Shown: one piece after another, positions 1 through 51,694 of the stretch
Layout: every line of letters begins with the position of its first letter
How positions within the stretch are numbered: the stretch's first letter is position 1
NCBI GenBank assembly: GCA_022570935.1
Contig: JACZYU010000002.1
Location: forward strand, 1 to 51,694
DNA length: 51,694 nt
DNA from: Planctomycetota bacterium
GTDB taxonomy: Bacteria; Planctomycetota; Brocadiia; Brocadiales; Scalinduaceae
Reading direction: 5' to 3'
Position numbers and translations under genes: made by a program
The notes under the pieces: generated by a model
Seen by the model: the letters and a program-made list of their open reading frames with translations, nothing else
The model's database searches: none
Told to the model about the DNA's origin: nothing

Positions 1-2
1 AT

Positions 3-932
3 GCATCCAACATCAGCCGGGACAGAAGGGAGAGGCTCCAGGCCAGGTTAAATGATCACCCCATCCTGTTTATAGAGTGTGTGAACAACGATGAGGAAAT
101 CCTCAGTGCAAGCATACTCAGAAAGATTGATCTAGCCGAATTTGGACATCTAACCAGGAAAAAAGCAATTAAGGGTTTCAGGGAAAGGATATCCTATTAT
201 CAATCTATTGAGGAACCCCTGGAAAGTGAAAGAAATTACATCAGGCTCGATTCCCTCCACAACAGGGTTATGAAAGAAGAGATCTCCGACAGTATTCCCT
301 ACTACGAACAGATCAGGGACTTTCTGGTCACAAATACTGTAAAAAACCTATACCTTATTCGGCATGGTGAAACATACTATAACAAGGAAGACCGCATCGG
401 TGGAGACTCGGATTTGACCGAAAAAGGCCGGGCACAGGCCAGGACACTCGCTGATTATTTTAAAAAGAAAAGAATCCCTTTGATATTCACCAGTCAGAAA
501 AAACGGACTCAGCAAACCGCGTCACCTATTAAAGAAACCCAGGAAGATTGCACCATCATACCACTGGCAGAGTTTGATGAGATCGACAGCGGAATCTGTG
601 AATGTATGAGTTATAAGAAAATAAGAGCACAGATGCCGCAAGTATACGCTGAAAGGAAAAAGGACAAGTATAATTATGTCTATCCGGAGGGAGAAGGATA
701 TGCAACTATGCAGGAGCGTATAGTCCGTGGTATCAAAAAAGCCCTGTACCTGAGCAATCCCTCGGACAATATTGTGATTGTTGGCCACAGGGCTGTAAAC
801 CGTATGATCCTTTCACACTTTATGTTTCGCAGAGAGGAGGACGTTCCCTTTATCTACATTCCACAGGATAAGTTTTACTACATTTCTACCACGCAAAATA
901 AAAAACATTTTCAATTAAAAGAGTTCAAGTAG
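3..932 (+). CDS. 6-phosphofructo-2-kinase / fructose-2,6-bisphosphatase-like protein (5' truncated by window edge)
   Basis: The reading frame is open from base 3 to a TAG at 932, so the gene starts upstream of the window. About 309 residues are visible. The first ~115 residues match the end of the kinase half of eukaryotic-type PFK-2 enzymes (NISRDRRERLQARL, then FIEC, then an ERISYY..EPLE..RNYI stretch). The rest is a histidine phosphatase domain. It has the LIRHGET motif (phospho-acceptor His near visible residue 121), the RIGGDSDLTEKG signature typical of FBPase-2, a glutamate in EFDEIDSGICE, and a second catalytic His in VGHRAVNR near residue 262. A GTG at 81 would give a shorter protein but would cut the conserved kinase part. 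By family it would make and/or degrade fructose-2,6-bisphosphate in the cytosol. Kinase activity cannot be judged because the P-loop lies outside the window. Glycolytic genes follow 6 kb downstream. Confidence 0.85.
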   Translation, partial: ASNISRDRRERLQARLNDHPILFIECVNNDEEILSASILRKIDLAEFGHLTRKKAIKGFRERISYYQSIEEPLESERNYIRLDSLHNRVMKEEISDSIPYYEQIRDFLVTNTVKNLYLIRHGETYYNKEDRIGGDSDLTEKGRAQARTLADYFKKKRIPLIFTSQKKRTQQTASPIKETQEDCTIIPLAEFDEIDSGICECMSYKKIRAQMPQVYAERKKDKYNYVYPEGEGYATMQERIVRGIKKALYLSNPSDNIVIVGHRAVNRMILSHFMFRREEDVPFIYIPQDKFYYISTTQNKKHFQLKEFK

Positions 933-946
933 TTTTTTCCACTCTA

Positions 947-2095
947 TTACCGTTTTAGAAGGTAATAGAGCTTACCATATGTATTTAAATTCCCCGCATT
1001 ATACATAGCCTCATCACCTATTCCAAAAAACACATCTGCCCTGGCGGGCGTTTTAATAGCGCTCCCGGTATCTTGATCCAAAACAAAGAATGATTTCTCA
1101 ACATTCCATTCTTCCTGAGTCCGATTGGCATCTCCATCCTTTCTTGCTCCAATAACGGCGAAGGCCAACCCGCCCGGAGGAAAAACTCTCTTATCAGTTG
1201 CTATACTTCGCATTGAGGTAACAGGCACACCAATAGAACCGTGGGGAACCGAATAAGATACTTTTTCAAAGAAGATATAACGATCGTTCTGCCTGAGATA
1301 ATAATCCAACTCGTCTGGATGCTGGTCAAAATATTTTATCAACACTGAAAGGGTTAATTCTTCTTCGGAAATCTTGCCGTCCATAACTAATAACCGGCCA
1401 ATACTTGTATATGAATGTCCTGAGTCGCCGCCATATCCGACATAAATCTTCTCACCAGACGGAAGTCTGATCTGACCGGAACCCTGAACGTGGATGAGAT
1501 AGGCTTCCAGTTTTGATTTGAAGTATGCGATTTCATTGCCACTTAGCAGATTACGCTCCTCAATTTCCCGCCGGGTATAATAAGGTTTCCTGAAATCAGC
1601 AGGTTTTCTGTAAAGTGGATAACGAAATATTTCTGTTGGTATTAAACTCCCATCGTAAATGGGAGTCCCGTAACCGGTAAAATGAACTTTTCCCTCATAC
1701 CTTCTCCCAACAGCTTGAAATATCCTGAAGTTTTTAGAGATGAATTCGTTCAGCTCCTGAGAATTTTTACATCGAAGATAACCATCCCGGAAATATTCCA
1801 GGGTTTCTGCTTGCTTCTCAGGAGAAAAACCTAGTGAATTAAAAGCATTCGGGTAAGACTTGATTTTTTTGAAATATACCATACTGTTGCTTATAGACTG
1901 CAATAAAGGTTCTTTGTCATAATCATCTCTAAAATCAGGAAAAAGATTTGGATCTGTAATCTCTGACAGGCCGAGTCCCGGTTCTGTCGGCATCAGAAGT
2001 GGCTTCTTCACTGGAGTAGAACAACCTGCCTGCAAAATCATAAATAAAAAAGCAACTGCCAGCAAACGTCTAAGTATATTATTTCTTGATTTCAT
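947..2095 (-). CDS. mltA: Membrane-bound lytic murein transglycosylase A (lipoprotein)
   Basis: The protein has 382 residues, the usual MltA size. The N-terminus is a lipoprotein signal peptide: basic MKSRNNILRR, a hydrophobic core, then LQAGC as lipobox, so the mature protein is probably anchored by Cys25 to the outer membrane. The MltA barrel contains HVQGSGQIRLPSG and VGYGGDSGHSYTSIG. The C-terminus is a 3D domain with conserved aspartates (LDQDTGSAI ... PARADVFFG, residues ~340-358), where the catalytic Asp of the family lies. It would cleave the glycan strands of peptidoglycan to 1,6-anhydromuropeptides. A clear AAGGAG precedes the ATG by about 10 bases. It is transcribed convergently with the bisphosphatase gene (14 bp gap) and divergently from the TPR gene. 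Confidence 0.93.
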   Translation of the reverse strand: MKSRNNILRRLLAVAFLFMILQAGCSTPVKKPLLMPTEPGLGLSEITDPNLFPDFRDDYDKEPLLQSISNSMVYFKKIKSYPNAFNSLGFSPEKQAETLEYFRDGYLRCKNSQELNEFISKNFRIFQAVGRRYEGKVHFTGYGTPIYDGSLIPTEIFRYPLYRKPADFRKPYYTRREIEERNLLSGNEIAYFKSKLEAYLIHVQGSGQIRLPSGEKIYVGYGGDSGHSYTSIGRLLVMDGKISEEELTLSVLIKYFDQHPDELDYYLRQNDRYIFFEKVSYSVPHGSIGVPVTSMRSIATDKRVFPPGGLAFAVIGARKDGDANRTQEEWNVEKSFFVLDQDTGSAIKTPARADVFFGIGDEAMYNAGNLNTYGKLYYLLKR

Positions 2096-2231
2096 AAAAC
2101 TATCGCTCCTTTTCTCTGAAAATTGCCTACTATATGATTACCAATTCTTCTTTGACTGAATTAGTTTGACATTGGACAATCTGGTTTTGTTTAATTATTA
2201 TAGTAACATATCACGCAACATCAGTAAAACA

Positions 2232-3044
2232 ATGAGGAAAATTCTTATTCTAACATTATTAATACTTTTATTTGCTCACCCATCTGCCCGGGCCAGAAAG
2301 AATATGAAAATACGTACCGTGCCGGCTCGTACAGATTCCGGACAGACCCGGACAGACAACGTCATACCGGAAGAGACAGCAATCAGTGATTTTGATTATG
2401 AGGCGCTGGCTCTTCTCTCAGTAGAGTTAGATACAGATGAAAATCCTGATTTAGTTATATCCCTGCTCAAACCTTATAAAAACGATGAGAATAATAAAAG
2501 CTTTCTCTTTTATAGCAATTTAGGACTGGCCTATAAGAATACAGGAAGATTTAAAGAGGCTATTGCCGCATATGTTCGTGCCCTGAAATTAGAGCCAAAT
2601 GAACCTGCAGCTCAATACTATTTAGGAATTGCATATTACAAGAATAACGAATTACCCAGGGCATTAAGATATTTTCTAAAAAGCTCTGAGCAAAAACCCG
2701 ACCACCCCGGTGTAAAGAAATGGATTGATAAACTGACAAAGGAATTAGACATATGCAAAGTCCCCGATATAAGTAATATGAAGATGGTTTTTGACAAAAA
2801 TATAAATGTTAACAGAGAAGAGCCGGACAAAGAAACAAGACTGAGAATATACTTCACACAAGATGGGGGTCGAATTCAGGTTTTATCAGTTAATGATAAA
2901 ATATATTCATACGGTATCGATAGTGATACCAAGAAGCCGGTAGATTATATAATAATTGATACTGATGGTGATGGGAAGTTTGAAAAAGTAATAAATTCAA
3001 AAGGCAAATTTGGAGTCCCAACCTGGGCATACAATCCGGATTAG
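2232..3044 (+). CDS. Exported TPR-repeat protein
   Basis: The ATG at 2232 is preferred because it places a signal peptide at the N-terminus (MRKILILTLLILLFAHPSARA). A TTG at 2166 in the same frame would bury it. The product is about 270 residues. Two tetratricopeptide repeats are visible in the middle (FLFYSNLGLAYKNTGRFKEA, then AAQYYLGIAYYKNNELPRAL). The C-terminal ~90 residues read like a small beta-rich region with an acidic DTDGDGKFE stretch that could bind calcium. The function is not recognised; TPRs point to a protein-protein scaffold in the periplasm. It is divergent from mltA, and the ~135 bp between them must hold both promoters. Confidence 0.75.
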   Translation: MRKILILTLLILLFAHPSARARKNMKIRTVPARTDSGQTRTDNVIPEETAISDFDYEALALLSVELDTDENPDLVISLLKPYKNDENNKSFLFYSNLGLAYKNTGRFKEAIAAYVRALKLEPNEPAAQYYLGIAYYKNNELPRALRYFLKSSEQKPDHPGVKKWIDKLTKELDICKVPDISNMKMVFDKNINVNREEPDKETRLRIYFTQDGGRIQVLSVNDKIYSYGIDSDTKKPVDYIIIDTDGDGKFEKVINSKGKFGVPTWAYNPD

Positions 3045-3126
3045 AGGTAAAGCTGACTAAGTTTGTAATTTGTCATTCGTAAATCCCAAATCGTCCATTT
3101 TCTTTCCTTTTGTGCTCTTGCGCTTG

Positions 3127-3150
3127 TCCTCGGCGCCTTTTGTCCGGGGA
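3127..3150. repeat. Dispersed short hairpin repeat, copy 1
   Basis: The unit is TCCTCGG, then about 10 T-rich bases, then CCGGGGA. It forms a 7-bp stem with one G-T pair. Further copies lie at 33757-33780, 35605-35629 and 46214-46237. The reverse orientation occurs as a tandem array inside the phosphofructokinase gene (10629-10700). Other copies are intergenic. Confidence 0.8.
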
Positions 3151-3231
3151 GCTTCGCGTAAACAATCTATTTGCTTTTCTCTTTTAGTGTCAATTCGTGA
3201 AATTCGTGTCATGAAATTCGTGTCTTTTGTC

Positions 3232-3371
3232 TTGCAAAACACCCCCCACTCTTTTATAATAACGATCACTTGGCAGTAGTTGCAATTCACTTTTACCACA
3301 TTCTAAATATCTTCAAAAAGATCGTTTTACTTGTTTATACGAGTAAGATTTTTCGCATACATTTATAATCA
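3232..3371 (+). repeat. Dispersed ~140-bp structured element, copy A
   Basis: The sequence from TTGCAAAACACCCCCCACTC to CATACATTTATAATC recurs at 46257-46404 with a few differences. It also recurs, reversed and split, at 27040-27358. It contains ATCTT-CAAA-AAGAT, and a TTACTTG ... CGAGTAA stem whose arms vary with retained pairing between copies. Like copy B it follows a short hairpin repeat. The next gene downstream is the sce7726-family gene. The region 3045-3646 contains no convincing coding sequence. Confidence 0.7.
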
Positions 3372-3646
3372 CGGGCGGTCTTGTAGTTACTATTAATTAG
3401 CGAAACTAATTATGTCAATCGGGCAGGCCTGACCCTCTTGTTTTTTTCACCTTTTTCTCCAGAACTCCTTTTCCAAAATACACCATTGAAGTAATTGCGT
3501 CTCTGCTCAGGTATTCCTATGGCAAACAGGCAACCCGCAACTCGGTTTTTCCTTGATTTCAGTATTTACTAAAGTATCATACCACTAGCAACTTTACGAT
3601 CTACCAAATTGATATACCATCAGATGATGGATATGTTTTTCATAAA

Positions 3647-4270
3647 ATGGTTTCTACAAACGATAAGATCATACGTGTAGCTCTCCGAAATGTTTTAGAT
3701 AGGGATTTGGGAGGATATTGCTCAGAAAGTGGACTCCCTGCAAAAATATTTGAGGAACTTGGTGTGCAACACGGTGCAGCAAGGATAGATATTGCTGTTA
3801 TTAATGGTCTTATGCATGGATATGAAATAAAAAGTGATTCCGATACACTTGAACGGTTACCAAAGCAGATGAAGGAATTCAGTGCTGTCTTTGATAAATT
3901 GACTTTGGTTGTAGGAAAGCGTCATTTATATGATGCGATAAATATCGTTCCTGACTGGTGGGGTATTATTGTTGCAAAAATTGATGCGAACAATGAAATA
4001 TTTTTTCAAACCATTCGTGAAGCTGAGGATAATCAAAATCAGGTTGGAGTTTCCATAGCGCGATTGCTGTGGAAAGAAGAAGCGCTACAAATTTTAGAAG
4101 GACGAAATAAGGCAAGAGGGGTGCGCTCTAGATCGCGTGAATTCATATACCAGAGACTAGCTAATGTGTTAGACTTAGATACCCTTAAAGAAAAAGTAAG
4201 AGATGCATTGCTGGTTTCTAGGGAAGATTGGCGATCTGATGTACCGTTACTGTCAAGTGGTGGTTTATAA
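3647..4270 (+). CDS. sce7726-family protein, predicted PD-(D/E)XK nuclease-like
   Basis: The protein has 207 residues and resembles the sce7726 family of hypothetical proteins. Visible motifs are the N-terminal IRVALRNVL, then ARIDIAVINGLMHGYEIKSDSDTLERL in two parts: D in RIDIAV and E-x-K in GYEIKSD. That is the layout of the PD-(D/E)XK nuclease core. Members of this family often sit beside beta-family proteins, as here. The gene ends inside the 3' end of the convergent beta-protein gene (53 bp overlap). Its true activity is unknown; a nuclease role is inferred from the motif and a defence role from context. No strong ribosome binding site precedes the ATG, so the start is moderately sure. 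Confidence 0.7.
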   Translation: MVSTNDKIIRVALRNVLDRDLGGYCSESGLPAKIFEELGVQHGAARIDIAVINGLMHGYEIKSDSDTLERLPKQMKEFSAVFDKLTLVVGKRHLYDAINIVPDWWGIIVAKIDANNEIFFQTIREAEDNQNQVGVSIARLLWKEEALQILEGRNKARGVRSRSREFIYQRLANVLDLDTLKEKVRDALLVSREDWRSDVPLLSSGGL

Positions 4271-5300
4271 ATGCCCTAAGCCACATTTCAGTATTGCCCG
4301 TACCTTTTACTTCTGGATTTTTTATATACGTATTGAAGTGTTTTGCTTTTTCAGCAGTAAATTTATCACCGCTACTAAATTTTTCTCCATAAAATCTCGC
4401 ATCTTTTACTAATAAAGCTGCACTAGCTAAATATATTCCAAATTGTTTTACCTTTCCCTTAAGAATGAGCCAGTCATTTTCAAGTGTATATTTGATGCTA
4501 GCGGTAGCATGATAAAACTGCAGTGCTTCATTATAGATCGGGCTTCTTACCGCATAATCTGCAAAAGTTGGATCCCTTTTTGTTTGTTTATTTCTCATGC
4601 CTAACCAACTAATCCATTCAATTCTAGGAATAAGATTTTCCTCATCGAACTTACATTTAGATAGATCTTCTGGAAAAGAACCGCTAGCAAAAATGAAGGT
4701 TCGCCACTTCAATAAATTGGGAATTCTCTGACTCAAATTTAGATATTTAGTGCATTTATTTCCATTCTCTTCTGTCTCTTTAATGTCTACCAACAAATCA
4801 ATATTTTTCTCCCCTAATCCACTTGATGAAAGAAGGTTGGCAATATCTTGATTCAGCTTGATTAAATCAGAAAAGTCAGAACATATTAATCGTAAACATA
4901 TTCCGCTTCTGGTTTCTTGCGCTAATGAATAAGCAGCTTTTTTAATTTCTTGATCATCGTTTAAGTATATAGCAGGAATAAAAGTGCCTCCAAGTTTGTG
5001 ACCTTCACGCAAAACAATACTAAGACTTTCCACTTTGAGCGGAGTGGTGAACAATAGGCTAACGTCAACAAAAATTGGAGTACGCCCCCAGACTTCTATC
5101 AATTTCTCTGGTATTTGTAACATTTGTTTCTCAGCTCTTGCAACAATATCTTCAAACTGTTCGTGGAGTTTATATTTGGGCATTACGAATTGAATTAGAG
5201 GGGTAATATGTTTTTTGTGCTCCTCCGCCAATGCCTTTAGCGCACCCTGTTCAGAACGTTTCCACTTTAATATTGGTACATAATGCCTTGAGTCAAACAT
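4218..5300 (-). CDS. Beta-family protein (phage-type beta protein family)
   Basis: The product has about 360 residues starting at MFDSRHYVPILKWKRSE, the hallmark opening of the beta protein family (named after a phage protein). The ATG at 5300 overlaps the preceding gene's stop region (TAATATG), so the two are translationally coupled; an upstream in-frame start at 5351 would lie inside the previous gene. No catalytic motif is obvious. Conserved features include PLIQFVMP near the start, IFVDVSLL, and a C-terminal WLRAFINHHLTVTVHQIANLP. It is the last gene of a three-gene operon with HigB-type toxin and HTH-ImmA genes. The biochemical function of the family is not known to me. Confidence 0.75.
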   Translation of the reverse strand: MFDSRHYVPILKWKRSEQGALKALAEEHKKHITPLIQFVMPKYKLHEQFEDIVARAEKQMLQIPEKLIEVWGRTPIFVDVSLLFTTPLKVESLSIVLREGHKLGGTFIPAIYLNDDQEIKKAAYSLAQETRSGICLRLICSDFSDLIKLNQDIANLLSSSGLGEKNIDLLVDIKETEENGNKCTKYLNLSQRIPNLLKWRTFIFASGSFPEDLSKCKFDEENLIPRIEWISWLGMRNKQTKRDPTFADYAVRSPIYNEALQFYHATASIKYTLENDWLILKGKVKQFGIYLASAALLVKDARFYGEKFSSGDKFTAEKAKHFNTYIKNPEVKGTGNTEMWLRAFINHHLTVTVHQIANLP

Positions 5301-5301
5301 A

Positions 5302-6516
5302 TTATTTTTTCCACTTTTCATTAGGAAAGTACTTTCTAACTTTTGCTTCATTCACAATTTTATTTAAGTATACGTACTTGTTGCCTTTATGTCTGATTTG
5401 ACCAGCAATAACAGCTACGTGCACTCCTAATTCCCGGGCCAGGCTATTTGCCGCCATAGAAGAAGGAATAAGTCTGGCTGGACTGACCTCCCATTTTGCT
5501 TTTGGCAATAAGGCTTCTTCTGCTAATGCATCAGCTTCTCGTTCCTTCTCGTCTAAATCAATTGTTTTTATTCCTTCAATTTCATCGTAAAAAAGACTGA
5601 TACCACTATCATAATGCAGAGCTATATGGGCCAATTCATGCATTAATGTAAACCAGAAATTGTCTAACCGATCATATCTAAGAGTTAATCCGATAGCTGG
5701 ATTATCTTTGATAATTAGAATGGCTGCACCATCTAGGTAAGTTTTAGAAAAATGAGGCTCAATTACTAATACAATTCCATGTTTTATTAGATACTCTTGA
5801 GCCAATATAGGACTATTGTCTTCCGCACTTAGCTTTGCTAGTTCTTGCATAAATTTAAGATTAATACTACCACATTTACATTTCTTTGATGTTTTTACCT
5901 TCTGAGCCTTCTTATATACACAAGCTGCCCAGGCGGCTAATGCATGCTTGTCTGTACGTGGCGAAGATCTGTAATTAGACTTGCGCGTCATTCCAACAAT
6001 TTCCGCAGGAGAACCAATTGACGAAAAGAAATTTTTTAGTAGTTCAAATTTGCTATATTTCATTAATGAAGCCTTGCCAAAATAACCCCGTTCCTTCATT
6101 TCTGCCACGAGACGATTATCCCAATTCTCGTATTCGGAATCTTCGCCTAAGTCTGACTTTCTTATAAGTACTTTGGCAGGGATTCCGAGGCCCGCTTCCA
6201 GAGCTCTCACCATATCGAGAGTTAGTTGACGTTTGCATGAAAGAATCTCTGATACTCTACTTCTGTTTCCAATGTAAGGAATCAAGTCGGCCGGTTTAAG
6301 ACCAGCTTGCTCCATTCTGAATTTGATCGCATCGACAGGATCAGGAAGCGTTTCCGGAAATACTCTCGCTTCGTAATCTTGGATAAGAGTACTAAGGAGA
6401 TTAAGTTGTTCACCTTCCTCTGAGTCAGGATCTGGGTCACGGTTCATTAGCTTCTCAACTAATTTGAGGGCTTCTTCGTAGTCTTTTTCAGTTTTTACGA
6501 CTTTAATCTTGCTCAT
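5302..6516 (-). CDS. HigA-type HTH protein fused to ImmA/IrrE metallopeptidase domain
   Basis: The protein has about 404 residues. Residues ~1-100 resemble the long HigA antitoxin N-terminus (SEEGEQLNLLSTLI, LPDPVDAIKFRMEQAGL, then the helix-turn-helix IPYIGNRSRVSEILSCKR). The C-terminal half is an ImmA/IrrE domain with the zinc motif HELAH near residue 293, followed by DEKEREADALAEEALLP, which supplies the third ligand region. The centre has a CKCGS cysteine cluster. ImmA-type proteases cleave repressors or antitoxins in other systems, so this protein may both repress the operon and process a partner. The ATG at 6516 lies 8 bp after the toxin stop; an earlier in-frame start at 6540 overlaps the toxin gene. 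It is co-transcribed with the toxin and the beta protein. Confidence 0.85.
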   Translation of the reverse strand: MSKIKVVKTEKDYEEALKLVEKLMNRDPDPDSEEGEQLNLLSTLIQDYEARVFPETLPDPVDAIKFRMEQAGLKPADLIPYIGNRSRVSEILSCKRQLTLDMVRALEAGLGIPAKVLIRKSDLGEDSEYENWDNRLVAEMKERGYFGKASLMKYSKFELLKNFFSSIGSPAEIVGMTRKSNYRSSPRTDKHALAAWAACVYKKAQKVKTSKKCKCGSINLKFMQELAKLSAEDNSPILAQEYLIKHGIVLVIEPHFSKTYLDGAAILIIKDNPAIGLTLRYDRLDNFWFTLMHELAHIALHYDSGISLFYDEIEGIKTIDLDEKEREADALAEEALLPKAKWEVSPARLIPSSMAANSLARELGVHVAVIAGQIRHKGNKYVYLNKIVNEAKVRKYFPNEKWKK

Positions 6517-6524
6517 GTTTTTAT

Positions 6525-6812
6525 CTAACCTATTTTCCAATTATCATATTCTTTGTGTGTCCCGATCTTCTTTATCAGCACTATTCCATTTTTATAACTG
6601 ACCTGTACTAACAACCTATACTTATTCCTGCAAAGATCGAAAATTATGTGCTGATCCTTAACGAGACTTGCCTTTGGGTACCGTTTTTTAAGATCGTGTG
6701 GGGTGCTCCATTGGGCTTCCTCGACTTCCGCTTCCCACGATTCAATTTGTGATCGAGCATCGGCATGTTTTTCTTTGAAGTCGTACAATTTTTCTTTGTC
6801 TAATAATTTCAT
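6525..6812 (-). CDS. higB: HigB-family toxin (mRNA interferase type)
   Basis: The protein has 95 residues, the usual size of the HigB family. Family motifs are STPHDLKKRYPKASLV, IFDLCRNKYRLLVQVSYKNG and the C-terminal KKIGTHKEYDNWK. These proteins are RelE-fold ribonucleases that cut mRNA on the ribosome. It is the first gene of the operon, directly upstream of the HTH-ImmA gene as in HigBA loci, where toxin precedes antitoxin. Activity is inferred from the family. Confidence 0.85.
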   Translation of the reverse strand: MKLLDKEKLYDFKEKHADARSQIESWEAEVEEAQWSTPHDLKKRYPKASLVKDQHIIFDLCRNKYRLLVQVSYKNGIVLIKKIGTHKEYDNWKIG

Positions 6813-6858
6813 ATCTTGTCGTAGGGCGCACTGCCTCTGTTTTTGTTCCCATTCTGGA

Positions 6859-6887
6859 AATATATATCATACATTCGAAAATGTCAA
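6859..6887 (-). promoter_or_regulatory. Predicted sigma-70 promoter of the higB operon
   Basis: On the minus strand there is TTGACA (6887-6882), a 17-base spacer, then TATATT (6864-6859). The gene starts 47 bases downstream. The HTH protein of the operon is the likely regulator. Confidence 0.55.
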
Positions 6888-6891
6888 GTAA

Positions 6892-6910
6892 AAAATATAG
6901 GGTCAGGCCT
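6892..6910. repeat. Half copy of the 38-bp palindrome found at 45309-45346
   Basis: AAAATATAGGGTCAGGCCT matches one arm and the centre of the perfect palindrome upstream of the DUF3800 gene. The sequence diverges after GGCCTG. A related piece (GGCAGGCCTGACCCT) is at 3422-3436. No protein is associated with it here. Confidence 0.6.
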
Positions 6911-7030
6911 GCCCATTTGACAACTAAGGAAAACAATTGCACAAGAGAACAAGGTCACCACTTGACAATCAATCCAATTCACTCCTAATATAATTCAATC
7001 CTTGTTTATCCTGTTAATTCGCGTCAGTTG

Positions 7031-7085
7031 CCTGTCGCCTGAGGGCGACCCTGTGGGCAGTTTCAATATCCGCACCTGGCGGGAG
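7031..7085. repeat. ~55-bp dispersed repeat, copy 1, in a 519-bp non-coding gap
   Basis: The stretch from CCTGTCGCCTGAGGGCGACC to TGGCGGGAGG recurs at 14645-14699 (about 85-90 percent identical by eye). It contains the hairpin GTCGCC-TGA-GGGCGAC. The rest of 6813-7331 holds the higB promoter and AT-rich sequence in which I see no gene. Confidence 0.65.
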
Positions 7086-7331
7086 GCGGACGTAACCGCT
7101 TGTCTGAAAATGTATAAATATTAGACATTTGATTAGGTTTTAATGTAGACGGTTCATATTATTTTTGTATAATAATCAGTTTTATAATACTCATAAGATA
7201 TATTATCATAAATACTTAAGCGTAGGAGACTTTTAACCAGTATACTATCCGGATGTATTTAAGGCAATGGCATGAATTTTGACTAATAATTGAAAATACG
7301 CACATTTTAGTAGGCAATAAATTAATTAATA

Positions 7332-9206
7332 GTGACAGATATTATTATGAACGGAAGAGAAAGACGTTACGATGGCGTAAAGTTTATCCATAACTTGGAA
7401 CCTGATTATCAAAAAGTTCATTTAGAGATACCGGATGATTTTCGTGACAAAATCTTAAACAAACTTTCTCGTTTATACGGCGAACAGACAGCAAATAAAT
7501 ATATGCCCGAACTTGAACGCATCTGCAAGGTCTATTATGCCTATAAAACTGAAAAGATGGTTGCGTTTACTAAAGCATTAGACCCAAAAAATCGTTTTAC
7601 AGAAAAGGACGTTATTTTAATTACTTATGGGGATCTTATTCGTGAAGATGGCGTTTCTCCCCTTACGACACTCTCAAAATTCTGTGGTATCTACCTCAAG
7701 CATACAATTAATACACTTCACATACTTCCCTTTTTCCCCTATTCATCAGACAGAGGTTTTGCAATTGAAGATTTTGAGACTGTAGACCCTGAGCTTGGAA
7801 CATGGGCGGATATTGAAGATTTAGAGACACGTTATAAACTGATGTTTGACGGGGTCATAAACCATATTTCATCAAAAAGCCGTTGGTTTCAGAGGTTCCT
7901 GGACGGAACCCCGCACTACAAGGACTTTTTTATCAGTTATGACTCTTATGATGACCTTACACCCGAGGAGCGGAGCGCTATTTTTCGGCCACGTACCACT
8001 GATATCCTTACAAAATTCTATACCATCGGTGGAGAAAAATACGTCTGGTCAACTTTCTCCAAAGACCAGATCGATTTGAATTATAAGAACCCTGAAGTGT
8101 TGATAAGGGTTATTGAGATATTACTGTTATATGTGCGTAAAGGGGCTGACATTATCAGGCTTGATGCTATCACCTTTCTTTGGGCAAGTCCTGGTACGTC
8201 ATGTGCCAACCTGGAAGAGACGCACCTGATCGTCAAGCTCTTCCGGGATATCTTAGACCTTGTTGCACCGCATGTGTCAATAATTACCGAAACAAACATT
8301 CCACATGAAGACAATATTTCATACTTTGGAAATGGCAATGACGAGGCGCACATGGTCTATAATTTTGCCCTCCCGCCTCTTGTGCTTCACACATTTTACA
8401 CAAAAGACACAACCAGGCTCAACGAATGGGCAGAAAGTCTTAAACCTGCTTCTGAGACAACGTCTTATTTCAACTTTCTTGACTCACATGACGGTGTGGG
8501 ACTTATGGCAGTTAAGGATTTATTATCGCACGATGAAATCAGGTTTATTATTCAGAGAGCAAGAGAACATGGAGGCTATGTCTCTTACAAAACTGATAAG
8601 GACGGCCTGGAGGTACCTTACGAGATTAATATTACATGGTTTAATGCTCTTTGCAGGGAAGACGGTACGGCACATACAGATCTTCAGGTCAATAAATTTA
8701 TTGCTTCAAGAGCCATGGCCTTAACCCTTCAAGGAGTTCCGGGAATCTATCTGCACAGTTTTTTTGGTACCCATAATGATATAGAAGCAGTAAGCTGTCC
8801 CCTATCAAAACGTGAGGTAAATCGTAAAGCACTTGATTACAATACACTCACAAAAGCTATAGATAATCCCGATACACTAACATCAAAGATCATTCATAGA
8901 CTGAATACTATTATTAGTCTCAGGACCAAACAGAGTGCTTTTCATCCAAATGGAGCGCAGAAAATTTTGAAAGTCAAACCTGAGATATTTGCAGTCTTAA
9001 GAACATCTCCAAATAAAAAACATCATATCCTCTCTTTGATCAATATTACGGATGATGAGATTCAGATAACAATTCCCATGAAAACAGTTCAAATATTCAA
9101 ACAAGAATGGTATGATCTTATCCGCCAGGATAAGCATACGTTTAAAGATGAAAATATCAGCTTTACATTAAAGCCTTATGATATTGTCTGGCTGGAGCCT
9201 CAATAA
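7332..9206 (+). CDS. GH13 sugar phosphorylase (sucrose/glucosylglycerate phosphorylase-like)
   Basis: The protein has 624 residues with a GH13 (beta/alpha)8 fold of the GH13_18 type. Motifs: HILPFFPYSSDRGFAIEDF near the start of the barrel, MFDGVINHISSKS, the nucleophile motif IIRLDAITFLW (Asp near residue 278), the acid/base motif SIITETNIPHEDN (Glu near 320) and the stabiliser FLDSHDGVG (Asp near 387). LQGVPGIYLHSFFG is also typical of sucrose phosphorylase relatives. Such enzymes split a glucoside with phosphate to give glucose 1-phosphate. The substrate cannot be fixed from sequence; glucosylglycerate, sucrose or sucrose 6-phosphate are candidates. The start is a GTG at 7332, with an ATG at 7347 as alternative. 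A phosphofructokinase and pyruvate kinase follow in the same direction. Confidence 0.85.
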   Translation: MTDIIMNGRERRYDGVKFIHNLEPDYQKVHLEIPDDFRDKILNKLSRLYGEQTANKYMPELERICKVYYAYKTEKMVAFTKALDPKNRFTEKDVILITYGDLIREDGVSPLTTLSKFCGIYLKHTINTLHILPFFPYSSDRGFAIEDFETVDPELGTWADIEDLETRYKLMFDGVINHISSKSRWFQRFLDGTPHYKDFFISYDSYDDLTPEERSAIFRPRTTDILTKFYTIGGEKYVWSTFSKDQIDLNYKNPEVLIRVIEILLLYVRKGADIIRLDAITFLWASPGTSCANLEETHLIVKLFRDILDLVAPHVSIITETNIPHEDNISYFGNGNDEAHMVYNFALPPLVLHTFYTKDTTRLNEWAESLKPASETTSYFNFLDSHDGVGLMAVKDLLSHDEIRFIIQRAREHGGYVSYKTDKDGLEVPYEINITWFNALCREDGTAHTDLQVNKFIASRAMALTLQGVPGIYLHSFFGTHNDIEAVSCPLSKREVNRKALDYNTLTKAIDNPDTLTSKIIHRLNTIISLRTKQSAFHPNGAQKILKVKPEIFAVLRTSPNKKHHILSLINITDDEIQITIPMKTVQIFKQEWYDLIRQDKHTFKDENISFTLKPYDIVWLEPQ

Positions 9207-9220
9207 CAAATATCTTCCCG

Positions 9221-9240
9221 CCTGCCTGCCGGTAGGCAGG
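9221..9240. repeat. CCTGCC-type palindromic repeat, copy 1
   Basis: CCTGCCTGCCGGTAGGCAGG is a nearly perfect 20-bp palindrome lying 15 bp after the phosphorylase gene. Similar palindromes occur at 10700-10723, 12341-12363, 12444-12469, 27147-27166, 33790-33809 and 35576-35595. They are dispersed REP-like units that can form a hairpin in RNA. Here it could also act as a weak transcription stop. Confidence 0.75.
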
Positions 9241-9296
9241 GGCAACCAAACAGAATTTATCTGTAAAGATCAAACATTGTACTTCAGGAGCGCATA

Positions 9297-10757
9297 ATGC
9301 AAGAGCTGGATTTTTCCATTTCCGTTTTGGGTGAACCAACTATACAAATATCTGCAATATCTGAAAAGAGAGATGTATGGCGTACAAGCTATGTGGATGA
9401 CGACCAGTATATACTTTACGATATTGCTGTTACCATTGGAAAATCGGAAGCCGGTTTTGCCCGGAACAATCTGATCGAAAAGGCCGGCCCGAGGGAAAAG
9501 ATTTATTTTGATCCTGCCAAAGTGCATGCAGGGGTGGTCACCTGTGGCGGGCTGTGTCCCGGACTCAACGACGTAATACGGGCAATTGTCATGACCCTGT
9601 GGTATCGTTATGGTGTAAAACAGATATCCGGTTTCAGGTATGGGTATCGGGGCTTTCTTTCGAGATTTAACATTCCGGTTATGGAGTTGACGCCTGATGT
9701 TGTAACCAAGATTCACCGACTCGGAGGGACCATTCTCGGAGCTTCGCGAGGCTACGGTGATTGTGTTGAAGAGATTGTTGATTCCCTCGAACGTATGAAC
9801 ATTAACACGCTTTTTATCATTGGCGGTGATGGTACACAAAAAGGCGCTCTTGGTATTTCTGAGGAAGCAAAGAAACGGGGTCTTAAGATTTCTGTAATAG
9901 GAATTCCCAAAACTATTGATAACGATCTGAGCTTTGTGCAGAAATCATTCGGATTCCAGACAGCAGTTTCCCGCGCGGTAGAGGCTGTTGACTGTGCACA
10001 TGTGGAGGCGCATGACGCGATAAATGGAATCGGAATTGTTAAAGTAATGGGACGTGAATCAGGGTTTATCGCCGCTCACACAGCCATGGCTATAAATGAT
10101 GTGAATTACGTGCTCATCCCTGAGGTACGTTTTGATCTGGACGGAGAAAATGGTTTACTTGCCAATCTGGAAAGGAGACTCGAACAACGGAATCATGCTG
10201 TGATTTTAATAGCAGAAGGTGCCGGGCAGGAATACATGGAAGATTCCAGGGCCAGTGATGTATCAGGTAATATACAGCTTAATGACATAGGCATTTACCT
10301 TAAAGAGCGGATTAGTGAGTATTTCAAGAAAAAGGGGATAGAAATTAATCTGAAATATATCGACCCCAGTTACATGATCCGTAGTGCGCCTGCCAATCCC
10401 AATGATTCGACTTACTGCGCCAGACTCGGCGCTCATGCAGTTCATGCAGCCATGGCAGGAAAGACTGGAATGATCATAAGCCTTATCCATTCCCAATTTG
10501 TTCACATACCCATTCGCCTGACCATTTCAGGCAGAAAACGTATCGATCCGCACAAGGAACTCTGGCGCGATGTAACGGAAGCTACCGGCCAACCTCTTCT
10601 TTTACAGGAGCGCAGAAAAAAACCTCGCTCCCCGGACAAAAAGCGCCGAGGACTTTCCCCGGACAAACAACGCCGAGGACTTTCCCCGGACAAAAAACGC
10701 CCCTGCCCGTCCGGCAGGCGGGGAGGACAAGAAGGCGATGAAGTGAATAAATCTTAA
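9297..10757 (+). CDS. 6-phosphofructokinase (plant/trypanosome-like long type)
   Basis: The protein has 486 residues. It shows the PFK active-site series GGLCPGLNDVIR, GFRYGYRGF, IIGGDGTQKGA (about residues 176-184), GIPKTIDNDLSF (about 202-213), MGRESGFIA and AEGAGQEY. The GGDGT glycine, as opposed to the GGDDT aspartate, is a mark of ATP-using enzymes in this long clade (plant and trypanosomatid ATP-PFKs), so ATP is the likelier donor than pyrophosphate. It phosphorylates fructose 6-phosphate in the cytosol. An AGGAG lies 8 bases before the ATG. The last ~45 residues are unusual: repeated SPDKKRRGL units, encoded by a 27-bp repeat, followed by a palindromic repeat. The conserved fold ends near residue 435. 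Confidence 0.9.
   Translation: MQELDFSISVLGEPTIQISAISEKRDVWRTSYVDDDQYILYDIAVTIGKSEAGFARNNLIEKAGPREKIYFDPAKVHAGVVTCGGLCPGLNDVIRAIVMTLWYRYGVKQISGFRYGYRGFLSRFNIPVMELTPDVVTKIHRLGGTILGASRGYGDCVEEIVDSLERMNINTLFIIGGDGTQKGALGISEEAKKRGLKISVIGIPKTIDNDLSFVQKSFGFQTAVSRAVEAVDCAHVEAHDAINGIGIVKVMGRESGFIAAHTAMAINDVNYVLIPEVRFDLDGENGLLANLERRLEQRNHAVILIAEGAGQEYMEDSRASDVSGNIQLNDIGIYLKERISEYFKKKGIEINLKYIDPSYMIRSAPANPNDSTYCARLGAHAVHAAMAGKTGMIISLIHSQFVHIPIRLTISGRKRIDPHKELWRDVTEATGQPLLLQERRKKPRSPDKKRRGLSPDKQRRGLSPDKKRPCPSGRRGGQEGDEVNKS
10629..10723 (+). repeat. In-frame 27-bp tandem repeat plus CCTGCC palindrome inside the PFK gene
   Basis: CCCCGGACAAA begins at 10630, 10657 and 10684, a 27-base period (nine codons). 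Each unit is the reverse orientation of the dispersed hairpin repeat seen at 3127, 33757, 35605 and 46214. The array runs directly into a palindrome (10700-10723) of the other dispersed class. The reading frame stays open throughout and ends at 10757. Confidence 0.9.
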
Positions 10758-10797
10758 GGATAAAAAACCCAACTGACAGAAAGAGGAATTACTCAAA

Positions 10798-12234
10798 ATG
10801 ATAAAGACTAAAATAATCGTTACACTTGGCCCTTCCTGCAGTCAGAAAGAAACCATCAAGTCTATGATTGATAATGGTGTAGACATCTTTCGGTTAAACT
10901 TTTCCCATGGCACACTTGATGCTCATGCACAATTATTGGAGAACCTGAATGCCGTTCGTGCAGAGCATAGTCACACGACTGCAGTGATGGGTGATCTATG
11001 CGGTCCGAAGATACGTATCGGACGTATCCAACCGGAGGGAGAGAGGTTAGAAGTCGGTGGGGAAGTCTGCATTATACACAGCGAAGAACAGGGTAACGTA
11101 AATCGATTTGGTACAAATTATGAATCTTTCTCCAAAGATGTAGAGATCGGTCACCGCGTCTTCATCGATGATGGTCAAATTGCCCTGCGCGTAATTCGCA
11201 AAGATGAAGAGCAGACAGTGTGTGAAGTCCTGGTTGGCGGACCTCTGCACAGCCGGAAGGGAATCAATCTGCCGGACACCAATGTACGCATACCTTCAAT
11301 TACAGAACGTGACTGGGAATGCGTGGACTGGGCTATCCGGCACAAAGTGGATTTTTTAGCTCTAAGCTTCGTCCGGTCGTCAGATGAAATTAATCAGTTA
11401 AAAGATTATCTTAAGAAAGCCGGAGCAGATATAAAGGTAGTTGCCAAGATTGAAACTCCTCAAGCATTGACTCATCTGGAAAGCATTACTAAAGCCAGCG
11501 ATGCTGTGCTTATCGCACGAGGTGATCTTGGAGTTGAAATGGATCTGGCAGAGGTACCTGTCCTCCAGAAACGAATTACTCAGAGCTGCCGACGCCTTGG
11601 CAAGCCTGTAATAGTTGCCACACAAATGCTGCAAAGTATGATCGAAAATCCTGTTGCAACCAGAGCGGAAGTCTCAGACGTAGCCAACGCTATTATGGAC
11701 CTTACCGATGCCGTCATGCTTTCCGGTGAAACTTCTGTAGGCAAATATCCGATCAAAGCGGTACAAACCGTCCGGCGCATTGCCAGAGTAACGGAAGAGT
11801 ACCTCCATCAGGACGAACATGCACGCATTAAGACCGTTACGAGGGACGACCTAGTCCTGACTGCAGCAATTGCCCGCAGTATAGATCAGATCGTAGATGA
11901 TATTTCTGCTAAACTCGTGGCAGCATGGTCGCAAACAGGCTCAACAGTGAGATTGCTCAGTAAAGAACGCATTAACGTTCCTGTCCTCGCATTAAGTTCT
12001 GATCAACGCACCTGCAATCAAATGAGCCTGTATTATGGTGTAATACCAAGATGCCAGCCAACACCAGAGGATATAAATCAGTTTATCCACATAGTGGAAT
12101 ATCTCATTATCAGCCATAATTGGGCTCGTGTTGGAGACAAGATTGTCCTGGTATCCGGCCAGCCAATCGGTAGCGCTGGCGCCACCAATGCCGTAATGGT
12201 TCATACCATCAGTAATAGGCAATCGCCACCTTGA
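10798..12234 (+). CDS. pyk: Pyruvate kinase
   Basis: The protein has 478 residues, a normal bacterial length. Motifs: TLGPSCSQKETIKSMIDNGVDIFRLNFSHG at the N-terminus, VMGDLCGPKIRIG, the catalytic lysine region VVAKIETPQAL, the signature VLIARGDLGVEMDL, and KPVIVATQMLQSMIENPVATRAEVSDVANAI. The C-terminal allosteric domain is present. It converts phosphoenolpyruvate and ADP to pyruvate and ATP. AGAGGAA precedes the ATG. It follows the phosphofructokinase by 40 bp, so the two are probably co-transcribed. Confidence 0.97.
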   Translation: MIKTKIIVTLGPSCSQKETIKSMIDNGVDIFRLNFSHGTLDAHAQLLENLNAVRAEHSHTTAVMGDLCGPKIRIGRIQPEGERLEVGGEVCIIHSEEQGNVNRFGTNYESFSKDVEIGHRVFIDDGQIALRVIRKDEEQTVCEVLVGGPLHSRKGINLPDTNVRIPSITERDWECVDWAIRHKVDFLALSFVRSSDEINQLKDYLKKAGADIKVVAKIETPQALTHLESITKASDAVLIARGDLGVEMDLAEVPVLQKRITQSCRRLGKPVIVATQMLQSMIENPVATRAEVSDVANAIMDLTDAVMLSGETSVGKYPIKAVQTVRRIARVTEEYLHQDEHARIKTVTRDDLVLTAAIARSIDQIVDDISAKLVAAWSQTGSTVRLLSKERINVPVLALSSDQRTCNQMSLYYGVIPRCQPTPEDINQFIHIVEYLIISHNWARVGDKIVLVSGQPIGSAGATNAVMVHTISNRQSPP

Positions 12235-12340
12235 CATGTTTCATTCTGGACGAGCCAGAACTAACAGGAGTGCGGTAAAGTTGCCCGCCTGAATGGCGAA
12301 GTCGGGCAGACAACCAAGTTTGAAGTGTCTAAAGTGAACT

Positions 12341-12363
12341 CCCGCCTGCCGGACGGGCAGGGG
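12341..12363. repeat. CCTGCC-type palindrome in the pyk-ackA gap
   Basis: The 305-bp gap 12235-12539 has no gene. It holds this palindrome and a second one at 12444-12469. It also holds AAGTTTGAAGTGTCTAAAGT (12316-12335), a 20-mer that recurs at 28957-28976 and, reversed, near 37926. The gap looks like accumulated repeat debris. Confidence 0.6.
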
Positions 12364-12539
12364 TAGGCAAGGAAAGTGCCTAAAGTTAAAAATTCGAAGG
12401 AATTGAGGAATTGAGTGACAAATCAATTAATCCCTAAATTCTTGCCTGTCCGCCAGCCTGTTAGGCGGGAATCCATGAATCCGTTCGGGTAGACACAAAT
12501 CTCTCAATTTAGATTTAAATAACTAGAGGCGCATAGTAT

Positions 12540-13766
12540 ATGAATAAAAATAGTGATACAAAAGTTCTGGTGATTAACTGCGGCAGCTCTTCAGTTAAAT
12601 TTCAGCTTATCAATATGGCCGATGAAGATGTCCTTGCAGGTGGAATAGTTGAAAGGATTGGACTGCCTAAATCGCTCATAAAATTTAAATTTGGCGATAA
12701 AGAACTTACCAGGGAGTGCGGCACTCTTGATCACAGCTCTGCAATTTCAGAGATTATCGATGACATCACACACGGTCAGTTTGGCGTGATCGGTCACAAG
12801 GGTGAAGTATCGGCAGTTGGGCATAGAGTAGTTCACGGTGCGGAACAATTTACAGAATCTGTTTTGATAACTGATGATACTATTAAACAGATCGAGGCGT
12901 GTATTGAGCTCGCCCCACTTCACAATCCTCATAATCTAAAGGGAATACTTGTATGTAAAGAGCTTCTACCCGGCGTTCCACAGGTAGCCGTATTTGATAC
13001 AGCCTTTCATCAAACAATGGAAGATTATGTTTACACGTATGCACTTGCCTATAGATTTTATGAAAAGTACAGGTTCAGGCGTTATGGATTTCACGGTACC
13101 AGCCATTTCTATGTGGCGAACAAGGCGGCAGAAATTGTCGGAAAGGACATAAGCAAGTTAAAGATAATTACGTGCCACCTTGGGAACGGGGCAAGCATTG
13201 CGGCAGTTAAATACGGCAAATCGATGGATACATCTATGGGATTCACACCTCTTGAAGGCCTGATAATGGGAACCAGATGTGGAGATGTTGACCCTGCTAT
13301 GGTTCTCTTTGTAATGGAAAAGGAGGGTCTGAGTCCACACGAATGCGACACTCTGATGAACAAAGAAAGTGGTTTAATTGGGATTTCAGGTATCAGCTCA
13401 GATATGCGCGATCTTATTAAGGCTTATGAAGACGGAGACGACAGAGCAAGGCTCGCTTTGCAGATGTATTCATACCGTATCAGGAAATATATTGGTATGT
13501 ATGTAGCATCAATGAACGGTGTTGATATAATAGTCTTTACCGGTGGAGTTGGCGAGAAGGCGGTTCTTATCAGGAGTATGTGTTGTACAGATATGGAATA
13601 TCTGGGTATTGACTTTGATGAAGAGAAGAATAAGAAGACTATTGGAACCGAAGGAGAATTAACCTCTCAGGATTCTAAAGTCAGGGTATTATGCATACCC
13701 ACAAATGAGGAACTCGTAATAGCCAGAGATACTGCACGGATAATAAATAGAAGCAAAGCTGCGTAA
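12540..13766 (+). CDS. ackA: Acetate kinase
   Basis: The protein has 408 residues. Signatures are VLVINCGSSSVKFQ at the N-terminus, VAVFDTAFHQTM, RRYGFHGTSHFYV, TCHLGNGASIAAV and VFTGGVGEKA. It interconverts acetyl phosphate and acetate with ATP/ADP. With pta downstream it forms the acetate-producing pathway that follows pyruvate kinase. AGAGG lies 10 bases before the ATG. The pair is split by a TA module, so ackA and pta are probably separate transcripts here. Confidence 0.97.
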   Translation: MNKNSDTKVLVINCGSSSVKFQLINMADEDVLAGGIVERIGLPKSLIKFKFGDKELTRECGTLDHSSAISEIIDDITHGQFGVIGHKGEVSAVGHRVVHGAEQFTESVLITDDTIKQIEACIELAPLHNPHNLKGILVCKELLPGVPQVAVFDTAFHQTMEDYVYTYALAYRFYEKYRFRRYGFHGTSHFYVANKAAEIVGKDISKLKIITCHLGNGASIAAVKYGKSMDTSMGFTPLEGLIMGTRCGDVDPAMVLFVMEKEGLSPHECDTLMNKESGLIGISGISSDMRDLIKAYEDGDDRARLALQMYSYRIRKYIGMYVASMNGVDIIVFTGGVGEKAVLIRSMCCTDMEYLGIDFDEEKNKKTIGTEGELTSQDSKVRVLCIPTNEELVIARDTARIINRSKAA

Positions 13767-13808
13767 ATAACCTCTTATTCTTTAGCAAATAGTTAAATAG
13801 ATATAAGA

Positions 13809-14075
13809 CTATTTGAAAAGTTCTGAATGCGAACCTGTTCTTTCTAAAATTAAAGTATCTTTTTTACATTTGTAAATCAAAATCCAATCAGCTTCAATAT
13901 GGCAATCTCTACACCCTTTCCACCCACCAATTAGTGGATGGTCTCTATATTCTGGATCAAGACGGTTACCTGAAACCAGTATTTCTACAACTGTTTTAAG
14001 TTTATCAATTGTTTTACTTTGTCTCTTGATTTTTTTATAGTCTCTCTTAAATTGTGAAGTGTAGTGAATATTCAA
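13809..14075 (-). CDS. YafQ/RelE-family toxin
   Basis: The protein has 88 residues. It matches the YafQ group of RelE-fold toxins: YTSQFKRDYKKIKRQ at the start, RLDPEYRDHPLIGGWKGCRDCHIEADWILIYK in the middle, and LERTGSHSELF at the end. The conserved histidines and the final His-Ser-(D/E)-LF tail, used in ribosome-dependent mRNA cleavage, are present. The gene overlaps the antitoxin stop by 4 bases, so translation is coupled. It is antiparallel to ackA, 42 bp away. Confidence 0.88.
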   Translation of the reverse strand: MNIHYTSQFKRDYKKIKRQSKTIDKLKTVVEILVSGNRLDPEYRDHPLIGGWKGCRDCHIEADWILIYKCKKDTLILERTGSHSELFK

Positions 14076-14332
14076 CTATCAAGCTCCCGGAACAGTTCAT
14101 CTACGCTCTTAACTTTGTGCAGTCCTTTTCCATTTTCAGCCTTTTGAATTGTTTTAACTGTTAGTTCATTAGGAATCTTGATTTCAAAAGGTATGCCCTT
14201 ATGCAGGGCTATTTGTGTTAAATAGATAGAGATCGCCTCAGACATTGAAATGTGGAGAGAATTTAATATTTTTTGTGCCTGTGTTTTAATTTCAGGATTA
14301 ATACGAGCTTGAATTGTAGTTGTTTTAGACAT
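14072..14332 (-). CDS. RelB/DinJ-family antitoxin
   Basis: The protein has 86 residues. The N-terminal ribbon-helix-helix reads TTIQARINPEIKTQAQKIL, then GIPFEIKIPNE, both typical of DinJ. The C-terminal half is charged and should wrap the toxin. An AAAGGA sits about 10 bases before the ATG. The pair should repress its own promoter. Confidence 0.88.
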   Translation of the reverse strand: MSKTTTIQARINPEIKTQAQKILNSLHISMSEAISIYLTQIALHKGIPFEIKIPNELTVKTIQKAENGKGLHKVKSVDELFRELDS

Positions 14333-14644
14333 TCTTTTTATTCCTTTCTATATATCGTGATTACATTTGTATGTTAATTGTCACTACATGTAGTTTAGGC
14401 AAATACCCGCATAAATCAAGCGGAAATTTGCAATGCGAAGCTTTTTTTACGATTTGACCGCTTAAAAAAACCATACTACAAAGGTGCCTTTTGAATGATT
14501 TATTTCTATATTGTTGCAAGATCCTTAAAATTGGAAGCGGATCAACACAGATTATACGGATTAGGGATATCCCAGGAAAAAACTAAATTCTACAGATGGT
14601 TCAGGTCACGCCTTAGGCGGATCTGCCTTCGGTACGACTTGTAG

Positions 14645-14699
14645 CCTGTCGCCTGAGGACGACCCTGTGGGTAGTTTCAAGATCCGCCCCTGGTGGGAA
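14645..14699. repeat. ~55-bp dispersed repeat, copy 2, in the dinJ-pta gap
   Basis: This matches the element at 7031-7085. The surrounding 14333-14809 gap (477 bp) has no recognisable gene. Just before pta lies an imperfect inverted repeat, CGGTTCAATCTGCAG ... GCAAGATTGAACCG (14710-14756), that could form a hairpin in the leader. Confidence 0.6.
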
Positions 14700-14809
14700 C
14701 CTAAACGTTTCGGTTCAATCTGCAGAGCTAAGCTCAGCTTTGCAAGATTGAACCGGCAATAGTCGGACAGGCATCTGTGTTATATTAATTTAAAAGAACG
14801 GAGCGGAAT

Positions 14810-16912
14810 ATGGCAAAAAATATCTACCTGGCTTCCACAAGTTCAAAGTCCGGAAAAGGCGTAATCTGCATTGGCCTGATCAGCGCTCTCAGGGGCATGG
14901 TTACAAGTGTCGGTTATTTTAAGCCCATAGGCCAGAAATATGGCAAGAATGAAGATTACGATAAAGTATCAATAATGATTAAGGAGACACTCGGTATTGA
15001 AGACGAGTTGAAATACATAAACCCTGTCTCGATAAAAGAATTAAATCATTACATTGCAAATAATGATGAAGATGTATTCTTTCGTAAAATTCAAAGATCT
15101 TTCAGGAAAATAGAAAAGGATAAGGATATAGTTGTAATTGACGGCACTGACTATGTAGGGATGAAGTCAGCCTTTGAGTTTGATATAAATGCTGATATTG
15201 CGAATAACCTGAATGCAGGCATAATTCTTATTGAAGACGGGTATGGAAAATCGATGGATGAAATATCCTCCGGTGTGCTGACAGGAAAAGAATCATTTGA
15301 TGAACAGTCCTGCGATTTCCTGGGTGTTATTGTTAACAAAATAGAAACTGAAAGATTGGAAGAGGTTGATCGGGGTCTGAGGAAAATACTTAAGAAGAGG
15401 AAAATAGATTATTTGGGTACTGTTCCATACGATTCAATTTTAGCAAAACCACGTTTATATGATATCTCCAGGAGCCTGGACGCTGAAGTTTTGTTTGGGC
15501 AGGGTCATCTTTCGAACATAGCAGTTGAGATAATAATTGCCTCTATGGGTTTTGAAAATGCTTTAAAATATATTCATGACGGAACGCTCATCATTACCGG
15601 AGGCGACAGGAACGAGATCCTTCTTGGCTGTATAACATCCTTAATCTCTCCATCCTACCCGAATATATCCGGTATAGTTTTAACAGGAGGCCTTTTGCCG
15701 AATGATAACATAATGAAGCTGATTGAAAGTTTATCCGAATTACCGATTCCCATTCTCAGTGCTCAGTGCAACACAATAGAAACTGTGAATAAAATCAACT
15801 CTCTTGTTGTACACGTATCTTCAAACGATACCCAGAAGATTGATATTGTAAAATCTTCGATCTACCGGCATGTTGATTGTGAAAAGATAAACGAAAAACT
15901 GAAACTGGAAAAGGTTAGAAAACGAACTCCCGAGATATTCAAATACGAAATATTAGAGAGGGCGCGTTCGAAAAAGAAGTGTATAGTCCTTCCGGAGGGA
16001 GAAGAAGAGAGGACTTTGAAGGCTGCTGAATGGATAAGAAACAGAGAAATCGCTGACTTGATACTCCTTGGTGATAAGGATCAAATTGCAAGAAAAGCCG
16101 CTGCGTTGGGTTTAAAACTGGACGACGGAATTGACATCATAAACCCCACTGAATCTCAAAAGTTTGAGGATTATGTTAATACTTATTTTGAACTGAGAAA
16201 ACATAAAAATTACCCAATGGACGTCGCACAGGATCGAATGCGTGACACAATCTACTACGGCACCATGATGATATACAAGGGAGATGCCGATGGGCTGGTT
16301 TCCGGCGCCGTTCACACAACACAGCACACAATAAGGCCGGCGTTTGAAATAGTTAAGACAAAGCCAGGTATTAAAAGCGCATCCAGCATATTCCTCATGT
16401 GCCTGAAAGACAGGGTGCTTGTGTATGGAGATTGCGCAATCATTCCTGATCCTACTGTAGAACAGCTCTCTGATATTGCTATTACAAGTGCCGATACAGC
16501 CAGAAATTTTGGCATAGACCCATACATTGCCATGCTCTCATATTCCACCGGCAAGTCAGGTAAGGGGCCGGAAGTTGATAAGGTGAGAGAGGCGACCGGA
16601 ATGGCAAAGAGCAAGAGGCCTGACCTGCTTATTGAGGGCCCGATACAGTACGATGCAGCAGTTGATCCGGATGTGGCCAGGATCAAACTTCCCGACAGCA
16701 AAGTAGCAGGCAGGGCAACGGTCTTAATCTTTCCTGATCTCAATACAGGCAATAATACCTATAAAGCCGTGCAGAGATCTTCCGGGGCAATTGCCATAGG
16801 CCCGGTGCTACAGGGACTCAAGAAACCCGTAAACGACCTCAGCAGAGGGTGCACAGTTGAAGACATCGTTTACACCATAGCCATAACGGCAATACAGGCA
16901 CAGGGGGAGTAG
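14810..16912 (+). CDS. pta: Phosphate acetyltransferase, long three-domain form
   Basis: The protein has 700 residues, the size of the Escherichia-type enzyme. The N-terminal ~210 residues are a P-loop-like dethiobiotin-synthetase-type domain (STSSKSGKGVICIGL). A DRTGG domain follows (TLIITGGDRNEILLG). The C-terminal ~320 residues are the catalytic PTA_PTB domain (CIVLPEGEEERTLKAAEWI, YYGTMMIYKGDADGLVSGAVHTT, YGDCAIIPDPT, KLPDSKVAGRATVLIFPDLNTGN). It converts acetyl-CoA and phosphate to acetyl phosphate. GGAGCGG lies just before the ATG. Its last codons lie within a 35-bp repeat that recurs 6.1 kb downstream. Confidence 0.96.
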   Translation: MAKNIYLASTSSKSGKGVICIGLISALRGMVTSVGYFKPIGQKYGKNEDYDKVSIMIKETLGIEDELKYINPVSIKELNHYIANNDEDVFFRKIQRSFRKIEKDKDIVVIDGTDYVGMKSAFEFDINADIANNLNAGIILIEDGYGKSMDEISSGVLTGKESFDEQSCDFLGVIVNKIETERLEEVDRGLRKILKKRKIDYLGTVPYDSILAKPRLYDISRSLDAEVLFGQGHLSNIAVEIIIASMGFENALKYIHDGTLIITGGDRNEILLGCITSLISPSYPNISGIVLTGGLLPNDNIMKLIESLSELPIPILSAQCNTIETVNKINSLVVHVSSNDTQKIDIVKSSIYRHVDCEKINEKLKLEKVRKRTPEIFKYEILERARSKKKCIVLPEGEEERTLKAAEWIRNREIADLILLGDKDQIARKAAALGLKLDDGIDIINPTESQKFEDYVNTYFELRKHKNYPMDVAQDRMRDTIYYGTMMIYKGDADGLVSGAVHTTQHTIRPAFEIVKTKPGIKSASSIFLMCLKDRVLVYGDCAIIPDPTVEQLSDIAITSADTARNFGIDPYIAMLSYSTGKSGKGPEVDKVREATGMAKSKRPDLLIEGPIQYDAAVDPDVARIKLPDSKVAGRATVLIFPDLNTGNNTYKAVQRSSGAIAIGPVLQGLKKPVNDLSRGCTVEDIVYTIAITAIQAQGE

Positions 16913-16915
16913 GCA
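16881..16915 (+). repeat. 35-bp direct repeat at the pta 3' end (att-like, left)
   Basis: This stretch starts CCATAACGGCAATACAGGCA, includes the pta stop codon and ends AGTAGGCA. It recurs without a mismatch at 23034-23068. Flanking bases differ on both sides. The two copies bracket the retroelement island. Confidence 0.9.
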
Positions 16916-17045
16916 TTGCCATATGATCGATTCCTGGTCAGAAAAGAGGTATTTTCTTAGTCAATGACCGCTGGCATAGCCTTATTTAGTCACACCAGCA
17001 TAGCTGGTGGTAGATTAATTATACGCCTTTCTATAAACTTCGTAT

Positions 17046-17074
17046 TTGACCTAATTTGGCTTATTTGTTATATT
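17046..17074 (+). promoter_or_regulatory. Predicted sigma-70 promoter of the AbrB-like gene
   Basis: TTGACC, a 17-base spacer and TATATT, followed 41 bases later by the GTG start with AGGGAG in front of it. Confidence 0.5.
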
Positions 17075-17114
17075 CTTTATAAAGATTTTTCTTTAGATTT
17101 AGGGAGATTTTAAA

Positions 17115-17375
17115 GTGAGCGTAGCAACAGTTAAAATGTCTTCAAAAGGACAAATAGTTATCCCTCAAGAAATCCGGAATGAACTTCACGCCTCCGGAGG
17201 AACTATTTTTGCAGTTATTGGGAGTAAAGATAGTGTTGTATTAAAGAAGGTAGAAGCACCATCAAAAGAAGATTTGATAAAGGAATTGGGTACCTTTGCA
17301 AAAGATGGTATGAAGCGACTGAAAGCTAAAGGTGTTAAAGTATCTGACATACCGGCAATTTATCACCATGTCTAA
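17115..17375 (+). CDS. AbrB/MazE/SpoVT-family antitoxin-like protein
   Basis: The protein has 86 residues and a GTG start. The N-terminal swapped-hairpin DNA-binding motif is clear: VKMSSKGQIVIPQEIRNEL, then GTIFAVIGSKDSVVLKKV. Such proteins are usually antitoxins of PIN-domain toxins, but no toxin follows. The C-terminus stops early relative to many relatives and overlaps 41 bp with the convergent HicB-like gene, so both tails may be junction products. Confidence 0.8.
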   Translation: MSVATVKMSSKGQIVIPQEIRNELHASGGTIFAVIGSKDSVVLKKVEAPSKEDLIKELGTFAKDGMKRLKAKGVKVSDIPAIYHHV

Positions 17376-17550
17376 TTTTTACAATCAACCATCCTTCAAG
17401 AGAAGATCTTAGCTCCTGCTGGCATTGATACAATGTTTCCCCAAAAGCGATTACGCCTGGGCATTGTGGAATCTTACCGGAAAAACTATCATCTTCTAAC
17501 TTATCATAAACCGCTTTACCCATTGATTTATTAATATATTGCGTGAGCAT
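17335..17550 (-). CDS. HicB-family antitoxin-like protein (orphan)
   Basis: The protein has 71 residues. The HicB partial RNase H fold is recognisable: MLTQYINKSMGKAVYDKL, then GKIPQCPGVIAFGETLYQCQQEL, then LPV near the end. No HicA gene adjoins it; a truncated HicA remnant is found 6 kb away at 23654-23791. The last residues (CQIL) differ from the usual IDGIDL ending and lie in the overlap with the AbrB-like gene. Confidence 0.7.
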   Translation of the reverse strand: MLTQYINKSMGKAVYDKLEDDSFSGKIPQCPGVIAFGETLYQCQQELRSSLEGWLIVKIRHGDKLPVCQIL

Positions 17551-17887
17551 ACTAAACCTCCTTGTAGAAAAGTAATAGAGTAATCGTATTATACAAGTAA
17601 GAGTATATTCTTCTATACATTTTTATATAACCCAAATTCCTGATTTTCATGCTTTCCTTAGAGGCTATTTGAAATGTTTTTACTTCGTTCCAGTATTATA
17701 CTACCCGTTGATGCTACAGATTCAAAGCAGTCATCGCTTTTTCAACAATCTCTAATCGTAAAGGTTTTTACCATAGATTACATTTTGTCTATCCCACATA
17801 ATTTGTTATTAATTGAAATATAAAGGTATTACTCTCTGCTTTTTGTTTTTTCTTGAACCCTTAATAGATTTTACAAATTTAATTTCG

Positions 17888-17902
17888 ACCGCCTTCGGCG
17901 GT
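17888..17902. promoter_or_regulatory. Hairpin downstream of the DGR variable repeat
   Basis: ACCGCC-TTC-GGCGGT is a perfect 6-bp stem, 68 bp beyond the variable repeat on the 3' side of the target gene. It lacks a following T run, so a simple terminator is doubtful. DGR target sites are known to use a hairpin or cruciform 3' of the variable repeat, though usually closer. The rest of 17551-17959 is AT-rich with no gene seen. Confidence 0.4.
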
Positions 17903-17959
17903 AAATAAAAAAATTAAAAGTTTAAAAGACAAAAAAACAGAGGGCAAAAGTGTAAAAGA

Positions 17960-20749
17960 CTAAAGTTTAAGAGTCCTGGCACAACGAAAACCCATGCTGA
18001 AGAACCTGATACACGGTCCGAAGAGGTGGCGATACGCGCACCGGCAGAAGTAACTAATGCAGTCCCACGAGCCGCCGCGCAAAACAAAAGTATCTTTGTC
18101 CTTGTCATAGCGGCTACTCGTCCACTCCCACACATTACCACTCAGGTCTGAAATTCCTTCCTGTGTGTTTCCCTCCCTGAATACACCTACAGGTGAAGTC
18201 TTATTGATTTCAATTTCACCATTATTGCACTTGTTCTTATCCCATTCATTACTCCAGGGATATTCCCTTCTTTCATGACCGGATGCCGCTGCTTCCCATT
18301 CGCTTTCATCGAGGAGCCTGTATTCATATTCGTCTTTCGCCTCAGCGCTCAGCCATCTTGTAAACGCATACGCCTCATACCATGAGACTCCAACAACAGG
18401 GGCATTCGGACATTTCCACTTGCGGTCATTCCAATATTCCGGTAGTTCTGATTTATTTTCATAGAGCCACTTCTTTCCCTCCTCGCTCCAGTACTCTCCA
18501 TTTTTGCATCCACCGGCCTTAATAAACTCTCCGAACCAACTGTTTGTAACAGGGAACTTTCCTATCTCAAATGGCTTGATATCGGCTTTACCGGTACTCA
18601 ACGTATAAGCTCCTCCTGCAACCTTTATAAATTCCTTTAGGTTCCTTGTGTCACCAAGCCAGCCAAGGATTTCTCCTACCGCAACTCTATCTTTTACCGG
18701 AACATCTTCATCGATAACTTTTCTCATCTCTCTTATTAGATTGTCGCATAAACCTTCGTCTATATTATCAATGCTTGTGTCTAGCGCACATTCTCCTGCA
18801 AGGATAAGGTTTTGAAAAGCGTCCTGGTCTTTTTCGAAAACATCCTTTATAAAATTACTGGCGGCCTTTCTTTTAAGGGATGTGACTGTCAGCAGTACAA
18901 CCTCTTTCCACTCAGGTTTAAAAAGATTATCTCCTAATTCTTCAATAATATCGTCACTTAAGTCTGTCACGTTTCTTGCGGCAAGGTATTCCTTAAATGT
19001 TAAATGAATAAAACCGTATGTCCCGGGTGTAACCTCTTGCAGAATGCCACTTCTCTCTTTCATTATTAGTATGAAATCTCCTGCCTGTTCCTTTGAAAGG
19101 AGTAAATCTTTGTTTCTTAAATCAAATTTCTTTGTAAGCTCTTCTTTCAGTGTCTCGTAATCTATATCAGGCTGGGCTTTTACGTGCATATCAAAGGCAA
19201 TTGGCCCCAGGTAATAAACTATAAAATCCTCTGTAATATTTTTTTTACCAAGCTTAAATCCTCGTTTTTCAGATTCATATAGACTTCTCAGGTTTTCCCA
19301 GGATCCTGATAGCATCCTTAAGCATTTTGCGTAGAGGTCAGCTCTATCTTTGGGTAATTCACCTCCCTCGTGTTCGATCAGCGCAAGTATTGTCAGCATT
19401 AATGGATTGGTTGCTATATTGAAGATGTTTCTATCGTTTTTAACAACTGACATCATTTTTTTTAAGTTTCCCCTGGCTTCGGTTTCAGCTGTTTCGACTC
19501 GTTTATTTATTTCTCTTTCATAGCACAAATACCATTTAGAGAAAAAGACCTCTATCTCGTCAATATCAAAGGGGTGTATTATATAGAGGGAGAAATCAGT
19601 ATCCTTTATTTTTTCGAACCTGCTGGTCATGGTATAACTCGCGGTCCTACAAGTCACTAAAAACTTATTGTCAGAGAAATCATCATACCCTATAAAATTG
19701 CTTATATCGGAAACCATTTTTTTTCTTGCTGTCTCATTCGTTACTTCGTCAAGGCCGTCAAGAAGGACTAACGCGCTATTGCTTCTTAATGCTTTTTCAA
19801 AAAGAGGTGCTAAATTTGGCAGTCCCTGACTTTTAAAGTATAAAGGGATAAATTCATTAAGGGACAGGTTTGTTAAACTATCTTTTTTGCATTCTTCCGC
19901 GTAAGCGGCTATAGGAAATAGTATGGGCAGTAACTCTCTATTCTCAGAAATTTCCAATCTTTCATTCTCTTTTCCATCAATAAACGCCAAGGCTATATAT
20001 TTTAAAAGTGTGCTCTTGCCAGAACCAGGGTCTCCGGTTATTACTGAGTATTTAGAATCCAATATATTGGATATTTTTACAGAGTCTTCTTTGAGGCGTT
20101 CAATTAACTCTGCCTTTTCCACGAGTTCCTTTTTCTTTAAATATTCCATTTTGTCCCTGAAAATTTCTTTTGTTAATGTCAGCTTGGTATAAATATCCTT
20201 TAACGAAAAAGAGATCAATTTGCCTTCACTTAATCCTTTAAAACTCAGATGGCTATATTTTTCCTTAATATAGTTAAAGTATTTTCTCTTTAGAAAATCC
20301 AAATCAGGCTTTTCTTCTGTAAGCCGATTCAAAATCCTCTTCATCAATTGAAGATTCATGAATGGGATCAGTTTTTCAGAGGATTCAGCTGTGAGCGTAA
20401 AACCTTCTAAAAAGTAAGTTGTGGCAGTTTTTAAGTTGAAGCCCCTAATAGTATTTATATCGATGCCCGCGTTAGCAAGGACGCCTTCAATATGCCTGGT
20501 GTCTTCTGATAGTGAAGGTTCTTTAACAATTTCAACTAACAAAGATTTTATTTCTTCACAATCCAGCAATTTCTGAAGATAGTCTTTGTCAACATCCTCA
20601 TCATTAAAGCTGTTTGAAAAAAATCTTATACCTTCAGCAAAAGCGCTATCTAATGATGCTTTAATACCGTCTGTGTCTTTCTTGCCTGTAGAAGTGAGGA
20701 ATTTTGTTGCTAAATTCGCGGATAAGGCGACTATAAACCCTTCAATCAT
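17960..20749 (-). CDS. NACHT NTPase with C-terminal FGE-sulfatase/C-type-lectin-fold domain; DGR target
   Basis: The protein has 929 residues. Residues ~1-225 are helical with no effector domain I recognise. A NACHT domain follows: Walker A GDPGSGKST (239-247), Walker B LVLLDGLDEV (about 327-336), then a helical region with FIHLTFKEYLAAR. From about residue 700 comes a formylglycine-generating-enzyme-like domain (FEIGKFPVTNSWFGEFIKAG, PVVGVSWYEAYAFTRWLS, YRLLDESEWEAAA, ISDLSGNVWEWTSSRY). It ends in RGGSW...CRCAYR...GFRCA (891-925), the classic position of DGR-diversified residues. By analogy with NLR-like STAND proteins, the C-terminal domain should be the ligand sensor and the NACHT module the switch. 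What the N-terminus does is unknown. No transmembrane segment or signal peptide is evident. The start is ATG at 20749. Confidence 0.93.
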   Translation of the reverse strand: MIEGFIVALSANLATKFLTSTGKKDTDGIKASLDSAFAEGIRFFSNSFNDEDVDKDYLQKLLDCEEIKSLLVEIVKEPSLSEDTRHIEGVLANAGIDINTIRGFNLKTATTYFLEGFTLTAESSEKLIPFMNLQLMKRILNRLTEEKPDLDFLKRKYFNYIKEKYSHLSFKGLSEGKLISFSLKDIYTKLTLTKEIFRDKMEYLKKKELVEKAELIERLKEDSVKISNILDSKYSVITGDPGSGKSTLLKYIALAFIDGKENERLEISENRELLPILFPIAAYAEECKKDSLTNLSLNEFIPLYFKSQGLPNLAPLFEKALRSNSALVLLDGLDEVTNETARKKMVSDISNFIGYDDFSDNKFLVTCRTASYTMTSRFEKIKDTDFSLYIIHPFDIDEIEVFFSKWYLCYEREINKRVETAETEARGNLKKMMSVVKNDRNIFNIATNPLMLTILALIEHEGGELPKDRADLYAKCLRMLSGSWENLRSLYESEKRGFKLGKKNITEDFIVYYLGPIAFDMHVKAQPDIDYETLKEELTKKFDLRNKDLLLSKEQAGDFILIMKERSGILQEVTPGTYGFIHLTFKEYLAARNVTDLSDDIIEELGDNLFKPEWKEVVLLTVTSLKRKAASNFIKDVFEKDQDAFQNLILAGECALDTSIDNIDEGLCDNLIREMRKVIDEDVPVKDRVAVGEILGWLGDTRNLKEFIKVAGGAYTLSTGKADIKPFEIGKFPVTNSWFGEFIKAGGCKNGEYWSEEGKKWLYENKSELPEYWNDRKWKCPNAPVVGVSWYEAYAFTRWLSAEAKDEYEYRLLDESEWEAAASGHERREYPWSNEWDKNKCNNGEIEINKTSPVGVFREGNTQEGISDLSGNVWEWTSSRYDKDKDTFVLRGGSWDCISYFCRCAYRHLFGPCIRFFSMGFRCARTLKL
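17971..18088 (-). repeat. DGR variable repeat (VR)
   Basis: These 118 bp align without gaps to 20953-21070. On the coding strand 22 positions differ. Twenty-one are at template adenines; the other is a C-to-G change at 17975. The last variable codon is followed by 17 identical bases (GGTTTTCGTTGTGCCAG), the likely initiation-of-mutagenic-homing site. Fourteen residues are changed in the diversified window of the target protein. Confidence 0.95.
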
Positions 20750-20929
20750 TTAGTACTCCATTATGAAATTGTAGTTTGCTGCCCGGGGGTTTTCAGCTCG
20801 CTTACTAACCCCTGAGTAGCAGTTTAATAATTTGTTCGTATACCATCAGGTATACGACACGGGAGCCGGGTCTGGACTCTATTATTGCACACTCCCTTTC
20901 TCCGTGAAGAAAAGGACTCCGGCTTTCGC

Positions 20930-20946
20930 GCGGGTGATTATCCCGC
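20930..20946. promoter_or_regulatory. Short hairpin flanking the template repeat
   Basis: GCGGG-TGATTAT-CCCGC lies 7 bp beyond the 3' side of the template repeat (minus-strand sense). It could structure the template RNA or end it. This is an inference only. Confidence 0.35.
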
Positions 20947-20952
20947 ATGATA

Positions 20953-21070
20953 GAGTGCTGGCACAACGAAAACCTATGTTGTTGTTCCTGATATTCGGTT
21001 CGTTGTTGTTGCGATACGCGCACCGGCAGTTGTTACTATTGTTGTTCCACGAGCCGCCGCGCAAAACAAA
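20953..21070 (-). ncRNA. DGR template repeat (TR) within a non-coding template RNA
   Basis: On the minus strand this is rich in AAC codons and has 34 adenines. Its conceptual translation reads [20 protein letters not shown] and onward, a normal sign of a DGR template. It starts 37 bp after the reverse transcriptase stop codon and lies 203 bp before the target gene. The open frame across it is a by-product of similarity to the target, so it is not annotated as a gene. The template RNA is copied by the reverse transcriptase with adenine-specific errors and the cDNA replaces the variable repeat. Confidence 0.95.
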
Positions 21071-21107
21071 TTCGACCCTGCCCCTTTACAACATCATAGG
21101 TTTAAAA

Positions 21108-22169
21108 TCAATTTAAGGTTTTGGTAAATACGGTGTTCCGGAATATCTCTTTTCTCAGTTGATAGCTGTCCGCATGTTTAACATGTCCAATCCAGCTCTG
21201 TATAGAATTGTTAATTTCAGGTATTCTGATATTTCCGTTTTTATACTCTTCTGTCATATCCCTTAATTTCCTTCTATATCTCTTTACAATACTTTTTCTG
21301 ACACGTACGTAATCGGGATATATTCTGTATCCGAGGAAATCTACACCATCTGTTGTCCTGAAAACCCTGCTTTTGTTTTCATGTAAACGCAATCTTAATG
21401 TCATAAGGTATTTTTTGATTTCACATTTGATCTCGTTTAACCATACCTTGGAATTTCCAAAAATAACAAAATCATCGCAGTAACGTATGTAAAACCTGGC
21501 AGTTAATTCTTCTTTGATAAAATGATCAAAGTCGTTCAGATACAAGTTGGCAAAAAACTGACTTGTAAGATTGCCCATTGGTAGGCCTTTTTTCCGGTAA
21601 AGGGGAGTAAAAAGGTCATCACCTTCAAAATACGTTAACTCTCTACCGCTTTGCCTTGAATCGATTATTTGCTTTACAAGCCACATGGTGTTTTTACACT
21701 TTATCTTTTTTTGGACTTTATTCAATAGAATTTCCTGATCAACATTTTCAAAATATTTTCTTACATCACACTTGAGTACGTATTTATTCTTTTTTTGAAA
21801 TTCCTTATAGCGTTGAACAGCTTTATGTGTGCCTCTGCCTTTTAAACATGCGTATGTATCATAGATAAATGATTTTCCTATAGTTGGTTCGATAATGTTT
21901 ATGAGCGTGTGGTGTATGACCCTGTCGAAGTATGGCGCTGCGCTTATAATTCGTTTCTTAGGGTCATAGATATGGAAATCACAATAGGCGCCCGGTACAT
22001 AGGTTTTATTACTCAGGACTTCGATTATCTTCAGGAGATTACGCTCAAGATTGTACTCGAACAATGCTGTAGACGCCTTATATCTTTTCCCCCGTCTTGC
22101 CTTCTTTGACGCTTTCAGTATATTTTCGAAAGATATGATTCTCTCAAAAAGATTATTTTTCCTTTTCAT
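21108..22169 (-). CDS. DGR reverse transcriptase
   Basis: The protein has 353 residues, the usual DGR RT size, without maturase or endonuclease domains. Motifs: KCDVRKYFENVD (catalytic Asp near 135), GLPMGNLTSQFFANLYLNDFDHF (195 onward; the GxxxSQ form is typical of DGR enzymes as opposed to QGxxxSP of group II introns), and YIRYCDDFVIFG, with YCDD at 230-233 in place of YADD. It overlaps the end of avd by 17 bp, so translation is coupled. It would copy the template RNA located immediately downstream, with errors at adenines. A retron RT is unlikely, because there is no msr/msd-like inverted structure and the TR/VR pair is explicit. Confidence 0.95.
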   Translation of the reverse strand: MKRKNNLFERIISFENILKASKKARRGKRYKASTALFEYNLERNLLKIIEVLSNKTYVPGAYCDFHIYDPKKRIISAAPYFDRVIHHTLINIIEPTIGKSFIYDTYACLKGRGTHKAVQRYKEFQKKNKYVLKCDVRKYFENVDQEILLNKVQKKIKCKNTMWLVKQIIDSRQSGRELTYFEGDDLFTPLYRKKGLPMGNLTSQFFANLYLNDFDHFIKEELTARFYIRYCDDFVIFGNSKVWLNEIKCEIKKYLMTLRLRLHENKSRVFRTTDGVDFLGYRIYPDYVRVRKSIVKRYRRKLRDMTEEYKNGNIRIPEINNSIQSWIGHVKHADSYQLRKEIFRNTVFTKTLN

Positions 22170-22518
22170 CCTTTGATATCTGGTATTTCAACCAACCTCC
22201 AATTTCAGAGCCTATTTCATTGAGGCATTTTGAGACATACTCATATTTCTTTATACTGAGGTATTTCAGGTCATTAGTAAGCCGGATAAGATATCTGAGT
22301 TTTTCAATCTTGAGATTTGCTTTTTCCAGGGATGGAGCCTTGTCTCTTGTGTATATTGCCTGGATGATTAATTCCATAACGTCCAGAAGATTGGTTTCAA
22401 CCCGGTCCCCAAGAAGATACCTCTGGCTCTTTGGGAACTTTTCAAGCTGAGGTATTATCCAGAGGATCAGGTTGTAGGTTTTAGTCAGTGCGCTTACTTC
22501 CTTTTGTTCATTTGCCAT
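22153..22518 (-). CDS. avd: DGR accessory protein Avd (four-helix bundle)
   Basis: The protein has 121 residues, all helical in character. Family features: LTKTYNLILWIIPQLEKFPKSQRYLLGDRVE, then LLDVMELIIQAIYTRDKA, then LEKANLKIEKLRYLIRLTNDLKYLS and GSEIGGWLK. Avd forms a basic pentameric barrel that binds the RT and the template RNA. It is the first gene of the cassette avd-RT-TR-target, all on the minus strand. Its start lies only 2 bp from the start of an opposite small reading frame, so its promoter must lie within that frame. Confidence 0.93.
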   Translation of the reverse strand: MANEQKEVSALTKTYNLILWIIPQLEKFPKSQRYLLGDRVETNLLDVMELIIQAIYTRDKAPSLEKANLKIEKLRYLIRLTNDLKYLSIKKYEYVSKCLNEIGSEIGGWLKYQISKDEKEK

Positions 22519-22520
22519 TC

Positions 22521-22775
22521 ATGTATAACATCCCTGTAAAAATAAACATAAATTCAAGATTTGGTATAGTCTTTATACTGATAGAATCGAATGATGAAAT
22601 GATAAAACCACACATTATTAAAGTCAAGAGAAAGATAGTCAAAGAAGAACTTAAGATGCCATCATCAGCCTTTATTATTGACTCGTTTGGAACAATCCAT
22701 ACAATTAGAATTATATCAGCAAGGAATTTAACTAAGAAAGAGATAAAAGAGTTCAATAGGAGGTGGGTAAGATGA
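22521..22775 (+). pseudogene. Degenerate BrnT-like toxin remnant
   Basis: The 84-residue frame ends with HTIRIISARNLTKKEIKEFNRR, which is the conserved C-terminal motif of BrnT toxins. The N-terminal part does not resemble BrnT (the usual FEWD..K...N...HGV motif is absent). It is directly followed by an intact brnA overlapping its stop (ATGA). The likely story is that the 5' part was replaced when the adjoining DGR cassette was joined here. Confidence 0.5.
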
Positions 22776-22996
22776 GAAAAGAATATGATTTATCAAAATT
22801 AAGATTTAAAAAGAACCCTTACGCCAAAAGACTTAAAAAACAAATCACTATTAGATTAGACTCAGAGATCATTGATTATTTTAAAGGTATTGGCGAGGCA
22901 AATGATATCTCTTATCAATCATTAATCAATTTGTATCTTAGAGATTGTGTAAAAAGCGGAAAGAAACCTTTAACCAAGTGGGTTAAAGTATCTTAG
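22772..22996 (+). CDS. brnA: BrnA-family antitoxin
   Basis: The protein has 74 residues from the ATG at 22772, which has AGGAGGTGG at the right distance; a GTG 9 bases upstream is less likely. MRKEYDLSKLRFKKNPYAKRL followed by the ribbon-helix-helix KKQITIRLDSEIIDYFK and SYQSLINLYLRDC is the BrnA signature. It should bind BrnT and repress the operon. Its toxin appears broken, which leaves an orphan antitoxin. Confidence 0.88.
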   Translation: MRKEYDLSKLRFKKNPYAKRLKKQITIRLDSEIIDYFKGIGEANDISYQSLINLYLRDCVKSGKKPLTKWVKVS

Positions 22997-23033
22997 GGCG
23001 ATATCAGACATTCTACGTAAATATGAAAAAGAA

Positions 23034-23068
23034 CCATAACGGCAATACAGGCACAGGGGGAGTAGGCA
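23034..23068 (+). repeat. 35-bp direct repeat (att-like, right)
   Basis: This is a perfect copy of 16881-16915 from the pta 3' end. It lies in the 22997-23235 gap, which otherwise shows no gene. If the intervening DNA is an insertion, the sequence after this copy would be the original downstream neighbour of pta. Confidence 0.9.
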
Positions 23069-23235
23069 AGAAGATTTACGAGTTGCGATTTTAGCCCGCC
23101 CTAGTGCGACCTGCTCTGCGGTCTGGGCCAGGGATTTACGATTTAAGAAGCAAGCCGCAGATTTCACAAAGAACTCAGAGGGAAATATTAAGAGCTTTGA
23201 AGCGAAGATACTAATTGGAAAAATGAGAGGTTGTA

Positions 23236-23472
23236 ATGAAAGCAACGGCAAAAGACTTAAGATTTCATTCAAAAGAGTTACTTGATACCGTAAACAGGGG
23301 CGAAGAAGTGGTTATCACTTATCGAGGAAAACCTTGCGCTAAGCTTGTTCCCATTAAACATGAGGCGGCAAAAAACTCAGGCAAGAATGAATTATTTGGT
23401 ATCTGGAAAGATTACGACGAAACCAGAAATGTTGAAGGCTACGTAAGAAAGTTAAGAAAAGGCAGATATTAA
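23236..23472 (+). CDS. Phd/YefM-family antitoxin
   Basis: The protein has 78 residues. The N-terminus MKATAKDLRFHSKELLDTVNRGEEVVITYRGKPCAKLVPI is the Phd DNA-binding domain. The C-terminus (GIWKDYDETRNVEGYVRKLRKGRY) is the toxin-binding tail common in partners of PIN-domain toxins. The stop overlaps the toxin start as TAATG. The paired toxin gene is broken. Confidence 0.88.
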   Translation: MKATAKDLRFHSKELLDTVNRGEEVVITYRGKPCAKLVPIKHEAAKNSGKNELFGIWKDYDETRNVEGYVRKLRKGRY

Positions 23473-23639
23473 TGCTTATTAACACCGATGTGCTGATCTG
23501 ATACTTAAGGGGAAGCAGGAAGGCATGTAACGTTATAGAAAGTGAAAAAAGTTTTTTCCTGTCTGTTGTCACTTATATTGAGCTTGTCCAGGGAATGAGG
23601 AACAAAAAGGAAACACCTGCTAAACATTGGCGAATATGA
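23472..23639 (+). pseudogene. PIN-domain (VapC-like) toxin, inactivated
   Basis: Translation from the ATG at 23472 gives MLINTDVLI, then a TGA where relatives have Trp, then YLRGSRKACNVIES, then FFLSVVTYIELVQGMRNKKE before the frame is lost. The first Asp and the glutamate in YIELVQG, both PIN metal ligands, are still readable. A nonsense mutation plus loss of the C-terminal half makes it non-functional. Confidence 0.8.
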
Positions 23640-23653
23640 AGGGATTAAGATCA

Positions 23654-23791
23654 TTAAGCCAAAAGAAGCGTGAGCGTGTATGTATCATAACGCATGTAGA
23701 AATGACGTCCTCCTGGCGCTGGTGGTTCGAAACCAAATTTCTTTAGCTTCTTTATGAACTCTCGCCGTTTACAAGGCTTCCATTTCCCCAT
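23654..23791 (-). pseudogene. HicA-family toxin, 3' truncated
   Basis: The 45-residue frame starts MGKWKPCKRREFIKKLKKFG and continues with FEPPAPGGRHFYMRYDTYTLTL, the HicA double-stranded RNA-binding-like fold with its G-G-R-H catalytic motif. It ends in LLLA, where relatives continue for ~25 more residues. It directly abuts the broken VapC-like gene on the other strand. A HicB-like orphan lies at 17335-17550 inside the island. Confidence 0.7.
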
Positions 23792-24073
23792 AAGTGATTG
23801 CTCTTTAGCAAACAGGCATTTTCTTGTTCAGATTAATTCTGCCTAATACTCAATTTAGTAGATTATAGAAGTTAGTTTGATCATAAGTTTCCGTAAATTA
23901 CGGAAACAAATATGCGTTGACTGTAATACCTTGATAAAGGCATGGTTACATGAAAAGATAAAAGAGGAACGTGCCGTTAAGTGAAAAACGAAGTTCTGCT
24001 CCCATTTGCTCCTTTTCTTTGGTATGTGATGAGAAAAAAATAATACTTTATAAAAAAGGTATTTACATAGGTA

Positions 24074-24102
24074 TTGACAAGGGTAGTAATAATAGTTATA
24101 CT
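24074..24102 (+). promoter_or_regulatory. Promoter and operator of the MazEF-like operon
   Basis: TTGACA (24074-24079), a 17-base spacer and TATACT (24097-24102) form a near-consensus promoter. An inverted repeat (TAATAA...GTTA-TAC-TAAC...TTATTA, about 24087-24112) covers the -10 box. That is the expected place for autorepression by the antitoxin or TA complex. Confidence 0.65.
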
Positions 24103-24138
24103 AACGTTATTATTTTGTATCACGATTGGAGAGATATC

Positions 24139-24387
24139 ATGAAAACCGCCATTTCAATGCCAGATGATTTGTTTAAGGATATTGACAAACTATCAAAGAA
24201 GCTGAACTGTTCAAGAAGCCATATATTAACCAGTGCAGCAAGAGAATACGTCAAAAAGCTTAAAAACAAAAATATTTACGAAGCGATTAACAAAGCATAT
24301 TCAGAAAAGGAAACAGAAAAGGAAACAGTTCTTAGAGAAAAACATAAAAAGCATTATGCTAAAATGCTCAAGATGGAGAAATGGTAA
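24139..24387 (+). CDS. Ribbon-helix-helix antitoxin (MazE/CopG-like)
   Basis: The protein has 82 residues from the ATG at 24139, preceded by GGAGAG; upstream in-frame starts would cross the promoter. MKTAISMPDDLFKDIDKLSKK is the beta-strand and first helix, then CSRSHILTSAAREYVKKL. The C-terminus is highly charged. Its stop overlaps the toxin start by 7 bases. Confidence 0.85.
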   Translation: MKTAISMPDDLFKDIDKLSKKLNCSRSHILTSAAREYVKKLKNKNIYEAINKAYSEKETEKETVLREKHKKHYAKMLKMEKW

Positions 24388-24737
24388 TTAAACAGGGAGA
24401 TATATTCTGGGTTAATTTAGGAACACCGTCTGGCTCTGCACCTGGCTTTCAACACCCTCATGTTGTAATACAGAATAACATTTTTAATCTCAGTAAAATT
24501 AATACAGTAGTAGTTTGTGCATTAACATCTAATCTTAAACGTGCCAAGTCACCTGGAAATGTACTATTGACAAAGGGAGAAGCGAACCTCAAAAAAAGCA
24601 GTGTAGTAAATATTTCTCAGCTTATTACGGTTGACAAATCTGACTTGATTGAAAAAATAGGTGTGCTGTCACCAGATCGTATTACACAAATCATAAAAGG
24701 AATTAAACTACTAATAGAACCAAAAGAGCTTTTATAA
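24381..24737 (+). CDS. MazF/PemK-family endoribonuclease toxin
   Basis: The protein has 118 residues. KQGDIFWVNLGTPSGSAPGFQHPHVVIQNN carries the conserved RG/QG-D start and the GSxPGFxxP catalytic loop. INTVVVCALTSNLKRAKSPGNVLL and SVVNISQLITVDKSDL complete the family pattern. It should cleave mRNA at short sequences independent of ribosomes. Both genes of this pair look intact, unlike the TA loci just upstream. Confidence 0.92.
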   Translation: MVIKQGDIFWVNLGTPSGSAPGFQHPHVVIQNNIFNLSKINTVVVCALTSNLKRAKSPGNVLLTKGEANLKKSSVVNISQLITVDKSDLIEKIGVLSPDRITQIIKGIKLLIEPKELL

Positions 24738-24762
24738 TAATTGCTCAAAGATAGGCATGATG

Positions 24763-24789
24763 GATTGAATCATTTGTCAATATTAAAGA
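24763..24789 (+). repeat. 27-bp dispersed direct repeat
   Basis: The 27 bases starting GATTGAATCATTTGTCAATA recur at 49018-49044 without a mismatch. Both copies are followed by a CCCC-containing segment related to the inverted repeats of the window. Confidence 0.75.
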
Positions 24790-24824
24790 CCTAGCCCTGT
24801 CCCCTCTTTCCGAAGTGTGATTTA

Positions 24825-25832
24825 TTACAATTTTTCAGTAATAAACTCTTCTGATGTTAATATTTTTACTTTTTGCATTCCCTTAGTACGCTTAAAATTC
24901 ATGTTATGAATAAAATTTGCCATTGAATCTGAAGGGTCAATGCAATCCAGATTTAATTTCTCGAATGTCTTTTTATGAATTAGAACAGATAGTATTGGGG
25001 TATCTTTTAAATGCCCAGTTTTTGAATCAACCATTTCTGTTAATGCCGTTACATTTACAGTTTCTAAAGGTAACAATTGAAACATTTCATTAGCAATTCT
25101 TAATGTACTACTGCAAACATAGTCTTGATAGAGTTCGTAAAATTCACCTTTAGGCATTTTCTTTATAGATAGTTTTCCAGACGTAAGTTGCACCTTTTTT
25201 TCTTGTGGAATAATTTCTTCACCATTTACATGTAAATCTACTTTAATAAATTCTTTTGATTTCACATCAAAGCTAATTTTCGACCCAATATCACTAATTT
25301 CATCAAATGGATTAATCTCATTAATAATCTTTTCGTAGATATTTTCTTTAAAATTAAGAACATCATTTGCTAATTCAGTTTCCTCTTTCCATTAGTTGAG
25401 TTTTTTATCAAATTCAAGCAAAGCTTTCTTGTGTTCTAATTCATCATTTTGAATTCCAGTTTCTATGTTCTTTTTTAGCTTTTCTATTTTCTTATCGATT
25501 CTTTTAAAACGCTTATCAAAAAAGCTAGGCTTATAGTTGTCTAGTTTTTCTTGGGCTGCATTCCGATCAATATTTTCATTGCAAGGTTTTGAAGGGCATT
25601 TTTTATTAGCAATTTCTTCCCAATTATAAAACTTTCCACAATCTAAATGAAGAGATTGGATGAGTTTGATGTAGTTTTCATATTCTTCTACCTCGTACTC
25701 TACTTGTTCAATAGCTTCTAGTTTGGCAATTTTCTTTTGCTGTTTTTCAAATTCCCTTTGGCGTCTTCTTGCTTCACGTTCCATTCTATTTGCTGCCGCA
25801 TTTATAGAACGAAGTGCTCCACTAAAACTCAT
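24825..25832 (-). pseudogene. Coiled-coil hypothetical protein split by an in-frame TAA
   Basis: Two frames, 25832-25392 and 25265-24825, are in the same phase and are joined by an open stretch with no other stop. The only interruption is TAA at 25394-25392, after LEFDKKLN. Reading through gives ~335 residues. The N-terminal coiled coil (MSFSGALRSINAAANRMERE, then ARRRQREFEKQQKKIAKLE) resembles a widespread family of unknown function. A C-x(17-19)-C-x4-C pattern follows, and the C-terminal domain begins near FDVKSKEFIKVDLHV. The second half could only be made from an internal GTG at 25265. A sequencing error or a recent nonsense mutation would explain it. Confidence 0.65.
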
Positions 25833-25910
25833 AGTACCTCCTCCTTTATTGCCTTAACAGATAAATATACAGATGCCGTTTATTTCGAATATCATAGTAT
25901 CCTTTATTTT

Positions 25911-26606
25911 TTAATTTGGCCCGTTTTGGTCATCACTTTTTAATGTTTTAGTCAAAGCAGAAGCAATAAGACCTGTAGGAACAGCAATTAACCCTAAGCC
26001 AATTGTGAGAATAACAAAAGTAAATATTTCCCCACCAACAGTAATCGGATATACATCACCATATCCAACTGTTGTAAGTGTTATTACCGCCCACCAAAGA
26101 GAATGAAAAACAGATTTAAATTGCTCAGGTTGTGCAGGGTTTTCAAAATAATATATTCCAACAGCAGAAAGATATAACAAGAAACAAGTAGTTATCATAA
26201 ACAGTATCAATTCTTCTTTTATTGATAAAAATACATCTTTGAATCTTTGAAGTGCTCTATTATATTTGAACATCTTGAAGGCACGTGTTAATCTGAAAAT
26301 GCGAAATATTCTAATAGAACGCAAATCGATACCGTGTGCCACATAAAATGGAAGTATTGCTGCGAGGTCTATTAATCCATAAAAACTAAAAATATATCTT
26401 AGCTTCTTATCTGCAACAATTAATCTTAACAAATATTCAATTGTGAAAATTATAACAGTGATTATTTCAATTAAGCTTAATATATGCTTTGTGTTTTCTT
26501 TGAGGTCTGGTAAAGTTTCAATTGAAAAAGATACGAGAGATAAAACGATTAAGAATTGAATGAATAAATCTACAATCTTTCCTGCTTTTGTGTCATTTTG
26601 TTCAAT
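25911..26606 (-). CDS. Voltage-gated potassium channel-like ion transporter, start unclear
   Basis: The frame contains the selectivity filter TLTTVGYGDVYP and a pore-lining helix (FVILTIGLGLIAVPTGLI). It also has S4 with repeated arginines (LRSIRIFRIFRLTRAFKMFK) and earlier helices S1-S3 (VDLFIQFLIVLSLVSFSIETL; IIFTIEYLLRLIV; LIDLAAILPFYV). The S1-S2 part is open upstream of the first usual start codon (TTG at 26432) as far as 26606. A TGA then follows two codons upstream, with no ATG or GTG. Either it begins at a rare ATT (26606) or it has lost its first ~10 codons by frameshift. A channel beginning at 26432 would lack S1 and part of S2. Confidence 0.75.
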   Translation of the reverse strand: MEQNDTKAGKIVDLFIQFLIVLSLVSFSIETLPDLKENTKHILSLIEIITVIIFTIEYLLRLIVADKKLRYIFSFYGLIDLAAILPFYVAHGIDLRSIRIFRIFRLTRAFKMFKYNRALQRFKDVFLSIKEELILFMITTCFLLYLSAVGIYYFENPAQPEQFKSVFHSLWWAVITLTTVGYGDVYPITVGGEIFTFVILTIGLGLIAVPTGLIASALTKTLKSDDQNGPN

Positions 26607-26631
26607 TTTTCATTATTCGTGACTATGACAA

Positions 26632-26907
26632 CTATTCCTTGGCTTGAATTATACTTGAAGCTGAAGACAACACGTTCTCGCCCTTAATTTCCTTGATTTT
26701 AGTTGAAGAAGATGAGTTAGAATTACTCTTCTTACTTTTCGGTTTGCAGACTCCACAGGTGCCACCGTTCTTCGCACAGTGCTTGCATCCCGTGCAGGTG
26801 GTGCATGCTGTACAATTATCTGAACCAGTACATTTCCTGCCCGCAAAAACTGTCGCTGGCATTATCAACAGTGCAACCAGTGCAACAGAGATTATCATTT
26901 TCTTCAT
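26632..26907 (-). CDS. Small secreted cysteine-rich protein
   Basis: The protein has 91 residues. A signal peptide (MKKMIISVALVALLIMPATVFAG) ends at VFA. The mature part has nine cysteines in ~32 residues with CxxC spacings (CTACTTCTGCKHCAKNGGTC then GVC), followed by a Lys/Ser-rich linker. This pattern suggests metal binding or a disulfide-rich fold in the periplasm or cell exterior. The family is not recognised. A second frame in the same strand is a by-product of the repetitive cysteine codons. Confidence 0.65.
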   Translation of the reverse strand: MKKMIISVALVALLIMPATVFAGRKCTGSDNCTACTTCTGCKHCAKNGGTCGVCKPKSKKSNSNSSSSTKIKEIKGENVLSSASSIIQAKE

Positions 26908-27039
26908 TGTCTTTTCTCCTTTATACGATGTTAATAATATACGAACTCGTTATCCAGCATCTATTGACTGAAATCGGGGGGAAACCATACCTATTCAAAT
27001 TGACTTAGTTTTGCAGGGTAGTATCTTAGGTATTAATTA

Positions 27040-27358
27040 TGTGAAAAATCTTACTCGTATAAACAAGCAAACCTATCTTTTTGAAGATCGGAATGTGGTA
27101 AGTAGTTACGCTTTAACAAGTAGCTAACAAGCGAAATTACAATATACCTGTCTGCCGACAGGCAGGCAATCCTCAAATTACAAACAATATTCAATTACAA
27201 AATTACAATATCTAAACCTAAAATCAAATCATACTATTTTGATTCTCTGTTTTGGTCATTTGGTGTTGTGATTTATTTGGGATTTGCCATTTGGGACTTG
27301 AGATTTATAATATCTATTTATCGGTGGTTATTATAAAAGAGTGGGTTTGATTTGCAAC
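27040..27358 (-). repeat. Dispersed structured element, copy C (split)
   Basis: Reversed, 27358-27322 matches the TTGCAAAACACC...CTCTTTTATAATAAC part. 27107-27040 matches the TTACCACATTC...CTTCAAAAAGAT...TTTATACGAGTAAGATTTTT part. About 215 bp between the halves carry a CCTGCC-type palindrome (27147-27166) and AT-rich repeats. No gene is seen in 26908-27413. In this orientation the element points at the Cys-rich protein gene. Confidence 0.6.
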
Positions 27359-27413
27359 ATGGAAATACCGGGAGTATAATATTGAGGCTAGAAACTATAA
27401 AACCAGAGGAAAA

Positions 27414-28646
27414 ATGAATATGGCAAACTCCGAATTAATCAAACCGGGTATCATTCTTTGCCTGTTTTCTCTCCTATTAAGCAGCACTCTATTATGCAAC
27501 TTTTCAAATGCAGAATCTATAAAACGGAGCGATGCACAACAGAATCCTTTAATAGAAAAGATAAGACTGGCCATGGATGCAAATTACCGAATGGACTCCA
27601 AACGGGCTGAAGATATCTTCAATGAGGCGATTAGTGAATGGCCAGAAGACCCGATGCCATATCTCTTCAAAGGAGGTCTTTACCTCAACAAGTTTCGCTA
27701 TCTCATTGATAATATGGAAGAAGAAAGGGTAAGGCTGAAGGAACAGATACTTTACCTGAACAATAAGGTTATTGACATTGCCCGCAGACGAATTGAGGAA
27801 GACCCAAATGATGTGAGAGCATATTATTGTCTGGGAGGAGCAAATGGCAACCTCGGAAGATTTTATATCCTCAATGGCAAGTGGTGGAAGGGTTTCTGGA
27901 AAGGCAAGAAAGGATTTAAGATTCTGGAAAAGATTGTGGAAAAAGACCATAAATATTACGATGCCTATATTGGTCTTGGTATATTTCACTATTTCTCTGC
28001 TACCCTGCCCAAAGTCGTAAAGGTACTGTCATTTCTCCTTGGCGGACCCAAAGGTGATAAGGAAAAGGGGATCAGGGAACTCAAACTCGTTCGTGATAAC
28101 AGTACTTTACTATCGATCGAAGCCAGAAGGGTACTCCTCAGGATTTTTCGTTGGGAGGAAGATTGGAACGGCTTTTATCATACCTCCAAATGGCTTGCGG
28201 AACATTATCCAGAAAACCTCTATTTCCAGATACCATACATATACGGACTCACACAAGAGAGACAATATAACGCCGCTCAACATCAGTTACGCAAAGTTGA
28301 TTCCCTGCTGCAGAATGATCCGTCACAACTACCACTCAGTGTACGAGTCAAATATTACAGATACTCAGGGTTCCTGAGTTATCATCTCGGTGAATACTCA
28401 AAATCAGTTCAGTACTATCTGAGCGCAATTGATTTAAGCCGCACTAAATGGCCGCCCAAAAGGTTATGGCCGGAAGACTACTATTACCTTGCCGCCTCTT
28501 ATGCCAGACTGAAAAAAGAAAAAGAGGCATTTAAATATCTGAGAAAGGCTATTGAAAAAGGTTGGCAAATGGATACTATAAAAGAGCTTCCCGAATGGCA
28601 ACCATACAGACACAAGCAGGAACTTATTCAGATAACCAGTGAATAA
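27414..28646 (+). CDS. Exported TPR-repeat protein
   Basis: The protein has 410 residues. The N-terminus has a hydrophobic stretch (GIILCLFSLLLSSTLLCNFSNA) that acts as a signal peptide or anchor. TPR-like helices follow: AEDIFNEAISEWPEDPMPYLFKGGL, DVRAYYCLGGANGNLGRF, YDAYIGLGIFHYF, and near the end YYYLAASYARLKKEKEAFKYLRKAIEKGW. AGAGGA precedes the ATG. No enzyme motif is seen; an assembly or scaffold role in the cell envelope is plausible. It is unrelated in detail to the TPR protein at 2232. Confidence 0.75.
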   Translation: MNMANSELIKPGIILCLFSLLLSSTLLCNFSNAESIKRSDAQQNPLIEKIRLAMDANYRMDSKRAEDIFNEAISEWPEDPMPYLFKGGLYLNKFRYLIDNMEEERVRLKEQILYLNNKVIDIARRRIEEDPNDVRAYYCLGGANGNLGRFYILNGKWWKGFWKGKKGFKILEKIVEKDHKYYDAYIGLGIFHYFSATLPKVVKVLSFLLGGPKGDKEKGIRELKLVRDNSTLLSIEARRVLLRIFRWEEDWNGFYHTSKWLAEHYPENLYFQIPYIYGLTQERQYNAAQHQLRKVDSLLQNDPSQLPLSVRVKYYRYSGFLSYHLGEYSKSVQYYLSAIDLSRTKWPPKRLWPEDYYYLAASYARLKKEKEAFKYLRKAIEKGWQMDTIKELPEWQPYRHKQELIQITSE

Positions 28647-28718
28647 CATAGTTAAATAACACTGTGCTATATATTAAGAATAGAACCGTTAACTGAAAAA
28701 AAAGAAGAAGGAAATCCG

Positions 28719-28829
28719 ATGATAGATAACCTTAATGAATTACTTTCTTATATCGAATCTGGAAGAATAAACATCAGGATTCGCAGAAATGATGTTGATG
28801 AGTTATGGTTTGATGTAGATGAAGTATAA
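28719..28829 (+). pseudogene. Internally deleted copy of the gene at 37988-38290
   Basis: The 36-residue frame begins MIDN and then jumps to LNELLSYIESGRINIRIRRN and DVDELWFDVDEV. The intact 100-residue homologue on the other strand has the same start and end with ~63 extra residues between them. It marks the outer end of the left arm of the inverted duplication. Confidence 0.75.
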
Positions 28830-29015
28830 CATGGCAACCGTTCGACTGGGCCCTTCGATAAGGACATTCGGCTGAACTCAGTCGAAGCCCTGAGGGCGGT
28901 GAGGAGTTCGGCTGAGGCTCACTCGAAGCCCTTGCCGAATCCGCTCACACCGATGCCAAGTTTGAAGTGTCTAAAGTTAAAAAAGTGTTTTTTACTACAA
29001 CTTTAGAGGATTAAT
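28830..29015. repeat. Intergenic repeat debris at the outer edge of the left duplication arm
   Basis: This contains GTTCGACTGGGCCC, several TTCGGCTGA-type segments that can pair with each other, and the 20-mer AAGTTTGAAGTGTCTAAAGT shared with 12316 and (reversed) 37926. The matching interval in the right arm, 37870-37987, has the same 20-mer and GAACTCAGTCGAACGGTTG. Confidence 0.5.
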
Positions 29016-29573
29016 ATGTTGAGGAAGACTATTAAATATTTTATTCTAATCGTAATGTTAACCATAGCAGGACTGGTAACAATGTCAGGATGTTCACACA
29101 ATCAGGAGACACTAACCTGGACAGAGGTGATAAGTGATATCAGAGATAAGTACCCGAATGTTAAACAATTCCGGACGGATAAGTTATATTCATGGCTGAC
29201 AGGTTCCAGAAACGGTTCTATAATCTTAATAGATGCCAGGGGAAAGGAAGAATTTCGCGTAAGCCATATTACGGGAGCAAGGAATATCCCTTATGACAAA
29301 GACCCCCTGAAACATCTCACAAATATCAAACCGGACAGCCCAATTGTCGTCTATTGCTCTGTAGGCTATCGTTCTTCAATTCTGGCAGGAAAATTACAGG
29401 ACATGGGTTTTACGGAAGTATACAACCTGGAAGGCTCAATCTTTAAATGGGCTAATGAGGGAAGGCCGCTGGTACAGGGTAAAGTTACAGTTCACAAGGT
29501 CCATCCTTATAATGCCCATTGGGGAAATCTGCTTGAGAGGAAATATCACGTGAAAACTTCAAATGTCGAGTAA
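29016..29573 (+). CDS. Rhodanese-domain lipoprotein (left copy)
   Basis: The protein has 185 residues. A lipoprotein signal ends at MSGC (Cys26). The rhodanese domain has LIDARGKEEFRVSHITGARNIP and the active loop YCSVGYRSS, whose cysteine should carry persulfide. NLEGSIFKWANEGRPL is the usual end of the fold. It would act as a periplasmic or membrane-bound sulfurtransferase. A close copy is at 37339-37869 in inverted orientation. TAGAGG precedes the ATG. Confidence 0.88.
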   Translation: MLRKTIKYFILIVMLTIAGLVTMSGCSHNQETLTWTEVISDIRDKYPNVKQFRTDKLYSWLTGSRNGSIILIDARGKEEFRVSHITGARNIPYDKDPLKHLTNIKPDSPIVVYCSVGYRSSILAGKLQDMGFTEVYNLEGSIFKWANEGRPLVQGKVTVHKVHPYNAHWGNLLERKYHVKTSNVE

Positions 29574-29680
29574 ACAACTGAAACAAGAATATTTTCCTTT
29601 TCACTGGCGTGTGATGGTTAAGACTTTAGAGAATATGACGATAATAAGGATAACCATAATATGAGTAGCGAAAATGAAAT

Positions 29681-30415
29681 CTATGAAAATGCTCCTCGCG
29701 TTGAAACAGTTTTCGAGATAAGATTTCCAGGAGTCAATTGTCTGAAAAGAGCTTTTTTGCAGACTTCCACCACACTTGAATCATAAAGGATACCATTCTT
29801 TCCTGATATCTCCTTTAGAGCGTCAGATATGCTAAAAGCAGGCCTATATGAACGAGGAGATGTCATTGCTTCAACTGCGGCAGTCACACACAAAATCCTT
29901 GCTTCAGGGACAATCTCATCACCGGAAAGACCGGAAGGATATCCTGAACCATCCATTTTCTCGTGATGCTGAAGTACTATTGTAGCAACCGGGCCGGGAA
30001 AATCTATTTTCTTCAATATTTCAAAACCAAGCTGAGGATGGGTATTCATCAACTTTTGTTCATCTTCAGACAACCTCCCGACCTTTCTGAATAACTCATC
30101 CGGCAAATTAATTTTACCTATATCATGAAGCATCCCGGCCATACAAACCCCATCAACTTGTTCCTTTGACATTCCAAGCCCTTCTGCTACATAACAGGCA
30201 AGAATACACATCTCCTGATGATGATAAGATGCATAAGGGTCTTTTCTTTCGACTATTGACACCAAAAGCTGGATAATTTCCCACAGGACCCCCTGCAACT
30301 TCTTTTCCTTCCGGATAAATGCTTCTATCCGCTTGCGTACAACATCATCAGTATGAGATTCAAGAGACTCAAAAACCTTCATCAACTCCAAATTAGATAA
30401 ATTCTCATACATCAT
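29681..30415 (-). CDS. HD-GYP-like phosphodiesterase domain protein, altered metal site
   Basis: The protein has 244 residues. The HD domain is clear: HHQEM, GMLHDIGKINLPDELF, NTHPQLGFEILKKI, then LQHHEKMDGSGYPSGLSGDEIVPEARI, which contains the GYP motif. HD-GYP enzymes degrade cyclic di-GMP. The usual VADxxDAL segment reads VTAAVEAM, so a conserved aspartate is missing and activity may be reduced or lost. No receiver or sensor domain is fused. This gene sits inside the left duplication arm and has no counterpart in the right arm. Confidence 0.8.
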   Translation of the reverse strand: MMYENLSNLELMKVFESLESHTDDVVRKRIEAFIRKEKKLQGVLWEIIQLLVSIVERKDPYASYHHQEMCILACYVAEGLGMSKEQVDGVCMAGMLHDIGKINLPDELFRKVGRLSEDEQKLMNTHPQLGFEILKKIDFPGPVATIVLQHHEKMDGSGYPSGLSGDEIVPEARILCVTAAVEAMTSPRSYRPAFSISDALKEISGKNGILYDSSVVEVCKKALFRQLTPGNLISKTVSTRGAFS

Positions 30416-30762
30416 TCTAAATTCTAATTTTGTTTATTCTTCTATTTTAATTAATTCTCTCTTTATACAATAATATGTTTCAATGAAATAACCGTTGGAC
30501 TGTTTAACAACGTTTGGCCCATCCGGGCGACCTGAAGACCTATATGTGTATAATCCGATGAAATGGATATCATAGCCCCATCCCTCACAATTGCGCTTGA
30601 AGTACAGAATGTTGGCAAACGATGATTATGGGATTGATCGTGTTTTATAAGAAAAACCCAGAAGCAGAATTACCCTATATTGGCGTGATTATAACTATGA
30701 GCCATGTTATGTGAACTTATAACTGCGTGTATTTGTATACTATAAAAAAGTATTCTATCATT

Positions 30763-30848
30763 AAAAAGTGACACTTCCCCATTTATCCAAGTCCGAATAT
30801 GACCAGAAAAGCTTTTTAAGCGGGTAAAATGGATGTGTCCCTTTTTTA
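30763..30848. repeat. ~86-bp imperfect inverted-repeat element downstream of zwf (left)
   Basis: The ends AAAAAGTGACACTTCCCCATTTA and GTAAAATGGATGTGTCCCTTTTTT pair. The loop contains TATCCAAGTCCG and GACCAGAAAA. The right zwf copy has a better-matched version at 37255-37340, whose loop is in the opposite orientation relative to zwf. It may act as terminator for zwf. The rest of 30416-30762 has no gene visible. Confidence 0.75.
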
Positions 30849-30849
30849 A

Positions 30850-32388
30850 TTACAATGCCACTGTTTTCCTTATATCATTGATAATAAATTCGTCAGCAGC
30901 ATACGGCCCCCAGGTACCTGCCCGATAAAGGTGAATATGAGGCAATTCTTCACTGGCCCATCCTTCAAGTATGCCATTCACTAACTTCCATGCTACTTCT
31001 ACTTCATCCTGCCGGATAAAGAGTGTACTGTCACCTAATATAGCGTCTAAAATCAGGCGTTCGTATGCTCCCGGAGGCTCTACATCAAAAACGTCGCTGT
31101 AGCTGAACTCCATGTCTTTAGGTTCTAAGATCATTTTCGGGCCCGGAACTTTCATGCCTATGGACAGGCGTATACCTTCATTCGGTTGCACCCGCAATGA
31201 GAGCATATTAGGTTTCATATGATCCTGCTCTTCACCATCGTTATTTTTTATATGACTGAAAAGCGCAAGAGGCGGCTGCCGGAATTCAATATTAACTTCA
31301 GTAAGTCGTTCTGTCAGCGCCTTTCCCGTACGAAGATAAAACGGTACACCGGCCCAGCGCCAGTTGTCCACATGTAATCTCAGCGCTACAAATGTCTCGG
31401 TCACGGAATTGGACTTTACACCTGCCTCTCTTAAATAATCCGGAATCAATTTCCCATCTATAGTTCCTGCCGCATATTGTCCACGTACGGAACACTCGTT
31501 AACTTTACTCTTTTCAATAGGAGGAATAGCGCTCAACACCTTTACCTTTTCATCGCGTACAGCATCAGGCGCAAAAGAGGCAGGCGGCTCCATAGCAACA
31601 AGCGCCAACAATTGCAGCATGTGATTTTGTACCATATCGCGGAGCGCACCAGAATTGTCATAATATCCGCCGCGTCCCTCCACGCATACGGATTCTGCCA
31701 CGGTGATATGAACATGACTCACGTATCGGCGATTCCAGAGCGGTTCAAATATACTATTGCCGAAACGGAACGCCATTATATTTTGAACGGTTTCCTTACC
31801 CAGATAATGATCGATACGATAAATCTGACTCTCATCTAATATGGATGATAAGCTTTTATTTAAATCGTAAGCGGTTTCAAGGTCACGTCCAAAAGGCTTC
31901 TCAACGATAACTCTTGTCCAGCGATTTTTATCATTCGGATCGGAGATGTATCCGGCCTGACCAAGCATTGCAACAATTCCGGAAAAAACGTTGGGAGGTG
32001 TAGATAGGTAAAACAGGCGATTAGCCTTGGCAGAATCTATTCCGCGTTCTTCACCAAGCTTATCCATCAATTTTTTTAAATCATGAAAACTTTTACTGCT
32101 ATCATAGTTTCCGGTTTGGTAATAGCAACATGAACTAAATACTTTTAATTCCCTGGACCCTGCCTCCGGCTTAGATCTGGCAAATTCTACTAAGGCATCT
32201 TCAATTTCAACACGAAATTGTTCATGAGATTTTTCACGTCTGGCAAATCCGACAATCGTGATCTTTTCTGCAAGTAGACCATCTTTGACCAACTGAAACA
32301 AGGCCGGTATCAATTTGCGTTTTGTCAAATCACCAGACGCACCGAAAATAACTATGGTGGCAGGTTCGGCTTTCTGTCGAGTAGGCAT
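30850..32388 (-). CDS. zwf: Glucose-6-phosphate 1-dehydrogenase (left copy)
   Basis: The protein has 512 residues. The N-terminal dinucleotide-binding motif is IVIFGASGDLTKRKLIPAL, and the active-site motif is YRIDHYLGKETVQN, with EKPFGRDLETA before it. It oxidises glucose 6-phosphate with NADP(+) or NAD(+). It is about 94 percent identical by eye to the copy at 35720-37252. It faces away from gnd, with an intron remnant between. The N-terminal few residues (MPTRQK) differ from the other copy, so the duplication begins at about the second to fourth codon. Confidence 0.96.
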   Translation of the reverse strand: MPTRQKAEPATIVIFGASGDLTKRKLIPALFQLVKDGLLAEKITIVGFARREKSHEQFRVEIEDALVEFARSKPEAGSRELKVFSSCCYYQTGNYDSSKSFHDLKKLMDKLGEERGIDSAKANRLFYLSTPPNVFSGIVAMLGQAGYISDPNDKNRWTRVIVEKPFGRDLETAYDLNKSLSSILDESQIYRIDHYLGKETVQNIMAFRFGNSIFEPLWNRRYVSHVHITVAESVCVEGRGGYYDNSGALRDMVQNHMLQLLALVAMEPPASFAPDAVRDEKVKVLSAIPPIEKSKVNECSVRGQYAAGTIDGKLIPDYLREAGVKSNSVTETFVALRLHVDNWRWAGVPFYLRTGKALTERLTEVNIEFRQPPLALFSHIKNNDGEEQDHMKPNMLSLRVQPNEGIRLSIGMKVPGPKMILEPKDMEFSYSDVFDVEPPGAYERLILDAILGDSTLFIRQDEVEVAWKLVNGILEGWASEELPHIHLYRAGTWGPYAADEFIINDIRKTVAL

Positions 32389-32543
32389 AATATGATTCCT
32401 CCATTTAGGTTTATTTTGTTTTCCCTGTTTCTCTACTCTTTCGATTGTAGAGTGTCACATTATTCAAACCATGTGTGAGGAACTTCAACACCCCTCACAG
32501 AACCGGACTTGTGAATTTCTCACATCCGGCTCTTCAACTTAAC

Positions 32544-33135
32544 TCACTTCACATGTGACAGTGTGTATAGATTATGCTTGATACTTGGTTTCGGAAGAGG
32601 ATAACAACTCAGGTAATCATTAAACTTATTCCAGTTCATCTTCTTCTTTTGACTTCGCCTATTCAGCCATTTGCGTACTAAGCGAACTGTTATTGTGTAG
32701 TATTTTGATATCGAGGGCATATTGCCACTAACACCATAATACTGATAGTGCCCCTGTAGTTTAGTCCTTAATACCTTCCACCATTCTTTCGTTTTCACGA
32801 GGTTTCTTATCGATTTAAGCCAGAGATTCATATCCTTGCATTTCGCTTTAAACTTCTTACGACTCGTCTTACGCCCAACTTTAAATCCTCCTTTGCGGGT
32901 CTTGTCGCAGTAGTGGGTAAATCCCAGAAAATCAAACGTATTAGCACGTCTGTTCTGCTTCTTCGCATTCTCACTTTCAAATCTCCCGAAGCTGAACGCT
33001 CTGCTCTTGTCAGGTCGCCGACTCAGAGAGTCTCTGCCTCGGAGAGATGTATCTCAAGCCCATATCTTTCAAATCTGCCCTTAAGTGCTTTTTCAATCCT
33101 TTGGGCATCTTCCGCATACTGAACTACGCAAACAC
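32544..33135 (-). pseudogene. Group II intron reverse transcriptase/maturase, C-terminal remnant
   Basis: Translation of the minus strand from 33135 gives VCVVQYAEDAQRIEKALKG and RFERYGLEIHLSEAETL, then a frameshift. It resumes with FDFLGFTHYCDKTRKGGFKV and a maturase region LRTKLQGHYQYYGVSGN near the end (frame 32831-32544). This is the part of an RT that follows the YADD motif. Upstream of it lies the 3' end of another intron. The host RT differs from the one at 40659, so this is an independent locus, now decayed. Confidence 0.8.
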
Positions 33136-33485
33136 GGTGAGTCACGCAAGGGAACTTCCCCCTCACGTGCTCTAAAAACCCGGCGTGAACCTCTCAGCTC
33201 AACGGGCTCCCATTATCCAACCGCTGGTTTTAAGCCCATCTTCCAGTGCGGAAACAACCAGGGTTCCTTACTGGCTATTCTGCCCAAAAAGTACTCTGCA
33301 CGCCTGCAATGACCTTTCAACCTCTTAAATTTCCGTGTGACCCACCTAACAAGAGTCCTGTTAAGGTGCCTTAATATTGGATACATTGCCGATTTGTAAA
33401 AACTGCAATAATAATTTATCCAACCCCGGATTACCGGACTAAACATATTGGATAAATCTTCAAGGGACTTATCGCTACGCAGATG
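33136..33485 (-). mobile_element. 3' remnant of an inner group II intron inserted at the YADD site
   Basis: Reversed, it is a near copy of 43108-43457: the C-terminus of the same RT (LHLRSDKSLEDLSNMFSPVIRGWIN, then ...FPHWKMGLKPAVG), followed by the same domain V (AGCCCGTTGAGCTGAGAGG...) and domain VI ending TGACTCACC. It is cut at 33485 by the palindrome at 33489-33563. Confidence 0.85.
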
Positions 33486-33488
33486 TAG

Positions 33489-33563
33489 AAAATAGGGACA
33501 GCGACTGTTTATTACTTTTTTTTATGGCATTCCCAGCCATAAAATAGTCGCTGTCCCTATTTT
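33489..33563. repeat. 75-bp inverted-repeat element with perfect 18-bp arms
   Basis: The arms AAAATAGGGACAGCGACT and its reverse complement are perfect. The loop holds a second small hairpin (ATGGC...GCCAT). It abuts the truncated intron remnant. A half copy lies at 50418-50442 (with GGATAG). It looks like a non-autonomous element or a transposon end pair. The following stretch 33564-33913 has no gene that I can support. Confidence 0.85.
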
Positions 33564-33913
33564 CTCTGCATAATAAGTATTAAACAACCGGCTAAAGAAT
33601 TTCCTGCATCCATGGTCAATCCGGAAAACGGGACGCTTCACTGGATGCTGGATTCTGAAGCTATGGTTTTAATCAATAAAAACGCAAGAGAAGTTATGTT
33701 TCCTTTTTAAGTAACAATTAACTCGCCCGAAGATTTTGATGTAGGGTGAATTAAAGTCCACGGCGTTTTTTGTCCGGGGAAGCGGGGCGCCTGCCTGCCG
33801 GTAGGCGGGAATCCACCAATTATCTATGTTTTCTCAGCGATCACTGCGGTGAACTATTATAAAAAGGGGATAAAAAAAATATAGGTGTTATTATAGCAAT
33901 ATGTACAACTGTT

Positions 33914-34063
33914 GTGGCCACAACGGCAGGAGTTGCAACAATAATGTCGACAATTCGGTATATGAAAACCGAAAATAGCAAAATACTAAAAGAAATCGAA
34001 AAAGGGCAAGTTCCAATTGCAAAAATACTTGAACATATCGAATTTAACACGAGTAAAGCATAA
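33914..34063 (+). CDS. Possible small membrane protein upstream of gnd
   Basis: A 49-residue frame from GTG reads VATTAGVATIMSTIRYMKTE, then NSKILKEIEKGQVPIAKILEHI. The frame is open further upstream and would add a hydrophobic IGVIIAICTTV segment, but no standard start is there. The composition looks protein-like, with a membrane helix then a charged helix. Its stop lies 23 bp before the gnd start. It may be a remnant. Confidence 0.3.
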   Translation: MATTAGVATIMSTIRYMKTENSKILKEIEKGQVPIAKILEHIEFNTSKA

Positions 34064-34086
34064 AATATTATTAGTGAAAGGAAATT

Positions 34087-35505
34087 ATGAATAAGCAAGT
34101 TTTTGGCATGATCGGTCTGGGAGTGATGGGACAGAATTTTGTACTGAATGTGGAACGCAACGGTTTTGGCGTTGCTGTTTATAATCGAACTGCGGAAACA
34201 ACAGAGAAATATATTGCGGGTCCTGCCGCCGGCAAGAATATTAAACCTGCATATACATTAAAAGAATTTGTTGATGCACTGGAAAGTCCTCGCAAGATCA
34301 TGTTACTGGTTAAAGCCGGTGCGCCTGTTGATGCGACTATCCAACAACTTATTCCTTTACTGGATAAAGGTGATTTGATTATAGACGGTGGGAACTCTTT
34401 TTTCCTTGATACCGAAAGACGGGCTAAAGAACTGGAGTCTCAGGGTTTTAATTTTTTTGGTATGGGCGTTTCCGGTGGAGAAGAAGGCGCTTTATGGGGG
34501 CAGAGTTTGATGCCTGGTGGTTCCAGAGATGCTTATAAGGAAGTTAAACCTATTATGAATGCGGTAGCTGCAAAGGCAGAAGAGGATGGTGAACCTTGTG
34601 TCACATATTTAGGTCCGGGGGGTTCAGGGCATTATGTTAAAATGGTACACAATGGTATTGAGTATGGTGACATGGAGCTTATTGCCGAGGCTTATTATTT
34701 GCTCGACCGTGCCCTTGGATTATCTGCTCAGGAATTTCACGAAATATTTTCCGAGTGGAATAAATCTGAATTATCATCATATCTAATTGAAATCACTGCG
34801 AAGATTTTTAAGAAGATAGACGAAGATACCGGAAGACCGTTAGTAGATGTAATACTGGACAAAGCCGGGCAAAAAGGAACCGGAAGATGGATGGGCGAAA
34901 ATGCGCTGGAATTGGGGATATCAATACCTACAATAATTGCTGCGGTTAATGGAAGAATTCTCTCTTCACAGAAGGAAGAACGTGTGTATGCTTCAAGTGT
35001 ATTAACAGGCCCTGCAAAAAAGTATGAAGGCGGATCACAAAAGTTGATAGATGCAACAAGAGATGCACTTTATGTATCTAAAATTTGTTCTTATGCTCAG
35101 GGTATGAGTTTGCTTAAAAAAGCTTCTGTGGAGTACGGATATAACATGGATTTAGGAGCAATTGCAAAAATCTGGAGAGCAGGTTGTATTATCAGGGCCA
35201 GGCTTCTTAATGATATAACCAGCGCTTTTAATCGAAACAAGGATCTACCAAATTTACTCGTTGATGAAGTGTTTCGAGAGTCAGTAAATAGCAGACAGGA
35301 ATCCTGGCGTTTTGTCATTAAATGTGCTATAGAAATGGGTATTTCCATGCCGGCTATGAGCGCTTCGCTGGCTTATTATGATTCTTACCGCAGCGAACGT
35401 CTGCCTGCTAATTTGATTCAGGCACAAAGGGATTTCTTTGGGGCACATACATTCGAGCGTATTGATAAACCGGGTACCTTTCATGCTGACTGGGAGGAGA
35501 AGTGA
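34087..35505 (+). CDS. gnd: 6-phosphogluconate dehydrogenase, decarboxylating
   Basis: The protein has 472 residues, the standard long form. FGMIGLGVMGQNFVLNVERNG is the NADP-binding motif, GMGVSGGEEGALWG the substrate loop, GGSGHYVKMVHNGIEYGDM holds the catalytic Lys and His, and the C-terminal tail is present (GTFHADWEE). It converts 6-phosphogluconate to ribulose 5-phosphate, the step after zwf and lactonase; no lactonase gene is in the window. GAAAGGAA precedes the ATG. It lies between two inverted zwf copies and in the same direction as the right one. Confidence 0.97.
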   Translation: MNKQVFGMIGLGVMGQNFVLNVERNGFGVAVYNRTAETTEKYIAGPAAGKNIKPAYTLKEFVDALESPRKIMLLVKAGAPVDATIQQLIPLLDKGDLIIDGGNSFFLDTERRAKELESQGFNFFGMGVSGGEEGALWGQSLMPGGSRDAYKEVKPIMNAVAAKAEEDGEPCVTYLGPGGSGHYVKMVHNGIEYGDMELIAEAYYLLDRALGLSAQEFHEIFSEWNKSELSSYLIEITAKIFKKIDEDTGRPLVDVILDKAGQKGTGRWMGENALELGISIPTIIAAVNGRILSSQKEERVYASSVLTGPAKKYEGGSQKLIDATRDALYVSKICSYAQGMSLLKKASVEYGYNMDLGAIAKIWRAGCIIRARLLNDITSAFNRNKDLPNLLVDEVFRESVNSRQESWRFVIKCAIEMGISMPAMSASLAYYDSYRSERLPANLIQAQRDFFGAHTFERIDKPGTFHADWEEK

Positions 35506-35575
35506 ATACAACACAAGCCATAATCTTATACACATCACAAAATAGTTTTCAGAAAAAACCGAAAACTATTTTGCC

Positions 35576-35629
35576 CCTGCCTACCGGCAGGCAGGCGAGT
35601 AAAGTCCTCGGCGTTTTTCAGTCCGGGGA
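35576..35629. repeat. CCTGCC palindrome and short hairpin repeat between gnd and zwf
   Basis: Within the 214-bp gap are CCTGCCTACCGGCAGGCAGG (35576-35595) and TCCTCGG...CCGGGGA (35605-35629), one copy of each of the two main dispersed repeat classes. The same two classes are joined at the end of the PFK gene and at 33757-33809. They seem to travel or insert together. Confidence 0.75.
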
Positions 35630-35719
35630 TAACTGCAACCAAGATTTGGTTTTTGAGAAAACCAAAAACCAAACCGGTTTTAGTATACATACTAATTTTA
35701 AACAAAAAAGGGGCAAGAA

Positions 35720-37252
35720 ATGAAGAAAGCCGAGCCTGTCACCATAGTTATTTTTGGTGCGTCTGGTGATTTGACAAAACGCAAATTAATACCGGCTTTG
35801 TTTCAGTTGGTCAAAGATGGTCTACTTGCAGAAAAGATCACGATTGTCGGATTTGCCAGACGTGAAAAATCTCATGAACAATTTCGTGTTGAAATTGAAG
35901 ATGCCTTAGTGGAATTTGCCCGATCTAAGCCTGAGGCAGGATCAAGCGAATTAAAAGTCTTTAGTTCATGTTGCTATTACCAAACCGGAAACTATGATAG
36001 TAGCGAAAGCTTTAAAGATTTAGGAAAATTACTAGAAAAGCTTGATGAAGAACGTGGAATGGATTCTGCCAAGGCCAACCGCTTGTTCTACCTCTCTACA
36101 CCTCCCAACGTTTTTTCCGGAATAGTTGCAATGCTTGGCCAGACCGGACATATCTCCGATCCGAATGATAAAGATCACTGGACAAGAGTCATAGTTGAGA
36201 AGCCTTTTGGACGAGACCTTGAAACCGCTTGCGATTTAAATAAAAGCTTATCATCTATTTTAGATGAGAGCCAGATTTATCGTATCGATCATTATCTGGG
36301 TAAGGAAACCGTTCAAAATATAATGGCGTTCCGCTTCGGCAACAGCATATTTGAACCGCTCTGGAACCGGCGCTACGTGAGTCATGTTCATATCACAGTG
36401 GCAGAATCCGTATGCGTGGAGGGCCGCGGTGGCTATTATGACAATTCGGGAGCGCTCCGCGATATGGTACAAAATCACATGTTGCAATTGTTGGCGCTTA
36501 TTGCCATGGAGCCGCCTGCATCATTTGCGCCTGATGCTGTTCGAGATGAGAAAGTAAAGTTATTAAGTGCAATTCCTCCCATTAAATCGAATGAGGTTAA
36601 TGAGTATTCCGTACGTGGACAATATGCGGCAGGAACTATAGATGGAAAATTAATTCCGGATTATTTAAGAGAGGCTGGTGTAAAGTCCAATTCTGTGACC
36701 GAGACCTTTGTAGCGCTGAGATTACATGTGGACAACTGGCGCTGGGCGGGTGTACCGTTTTATCTTCGTACCGGAAAGGCACTGACAGAACGCCTTACTG
36801 AAGTAAATATTGAATTTCGGCAGCCGCCTCTTGCTCTTTTCAGTCATATAAAAGATGATGGGGAGACAGAGGAACAGAGTCGTATGAAACCTAATATGCT
36901 CTCATTGCGGGTACAACCGAATGAAGGTATACGCCTGTCCATAGGCATGAAAGTTCCGGGCCCGAAAATGATTTTAGAACCTAAAGATATGGAATTCAGC
37001 TACAGCAACGTTTTTGATGTAGAGCCGCCAGGGGCATATGAGCGCTTGATTTTAGATGCTATATTAGGTGACAGCACTCTCTTTATCAGGCAGGATGAAG
37101 TCGAAGTAGCATGGACGTTAATGAATGGCATACTTAAAGGATGGGCCAGTGAAGAATTGCCTCATATTCACCTTTATCGGGCCGGCACCTGGGGGCCGTA
37201 TGCTGCTGACGAATTTATTGCCAATGATATAAGAAAAACAGGGGCGTTGTAA
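35720..37252 (+). CDS. zwf: Glucose-6-phosphate 1-dehydrogenase (right copy)
   Basis: The protein has 510 residues with the same motifs as the left copy (FGASGDLTKRKLIPAL; RIDHYLGKETVQN). The start is MKKAEPVTIVIFG with GGGGCAAGAA before the ATG. Differences from the left copy cluster in a few surface segments (for example SSESFKDLGKLLEKLDEERG versus SSKSFHDLKKLMDKLGEERG). Both copies look functional. This one is downstream of gnd and co-directional, so it is the likelier partner in an operon. Confidence 0.96.
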   Translation: MKKAEPVTIVIFGASGDLTKRKLIPALFQLVKDGLLAEKITIVGFARREKSHEQFRVEIEDALVEFARSKPEAGSSELKVFSSCCYYQTGNYDSSESFKDLGKLLEKLDEERGMDSAKANRLFYLSTPPNVFSGIVAMLGQTGHISDPNDKDHWTRVIVEKPFGRDLETACDLNKSLSSILDESQIYRIDHYLGKETVQNIMAFRFGNSIFEPLWNRRYVSHVHITVAESVCVEGRGGYYDNSGALRDMVQNHMLQLLALIAMEPPASFAPDAVRDEKVKLLSAIPPIKSNEVNEYSVRGQYAAGTIDGKLIPDYLREAGVKSNSVTETFVALRLHVDNWRWAGVPFYLRTGKALTERLTEVNIEFRQPPLALFSHIKDDGETEEQSRMKPNMLSLRVQPNEGIRLSIGMKVPGPKMILEPKDMEFSYSNVFDVEPPGAYERLILDAILGDSTLFIRQDEVEVAWTLMNGILKGWASEELPHIHLYRAGTWGPYAADEFIANDIRKTGAL

Positions 37253-37254
37253 TT

Positions 37255-37340
37255 AAAAAAGGGACACATCCCATTTATCCAAGTCCGAGTATGACCAGAA
37301 AAACTTTTTAAGTGGGTAAATGGGATGTGTCCCTTTTTTT
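37255..37340. terminator. Inverted-repeat element, likely bidirectional terminator between zwf and rhodanese genes
   Basis: AAAAAAGGGACACATCCCATTTA and its reverse complement enclose a ~40-bp loop and are followed by a T run. This gives a strong hairpin with T tracts in both senses. It ends exactly at the stop codon of the minus-strand rhodanese gene. A related element follows the left zwf copy. Confidence 0.7.
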
Positions 37341-37869
37341 AATGATATTTCCTCTCGAGCAGTTTTCTCCATTGGGCATTATAAGGATGTACCTTGTGTA
37401 CTGTAACTTTATCCTGTACCAGCGGCCTTCCCTCATTAGCCCAATTAAAGATTGATCCTTCCAGGTTGTATACCTTCGTAAAACCCATGTTCTGTAATTT
37501 TCTTGCCAGGAGGGAAGAACGATAACCTACGGAACAATAGACGACAATTGGACTGTCTGGTTTGATATCTGTGAGATGTTTCAGGGGGTCTGTATTATAA
37601 GGGATATTTCTTGCTCCGGTAATATGACTCACGCGAAATTCTTTCATGCCTCTGGCATCTATTAAGATTATAGAACCGTTTTTGGAACCTGTCAGCCATG
37701 AATGTAGCTCATCCGTCCAGAGTTGTTTAACATCAGGGTACTTATCTCTGATATCACTAATCACTTCTGTCAAGGTTAGTGTTTCCTGATTATGTGAACA
37801 CCCTGACATTGTTTCCAGTCCTGCTATGGCGAACATTACGATTAGAATAAAAACCCTTTTCTTTCTCAT
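37339..37869 (-). CDS. Rhodanese-domain lipoprotein (right copy)
   Basis: The protein has 176 residues. The lipobox is MSGC, the active loop YCSVGYRSS, and the body follows the left copy closely (NLEGSIFNWANEGRPLVQ versus NLEGSIFKWANEGRPLVQ). The first ~10 residues differ and the C-terminus is shorter by nine residues, because it ends in the adjoining hairpin element. The active cysteine is retained. It belongs to the right arm of the inverted duplication. Confidence 0.88.
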   Translation of the reverse strand: MRKKRVFILIVMFAIAGLETMSGCSHNQETLTLTEVISDIRDKYPDVKQLWTDELHSWLTGSKNGSIILIDARGMKEFRVSHITGARNIPYNTDPLKHLTDIKPDSPIVVYCSVGYRSSLLARKLQNMGFTKVYNLEGSIFNWANEGRPLVQDKVTVHKVHPYNAQWRKLLERKYH

Positions 37870-37987
37870 CTACTCTGATATTTCCTTGATAACAAACGCG
37901 GTTTGAACCGTTTAAACCGTTATTTTTCCCCAACTTCAGACACTTCAAACTTGGCTTCGGCGTGAACTCAGTCGAACGGTTGCTAAG

Positions 37988-38290
37988 TCATACTTCGTCT
38001 ACATCAAACCATAACTCATCAACATCATTCCTGTGAATCTTGATATTTACGTTTCCTTTAGCAATATACGAAGACAATTCGTTGAGGTTTCCTAAAGCAA
38101 ATGAAAGGAACTCATGATCTTCTATTTCATCGCTGAGTAACTGTTCATACATTCTAAAAGCGGTTTCAATATCTATTTCACCCTTACTGAGTGTTGCGAC
38201 TACCTCTGCTAATTTTGATATGCAATCCGGCGAGATTTGATGAAAGTAAGCCCTTTCTTCAGGTTGGGTCCAACCGGGGTTATCTATCAT
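37988..38290 (-). CDS. Hypothetical protein, full-length copy of the duplicated small gene
   Basis: The protein has 100 residues, acidic and helical (FHQISPDCISKLAEVVATLS, then IETAFRMYEQLLSDEIEDHEF), and ends in DVDELWFDVDEV. No family is recognised. It is the outermost gene of the right duplication arm. Its left-arm counterpart has lost ~63 residues. Confidence 0.6.
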   Translation of the reverse strand: MIDNPGWTQPEERAYFHQISPDCISKLAEVVATLSKGEIDIETAFRMYEQLLSDEIEDHEFLSFALGNLNELSSYIAKGNVNIKIHRNDVDELWFDVDEV

Positions 38291-38650
38291 TTTTCCTCTG
38301 GATTTATAGTTTATAGCATCTCTATTATAAACATCAGTATTTCCACAATCTACAAAATTGTAATACCGTACAAGACATATATTCCGTCAAATGATGTACG
38401 AGAAAGAGTTTTCACAAATATTTATATTCTCTGGTGTTTTGCTTGCCCGGCGGATTGTTTGGCGTGGCTTTATTTAGTCTATAGGTATTGCCCTAACAGT
38501 GATTGGTGTGATAGCTCAGAAAATTTAAGGAAGTGGTTGTTTGACTTTATTGCGAATCGGTTTGCTATATTTGACGAATAGTACACTCAAGCGAGGATAA
38601 AAAACAAAAAAGTGGTGATACATGCAAAATTATTAACAAGGTTATCAACT

Positions 38651-39037
38651 CTATAAGAAGTAGTCTATTTTTTCCCCGGACTCTTTAGATGCATCTATGC
38701 CTGAAGAACCGAAAATCCCACTTCTCTTGTCCGCCATCTTAAGTAATTTAGCTAATACATTTTCATCAATGTTTTGTACTGTATGCGTTTGAGTTTTCCC
38801 GTCGGCCTTGACCTGTTTATTTGTATCTCCTGCCCTGGATCCACTATCGGATTTTGCCGCTCTGGCAAGATCTATGCTCTTCTGGCTGAGTTGGACGGTA
38901 TCAGTCTTAATTGCTGCTGATTGAGCAGCGGCAACTTTACTATCTGACTTTTTTTTACCGGCCAGGTTCTCTGCCGTATCAGCCTTTGATAATTCCGGCT
39001 TTTTAATTATTTGTTGATTTGTATTTGTTATCTTCAA
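38651..39037 (-). CDS. Hypothetical low-complexity protein (possible FlgM-like)
   Basis: The protein has 128 residues, rich in Lys, Ser, Ala and Asp. KTDTVQLSQKSIDLARAAK resembles the motif that begins the conserved part of FlgM-type anti-sigma factors and other flagellar-linked small proteins, but the match is short. The next gene is a PilZ protein on the same strand, 96 bp upstream. The function is left open. The gap 38291-38650 shows no gene. Confidence 0.5.
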   Translation of the reverse strand: MKITNTNQQIIKKPELSKADTAENLAGKKKSDSKVAAAQSAAIKTDTVQLSQKSIDLARAAKSDSGSRAGDTNKQVKADGKTQTHTVQNIDENVLAKLLKMADKRSGIFGSSGIDASKESGEKIDYFL

Positions 39038-39133
39038 TGTTTACTTCTTCTCCATAAGGCTTAATAATTTGTTTCTGTTTTCAGGACTCAACAAAGAATT
39101 GAGACCTGTCTGGTATTACAGTAATCCCTGAGA

Positions 39134-39505
39134 TTAGCCCATCTGAAGATCAAGTTTATCCTTGAATTTCATGGCGACTCCCAATCTGTTACCATGACTG
39201 GTAATATTTTTTATGTCATTTCTGACAATAAAACCATTTCCCTTAAGATTGATATATCTTGGTTCTAAACCTGGTGTGTGTGTAGATGCATTTATCTGAA
39301 CAGGGATTGTTTTCCCCGGAGAAAATGCCTCTATGTCATTTGTTATCACTTCGAAATAAACTCCAGTCGTACTAATGTTTATTGTCTCGCACTTATGGCC
39401 GTTTAACATTATCTGAAATGTCAGATCTAATCGTTCACTTGCCCTTGTATCTATTACGTCGCTTAATTCGAAAATGTGTTTTGTTTCACATAACGCAGTA
39501 GTCAT
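39134..39505 (-). CDS. PilZ-domain protein (cyclic di-GMP binding)
   Basis: From the ATG at 39505 the protein has 123 residues. This start has a strong AAAAGGGGA at good spacing; an upstream ATG at 39568 has a weaker site. PilZ motifs are RASER (the RxxxR part) and NISTTGVYFEV (the D/NxSxxG part), with a barrel after them. It would bind cyclic di-GMP and control motility or surface behaviour. With the HD-GYP-like gene in this window it hints at cyclic di-GMP signalling. Confidence 0.75.
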   Translation of the reverse strand: MTTALCETKHIFELSDVIDTRASERLDLTFQIMLNGHKCETINISTTGVYFEVITNDIEAFSPGKTIPVQINASTHTPGLEPRYINLKGNGFIVRNDIKNITSHGNRLGVAMKFKDKLDLQMG

Positions 39506-39612
39506 AATCAAATCCCCTTTTAACTGTTCAACTAATTCCTTTTTTTCCCTTACACAGTAATCGCTCATTTTCCTAATTTAAGAATTACTCTGCCTTGATA
39601 ACTTGAGACAGC

Positions 39613-39636
39613 CACTGGTTTGGTCAGACCAGTGGA
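39613..39636. other. Hairpin in the 0.65-kb gap before the outer intron
   Basis: CCACTGGT-TTGGTCAG-ACCAGTGG is a perfect 8-bp stem in the leader side of the PilZ gene. The rest of 39569-40213 holds G-rich and C-rich runs near 39935-39975 (GGGGGGGG, CCCCTCACCTGGGGTG) that could pair, and no gene. Confidence 0.4.
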
Positions 39637-40658
39637 TATCTCTATCCCGGAGGATATGGGTTTAAACTATTGTACTTTTGTCTGTCTCAATCTAATTTCC
39701 ACAGTCCTACTTGTCTCAAACTATGTGCCAACGTTATTTTATCCGCCAAAACTATAAGAATATCTACGTCCTAACATACTGATGGTACGGGGCTTGTAAA
39801 AATAAAAAACATACCTTAGGGAGGGTGGTGGTGTTCCAATCTGACGTATGCATGGTGGGGGAATTTCTCCCAGTCAATTCGGAGAATTGTTTCTAAAATT
39901 TGCGGTATTTACAGGAATATAAACAAGTTATGAAGGGGGGGGCAGAAAACCCCTCACCTGGGGTGATTTCACCCCACATTTTAGAAGAAAATATCCACAG
40001 GTATTCTTTAAAGGAATCTTTTATGAACACCGGCTAGCGGCGTGCTGCTTGGCGGGCTTGCCCGACGATTCGTGTGGCGGGTGCGGTGAATTATCTATTT
40101 GCTTTTACCTTTTAGTGCTAATCCGGTTTACTCCAGCTATGCTGGATTGTTCTATTCAATTGAAACGTATTGAAATTGGTAATTGTTTATTCGCCAATTA
40201 GCTGCGCATTGGCGTGTGAAAGTGATGGATCACGCGAAACATTGCGGTATTGGTAAGTGTGTTAATGCGAAGAAGGATGGTTCCTTCCGACAGCGAAGAT
40301 GTGAGCCCTAATAAAGTGAACCTGTTTCGGCCTCGTTACACTAAACTGCCGTTGGCTATCCTGCCGGATATGGTGAAGCCTGCTACAGACATGGAAGAAA
40401 TAAACGAATGCACATGTCAGGACGGTCGGGGTGATTGGGGAGAGCGCGCATCGAAAGAACAATCATGGTATCTGGGATATCCTTCCCGCGTCATTTTCTC
40501 GGAGGTCGAGAGATTGAAAAGGTGTTGGGGAATCAATAACTTGATTATCTGCGGAGAAGGAAGTCGGAGCGGCCAATAAGAGCGAAGACGCAGGGTAATG
40601 CCTGTCAAGCAAAGTGGCCGTACCGTTATTATGTTTACAGAATAGAAAGGAGTTCCGC

Positions 40659-41594
40659 TTGAACGCAGACCGTTCCACTACGGGCAAGGTATTATTCGGG
40701 AGTCATATTCCGGAAAAAGATATGCCGTTGAAACTCTCTTTACTACGCTGGAAACTTGGCTGCAAGGCCAAGCAGGAACCTGAGTTTCGGTTTTATGCGC
40801 TGTATGATCGTATTTATCGACGTGATGTTCTGGAAACAGCCTACAAGATTGCGAAGCAGAAGAACGGTTCCCCTGGAGTGGACAATGTGTCATTTGATGA
40901 CATAGAGAAGTCCGATCTTGGTGCAGCAGGTCTTATCGACTGTCTGCATGAGGAATTACGGTGCAAGTCGTATAGACCGTTACCGGTAAGAAGGACGTAT
41001 ATTGCCAAGGCAAATGGGAAGATGCGCCCCCTGGGCATTCCGTGTATACGGGACAGAGTGGTGCAGGCGGCGACGAAATTAATTCTGGAGCCGATATTTG
41101 AGGCAGATTTCTTTAACTGTTCTCATGGTTTCAGGCCGAAACGCTGCGCCCATGATGCGATTGGACAAATACAGGCCAATCTGCGTGACGGCAGGACAGA
41201 AGTTTATGATGCAGATTTGTCATCCTACTTCGACACGATAGACCATGAACTTCTGATGGAGATGATAAAGAAACGAGTCAGTGATCGGTCAGTTCTGAAG
41301 CTCATTAGAATGTGGCTGAGATGCCCTTTCAGCGAAGAGCAGAAGGATAAAGGTTGCGTGGGAAATTCACGGATTGCAAAAATCCGTAGAAAACTCTCGA
41401 AAAAACTTGCGAAGTCTAAGGGGAGCAGAGGTGTCTCTAAGCTCACGAAACCGACATGCGGAACGCCGCAGGGCGGCGTGATTTCTCCTCTGCTTGCCAA
41501 CATCTTTCTCAATGAGTTGGACAAGGCTTTTCATTGTCAGCCGGGTTCACCGCTTTACTTTGCAAATGCGCGTCTGATCCGCTATGCCGACGAC
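40659..41594 (+). CDS. Outer group II intron RT/maturase, 5' exon part
   Basis: A TTG at 40659 with AAAGGAG 7 bases upstream gives residues from [16 protein letters not shown]. It includes [51 protein letters not shown] and [22 protein letters not shown], and ends exactly at LIRYADD. The coding continues at 43458 after the inner intron. Spliced, the protein would be about 480 residues, a normal group II intron RT. Without splicing it is truncated ten codons past YADD. Confidence 0.85.
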
Positions 41595-41595
41595 T

Positions 41596-43457
41596 GTGTG
41601 CCACGAACGAAACTTAGCGTTAGCTGAGTTTCTTAGCTGCACAAAAGATGAGGGTAGACCCCTCGGAGTCGCCTTGCAGGAGGAGACTTCAAACCGCCTC
41701 AAGCTGCATTGGTCAAGAGCCAATGTGGTGAGCGTTGAGGGAAAAGGCTCAGCAAGACTGAGTCAGGTACGTGACTTGGAGACGAATGAAAATGAACCAC
41801 CGATGAAGTGTCGAAAGCGTAGAGAAGGCGTCAAAACCGGGGGGTAGTCGTTAATCCGGGATAAGTCCAGAAGAAACCTGTTTACTGACTGGTCGGCGTC
41901 CGGCATTAAGGTGGCGTGAACTTGACACAGGCTTTTGTGCGGAACGTGGGAACCTGTCGTTCAGATGCTAAGGGAGAATTTCAAGTGGAAGCCCCACAAG
42001 AAAGAGAGTACCAATGCTGAACACAGGGGCGGATTTCCCCGTAGTAGCAGCGAAGGTCAGTAATGCGGCCAGAGCAAAGGGGGAGAGTTATCCAGCAATA
42101 TTTAAAGAACAACCATTAATTGGGAGGAATCTTTGAGTAAAGCAAAGTCGTTTATAATTTCTAAAGAGTTGGTATTGGAAAGCTGGAAACGAGTAAAAGC
42201 GAATAAAGGATCCTGTGGGATAGATGACGAGTCTATATCAGAATTTAGTGAAGATTATAAAAACAATCTTTACAAGATATGGAACCGCATGTCATCGGGC
42301 AGTTATTTTCCTCCACCGGTAAAAACGGTAGGAATACCGAAAAAGAGTGGGGGAGTAAGAGTGCTTGGAATTCCGACGGTCTCAGATCGAGTAGCACAGA
42401 TGGTAGTGAAACTGCACTTTGAGCCTCTTGTGGAGCCGTATTTTCATATAGACTCTTACGGATACAGGGAGGGTAAATCAGCGATACAAGCGGTAAGAGT
42501 AACAAGGAAGCGTTGTTGGAAGTATGATTGGGTATTGGAGTTTGACATCAAAGGTCTTTTTGATAACATTGGTCATGATCTATTGATGCGAGCAGTACGT
42601 CATCACACGAATTGCAAATGGACGCTTTTGTACATCGAAAGATGGCTGAAAGCTCCATTTAAGTTAGAAGACGGCTCTATTGAAATCAGAACCAAGGGGA
42701 CGCCGCAAGGCGGAGTAATAAGCCCTTTGTTGGCTAACCTGTTTTTGCATTATGTATTTGACAAATGGATGGAGCTAAATCATCCAGGAAAACCTTTCAG
42801 CCGCTATGCGGACGATGGGGTAGTTCACTGCAAAACAGAAGCTGAAGCGCAATTGTTACTGAAGGCTTTGTCAGCGAGATTTATTGAATGTGGTCTTGAG
42901 CTTCATCCTGAGAAAACGGTGATAGTCTACTGTAAAGACGATGATCGAGTTAAAGATTACCCGAACACGAGCTTTGATTTCTTGAGTTTTACATTTCGTC
43001 CAAGGAGGTCTAAGAATCGTTTTGGCAAATTCTTTATCAATTTTTCTCCTGCGGTGAGTAATGCTGCCGCAAAAGCGATGAGACAAAAGGCGAGAAAATG
43101 GAAACTTCATCTGCGTAGCGATAAGTCACTTGAAGATTTATCCAATATGTTTAGTCCTGTAATCCGGGGTTGGATAAATTATTATTGCAGCTTTTACAAA
43201 TCGGAGATGTATCCAATATTAAGGCACCTTAACCGGACTCTTGTTAGATGGGCCACACGGAAATTTAAAAGGTTGAAAGGTCATCGCAGGCGTGCAGAGT
43301 ACTTTTTGGGCAGAATAGCCCGTAAGGAACCCTGGTTGTTTCCGCATTGGAAGATGGGCTTAAAGCCAGCGGTTGGATAATGGAAGCCCGTTGAACTGAG
43401 AGGTTCACGCCGGGTTTTGAGAGCACGTGAGGGGGAAGGTCCCTTGCGTGACTCACC
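41596..43457 (+). mobile_element. Inner group II intron, inserted at the YADD codons of the outer RT
   Basis: The element starts GTGTGCCACGAACG and ends in a domain VI hairpin ...CCCTTGCGTGACTCACC. Domain V is at 43384-43418. Removal joins GCCGACGACT to ATGTCGTAATGG, giving YADD-Y-VVMARYMGRR, a perfect RT continuation. The 5'/3' junction could be shifted by one base. Length is ~1,862 bp, with its own RT gene at 42133-43380. Confidence 0.85.
42133..43380 (+). CDS. Inner group II intron reverse transcriptase/maturase
   Basis: The protein has 415 residues, starting at TTG with GGGAGGAA upstream. RT motifs: [72 protein letters not shown] and the active site FSRYADDGVVHC. The maturase domain includes MFSPVIRGWINYYCSFYKSE. 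The C-terminus is FPHWKMGLKPAVG, with no HNH endonuclease. Retargeting to single-stranded DNA at replication forks, or use of nicks, is likely for introns lacking the endonuclease. The gene looks intact, so the intron may be active. Confidence 0.93.
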   Translation: MSKAKSFIISKELVLESWKRVKANKGSCGIDDESISEFSEDYKNNLYKIWNRMSSGSYFPPPVKTVGIPKKSGGVRVLGIPTVSDRVAQMVVKLHFEPLVEPYFHIDSYGYREGKSAIQAVRVTRKRCWKYDWVLEFDIKGLFDNIGHDLLMRAVRHHTNCKWTLLYIERWLKAPFKLEDGSIEIRTKGTPQGGVISPLLANLFLHYVFDKWMELNHPGKPFSRYADDGVVHCKTEAEAQLLLKALSARFIECGLELHPEKTVIVYCKDDDRVKDYPNTSFDFLSFTFRPRRSKNRFGKFFINFSPAVSNAAAKAMRQKARKWKLHLRSDKSLEDLSNMFSPVIRGWINYYCSFYKSEMYPILRHLNRTLVRWATRKFKRLKGHRRRAEYFLGRIARKEPWLFPHWKMGLKPAVG

Positions 43458-43954
43458 ATGTCGTAATGGCTCGCTATATGGGCAGACGCATAACTGACTG
43501 GCTGGAAGCCATCGTCGAAGATCAACTGAAGCTAAATATAAATCGGAAAAAGACAAAGGTAGTTAAAATGAAGCGGCAAGGGGAAGCTCTTGATTTTCTT
43601 GGATTTACCATGCGATACGATAAGGATTTGCATGGTAGAAACCGAACGTATCTGAATACCTTCCCGTCTATAAAGGCAATAGCCAAACATCGGGAGAAGT
43701 TGCGAACTGTTACAAATAGCGGTTATAAGCGCTCGATGTCTGATACTATTGCCAAGGTTAATGAAATTAACCGTGGTTGGAAGAATTATTTTTGCAAAGG
43801 ATATCCAAGGAAATGCTTCAGAGATATAAACTGGTTTGTACTAGAACGTTTCAAATCATTTATAAATCACCGGAGCCAACGACGATGCCGACCTCTCAGA
43901 GATGGAGAAAGCCTCTATGCAGGATTGCGTAGATTTGGCTATGTACCTCTTTGA
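43458..43954 (+). CDS. Outer group II intron RT/maturase, 3' exon part
   Basis: This reads VVMARYMGRRITDWLEAIVE, then LKLNINRKKTKVVKM, LDFLGFTMRYDKDLHGRNRTYLN and the maturase part EINRGWKNYFCKGYPRKCF, ending LRRFGYVPL. It has no independent start signal; it depends on removal of the inner intron. Domain V of the outer intron follows 50 bp after the stop. Confidence 0.85.
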
Positions 43955-44216
43955 TACCAGCAGAATCGGGTTCTCCTGTGCATGCCTTGTGACGAGAATA
44001 GCGGGTGAGCCGTATTAGTGGAAATCTCTATCTACGGTTCGATGAGGACTTCGGGATTAAACCCCCGAGGTTACTCTACTGAAATTAGTGTCTGTCTTTT
44101 GCCTTTCATTTACTTATTTGATCTTTAAGCATTGATTTGACATTTGAGCTTAATTCAAAATCCTTTGTTATTTACAACTTTTGTTCACTTTGATCTTTAG
44201 CTCACTTTAGTCACTT

Positions 44217-44765
44217 TCACTCTACACTCATCAATCCTTTTAATGCTTCTTCATAAACCTGCAAGTCCTTTTCACTAAACAGCACAAATCTGACCTCTTC
44301 AAAGCTATACTCCTGAATAAATTCTTTTGCCGTTGTAAGGGCAATCCTTGCAGCTTTATCTATCGGAAACCTGTAAACACCGGTGCTGATGGATGGAAAT
44401 GAGATTGATTTAATGCCGTTTTCTTTCGCCAGGTTCAGACTGTTATAATATGCATTGCGAAGAAGCTGCTCTTCATTGCGGTTTCCTCCCGACCAGACGG
44501 GACCTACGGTGTGAATTACATACCCGGTTGCCATATTTCCACCAGAGGTTATTACAGCCTCACCGGTAGGACAGCCTCCCTGTTTTGCACGAATCTTTTT
44601 ACACTCTTCAAGAATCTTCGGCCCTCCTGCACGGTGAATGGCGCCGTCCACACCTCCTCCTCCCAGCAGGCCGGTATTTGCGGCATTGACTATGGCGTCA
44701 GTTTCCTGCAGCGTTATGTCACCTTGAATTAAATTGAGTTTGGTTTTACCAATCATTTTTTCCAC
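44217..44765 (-). CDS. Macrodomain protein (O-acetyl-ADP-ribose deacetylase-like)
   Basis: The protein has 182 residues. Motifs: IQGDITLQETDAIVNAANTGLLGGGGVDGAIHRAGG, CPTGEAVITSGGN, YVIHTVGPVW and FPSISTGVYRFP. It would hydrolyse ADP-ribose esters, the MacroD/YmdB activity. The start is GTG at 44765 with AGGAGG 9 bases upstream; the ATG three codons later is too far from that site. It lies alone, 137 bp from the outer intron end. Upstream 44766-45308 has no clear gene, only a 28-codon minus-strand frame ending near 44792. Confidence 0.93.
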   Translation of the reverse strand: MEKMIGKTKLNLIQGDITLQETDAIVNAANTGLLGGGGVDGAIHRAGGPKILEECKKIRAKQGGCPTGEAVITSGGNMATGYVIHTVGPVWSGGNRNEEQLLRNAYYNSLNLAKENGIKSISFPSISTGVYRFPIDKAARIALTTAKEFIQEYSFEEVRFVLFSEKDLQVYEEALKGLMSVE

Positions 44766-45308
44766 TTTGCCGGACCTCCTTTGTAATTATCAGATCTCAG
44801 TAAAAGAGCCTTCATTACCAAAATCAATCGCAAATCCATTACTCCCTTTTGGTTCTAATGGTTCGATGTAACTCATTGCTTTAGCCTTGAACCACTTTAG
44901 TATTTAAAAGATATGGCATGTATTGTCCTGGTCGCAGGGTTTGGATATAGTAAGTATAACTCAAACCTGAAGGAATGAGTTACATTCCATTTGCGATTCT
45001 CAAGTTAGAAAAAGTGTTTATTTACTGAGTTCCGATTATACTACTACACCATAAAACCTTCTTTTCCCCATCCCCATTTACACAGAGCTAAGCTCAGCTT
45101 TGTGAGGGTAATGGTGATTTTACTTCTTTTTGGCATTGAGTCAAGAGTGAAACGAATTGCGAGTTACGAGTTAAGATGGACAAGAAACAAGAAGATTGAC
45201 GATTGATGAGGCGCGTTACATGACGAACATCCTAGAGGAAGATTAACTTCTGTGAGAAAGTGTTTGACTATACTTTTAAGGTTGGATATCTTTACTGCAT
45301 AAATGTTT

Positions 45309-45346
45309 AATAAAATATAGGGTCAGGCCTGACCCTATATTTTATT
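45309..45346. repeat. 38-bp perfect palindrome
   Basis: AATAAAATATAGGGTCAGG and its reverse complement meet with no spacer. Partial copies are at 6892-6910 and 3422-3436. It lies 147 bp before the DUF3800 gene. It may be fused ends of an element whose interior was lost. Confidence 0.9.
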
Positions 45347-45492
45347 CTTGAAATGCACAGATTACATCTTATAATGTAGGTGCGTGAGTAAATCCTAGAT
45401 TATCTGCGACGCACTATGTGTATCGTAAGCGTTTTGTAAGAACGTCGGAACTAGGGGTCACGCTTTTTTTTGCCCAGAATTCAGAGAGATTC

Positions 45493-46143
45493 ATGCTAAT
45501 ATATCTTGATGAAAGCGGCGATCTTGGCTGGAAATTTGACGCACCTTACCGCAAAGGTGGTTCTAGCCGTTATTTGACAATTGCCAGCCTTGTTATTTCT
45601 CCTGACAAAAAACACCTTCCAAAAAGAATAATCAAAAAGCTATATAACAAATTCAATTGGCCCACAAGCATAGAAAAGAAGTGGGTTGATCTGTCTATAG
45701 TAGAACGGAATTGGTTTGCTGAAAAAGCAAACCAACTTTGCTCAAAATACCCAGGTGATATTAGATACTTGTCCATTACGGTTAAAAAAGAGAATGTTCA
45801 AAATCATATTAGAATAGATGCAAATAAACTCTATAACTACATGATAGGACTTTCTTTATTAGAGGAAATGAGTAAGCACAAAGAAATTACGTTTCTTCCT
45901 GATCCAAGAAGTATAAAAGTTGCAAGTGGAAGCAGCTTGCATGACTACCTCCAAACACAATTATGGTTTCAAATGGAATCAGACACCGTTTTAACCACAA
46001 TACCATGTAGTAGTGATGCGAGTAGAAATATTCAATTTTCCGATATGTTATCAGGCATAGTTCAAAGCCACTTTGAAGATGGAAGTTCCCAACCTTGGAG
46101 TAAAATAAGATCAAATATTAGTTGCCAAACTATTTTCTTCTAA
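45493..46143 (+). CDS. DUF3800-family protein
   Basis: From the ATG at 45493 (AGAGAGA upstream) the protein has 216 residues starting MLIYLDESGDLG, the hallmark of DUF3800. Other features are FLPDPRSIKVASGSSLHDYL and NIQFSDMLSGIVQSHFE. The acidic residues (DESG, FLPD, QFSD) suggest an RNase H-like fold with metal binding. Family members are frequent in phage and defence islands; the activity is not established to my knowledge. Frames further upstream of this ATG run through repeats. Confidence 0.85.
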   Translation: MLIYLDESGDLGWKFDAPYRKGGSSRYLTIASLVISPDKKHLPKRIIKKLYNKFNWPTSIEKKWVDLSIVERNWFAEKANQLCSKYPGDIRYLSITVKKENVQNHIRIDANKLYNYMIGLSLLEEMSKHKEITFLPDPRSIKVASGSSLHDYLQTQLWFQMESDTVLTTIPCSSDASRNIQFSDMLSGIVQSHFEDGSSQPWSKIRSNISCQTIFF

Positions 46144-46256
46144 CTGTCAACTGTCTATTCCTCTCCGTTTCTCCGTGTTCTATGTTTTTTTCGTGATTTT
46201 TCGTGTCTTCTTGTCCTCGGCGCTTTTTGTCCGGGGAGCGTGAATAATCTTTTATA

Positions 46257-46404
46257 TTGCAAAACACCCCCCACTCTTTTATAATAACGATCAATATACA
46301 GTAGTTACAGATCATACAGATCATTCTTACCACATTCTAAATATCTTCAAAAAGATAGTTTTACTTGTTTTCGAATAAGTAAGATTTTCCACATACATTT
46401 ATAT
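46257..46404 (+). repeat. Dispersed ~145-bp structured element, copy B
   Basis: This aligns with copy A (3232-3371) over its whole length, with a divergent central 20-30 bp. It follows a short hairpin repeat (46214-46237) and lies 140 bp before the second HigB-like gene. The TTACTTG...TAAGTAA stem keeps pairing relative to copy A. Confidence 0.7.
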
Positions 46405-46543
46405 TCGTGAGTGCTATCCCTTTTTATCCTGCAAGTTGACGAACAATTTCAATAGAAATAGTTGTCCTTTAGTTTTCATGGCAAACACATAATGACTATT
46501 ATAATTAACACTTGATATTAATTATTTTATTTGTAAACTGGAA

Positions 46544-46885
46544 ATGGATATTAAATTCAGAAATGACAAACTTAGAAAATATGCCAATAATGATTCCCTG
46601 GCGAAGAGGAAGCTTGGAACGATAAGGGCTAAACTTTACAAAGCACGACTTGATGATTTGCATGATGCCGAATCACTTGAAGAATTAAGACATGTCCCGG
46701 GTAAATATCACGAACTTGTTCAGGACAGAAAAGGTCAGTGGGCTTGCAATTTAGACCAGCCATACCGATTGATATTTGTGCCTCAAGAGAATCCGATACC
46801 AATCGATGAAGATGGTAAATATATCTGGATAGAGATTAAGAAAGTCGCAATAGTAGAAATAAAAAATTATCATAAAGAGAGATAG
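46544..46885 (+). CDS. HigB/RelE-family toxin
   Basis: The protein has 113 residues. It resembles the RelE/HigB killer-protein group: MDIKFRNDKLRKYANND, KARLDDLHDAESLEELRHVPGKYHEL, QWACNLDQPYRLIFVP and KKVAIVEIKNYHKE at the end. It should be an mRNA-targeting toxin. The antitoxin gene follows after 2 bp, the usual HigBA order. Confidence 0.85.
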   Translation: MDIKFRNDKLRKYANNDSLAKRKLGTIRAKLYKARLDDLHDAESLEELRHVPGKYHELVQDRKGQWACNLDQPYRLIFVPQENPIPIDEDGKYIWIEIKKVAIVEIKNYHKER

Positions 46886-46887
46886 CT

Positions 46888-47979
46888 ATGTCAACTACAA
46901 ATGAATATTCCCCGGAAACAGTCACTCATCCTGGCTTTACTCTTAATGAAAAATTGGAAGAAATAGGGATGAGCAAAAAGGAGTTTGCATTAAGAACTGA
47001 AAAGCCGGAACAGACTATTATAAAAATTATTAAAGGCAACAGTTCTATCACCCCTGATATGTCAATTCAATTCGAGAATGTATTGAAAATTCCTGCGAAC
47101 TTTTGGCTAAAAAAACAATACAGGTATGATGAAATTGTTTCCAGGAATAAGCGCCAATCAGCTATAGAAGAAGCTAAAGAATGGGCAAGATGTTTTCCCT
47201 ATGCTACAATGGCAAACTTTGGCTGGGTTCCATCAACTCGTAAAATTGAAGAGAAAATAGACACACTTTTTCAATTTTTCGGTTTATCGGGTAAAACTGC
47301 CTGGGAAGATTATTATTACGAACAAAAATTGAAAGTATGTTTTCGAATCTCATTAAAACAAACCACTGAATCATATGCAGTTTCTGCATGGCTACGACAA
47401 GGAGAAATTCTTGCGGAAGAATTAAAGGTACCTTCTTACAACGCAAATAAATTTAAACAAAATTTGGAGTCTATTAAAGATCTAATGGCACACCATTCGG
47501 AAGGATTTTTTATTCAATTACAAAATTTCTGCAAACAAGCGGGTGTAAAAGTTGTCTATACTCCTTGTTTACCAAAAGCGCCAATACATGGTTCAACCCG
47601 ATGGATAGGTGACACGCCTTTAATTCAACTTTCAGCTCGCTACAAACAGAATGATAGATTTTGGTTTACTTTTTATCATGAAGCAGGTCACATTTTATTA
47701 CACGGAAAGAAGTATGTTTCTATTGAAAATGTTAAATTTGATGATATTGATTTAAAAAAAGAAGAAGAAGCAGATGCATTTGCAATTGATTGGACATTCT
47801 CAGAAAAGCAAGAAAAGGAACTACTATGTGCTGCCCCTCTAAATGGTAAGGATATTGTGGCTTTTGCAAAAAAATTCAATACACATCCAGCAATTATTAT
47901 CGGACGTTTTCAGCACAAAAAAATTATACCTTATAGTGTTGGAAGGAAATTTATTGAACCCATTTGCTTATCTAATTAA
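46888..47979 (+). CDS. HigA-type antitoxin fused to ImmA/IrrE metallopeptidase domain
   Basis: The protein has 363 residues. Residues ~10-90 are a HigA HTH (THPGFTLNEKLEEIGMSKKEFALRTEKPEQTI...ITPDMSIQFENVLKIPANFWL). The C-terminal half has the zinc motif YHEAGHILLH (about residues 263-272), followed by KKEEEADAFAIDW as third-ligand region. It ends with a wHTH-like segment (KFNTHPAIIIGRFQHKK). It probably represses the operon and could be proteolytically active. The architecture parallels the protein at 5302-6516, but the sequences are only distantly related. Confidence 0.9.
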   Translation: MSTTNEYSPETVTHPGFTLNEKLEEIGMSKKEFALRTEKPEQTIIKIIKGNSSITPDMSIQFENVLKIPANFWLKKQYRYDEIVSRNKRQSAIEEAKEWARCFPYATMANFGWVPSTRKIEEKIDTLFQFFGLSGKTAWEDYYYEQKLKVCFRISLKQTTESYAVSAWLRQGEILAEELKVPSYNANKFKQNLESIKDLMAHHSEGFFIQLQNFCKQAGVKVVYTPCLPKAPIHGSTRWIGDTPLIQLSARYKQNDRFWFTFYHEAGHILLHGKKYVSIENVKFDDIDLKKEEEADAFAIDWTFSEKQEKELLCAAPLNGKDIVAFAKKFNTHPAIIIGRFQHKKIIPYSVGRKFIEPICLSN

Positions 47980-48243
47980 TTGTATAATAAAACTATTCTT
48001 CCTTCAGTAGCGCTAAAGGCGCACTACAGTACGAACGGGTGGCGCAAAGTTTCAGATAATAAGAGGATTGGAGATCAGGTAAGAATAGAAAAATTATAAT
48101 GTGTCAAGTGGCGAGATGTGATAGTCATATAGTTTCTTATCATCAAAACAGATAGTGTAAAATGCAAGAAAAGTACAAATGCAATGTAGAGAAATTGTTC
48201 CAAAATATTTTATCAGTTAGAATTTGTATAAGGAGAGAAGGAA

Positions 48244-48531
48244 ATGGGAAAGAAAACAGTAGTGTTTAATGAATCAGGGCTAGGTAAATTACCAAATAAC
48301 AAGCCCACAGTTTATAAGATCAAGACAGATGGTGGGAATACCAATTACGTGGGTGTTGCAAAACGGGGACGTGTTCAGGAAAGGCTTCAGGAACATTTGC
48401 CAGGGAGTAAAGATTACATTCCCGGCTCAAAGGTTGAAATCGAACAGATGGCCAACATATCTGAGGCACGCCAAAAAGAATCTAATATTATTTCGCAGAC
48501 TAAACCTAAATATAACAAACAAGGCAAGTAA
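48244..48531 (+). CDS. Small GIY-YIG-like nuclease-fold protein
   Basis: The protein has 95 residues with AAGGAGAG before the ATG. PTVYKIKTDGGNTNYVGVAKRGRVQERLQEHL resembles the GIY-YIG core (V-Y-K-I ... Y-V-G-V-A ... R). ARQKESNIISQTKPKYNKQGK carries the conserved Glu and a P-x-YN end. It would be a minimal DNA nuclease domain. The preceding gap 47980-48243 has no gene. Confidence 0.6.
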   Translation: MGKKTVVFNESGLGKLPNNKPTVYKIKTDGGNTNYVGVAKRGRVQERLQEHLPGSKDYIPGSKVEIEQMANISEARQKESNIISQTKPKYNKQGK

Positions 48532-48600
48532 TCTAAAATTTATGAAGTTTGAATAAACATAGTCTTTAATATAGAAAGTTATGTTAACTTGATAGAAGGG

Positions 48601-48831
48601 ATGACCACAATGGAACTCAAGAAAGAAAGCCGCATTGTCGACGAGTTCAACGGTTGGGACGGAGATAATGTTTATGAGCTTGACAATGGGTCAAAGTGGC
48701 AACAGGTTAAGTACAAGTATAAGTACAAATACAAGTACCGACCTAAGGCGAAGATATGGAAGGATGGTTCAAAATATATGCTCGAAGTTGAGTGCATGAA
48801 TGAGATGATTCAGGTACAAAGAGTCGACTAA
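48601..48831 (+). CDS. Small conserved hypothetical with (KY)n repeat
   Basis: From the ATG at 48601 (GAAGGG upstream) the protein has 76 residues. It has RIVDEFNGWDGDNVYELDNGSKWQQV, then alternating YKYKYKYKYRPK, then YMLEVECMNEMIQVQRVD. The layout suggests a small beta barrel with a basic strand that could bind nucleic acid. I recall similar small hypotheticals in many bacteria but know no function. Confidence 0.6.
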   Translation: MTTMELKKESRIVDEFNGWDGDNVYELDNGSKWQQVKYKYKYKYKYRPKAKIWKDGSKYMLEVECMNEMIQVQRVD

Positions 48832-48894
48832 ACCAATCCTTTCTTAAAAAAGTAATTAGAAGATGCGAAGAAGAAAGGAAAGAAAAATGAAATG

Positions 48895-48977
48895 GGGTCA
48901 AGTCTGCTTATGACTTAACTGATTTTATTTTACGAATACAGTTGTTTACTAGGTCAGCTATCGGCAGACTTGACCCC
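48895..48977. repeat. Inverted-repeat element (GGGGTCAAGTCTGC arms)
   Basis: The arms GGGGTCAAGTCTGC and GCAGACTTGACCCC are perfect, with ~55 bp of AT-rich loop. The region 48832-49143 otherwise has the 27-bp repeat (49018-49044) and another TTTGACCC-type pair. It is the same style of element as at 33489, 37255 and 45309. Confidence 0.8.
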
Positions 48978-49017
48978 TTGACTTGATTTTAAATGCTATC
49001 AATTATTTCTAAGTCTT

Positions 49018-49044
49018 GATTGAATCATTTGTCAATATTAAAGA
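49018..49044 (+). repeat. 27-bp dispersed direct repeat, copy 2
   Basis: Perfect match to 24763-24789. Confidence 0.75.
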
Positions 49045-49143
49045 TTTGACCCCATCTGTTCTGGTCAAGGGGAGATTTGACCCATTCCTTCCTATTTCCA
49101 CTTTATAAAACAACGATTTCAGAAAATTAGGAAAGATTTTTAG

Positions 49144-50388
49144 ATGGGAAACTACAGGCGACATCATTACGTTCCTCAATGGTACCAATATCGCTTTCTG
49201 GAAGATGCCCAGAAAGAAAACAAGTTCTATTATCTGGATTTAAGACCTGATACAATAAAGCTATCCAACGGCATGATGTATACTAGGAAGAATTTACTAA
49301 GATGGGGGCCGCCAAGTTGCTTCTTCATAGATAATTTATATACAACTAAGTTTAGAGATTGGAAATCAACTGAAATAGAGCAAAAGTTCTTTGGTAAAAT
49401 AGATAATGACGGGCGAAAAGCAGTAGAATATTTTTCCAAATTTAAACATCCAAGTGCAAATAAAGAAGCATTTCATGCGTTGCTACCTTACTTGAGTACT
49501 CAAAAACTTCGAACACCTAAAGGGATTTCTTTTCTTTCATCAATAACGGAAATTACAGACAAAAACCTACTGTTGTTCAAAATGCAAGAAATACACGGGA
49601 TGCACTGTGCTATTTGGACAGAATGTGTGTGGAGCATCGCAGATGCTTCCCAGTCTGAAACAAAATTTATCTGTTCCGATCATCCAGTAACTGTGTATAA
49701 CCAAAAATGTGCTCCTGCTTCGAAGCGGTGCAGAGGAGCAAATGATCCTGTTATATGGTTAAATGGAACCCATACAATATTTCCGTTGAGTATTGATAAG
49801 ATTCTAATCTTAACTAATCTGTCTTGGGTGCGAAACCCATATAGCAATCCTTTACAAGAAAGACCTAATGCACAGCTCTTTAGAGATACTGTATTTAATT
49901 TTACCGACATTCAAACCGGTCGCATTCTAGATGAAGAAGATGTAATCACTATTAATTATATTATTAAGCAGCGTGCTTTTCGTTATATTGCCGCTGCAAA
50001 AAATGAGTGGTTATATCCTGAAAAGAGGTTGACCTATAACCGTTGGGATGAAATAGGTAGCTCGTATCTATTGATGCCAGACCCAAGGTCAGTAACATTC
50101 TCGACAGAAATTGTTATTGGTTACGACAATAAAACATCTGAAGCATTTGATGAGTATGGTCGAAAACCTTGGTATACAGATTACAAAGAGCAGAAGCGGC
50201 ATGAAAATGAGTGGAATACCTTTCACGAATTTCAAGGAGAATATGCTCGGCTCAATGGCCCGAAACGAAAAGGAAATGCATATAACTTTAGCGAAAAGGA
50301 TCAATCTGAGGACAGTGCAGACTATCATGCTTATCATCTTAGCCTCGAACAAAAACTAAAAAGTAAAATCAAGACGCGGCGTAAATAA
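49144..50388 (+). CDS. DUF4238-family protein
   Basis: The protein has 414 residues, starting MGNYRRHHYVPQWYQYRFLED, the conserved HHYVPxxYLRxF-like opening of DUF4238. The middle has KFICSDHPVTVYN and FPLSIDKILILTN, both typical of the family. The C-terminus is charged. The family is of unknown function and common in accessory islands. A nuclease-like role has been suspected for its His-rich motif, but I cannot show it here. Confidence 0.85.
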   Translation: MGNYRRHHYVPQWYQYRFLEDAQKENKFYYLDLRPDTIKLSNGMMYTRKNLLRWGPPSCFFIDNLYTTKFRDWKSTEIEQKFFGKIDNDGRKAVEYFSKFKHPSANKEAFHALLPYLSTQKLRTPKGISFLSSITEITDKNLLLFKMQEIHGMHCAIWTECVWSIADASQSETKFICSDHPVTVYNQKCAPASKRCRGANDPVIWLNGTHTIFPLSIDKILILTNLSWVRNPYSNPLQERPNAQLFRDTVFNFTDIQTGRILDEEDVITINYIIKQRAFRYIAAAKNEWLYPEKRLTYNRWDEIGSSYLLMPDPRSVTFSTEIVIGYDNKTSEAFDEYGRKPWYTDYKEQKRHENEWNTFHEFQGEYARLNGPKRKGNAYNFSEKDQSEDSADYHAYHLSLEQKLKSKIKTRRK

Positions 50389-50503
50389 CAGCGGTGTGCA
50401 AACTAAAGCTCAAACAAATAGGGATAGCGACTATTTTCTTGCCTTTAACCTCAGTGTAAATCTGTGAAGATCTGTGGCTAAAGTCTTTCGTTGTACCATG
50501 GAA

Positions 50504-50668
50504 TCAGACAAAAAGTTTTATTACCATTGCTACGACACAGATTGTAATCGCTGTCCTTAGCCAGCGTTCACTCCCGGTAACAGCCCAATGGCTGCCAATC
50601 CAACCCCCAAGTCCCATCCCGGCAGCCAGGCATAATCCAATCTCTTTTCCCTTGACTTCAAAATCGTA
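50504..50668 (-). pseudogene. TauE/SafE (TSUP) permease, C-terminal fragment
   Basis: The minus strand reads YDFEVKGKEIGLCLAAGMGL, then GGWIGSHWAVTGSERWLRTA and ITICVVAMVIKLFV before TGA. This matches the last two membrane helices of TSUP-family exporters. A TAA lies just upstream, and nothing of the N-terminal part is seen. The remaining gap 50669-51096 has no gene that I can support. Confidence 0.7.
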
Positions 50669-51096
50669 TTAATTTATCATTCCAACTCATTCAATTCAAA
50701 CAGCATAAAAACTATACCACATAGAGTGATGTGGACAAGTAATCTTAAATAAAGTTTATTTTTGCAAGGATGTAAATATATGAACTTTCTCGCCACAAAT
50801 AGCTGTTCTTAAAAGATCATTAATAAAGCCAGATATATCGACTATTTAATATAAACGGGCGCTGTCCCAATACTGTTCGGCACGATGTTTGTTAACGATC
50901 TCTCACTCTGACTGTTCTCAGTCAGGCAGTCCAAAATTCTTTTCTATTTTTTTTACTCGAACTGCTTCGCTAAAAAAATACCTGAAAATATTTTTAATGC
51001 TGTAAGTTGTAAACTTTCATAACTTACGACATACTAATATGTTACACGATATTTTGTTGTTGATTTTCTCTCCTGCTCCTGTTATCAATTACACCT

Positions 51097-51694
51097 GTGA
51101 ATCACTCAAAAACCAAAAACAAGAGCAAAAATATCAAGGAACAAGACATACAAAAGCTTTCTATCCTACGCTCTTTTAAACCACTTCTTAAAAGGCTTCA
51201 CGACCATGCCGATTGTTTCAATCGGAAACTACATTATGATCAATACGTAAGCCTTACGTTACTATATTTCTTTAATCCAATTCTTACTGCATTACGTTCA
51301 ATACAACAGGCCAGTACTTTAAAGAATGTACAAAGTAAGCTCGGTATCAAAAGAACCAGCCTGGGAAGTCTCTCGGCTGCAGGTAGAATATTTGACCCTG
51401 AACTCCTTACATCCATCATCAGCGAACTTGCCGGCAAGGTTGGTTCTTTGAACCTGGACAAACGTTTACAAACTCTCGACATGACAGTAGTTGCTGTCGA
51501 TGGTACATTGCTCAAAGCGCTTCCAAAGATGTTATGGGCTTTATGGCTTGATAAAGACCATCGTGCAGCAAAGATGCATCTGGAATTTGATGTCCTTAAA
51601 GGCATTCCTCTTCGAGCTCAGGTTACCAATGCTAATGAGGGTGAAATAGCTAAACTTGAATCTGCTTTAGCGCCAGGCAAACTCTATTGTTTAG
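51097..51694 (+). CDS. IS4-family transposase, N-terminal part (cut by window edge)
   Basis: The frame opens with GTG at 51097 and stays open to the window end, ~199 residues. SFKPLLKRLHDHADCFNRKL, YVSLTLLYFFNPILTALRSI, then LGIKRTSLGSLSAAGRIFDP are typical of a group of IS4-like transposases common in planctomycete-type genomes. TVVAVDGTLLKALP carries the first Asp of the DDE triad. The rest lies outside the window. Confidence 0.85.
   Translation, partial: MNHSKTKNKSKNIKEQDIQKLSILRSFKPLLKRLHDHADCFNRKLHYDQYVSLTLLYFFNPILTALRSIQQASTLKNVQSKLGIKRTSLGSLSAAGRIFDPELLTSIISELAGKVGSLNLDKRLQTLDMTVVAVDGTLLKALPKMLWALWLDKDHRAAKMHLEFDVLKGIPLRAQVTNANEGEIAKLESALAPGKLYCL

Follow-up and report, generated by a model that had tools for sequence, protein, structure and literature searches.

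The question raised by this locus is whether four adjacent genes on a Planctomycetota contig, encoding a HigB-like protein, an HTH-ImmA protein, a beta-family protein and a sce7726-family protein, constitute one module, and whether that module acts against phages. The stretch analysed (the window) covers 51,694 nucleotides, and the four ORFs that a first-pass annotation had reported within it are all open, with the tail-to-tail coding overlap that it gave exact to the base (Table 1). HigB, HTH-ImmA and beta are co-directional, in that order and behind one promoter. The likely starts of HTH-ImmA and beta were inferred from homologues: in the homologue alignment the N-terminal methionine of HTH-ImmA aligns at residue 9, and the betas of relatives start with MFD..HYVP; the likely ATG of beta lies one base past the HTH-ImmA stop.

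Table 1. Features of the four-gene locus, in coordinates of the window
Feature	Position	Strand	Remarks
sce7726-family gene	3647-4270	+	ORF open; convergent to the operon
beta-family gene	4218-5351	-	ORF open; matches PD-λ-2 component C; likely start ATG 5300
HTH-ImmA gene	5302-6540	-	ORF open; matches PD-λ-2 component B; likely start ATG 6516
HigB-like gene	6525-6812	-	ORF open; matches PD-λ-2 component A; 95 aa
sce7726/beta tail-to-tail coding overlap	4218-4270	both	53 bp
Promoter and candidate palindromic operator	6845-6887	-	TTGACA-17-TATATT at 6887-6859; palindrome at 6859-6845
Accessory block	3042-7102		No counterpart next to its flanks in genomes of the same genus (blastn)

Homology to the left flank stops at 3038-3045 in three relatives, and on the right it resumes at 7103 in two and at 7354 in one (L193; blastn). 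Since the block in between has no counterpart beside these flanks in same-genus genomes, it represents an accessory insert or a rearrangement block. The flanking genes of the relatives sit on different contigs.

PD-λ-2, which came out of a functional selection in E. coli, is a three-gene system consisting of a HigB-like protein (A), an Xre-peptidase (B) and a P4-antitoxin-like protein (C) (Vassallo et al. 2022, PMC9519451). All three operon genes of the window match its PADLOC models. Specifically, HigB (PF09907, 93 bits, cut-off 27) matches PD-Lambda-2_A with 129.9 bits over residues 1-93 of 95, HTH-ImmA matches PD-Lambda-2_B with 475 bits over profile positions 1-399 of 402, and beta (PF14350, 187 bits, cut-off 27), a homologue of the P4 beta protein, matches PD-Lambda-2_C with 130.8 bits over residues 22-374. 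Judged by these matches, HigB, HTH-ImmA and beta together make up PD-λ-2 and, by analogy with the E. coli system, the earlier suggestion of an anti-phage module is very probably right. HTH-ImmA also matches Peptidase_M78 (PF06114, 36 bits, cut-off 22), and H301, E302, H305 and E333, an HExxH plus a downstream acidic ligand, are invariant in 31 homologues, which is the motif of the ImmA/IrrE metallopeptidases (M78); its HTH part alone scored under the Pfam cut-off (HTH_3, 13.9 vs 23).

The sce7726 protein belongs to the family modelled by NF033832 (161 bits, curated cut-off 70) and is a homologue of P4 cII (88 bits against the PADLOC model 'cll'). Four of its residues, E37, D48, E60 and K62, are invariant in 40 homologues and make up the motif D48...E60-x-K62 plus E37. 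The best structural neighbours of its model (pLDDT 92) are the MmcB-like 3dnx (Z 11.7) and the restriction enzyme PaqCI (Z 8.8); Foldseek returned no strong match to the model (best E 3e-3), and the fold call is based on the VIA-align Z and the motif. Motif and predicted fold agree, and the protein is predicted to be a PD-(D/E)XK nuclease, as the first-pass annotation had it. For beta, the AlphaFold2 model (pLDDT 92.9) matches the TIM barrels of many proteins with Z about 12-13, none of them specific, and a TIM-barrel fold is predicted; its invariant residues E34, D96, R154, D189, D265 and H365 may form a pocket. In the open-licence literature we found no paper on the function of sce7726, no published mechanism for sce7726/cII or beta, and no report of sce7726 together with PD-λ-2; the models thus provide a specific fold and active-site prediction for sce7726/cII and a TIM-barrel prediction for beta.

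How often the four genes occur together was surveyed in 392 genomes of the same phylum, in a public genome collection and on viral contigs. Broad beta or sce7726 alignments were too diverse for the collection scans and narrower ones were therefore used, so that the genome-collection survey of beta is biased to the motif HYVP[CIV]L[RK]W. In the 392 genomes, beta was over the cut-off in six and sce7726 in eight; all six betas adjoin a convergent sce7726 gene and four of them adjoin PD-λ-2 B. In the public collection, HigB, B, beta and sce7726 are present in the same order and orientation at 17 of the 34 beta loci, assigned to Patescibacteria groups, Omnitrophota, Chloroflexota, Thermodesulfobacteriota, Bacteroidota, Stahlbacteria and Proteobacteria MAGs, many of them being MAG contigs such that taxon names are possibly wrong in places. 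The window and a genus-mate (G010) bring the exact four-gene order to 19 loci, spread over at least eight phyla, in keeping with the proposal of a coherent module; the neighbourhood survey that had been suggested for checking it did not find the four genes to co-occur rarely. The betas of the four-gene loci form one clade (20 rows including one cut locus, support 100/98), with the E. coli-type betas L069 and L071 outside it.

The statement that beta and sce7726 recur together is borne out from both sides. Anchored on beta, sce7726 is present at 45/45 testable loci, i.e. those with enough DNA beyond beta (33/33 in genomes, counting the degenerate L190, and 12/12 on viral contigs), and, anchored on sce7726, a convergent beta is present at 38/38 distinct testable loci on viral contigs. 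Beta without sce7726 was seen in L071 and at two E. coli loci. Since sce7726 also occurs in other settings, the pairing rule applies to the sampled lineage and not to the whole superfamily. These settings include same-strand operons with sce7725 and RES (L063, L064), and there are plasmid copies of sce7726 without an annotated beta alongside. The view that the pair has "no known function", as had been stated, is wrong, because both PD-λ-2 (PMC9519451) and gop-β-cII (PMC9122126) protect E. coli.

The slot upstream of beta varies. It holds HigB and HTH-ImmA, DUF6932 and HTH-ImmA, ImmA and a PIN-like protein (L060), Gop (P4) or no recognisable gene, the last mostly in temperate phages of Bacilli and enterobacteria. 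HTH-ImmA and HigB are also found without beta (L065-L067, L038; L037, of the same set, is cut by the record end). Some relatives are on plasmids.

With 11 of 12 consensus matches, the HigB promoter supports the reading of a promoter-led operon. At the end of its -10 box lies the palindrome TTCCAGAATGGGAAC, and TTCC-N5-GGGAAC is present as a single copy in the window vs 0.18 expected. The strict form TTCCC-N5-GGGAA is located just past the -10 box, upstream of HigB, in 14/19 four-gene loci, and four further ones (the window, L162, L170 and L187) have a degenerate form of it; of the 15 strict copies in 243 kb, one is elsewhere than at this site. Moreover, in the E. coli PD-λ-2 promoters examined, palindromes resembling this one are found flanking the -35 and the -10 box. 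As a sequence feature, the palindrome would fit the operator of an autorepressing HTH protein.

The overlap between beta and sce7726 is not confined to the window. In a first set of loci, 56/58 show an overlap of the two genes, 26-122 bp long, the exceptions being P4 (27-nt gap) and the broken L190, and all 56 overlap lengths equal 2 mod 3; in a second, sce7726-anchored set 37/38 overlap by 11-122 bp, all 37 in the same phase. These loci include near-copies (L176-L179; L057 and L180; L058 and L184). The register is also kept: in 51 first-set pairs the conserved W-R codons of sce7726 face the same codons of beta, at a distance of 36 nt from the N of NHH (an offset of 33 is the same register counted from the next residue). 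About 22 second-set loci keep it and a shift is seen in a separate lineage of phages (L236, L239 and kin), so that the base register is not universal. Of the remaining convergent ORF pairs at these loci, 119/142 have gaps, and 12/20 of those that overlap use that phase too; because of the latter the phase alone says little, and constancy, register and constraint say more.

Constraint was assessed in 16 four-gene loci at identical residues with at least fourfold codons, a restriction that turned a first crude test, weak for beta, into a clear signal for both genes. At such residues different codons are used in 41% of cases inside vs 68% outside the overlap for beta, and in 25% inside vs 67% outside for sce7726, and no block among about 500 of equal length is as low in codon differences as the overlap. 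The overlap is under a double-coding constraint, with synonymous change depressed in both genes, and the overlap of these convergent genes has persisted in different phyla, in phages and on plasmids. A near-constant antisense overlap of this kind would hold beta and sce7726 together and may couple their expression.

What might the cassette do? The E. coli PD-λ-2 system defends by abortive infection. Overexpression of B by itself is toxic there, A relieves this toxicity, and C is required against λvir and not for neutralisation (PMC9519451). We consider it probable, with some reserve, that the window encodes an abortive-infection cassette of the PD-λ-2 type, supplemented by a nuclease. Its anatomy is read from the sequence of the window and the roles of A, B and C are transferred from the E. 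coli relatives; what sce7726 does and what triggers the cassette are our inference. The A-B complex would repress its own promoter via the palindrome, and the HigB-like A would keep B harmless in healthy cells; infection might be detected by way of beta, or by A-B being lost, upon which freed B, and possibly HigB too, would halt growth. The sce7726 protein would be a DNA-cutting partner that works with beta or is held in check by it, a partnership suggested because beta of this lineage is nearly always encoded with sce7726. In support of the cassette are the PADLOC matches, the 19 loci, the two-way pairing, the candidate operator, the invariant motifs, the predicted folds, the double coding and the accessory placement. 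Against it, bare beta-sce7726 pairs in temperate phages show that the pair occurs without HigB-ImmA; since E. coli PD-λ-2 works without sce7726, the role of the latter is maybe dispensable or regulatory, and we found no published defence test for any sce7726-bearing PD-λ-2 locus.

Tentatively, and with a little less assurance than even, the scheme may be taken further. Beta and sce7726 would then function as a unit, the nuclease partnered by a TIM barrel, inherited as an antisense-entangled pair to which exchangeable toxin modules are attached (HigB-ImmA, nucleotidyltransferase-ImmA, Gop, perhaps PIN). PD-λ-2 and gop-β-cII would both have grown out of one modular defence family, and E. coli PD-λ-2 would be without the nuclease present in those relatives that have this beta type.

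Other readings of the locus differ in what they make of sce7726 and of HigB. An ordinary three-gene PD-λ-2 could lie beside an independent beta-linked nuclease, with sce7726 a passenger kept only through the 3' overlap, and the E. coli PD-λ-2 loci without sce7726, the three-gene system of Vassallo et al. and the fact that an overlap alone is able to lock neighbours together all agree with this. The nuclease motif residues are, however, invariant in 40 homologues, which argues that sce7726 is itself under selection, and the beta-sce7726 pair survives without HigB-ImmA in phages and without the overlap in P4, and we regard a passenger as unlikely. The first-pass annotation instead had HigB as a ribosome-dependent toxin and the ImmA-type protein as the processor of an antitoxin, and one form of this idea is that HTH-ImmA is the antitoxin, whose ImmA domain cleaves its own HTH part when phage is sensed, freeing HigB. 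The motif NKYRL...GTHKEYD, kept in most rows of a 28-row HigB alignment, the invariant HExxH and the combination of a HigA-like HTH and a candidate operator would suit such a scheme, but the C-terminal motif of HigB has been lost by two E. coli-like relatives (L069 and L071), there is no known cleavage site or trigger, and in E. coli it is the ImmA protein that is toxic and HigB that rescues (PMC9519451). The assignment is thus doubtful, by analogy the roles are probably inverted, and release of HigB by self-cleavage appears quite improbable. That the locus is a stability (addiction) module, serving a mobile element and playing no part against phages, is more improbable still: the operon is TA-like and relatives are on plasmids, but two homologous systems are proven anti-phage, and a conserved nuclease-like protein would be superfluous for an addiction module.

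The preferred reading, a PD-λ-2-type cassette with an added nuclease, places the window among several known arrangements. With the sce7726-sce7725-RES operons (L063, L064) it has a sce7726-family protein in common, whereas those operons are co-directional, the partner has no detectable beta homology, and a RES-domain protein follows in L063; sce7725 as a beta homologue is unsupported (hhalign probability 0.3 %), and a C-terminal HH stretch does align. The bare pairs of temperate phages (for example Rac-SA53, Gordonia phage Powerball, Bacilli prophages) have the same convergent, overlapping beta and sce7726 and, unlike the window, no adjoining HigB or HTH-ImmA. At other loci, for example in Agrobacterium pAt2788b (L034) and Ca. 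Brocadia (L057), HTH-ImmA, beta and an overlapping convergent sce7726 are arranged as in the window, and HigB is replaced by a DUF6932 protein whose GSF...DxD motif is nucleotidyltransferase-like.

The gop-β-cII system of satellite P4 protects E. coli against λ and P1 (Rousset et al. 2022, PMC9122126). Like the window it combines a beta-family gene with a convergent sce7726-family gene, P4 cII being annotated as sce7726 family in RefSeq, and a phenotype is therefore already known for one association of beta with sce7726. The two P4 genes are separated by 27 nt instead of overlapping, and cII is longer (264 aa). Since HTH-ImmA and then HigB lie upstream of beta in the window, in the place of gop, the locus is not a member of gop-β-cII. 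With PD-λ-2 it has in common the A-B-C order with full-length model matches, and the candidate operator palindrome is present in both the window and the E. coli-type loci. It differs in that its beta and the E. coli-like betas (L069, L071) are in separate clades, and in that two E. coli loci are without sce7726, for which reason we regard the window as a PD-λ-2 variant carrying a predicted nuclease. PD-λ-2 and gop-β-cII, which were found separately, are thereby linked through a shared core.

Among the loci from other genomes, phages or plasmids that were compared with the window, sce7726 also occurs outside its convergent pair with beta. The sce7726-sce7725-like operon of L063 and L064, which in L063 has a gene for a RES-domain protein (PF08808, 65 bits) in third position, is a further toxin-bearing context for sce7726. 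In the plasmid-borne locus L280, sce7726 converges on a Tn3 transposase gene with a 4-bp overlap, and beta was apparently lost or replaced. L060 possibly represents one more toxin swap upstream of beta-sce7726, its putative PIN-like protein having a PIN score under the Pfam cut-off.

Features of the window and of compared loci
Feature	Sequence	Coordinates	Strand	Remarks
sce7726, sce7725-like, third gene	L063	1382-4233		co-directional, one operon
sce7726, sce7725-like, third gene	L064	3208-6298		co-directional, one operon
sce7726, Tn3 transposase	L280, Pseudomonas aeruginosa pF007	3453-7060		convergent
ImmA-peptidase, PIN-like, beta, sce7726	L060	46-3367		sce7726 convergent, overlapping
NACHT NTPase with C-terminal FGE-sulfatase domain, RT, bAvd	window	17960-22518	-	Pfam: NACHT, FGE-sulfatase, RVT_1, bAvd
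Glucose-6-phosphate dehydrogenase, copy 1	window	30850-32388	-	
Glucose-6-phosphate dehydrogenase, copy 2	window	35720-37252	+	
Reverse-transcriptase ORFs	window	40614-43954	+	one with group II intron maturase domain
DUF3800	window	45418-46143	+	near second HTH-ImmA gene
Second HTH-ImmA, HigA-antitoxin-like	window	46888-47979	+	HTH_3 28 bits, Peptidase_M78 37 bits
DUF4238	window	49144-50388	+	near second HTH-ImmA gene

The second HTH-ImmA protein has one more relative in the same genome (G000:C185). Judged by eye, a DUF3800-like gene adjoins the beta-sce7726 pair in L176 and L183, both lacking HigB and HTH-ImmA beside it.

The two glucose-6-phosphate dehydrogenase copies are almost identical and oppositely oriented, with a 6-phosphogluconate dehydrogenase gene between them, and the rhodanese-like genes at 29016 and 37339 mirror one another; these pairs form a large inverted duplication. 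The reverse-transcriptase ORFs probably represent one or two group II introns, of which one is broken. Finally, reverse-transcriptase and bAvd genes lie upstream of the gene for the 929-residue NACHT-FGE protein, and the region looks like a candidate diversity-generating retroelement, of which this protein would be the target.

Follow-up and report, generated by a model that had tools for sequence, protein, structure and literature searches.

The window, by which we mean the whole stretch of 51,694 nucleotides analysed here, carries on its minus strand the 3' end of a group II intron that is followed directly by the C-terminal half of a different, decayed group II intron reverse transcriptase (RT) gene, and on its plus strand a complete copy of the same inner intron within another RT gene. 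This arrangement raises the question of whether the inner intron is aimed at the RT genes of other introns and, if so, at which of their codons. The anatomy of the copies, repeated independent insertion at the YADD codon in unrelated RTs, complementarity between EBS1 and IBS1 with covariation, and in-frame junctions point to the same answer, namely that the inner intron, guided by its EBS1, very probably homes on the active-site motif that other group II introns carry in their RTs and would thus behave as a parasite of parasites.

Complete and Truncated Copies of the Inner Intron in the Window

The complete inner element (Table 1) has the features of a group II intron, that is, a GTGTG start at 41596, Rfam matches to RF01999 (41650-41768) and RF00029 (43382-43457), and an encoded protein with RVT_1, GIIM and TIGR04416 above cut-off. 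With domain V of the inner intron at 43382-43457 and a second domain V belonging to the outer intron further downstream, the arrangement is a twintron; Rfam gave no match for the 5' domains of the outer intron. The six exon bases in front of the intron, ACGACT at 41590-41595, constitute IBS1. The spliced host RT reads on as YVVMARYMGRR..., the junction being YADD-Y-VVMARY. The RT encoded by the inner intron itself has its own active site, YADDG, at 42805-42819. A first guess that placed the 5' boundary between ...TGT and GTGCC was dropped, as relatives start with GTGCG and the base before it varies. In a Pfam scan, no En domain was detected in the RT of the inner intron, and this protein is about 60% identical to ltrA proteins of S. 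meliloti. Most likely, the element is a mobile intron of group II that falls in class D (IIB3), whose members lack an En domain; the class is assigned by likeness to Sinorhizobium introns, with an RT tree that contained no labelled class D reference such as RmInt1.

Table 1. Features of the two copies of the inner intron and of their hosts in the window.
Feature	Position	Strand	Basis
Host RT 5' exon, ends ...LIRYADD + T (40614 is a mechanical start)	40614..41595	+	RVT_1 8.8e-24, TIGR04416 1.3e-77
Complete inner intron, 1862 nt, GTGTGCC...GACTCACC	41596..43457	+	Family comparison, reading frame across junction
Predicted EBS1, AGTCGT	41846..41851	+	Alignment of 79 introns; complementary to own exon
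Inner intron's own RT/maturase, 415 aa (P0001), TTG start	42133..43377	+	RVT_1, GIIM, TIGR04416 1.4e-123
Host RT 3' exon, AT + GTC GTA...	43458..43954	+	GIIM 3e-11, TIGR04416 1.5e-22, frame
Domain V/VI of outer (host) intron	44005..44079	+	Rfam RF00029, 40.2 bits
Inner-intron remnant, 5'-truncated: C-terminal RT, domains V-VI, 3' end ...GTGACTCACC	33136..33488	-	95% to 43105-43461
3' exon from another, decayed group II RT (C-terminal half)	32544..33135	-	TIGR04416, C151 alignment
Domain V/VI of the intron that encoded the decayed host RT	32376..32534	-	Rfam RF00029, 51.5 bits

The remnant on the minus strand (33488-33136) and the 3'-terminal part of the complete copy (43105-43461) share 95% DNA identity and form inverted repeat I4; the C-terminal RT of the remnant is 95.6% identical over 91 aa to the RT of the inner intron. 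From 33135 downwards, the sequence reads GT GTT TGC GTA GTT, that is, (N)VCVVQYAEDAQRIEKALKGRF, and the 3' exon opens with the second base of the codon that follows YADD. The decayed host RT that follows has a TIGR04416 match (32547-33053, minus strand, 1.6e-10), shows one visible frame change near 33023-33053, and is 55.6% identical over the first 36 aa and 68.2% identical over 148 aa to an intact RT encoded on contig C151 of the same genome. Because the first V of the 3' exon aligns to residue 277 of the C151 protein, which reads YADD-L-V, the remnant and the complete copy are by this alignment cut at the same place, one nucleotide past the YADD codons. The 5' half of the host is absent at the remnant, and judging from the 3' exon and the C151 protein it would have ended in YADD. 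The sequence-only reading had recognized the 3' end of the inner intron in front of a different group II RT, which the 95% repeat, the TIGR04416 match and the C151 alignment confirm. It had further proposed that this second RT is interrupted at the same codon; the C151 alignment supports this as well, with the refinement that the splice point proper lies one nucleotide past YADD, within the next codon.

A palindrome (AAAATAGGGACAGCGACT...AGTCGCTGTCCCTATTTT) at 33488-33564 lies directly against the 5' truncation of the remnant and looks as though the arrival of this palindrome, or else a deletion, had cut the intron. Around the remnant there is also a large inverted duplication (28723-32375 and 35724-38094, 80-92% identity), each arm of which contains an ORF of about 510 aa (30850-32388 and 35720-37252); we take these ORFs to resemble glucose-6-phosphate dehydrogenase.

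Insertion Sites of Relatives

Relatives of the inner intron were collected from 392 genomes of the same phylum (by DNA), from the best 80 loci on GTDB contigs, from 8 viral loci and 10 plasmid regions, and from Methanosarcina. After removal of 7 duplicates, the 125 loci gave 118 distinct ones, 36 of them without a readable 5' site and 82 with one; L001-L004, L030, L123 and L125-L128 had been left out earlier as superseded or partial, and L009, a YADD case, is not among the 118. The 5' site is [YF]ADD in 48 of the 82 readable loci, a degenerate xADD in 4, and lies elsewhere, several times in transposases, in 30. In 43 of the 82, [YF]ADD is in phase (YCDD in L098 counted) and the 5' exon matches RTs by BLAST, and in another 5 with YADD the exon is too short or too decayed for BLAST. 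The best 80 GTDB loci alone, a biased sample since they were picked by likeness to the RT of the window and six relatives, comprise 75 distinct and 58 resolved loci, with YADD or xADD in 36 of the 58. By the labels in the tree, YADD cases span Bacillota, Pseudomonadota, Acidobacteriota, Planctomycetota, Verrucomicrobiota, Bacteroidota, Actinomycetota, and Methanosarcina. The hosts are diverse, as 39 host fragments have a median pairwise identity of 38.9% and fall into 34 groups at 70%.

A second sample, drawn from 398 genomes by the 5' end of the intron instead of by RT similarity, yielded 9 matches in 8 genomes. Five of these lie at [YF]ADD of an RT (one of them, L170, being L041 again), one at YGDD, one at FADD just past a stop, and two elsewhere; the YGDD and FADD cases are remnants. 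L168 and L175 have a YADD-type 5' end in DNA without RT likeness, and L175, whose exon ends in ...TTTGATGATT and fits EBS1, is probably an off-target insertion.

The expectation that tabulated 5' exons would always encode YADD holds for the own genome of the inner intron (3/3) but not for its relatives, 52 of 82 of which are at YADD or xADD and 30 elsewhere; most resolved copies thus do not lie in other sites, and the proposal of the sequence-only reading withstands the check that it had named.

Two loci have an unusual structure. In L138 (plasmid pMl3 of Sinorhizobium meliloti ml59), a second GTGTGCCACGA intron with its own ltrA stands directly after the 3' end of the first, so that two introns are in tandem at one YADD site of an RT. 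In L059, from a Thermoplasmata archaeon, the GTGCGCCACGA start lies only about 112 nt upstream of the RT start, and most 5' domains of the intron seem to be missing or rearranged.

EBS1 and the Spelling of Its Target

The EBS1 loop in the 5' part of the intron was aligned across 79 of the 82 introns (L016, L077, and L105 left out) and is free of gaps in 51 of the 52 YADD/xADD introns and in 16 of the 27 others. In the 51, it reads AGTCGT (42), TGTCGT (5), GGTCGT (2), AGTTGT (1) or AATCGT (1), and in every one of them it pairs with the last six bases of its own exon at 5 or more positions when G-U is allowed, with all six paired in 36. The EBS1 of this group pairs with only 58 of 1377 combinations involving exons of the other group. 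Conversely, EBS1 of the introns at other sites fits the own exon in 14 of 16 cases and YADD exons in 37 of 832, examples being CCGTAA with TTACGG (L062) and ACCACC with GGTGGT (L012, in an IS66-type gene). The two failures, L079 and L110, are apparently due to an alignment shift of one column.

Within the target, the first Asp codon ends in T in 34 introns and in C in 17, and EBS1 places G opposite this third base in all 51. Opposite the third base of the second Asp codon, EBS1 has G in 50 of 51, including all 20 cases in which that base is T. Because the partner stays G whether the third base is T or C, the guide appears not to be adjusted to the spelling of its present host and would fit all four spellings of Asp-Asp.

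These data suggest the following course of homing. EBS1 AGTCGT would pair with the DNA that encodes the catalytic Asp-Asp of RTs (GAY GAY T), and homing would be directed to the active-site motif in the RTs of other group II introns, irrespective of how closely the host RTs are related; with G opposite both synonymous third positions, every spelling of Asp-Asp would be accepted. Reverse splicing would insert the intron past the first nucleotide of the codon after YADD, the RT that it encodes would then carry out the reverse transcription, and in-frame splicing would let the host RT still be made. The splicing and the mobility of the inner intron are inferred, as is the sense in which it is a parasite. 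The earlier proposal that it parasitises other introns is supported, with the qualification that not every host RT was placed within an intron.

Exon Junctions and the RT Genes of the Introns Themselves

Excision of the intron, with one nucleotide of the split codon before it and two behind it, leaves the host reading frame open for 30 aa or more in 35 of 52 introns, whereby the 3' end was picked among candidate motifs by the longest frame, a procedure that favours open frames. The residue that follows YADD in these 35 is Phe (20), Ile (5), Cys (3), Leu (2), Ser (2), Tyr (1), Trp (1) or Val (1). The 17 failures consist of 10 cases without a 3'-end motif and 7 with less than 30 aa.

In 94 RTs of the family, a set that includes relatives at other sites, YADD is followed by the base G in 78 and by A in 16, never by T or C. 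For the YADD-group introns, this base (position -1) pairs with the intron's own EBS1 in 4 of 46 own RTs versus 33 of 46 hosts. The mismatch at the own site may reflect self-avoidance or plain constraint on the protein. A strict self-immunity is not claimed, as the 94 RTs with G or A include other-site relatives, so that protein constraint explains the pattern equally well.

Phylogeny of the Intron RTs and Other Target Motifs

In an unrooted tree of 95 RTs, one clade of 32 members (support 100/97) contains 24 introns at YADD, 2 at xADD, 6 with unresolved sites, and none elsewhere, i.e., 26 of 26 resolved sites are of the YADD type. The Methanosarcina introns lie within this clade. The RT of the window is placed outside it, in a small, mostly YADD group that neighbours the clade and adjoins transposase-homing introns. 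That YADD homing is monophyletic in the whole family was rejected, since the label needs 19 changes on the tree, a count that treats unresolved members as another label. The label is nevertheless clustered, 19 changes comparing with a mean of 31.8 when labels are shuffled, and none of 500 shuffles was as low. Specialisation on YADD is a property of sub-lineages and not of the whole class, because 30 of the 82 resolved relatives sit elsewhere, including in transposase genes. The suggestion that the intron specialises in RT active sites is therefore upheld for the own genome and for the 26 resolved members of the clade, but not for the wider family with its sub-lineages at transposases and other sites.

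A different explanation would be that class D introns home on any well-conserved run of codons in enzymes of mobile elements and that the RT motif is one of several equal choices. Relatives situated in genes of the IS66, HTH_21 and DDE transposase families would fit such a general habit, as would the three introns, from two genomes, that follow Pro-Gln in the PQG motif of RTs. We consider it the less likely explanation, as the sub-lineages hold to their own site with a matching EBS1 and no exception to YADD was seen in the genome of the window or in the 32-member clade.

The other targets deserve some description. Pfam domains in the 5' exons comprise DDE_Tnp_IS66 (L090), zf-IS66 (L012), DDE_Tnp_1 (L093), DDE_Tnp_1_5 (L075), and HTH_21 (L015, L140, L141), while Pfam gave no family for the 5' exons of L074 and L020 and a weak match to an unrelated family for that of L068. 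Four introns on one branch (L015, L106, L140, L141; HTH_21 in three) share the site W-x-[TSA]-D-I of IS3-like transposase genes, presumably the first catalytic Asp of IS3-type transposases, of which we take HTH_21 to be typical. Five others (L072, L074, L075, L080, L093) start with GTGYGCCGCAGGC and are inserted after words such as RWKIE, HWQIE, and EWHQE, presumably at the catalytic Glu of IS4-type enzymes; two of their 5' exons match DDE transposase families. The three PQG-site introns stem from two genomes of the order of the window (L017 and L032 from G275, L019 from G354) and sit directly behind G[TML]PQ in three RTs (GTPQ, GMPQ, GLPQ). The candidate loop TTGTGG of L017/L032, paired by eye, matches CCGCAA at 6/6 and CCTCAA at 5/6 positions, and PQG would by this inspection be a second RT motif used for homing.

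Independent Insertions Within One Genome

Four matches to the inner intron exist in its own genome. Two of the copies, as well as several others, are cut by contig ends; the two in this genome keep their 5' exons. The 5' exons on contigs C252 and C9 end in ...KHVRYADD + T and ...ELVRYADD + T, respectively, each followed by GTGTGCCACGA, so that all three readable 5' exons of the genome lie at YADD plus one nucleotide (3/3), the fourth copy being a YADD case by its 3' exon. Over the available stretches, the introns have 97-98% DNA identity at their 5' ends (95% for the remnant), and the three hosts with readable 5' exons are only 28-39% identical to one another in protein, so that the insertions are independent. 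With regard to the predicted self-splicing and retromobility, the genome shows near-identical copies at separate sites.

Besides the intron's own RT, Pfam RVT_1 detects three occupied and three uninterrupted RT genes in this genome, the latter being C151 with YADDL, C140:21321-21959 with YCDDF, and C202 with FMDDW. The C9 host is 77% identical to the C151 protein over 104 aa, and it forms one RT subfamily with the host of the remnant. An uninterrupted RT of 353 aa with RYCDDF is also found in the window itself (21108-22169, minus strand).

An identical position in all YADD cases is what one would also see if a single ancient insertion into an RT gene had been carried along as the RTs diverged, the codon then being shared by descent. 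Such vertical inheritance is highly improbable in view of introns with 95-98% DNA identity in hosts of 28-39% protein identity within one genome, of the uninterrupted C151 relative of two hosts, and of an EBS1 that covaries with the target in relatives at other sites. Mis-joining of two different introns at a repeat during assembly, a thought prompted by the two copies that stop at contig ends as repeats do in short-read assemblies, can practically be dismissed, since joins of this kind, again with open frames, turn up in independent records, three complete plasmids (NC_013792.1, NZ_KP791968.1, and NZ_CP126031.1) among them.

Relation to Known Introns

If the inner intron indeed homes on RT active sites, a whole intron lineage would live on the enzymes of other introns and offer a natural model of retroelement hyperparasitism, as well as a case of an RNA guide that codon wobble adapts to a motif of a protein. 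Two questions would then become accessible to tests, namely whether hosts are held in check by the introns nested in them and how an intron that parasitises RT genes leaves the one it encodes untouched. More broadly, and tentatively, class D introns may form a guild of hyperparasites whose guides are aimed at catalytic motifs of mobile-element enzymes (YADD and PQG of RTs, words of transposases); in this case the YADD guides, with G at the synonymous positions, would in effect read an amino-acid motif, and the mismatch between the guide and the base after YADD in the own RT would limit self-insertion. We regard this wider proposal as plausible, though somewhat short of probable.

Three systems resemble the present one. 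RmInt1 and RmInt2 of Sinorhizobium meliloti are En-less introns of class D/IIB3 with EBS/IBS-guided homing that are likewise aimed at other mobile elements (PMC5894124), but their targets are the insertion sequences ISRm2011-2 and ISRm17 and not RT genes. Introns of Thermosynechococcus elongatus home to a fixed place in the ORF of another intron, forming F3-in-F1 twintrons (Mohr, 2010, PMC2882425), and share with the introns described here an evolved insertion at a conserved site of another intron's ORF; there, however, the site lies between the first and the second ATG of a single intron family and the inner introns are without ORFs. For Methanosarcina, a tendency of introns to insert into other introns of group II, in their RT genes or sequences, is on record (Dai and Zimmerly, 2003, cited in PMC1712230, PMC4424553, and PMC2882425), and the insertion into RT genes of other introns makes the nested introns of Methanosarcina acetivorans and M. 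mazei similar to those studied here. As described in those citing papers, the Methanosarcina case concerns one archaeal genus and related host introns, whereas the present introns occur in many phyla and mostly in unrelated host RTs, and their site is tied to active-site codons and to a wobble-tolerant guide. In the literature searched, outside which lie Dai and Zimmerly (2003) and a 2002 survey, no description of the YADD codons as a bacteria-wide homing site or of a wobble-tolerant EBS1 was found. Set against these sources, the codon-level, lineage-wide pattern extends the already reported homing into RT genes both in breadth and in precision. Relatives of P0001 are present in 3 of 30 Methanosarcina genomes, and all five copies are located at [YF]ADD; with their insertion into RT genes and their position in the tree, these copies belong to the same lineage.

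Follow-up and report, generated by a model that had tools for sequence, protein, structure and literature searches.

A class D-type group II intron inserted at the YADD codons of another intron's reverse transcriptase gene, and evidence for a lineage specialised on such sites

Spliceosomal introns and many retrotransposons descend from group II introns or are closely related to them. In M. acetivorans, as far as the available description goes, introns with and without a reverse transcriptase (RT) gene home site-specifically into other group II introns, with up to five nested (PMC4424553). In T. elongatus, TeI3 introns occupy, in several copies, one set position within the RT gene of TeI4, another group II intron; these inner introns are ORF-less and lie between the first two ATGs, so that the RT can be made without splicing, and their hosts form one closely related family (PMC2882425). 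RmInt1 and RmInt2 of S. meliloti belong to class D (IIB3), RmInt1 targeting the IS630-family element ISRm2011-2, and class D ribonucleoproteins, as studied in RmInt1, find their DNA target through EBS/IBS pairing and, lacking an endonuclease, insert at replication forks (PMC5894124). Sequential splicing in vivo has been demonstrated for a bacterial group II twintron of Trichodesmium, bacterial twintrons being described there as rare (PMC4649490). Porphyridium plastid twintrons carry one inner intron in two different outer introns (PMC4476101), and in Chaetomium mS1247 a group II intron lies within the homing-endonuclease gene of a group I intron (PMC4801052).

In this work we analyse a locus in a window of 51,694 nucleotides, the whole stretch of DNA studied, from the draft genome of a Planctomycetota bacterium (GCA_022570935.1), which comprises 270 contigs, some of them ending within copies of the intron described here. 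The original prediction for this locus held that a complete second group II intron, with its own RT, domain V and domain VI, interrupts the RT gene of an outer group II intron at YADD, and that its splicing would be needed to restore the outer RT. Profile matches bear out the twintron and its complete inner intron (Table 1): one group II intron lies inside another, each has its own domains V and VI, and the outer RT is split, with its maturase domain in the piece that follows the inner intron. The predicted junction, 41595/43458, is exact, the same break point and phase being found in about 40 relatives and in filled and empty copies of one gene in Enterococcus avium. We classify the locus as a group II intron of class D type that, judging from its sequence, forms a twintron.

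Table 1. Features of the twintron and of a second copy of the inner intron, in window coordinates.
Feature	Position	Strand	Evidence and remarks
Outer (host) group II intron, inner intron included	40214..44079	+	Domain V/VI match; 5' end provisional, GTGTG read by eye
5' part of outer RT gene, up to ..RYADD and the first base of the following codon	40659..41595	+	Open frame; RVT_1 profile 1-156 of 205
Predicted IBS2 target TATGC (Tyr-Ala codons of YADD)	41583..41587	+	Pairs with EBS2
Predicted IBS1 target GACGACT (Asp-Asp codons and next base)	41589..41595	+	Pairs with EBS1
Inner group II intron, class D type (IIB3), 1862 nt	41596..43457	+	GTGTGCC...GACTCACC; borders agree with E. avium filled/empty pair
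Inner intron, domain I-IV region	41650..41768	+	RF01999, 117.8 bits (gathering 36)
Inner predicted EBS2, GCGTA	41817..41821	+	G facing wobble in 36/38 YADD-sited introns (A in 2); altered in retargeted relatives
Inner predicted EBS1, AGTCGTT	41846..41852	+	Hairpin loop; closing stem covaries
Inner RT/maturase, 415 aa, YADD intact	42133..43380	+	TIGR04416, RVT_1, GIIM
Inner domains V and VI, predicted branch-point A at 43451	43382..43457	+	RF00029, 40.5 bits, just over gathering score; folds
Outer RT gene, 3' part (VVMARYM...), maturase domain	43458..43954	+	Open frame; GIIM (PF08388), 43.6 bits
Outer domains V and VI	44005..44079	+	RF00029, 40.2 bits; domain V fold z -4.2
Second inner-intron copy, 5'-truncated, 95% identical	33136..33488	-	Followed by RT resuming just past YADD
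Second host intron remnant	32376..33135	-	Decayed RT C-terminal part and domain V/VI

The inner intron opens with GTGTGCCACG, its GTGTG matching the group II 5' consensus GUGYG, and closes with GACTCACC; its domain VI folds as a long stem with one bulged A, 7 nt before the 3' end. A single open frame encodes RT and maturase (X) domains, with a TIGR04416 match of 412.6 bits (cut-off 300), and among Pfam profiles above cut-off the 415-aa protein matches RVT_1 and GIIM only, with no DNA endonuclease domain. Its RT is 58-61% identical to those of S. meliloti and Rhizobium plasmid introns. A placement of both borders two bases further 3' (GTGCCACG / CACCAT) was considered and rejected, because GTGYGCC is common to the relatives and the borders are set by the empty copy in E. 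avium.

The outer RT gene starts with a TTG preceded by a purine-rich stretch, and its 5' part ends in CGC TAT GCC GAC GAC T, precisely where the RVT_1 match breaks off. When the two DNA halves are joined the frame is restored: the T and the following AT form a Tyr codon, giving RYADD-Y-VVMARYM (RYADDYVVMARYM) in a frame open across 477 codons, and the homologue L143, which is 67% identical and comes without an interruption from a different genome of the same order, reads RLVRYADDFVVMARYM. This homologue and the empty and filled copies within the E. avium genome also support the predicted capacity of inner splicing to restore the outer RT. No Rfam match was obtained for the outer domain I, even at an E-value of 0.5. 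That the inner intron controls the mobility of the outer one, as was further proposed, is plausible from this arrangement. Other RTs could supply the outer intron's mobility in trans.

The most direct comparison comes from E. avium ATCC 14025, in which one host RT family is present in six copies, five filled and one empty. Deleting 1,864 nt (GTGCGCC...TACTTACT) from a filled copy yields the junction sequence of the empty copy, RYADDCNIYVRS, and the joined filled copy and the empty copy each have an open frame of 468 codons; at the level of sequence, the empty copy confirms both borders of the inner intron. An identical inner intron also occurs in two other RT families of this genome (at least three in all). 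Identical inner copies number nine in E. avium, six each in Singulisphaera and Paracaedibacter and five in Pelosinus, with identical multiple copies also in Bacillus and Sporosarcina, which suggests recent movement within these genomes.

A DNA search of the window's own genome likewise places the inner intron at YADD codons in all four of its copies, since the preserved flank of each shows the YADD break in an RT. Three are further pieces, 95-98% identical to the first. Two of these end at contig ends (contigs 252 and 9), and their 5' flanks read RYADD followed by the intron, in two other RT genes; the third is the truncated copy in the window, whose 3' flank continues an RT (VCVVQYAEDAQ) that matches an uninterrupted RT on contig 151 (RYADDLVCVVRYADDAK).

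For a wider survey, relatives sharing 55-77% RT identity were drawn, whatever their location, from genomes and viral contigs. The survey sample was the best 80 of more than 586 candidates, and its proportions are not population frequencies, because the closest relatives of the query were taken. In dozens of cases an RT profile run over the flanks showed both an upstream RT that ends and a downstream RT that restarts at the model's YADD; the labels of a few loci are based on the exon motif alone. Within this sample of close relatives, 53 of 95 loci are YADD-sited, in about 46 genomes or contigs of Bacillota, Planctomycetota, Acidobacteriota, Verrucomicrobiota, Bacteroidota, Actinomycetota, Pseudomonadota and archaea. 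The codon after YADD is split between its first and second bases (phase 1) by introns that typically start GTGYGCC, in the border pattern TAYGCNGAYGAYN|GTGYG. Every downstream junction read (about 40) has the same phase and reads through into RT, so that splicing would restore an RT there. The hosts are diverse, 47 host fragments forming 26 clusters at 60% identity. The junction pattern has eight sites in 392 Planctomycetota genomes and none with the reversed control; in a search aimed at M. acetivorans, the junction was found in 2 of 81 family genomes. In archaea there are ORF-less versions (L196 and L194; about 620 nt) that lie at YADD with the same EBS2, one of them as a tandem pair. The arrangement recurs in isolate genomes and complete plasmids, such as pBpOF4-01 of A. 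pseudofirmus OF4.

The guide of this lineage was sought by aligning the 5' parts of 61 introns. Two segments emerged: AGTCGTT, which occupies the loop of a hairpin whose stem covaries, and GCGTA upstream of it; covariation supports their identification as EBS1 and EBS2. EBS1 (AGUCGUU) pairs with GAYGAYT at -7 to -1 and EBS2 (GCGUA) with TAYGC at -13 to -9, amounting to 12 of 12 pairs in the window; pairing is equally complete in 27 of 38 YADD-sited introns and reaches 10-11 in the remainder. Among these 38, the wobble bases of the exon vary (T22 C16 at -11, T24 C14 at -5, C23 T15 at -2), the guide places a G, able to pair with T as well as with C, opposite them in 36, 38 and 37 introns, respectively, EBS1 positions 3-7 (UCGUU) are invariant, and base -8, the fully degenerate base of Ala GCN, falls in the gap between the two pairings. 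Because G faces each Y wobble and the free Ala base is unpaired, synonymous changes in the target should not matter, and because the guide matches YADD codons in any synonymous spelling the lineage could land in many rival introns. At 10 of the 38 sites base -1 is other than T, most without pairing to EBS1 position 1, and a compensating U is present in two introns (L073 and L079) where that base is A.

The inner RTs carry a YADD of their own, followed in the 53 YADD-sited members by G (49) or A (4) and never by T or C; in 28 of 38 hosts a T stands at this place. The inner RT would thus be largely exempt from its own guide, since this base mismatches at -1 in most members. The self-exemption may be only partial, because a T at -1 is missing from 10 of 38 host sites as well. 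Reading YADDG as an adaptation to avoid itself that is specific to this lineage found no support, and it is at most a pre-adaptation: retargeted relatives share the base (G38, A3), and the feature therefore probably preceded the YADD-homing habit.

These retargeted relatives have both EBS1 and EBS2 changed so as to fit their own exons, for example TAGGGTG with CACCCTA (L105) and TATATTG with CAATGTA (L102), and not one of 20,000 permutations gave an equally good fit. Two introns in another genome of the same order (G042) lie between the codons for GTPQ and GG, a further conserved motif of RTs, in phase 0, with the frame restored. Others lie at conserved codons of frames that, from motif knowledge, we take to be transposase-like, after ..W(K/Q/E)IE, ..VWASDI and ..GRKNWLFC, and a sister of a YADD member (L041) is inserted after KYADH in a host frame that is presumably of IS66 type. 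The YADD label is strongly clustered on the tree and spreads beyond one clade; a single YADD-homing clade was considered and discarded, as the label needs 15 changes (shuffled mean 29) and a nested clade of 22 is retargeted.

Judged from the sequences compared, the YADD site is a programmed target of the inner lineage in many diverse introns, a main point that the original prediction had missed. We consider it very probable that the window's inner intron is a class D-type (IIB3) mobile intron from a lineage whose speciality is retrohoming into YADD codons in the RT genes of other group II introns. Its lariat RNA and own RT would recognise DNA by pairing of EBS2 with the Tyr-Ala codons (TAYGC) and of EBS1 with the Asp-Asp codons and next base (GAYGAYT), reverse-splice behind the first base of the codon that follows YADD, and copy the inserted intron into DNA. 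Co-transcribed with its host, the inner intron would then splice out and restore the host RT, so that the host intron can stay functional; as the host RT would be made only if the inner intron splices, the latter may tax or gate its host and thereby affect the outer intron's mobility. The inner intron is best understood as a specialist retroelement whose hosts are other retroelements and which splicing presumably keeps tolerable. On balance it also seems likely that this lineage preys on retroelements across much of Bacteria and some Archaea with a guide that fits every Tyr and Asp spelling, its own RT being largely exempt, and that related introns aim at RT TPQGG or transposase codons, so that guides against the best-conserved codons of rival mobile elements would have arisen repeatedly in group II introns.

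Reports of bacterial twintrons concern isolated cases (PMC4649490), and the locus could likewise be a single chance nesting, one intron having retrotransposed into another without specialisation. This is highly improbable: the codon and phase recur in about 40 junctions and in all four copies of this genome, and the guides are complementary to YADD codons. The arrangement is far beyond chance: some 40 relatives match in break point and phase and E. avium has both filled and empty copies. That the locus is a chimera of metagenome assembly, as a 270-contig draft with contigs ending inside inner copies might suggest, has a negligible probability, since the window reads through both borders and isolate genomes and complete plasmids such as pBpOF4-01 share the arrangement.

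The consequences for the host leave more room for other readings. The site could be programmed and yet a dead end, with a non-splicing inner intron inactivating the outer RT as a parasite that kills its host element. Host RTs have indeed decayed at the 33 kb copy and at E. coli plasmid copies, so that restoration is not universal; against this stand the intact inner RT, domain V and domain VI, the 477 open codons of the joined outer RT, a near-full host RT at 24 of the 29 loci having both halves, and a dN of 0.064 with a dS of 0.811 in the interrupted host RTs of Sporosarcina and Bacillus OV166, a selection that may predate insertion. As proof of splicing, the dN/dS of interrupted hosts was set aside as weakened, because inner copies hop recently within each genome. 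Taken together, a dead end seems unlikely. Less probable still is a twintron selected as a regulatory unit in which the inner intron gates the outer RT and both move together. Singulisphaera has five near-identical outer copies, all filled, as such a unit would have it, but filled families are accounted for just as well if the inner intron homes anew into every fresh host copy, and in E. avium the inner and host introns move separately, because a host copy is empty and the same inner intron sits in other host families. We therefore retain specialised homing into YADD codons as the preferred reading.

By reading catalytic codons despite their synonyms, such a guide would give a selfish RNA a plentiful and hard-to-mutate target, and one that consists of its competitors. 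The system opens to testing whether nested splicing acts as a gate on a rival's mobility, how a guide can be broad without hitting its own gene, and how two short guide segments allow retargeting from YADD to other motifs; its guides could also serve directly in studies of how far RNA-DNA wobbles are tolerated during retrohoming. For annotation, paired 'partial RT' genes flanking an intact ltrA should be recognised as such insertions.

A full-text literature search found no lineage aimed at RT YADD codons; the archaeal part may be anticipated in Dai and Zimmerly 2003. The nested introns of M. acetivorans resemble the present ones in homing into introns and in having ORF-less members, here the archaeal ones, whereas the available part of their description gives no guide against an RT motif and concerns a single archaeon. 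Compared with TeI3 in TeI4, the present inner intron itself encodes an RT, interrupts the active site and has hosts that are diverse across phyla. RmInt1 and RmInt2 share with it what is probably a common RT group (S. meliloti plasmid records are 60% identical), the lack of an endonuclease domain and a specialisation on mobile elements, and the anatomy of the window's intron fits RmInt1-type class D homing; the RmInt1 target, however, is an IS element, whereas that of the present lineage would be RT genes. The Trichodesmium twintron is a single case in a host protein gene, without recurrent motif targeting, and in Porphyridium the outer RTs are degenerate remnants and the insertion site is not described as YADD. 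Chaetomium mS1247 is alike in that one intron interrupts another's mobility gene, which splicing could gate, but differs in its host element, in its organellar setting and in having no lineage aimed at a catalytic motif. The homing of introns into other introns is known, and what appears new here is a YADD-aimed targeting that is proof against synonymous change.

Two near-identical G6PD genes are found in the window, and the start of one of them overlaps what remains of the second host intron, at the end of its domain VI. The ATG of this gene (ATGCCTACTCGAC) falls inside domain VI, and its product begins with MPTRQKAEP, versus MKKAEP in the other copy. The start codon may now be provided by the intron remnant. 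An inverted repeat of ~30 bp (AAAATAGGGACAGCGACTATT..., window 33489-33570) immediately adjoins the second copy of the inner intron at its truncated end.

Features of the G6PD and DGR-like regions of the window
Feature	Position	Strand
Second host intron, domain VI end	32376-32539	(-)
G6PD gene, overlapped at its start by this domain VI	30850-32388	(-)
Other near-identical G6PD copy	35720-37252	
DGR-type RT, YCDD	21108-22169	(-)
Small accessory ORF of the DGR-like locus	22153-22518	(-)
NTPase-like protein, 929 aa, variable-type domain at C-terminal end	17960-20749	(-)

Among the sampled loci of relatives, L013 (~1085) and L029 (~960), both from genome G042 of the same order, carry related introns that split other RT genes between the codons for GTPQ and those for GG, a second RT motif serving as a target. 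L041, the sister of a YADD-homing intron, interrupts a transposase-like frame just after the codons for KYADH; its guide segment EBS1 is altered to GGTGGTT, and it possibly represents a step of target switching.

Enterobacterial replicons also carry the YADD-homing intron and its hosts: E. coli plasmids (L136, L137), whose decayed copies are annotated as frameshifted RT pieces, and Citrobacter braakii (L079). Archaeal versions of the intron that lack an ORF (~620 nt) occupy YADD in L196 and L194; the latter holds two ORF-less copies in direct tandem, the 3′ end of the first directly abutting the start of the second. The stretch of the window at 17960-22518 (-) resembles a diversity-generating retroelement.
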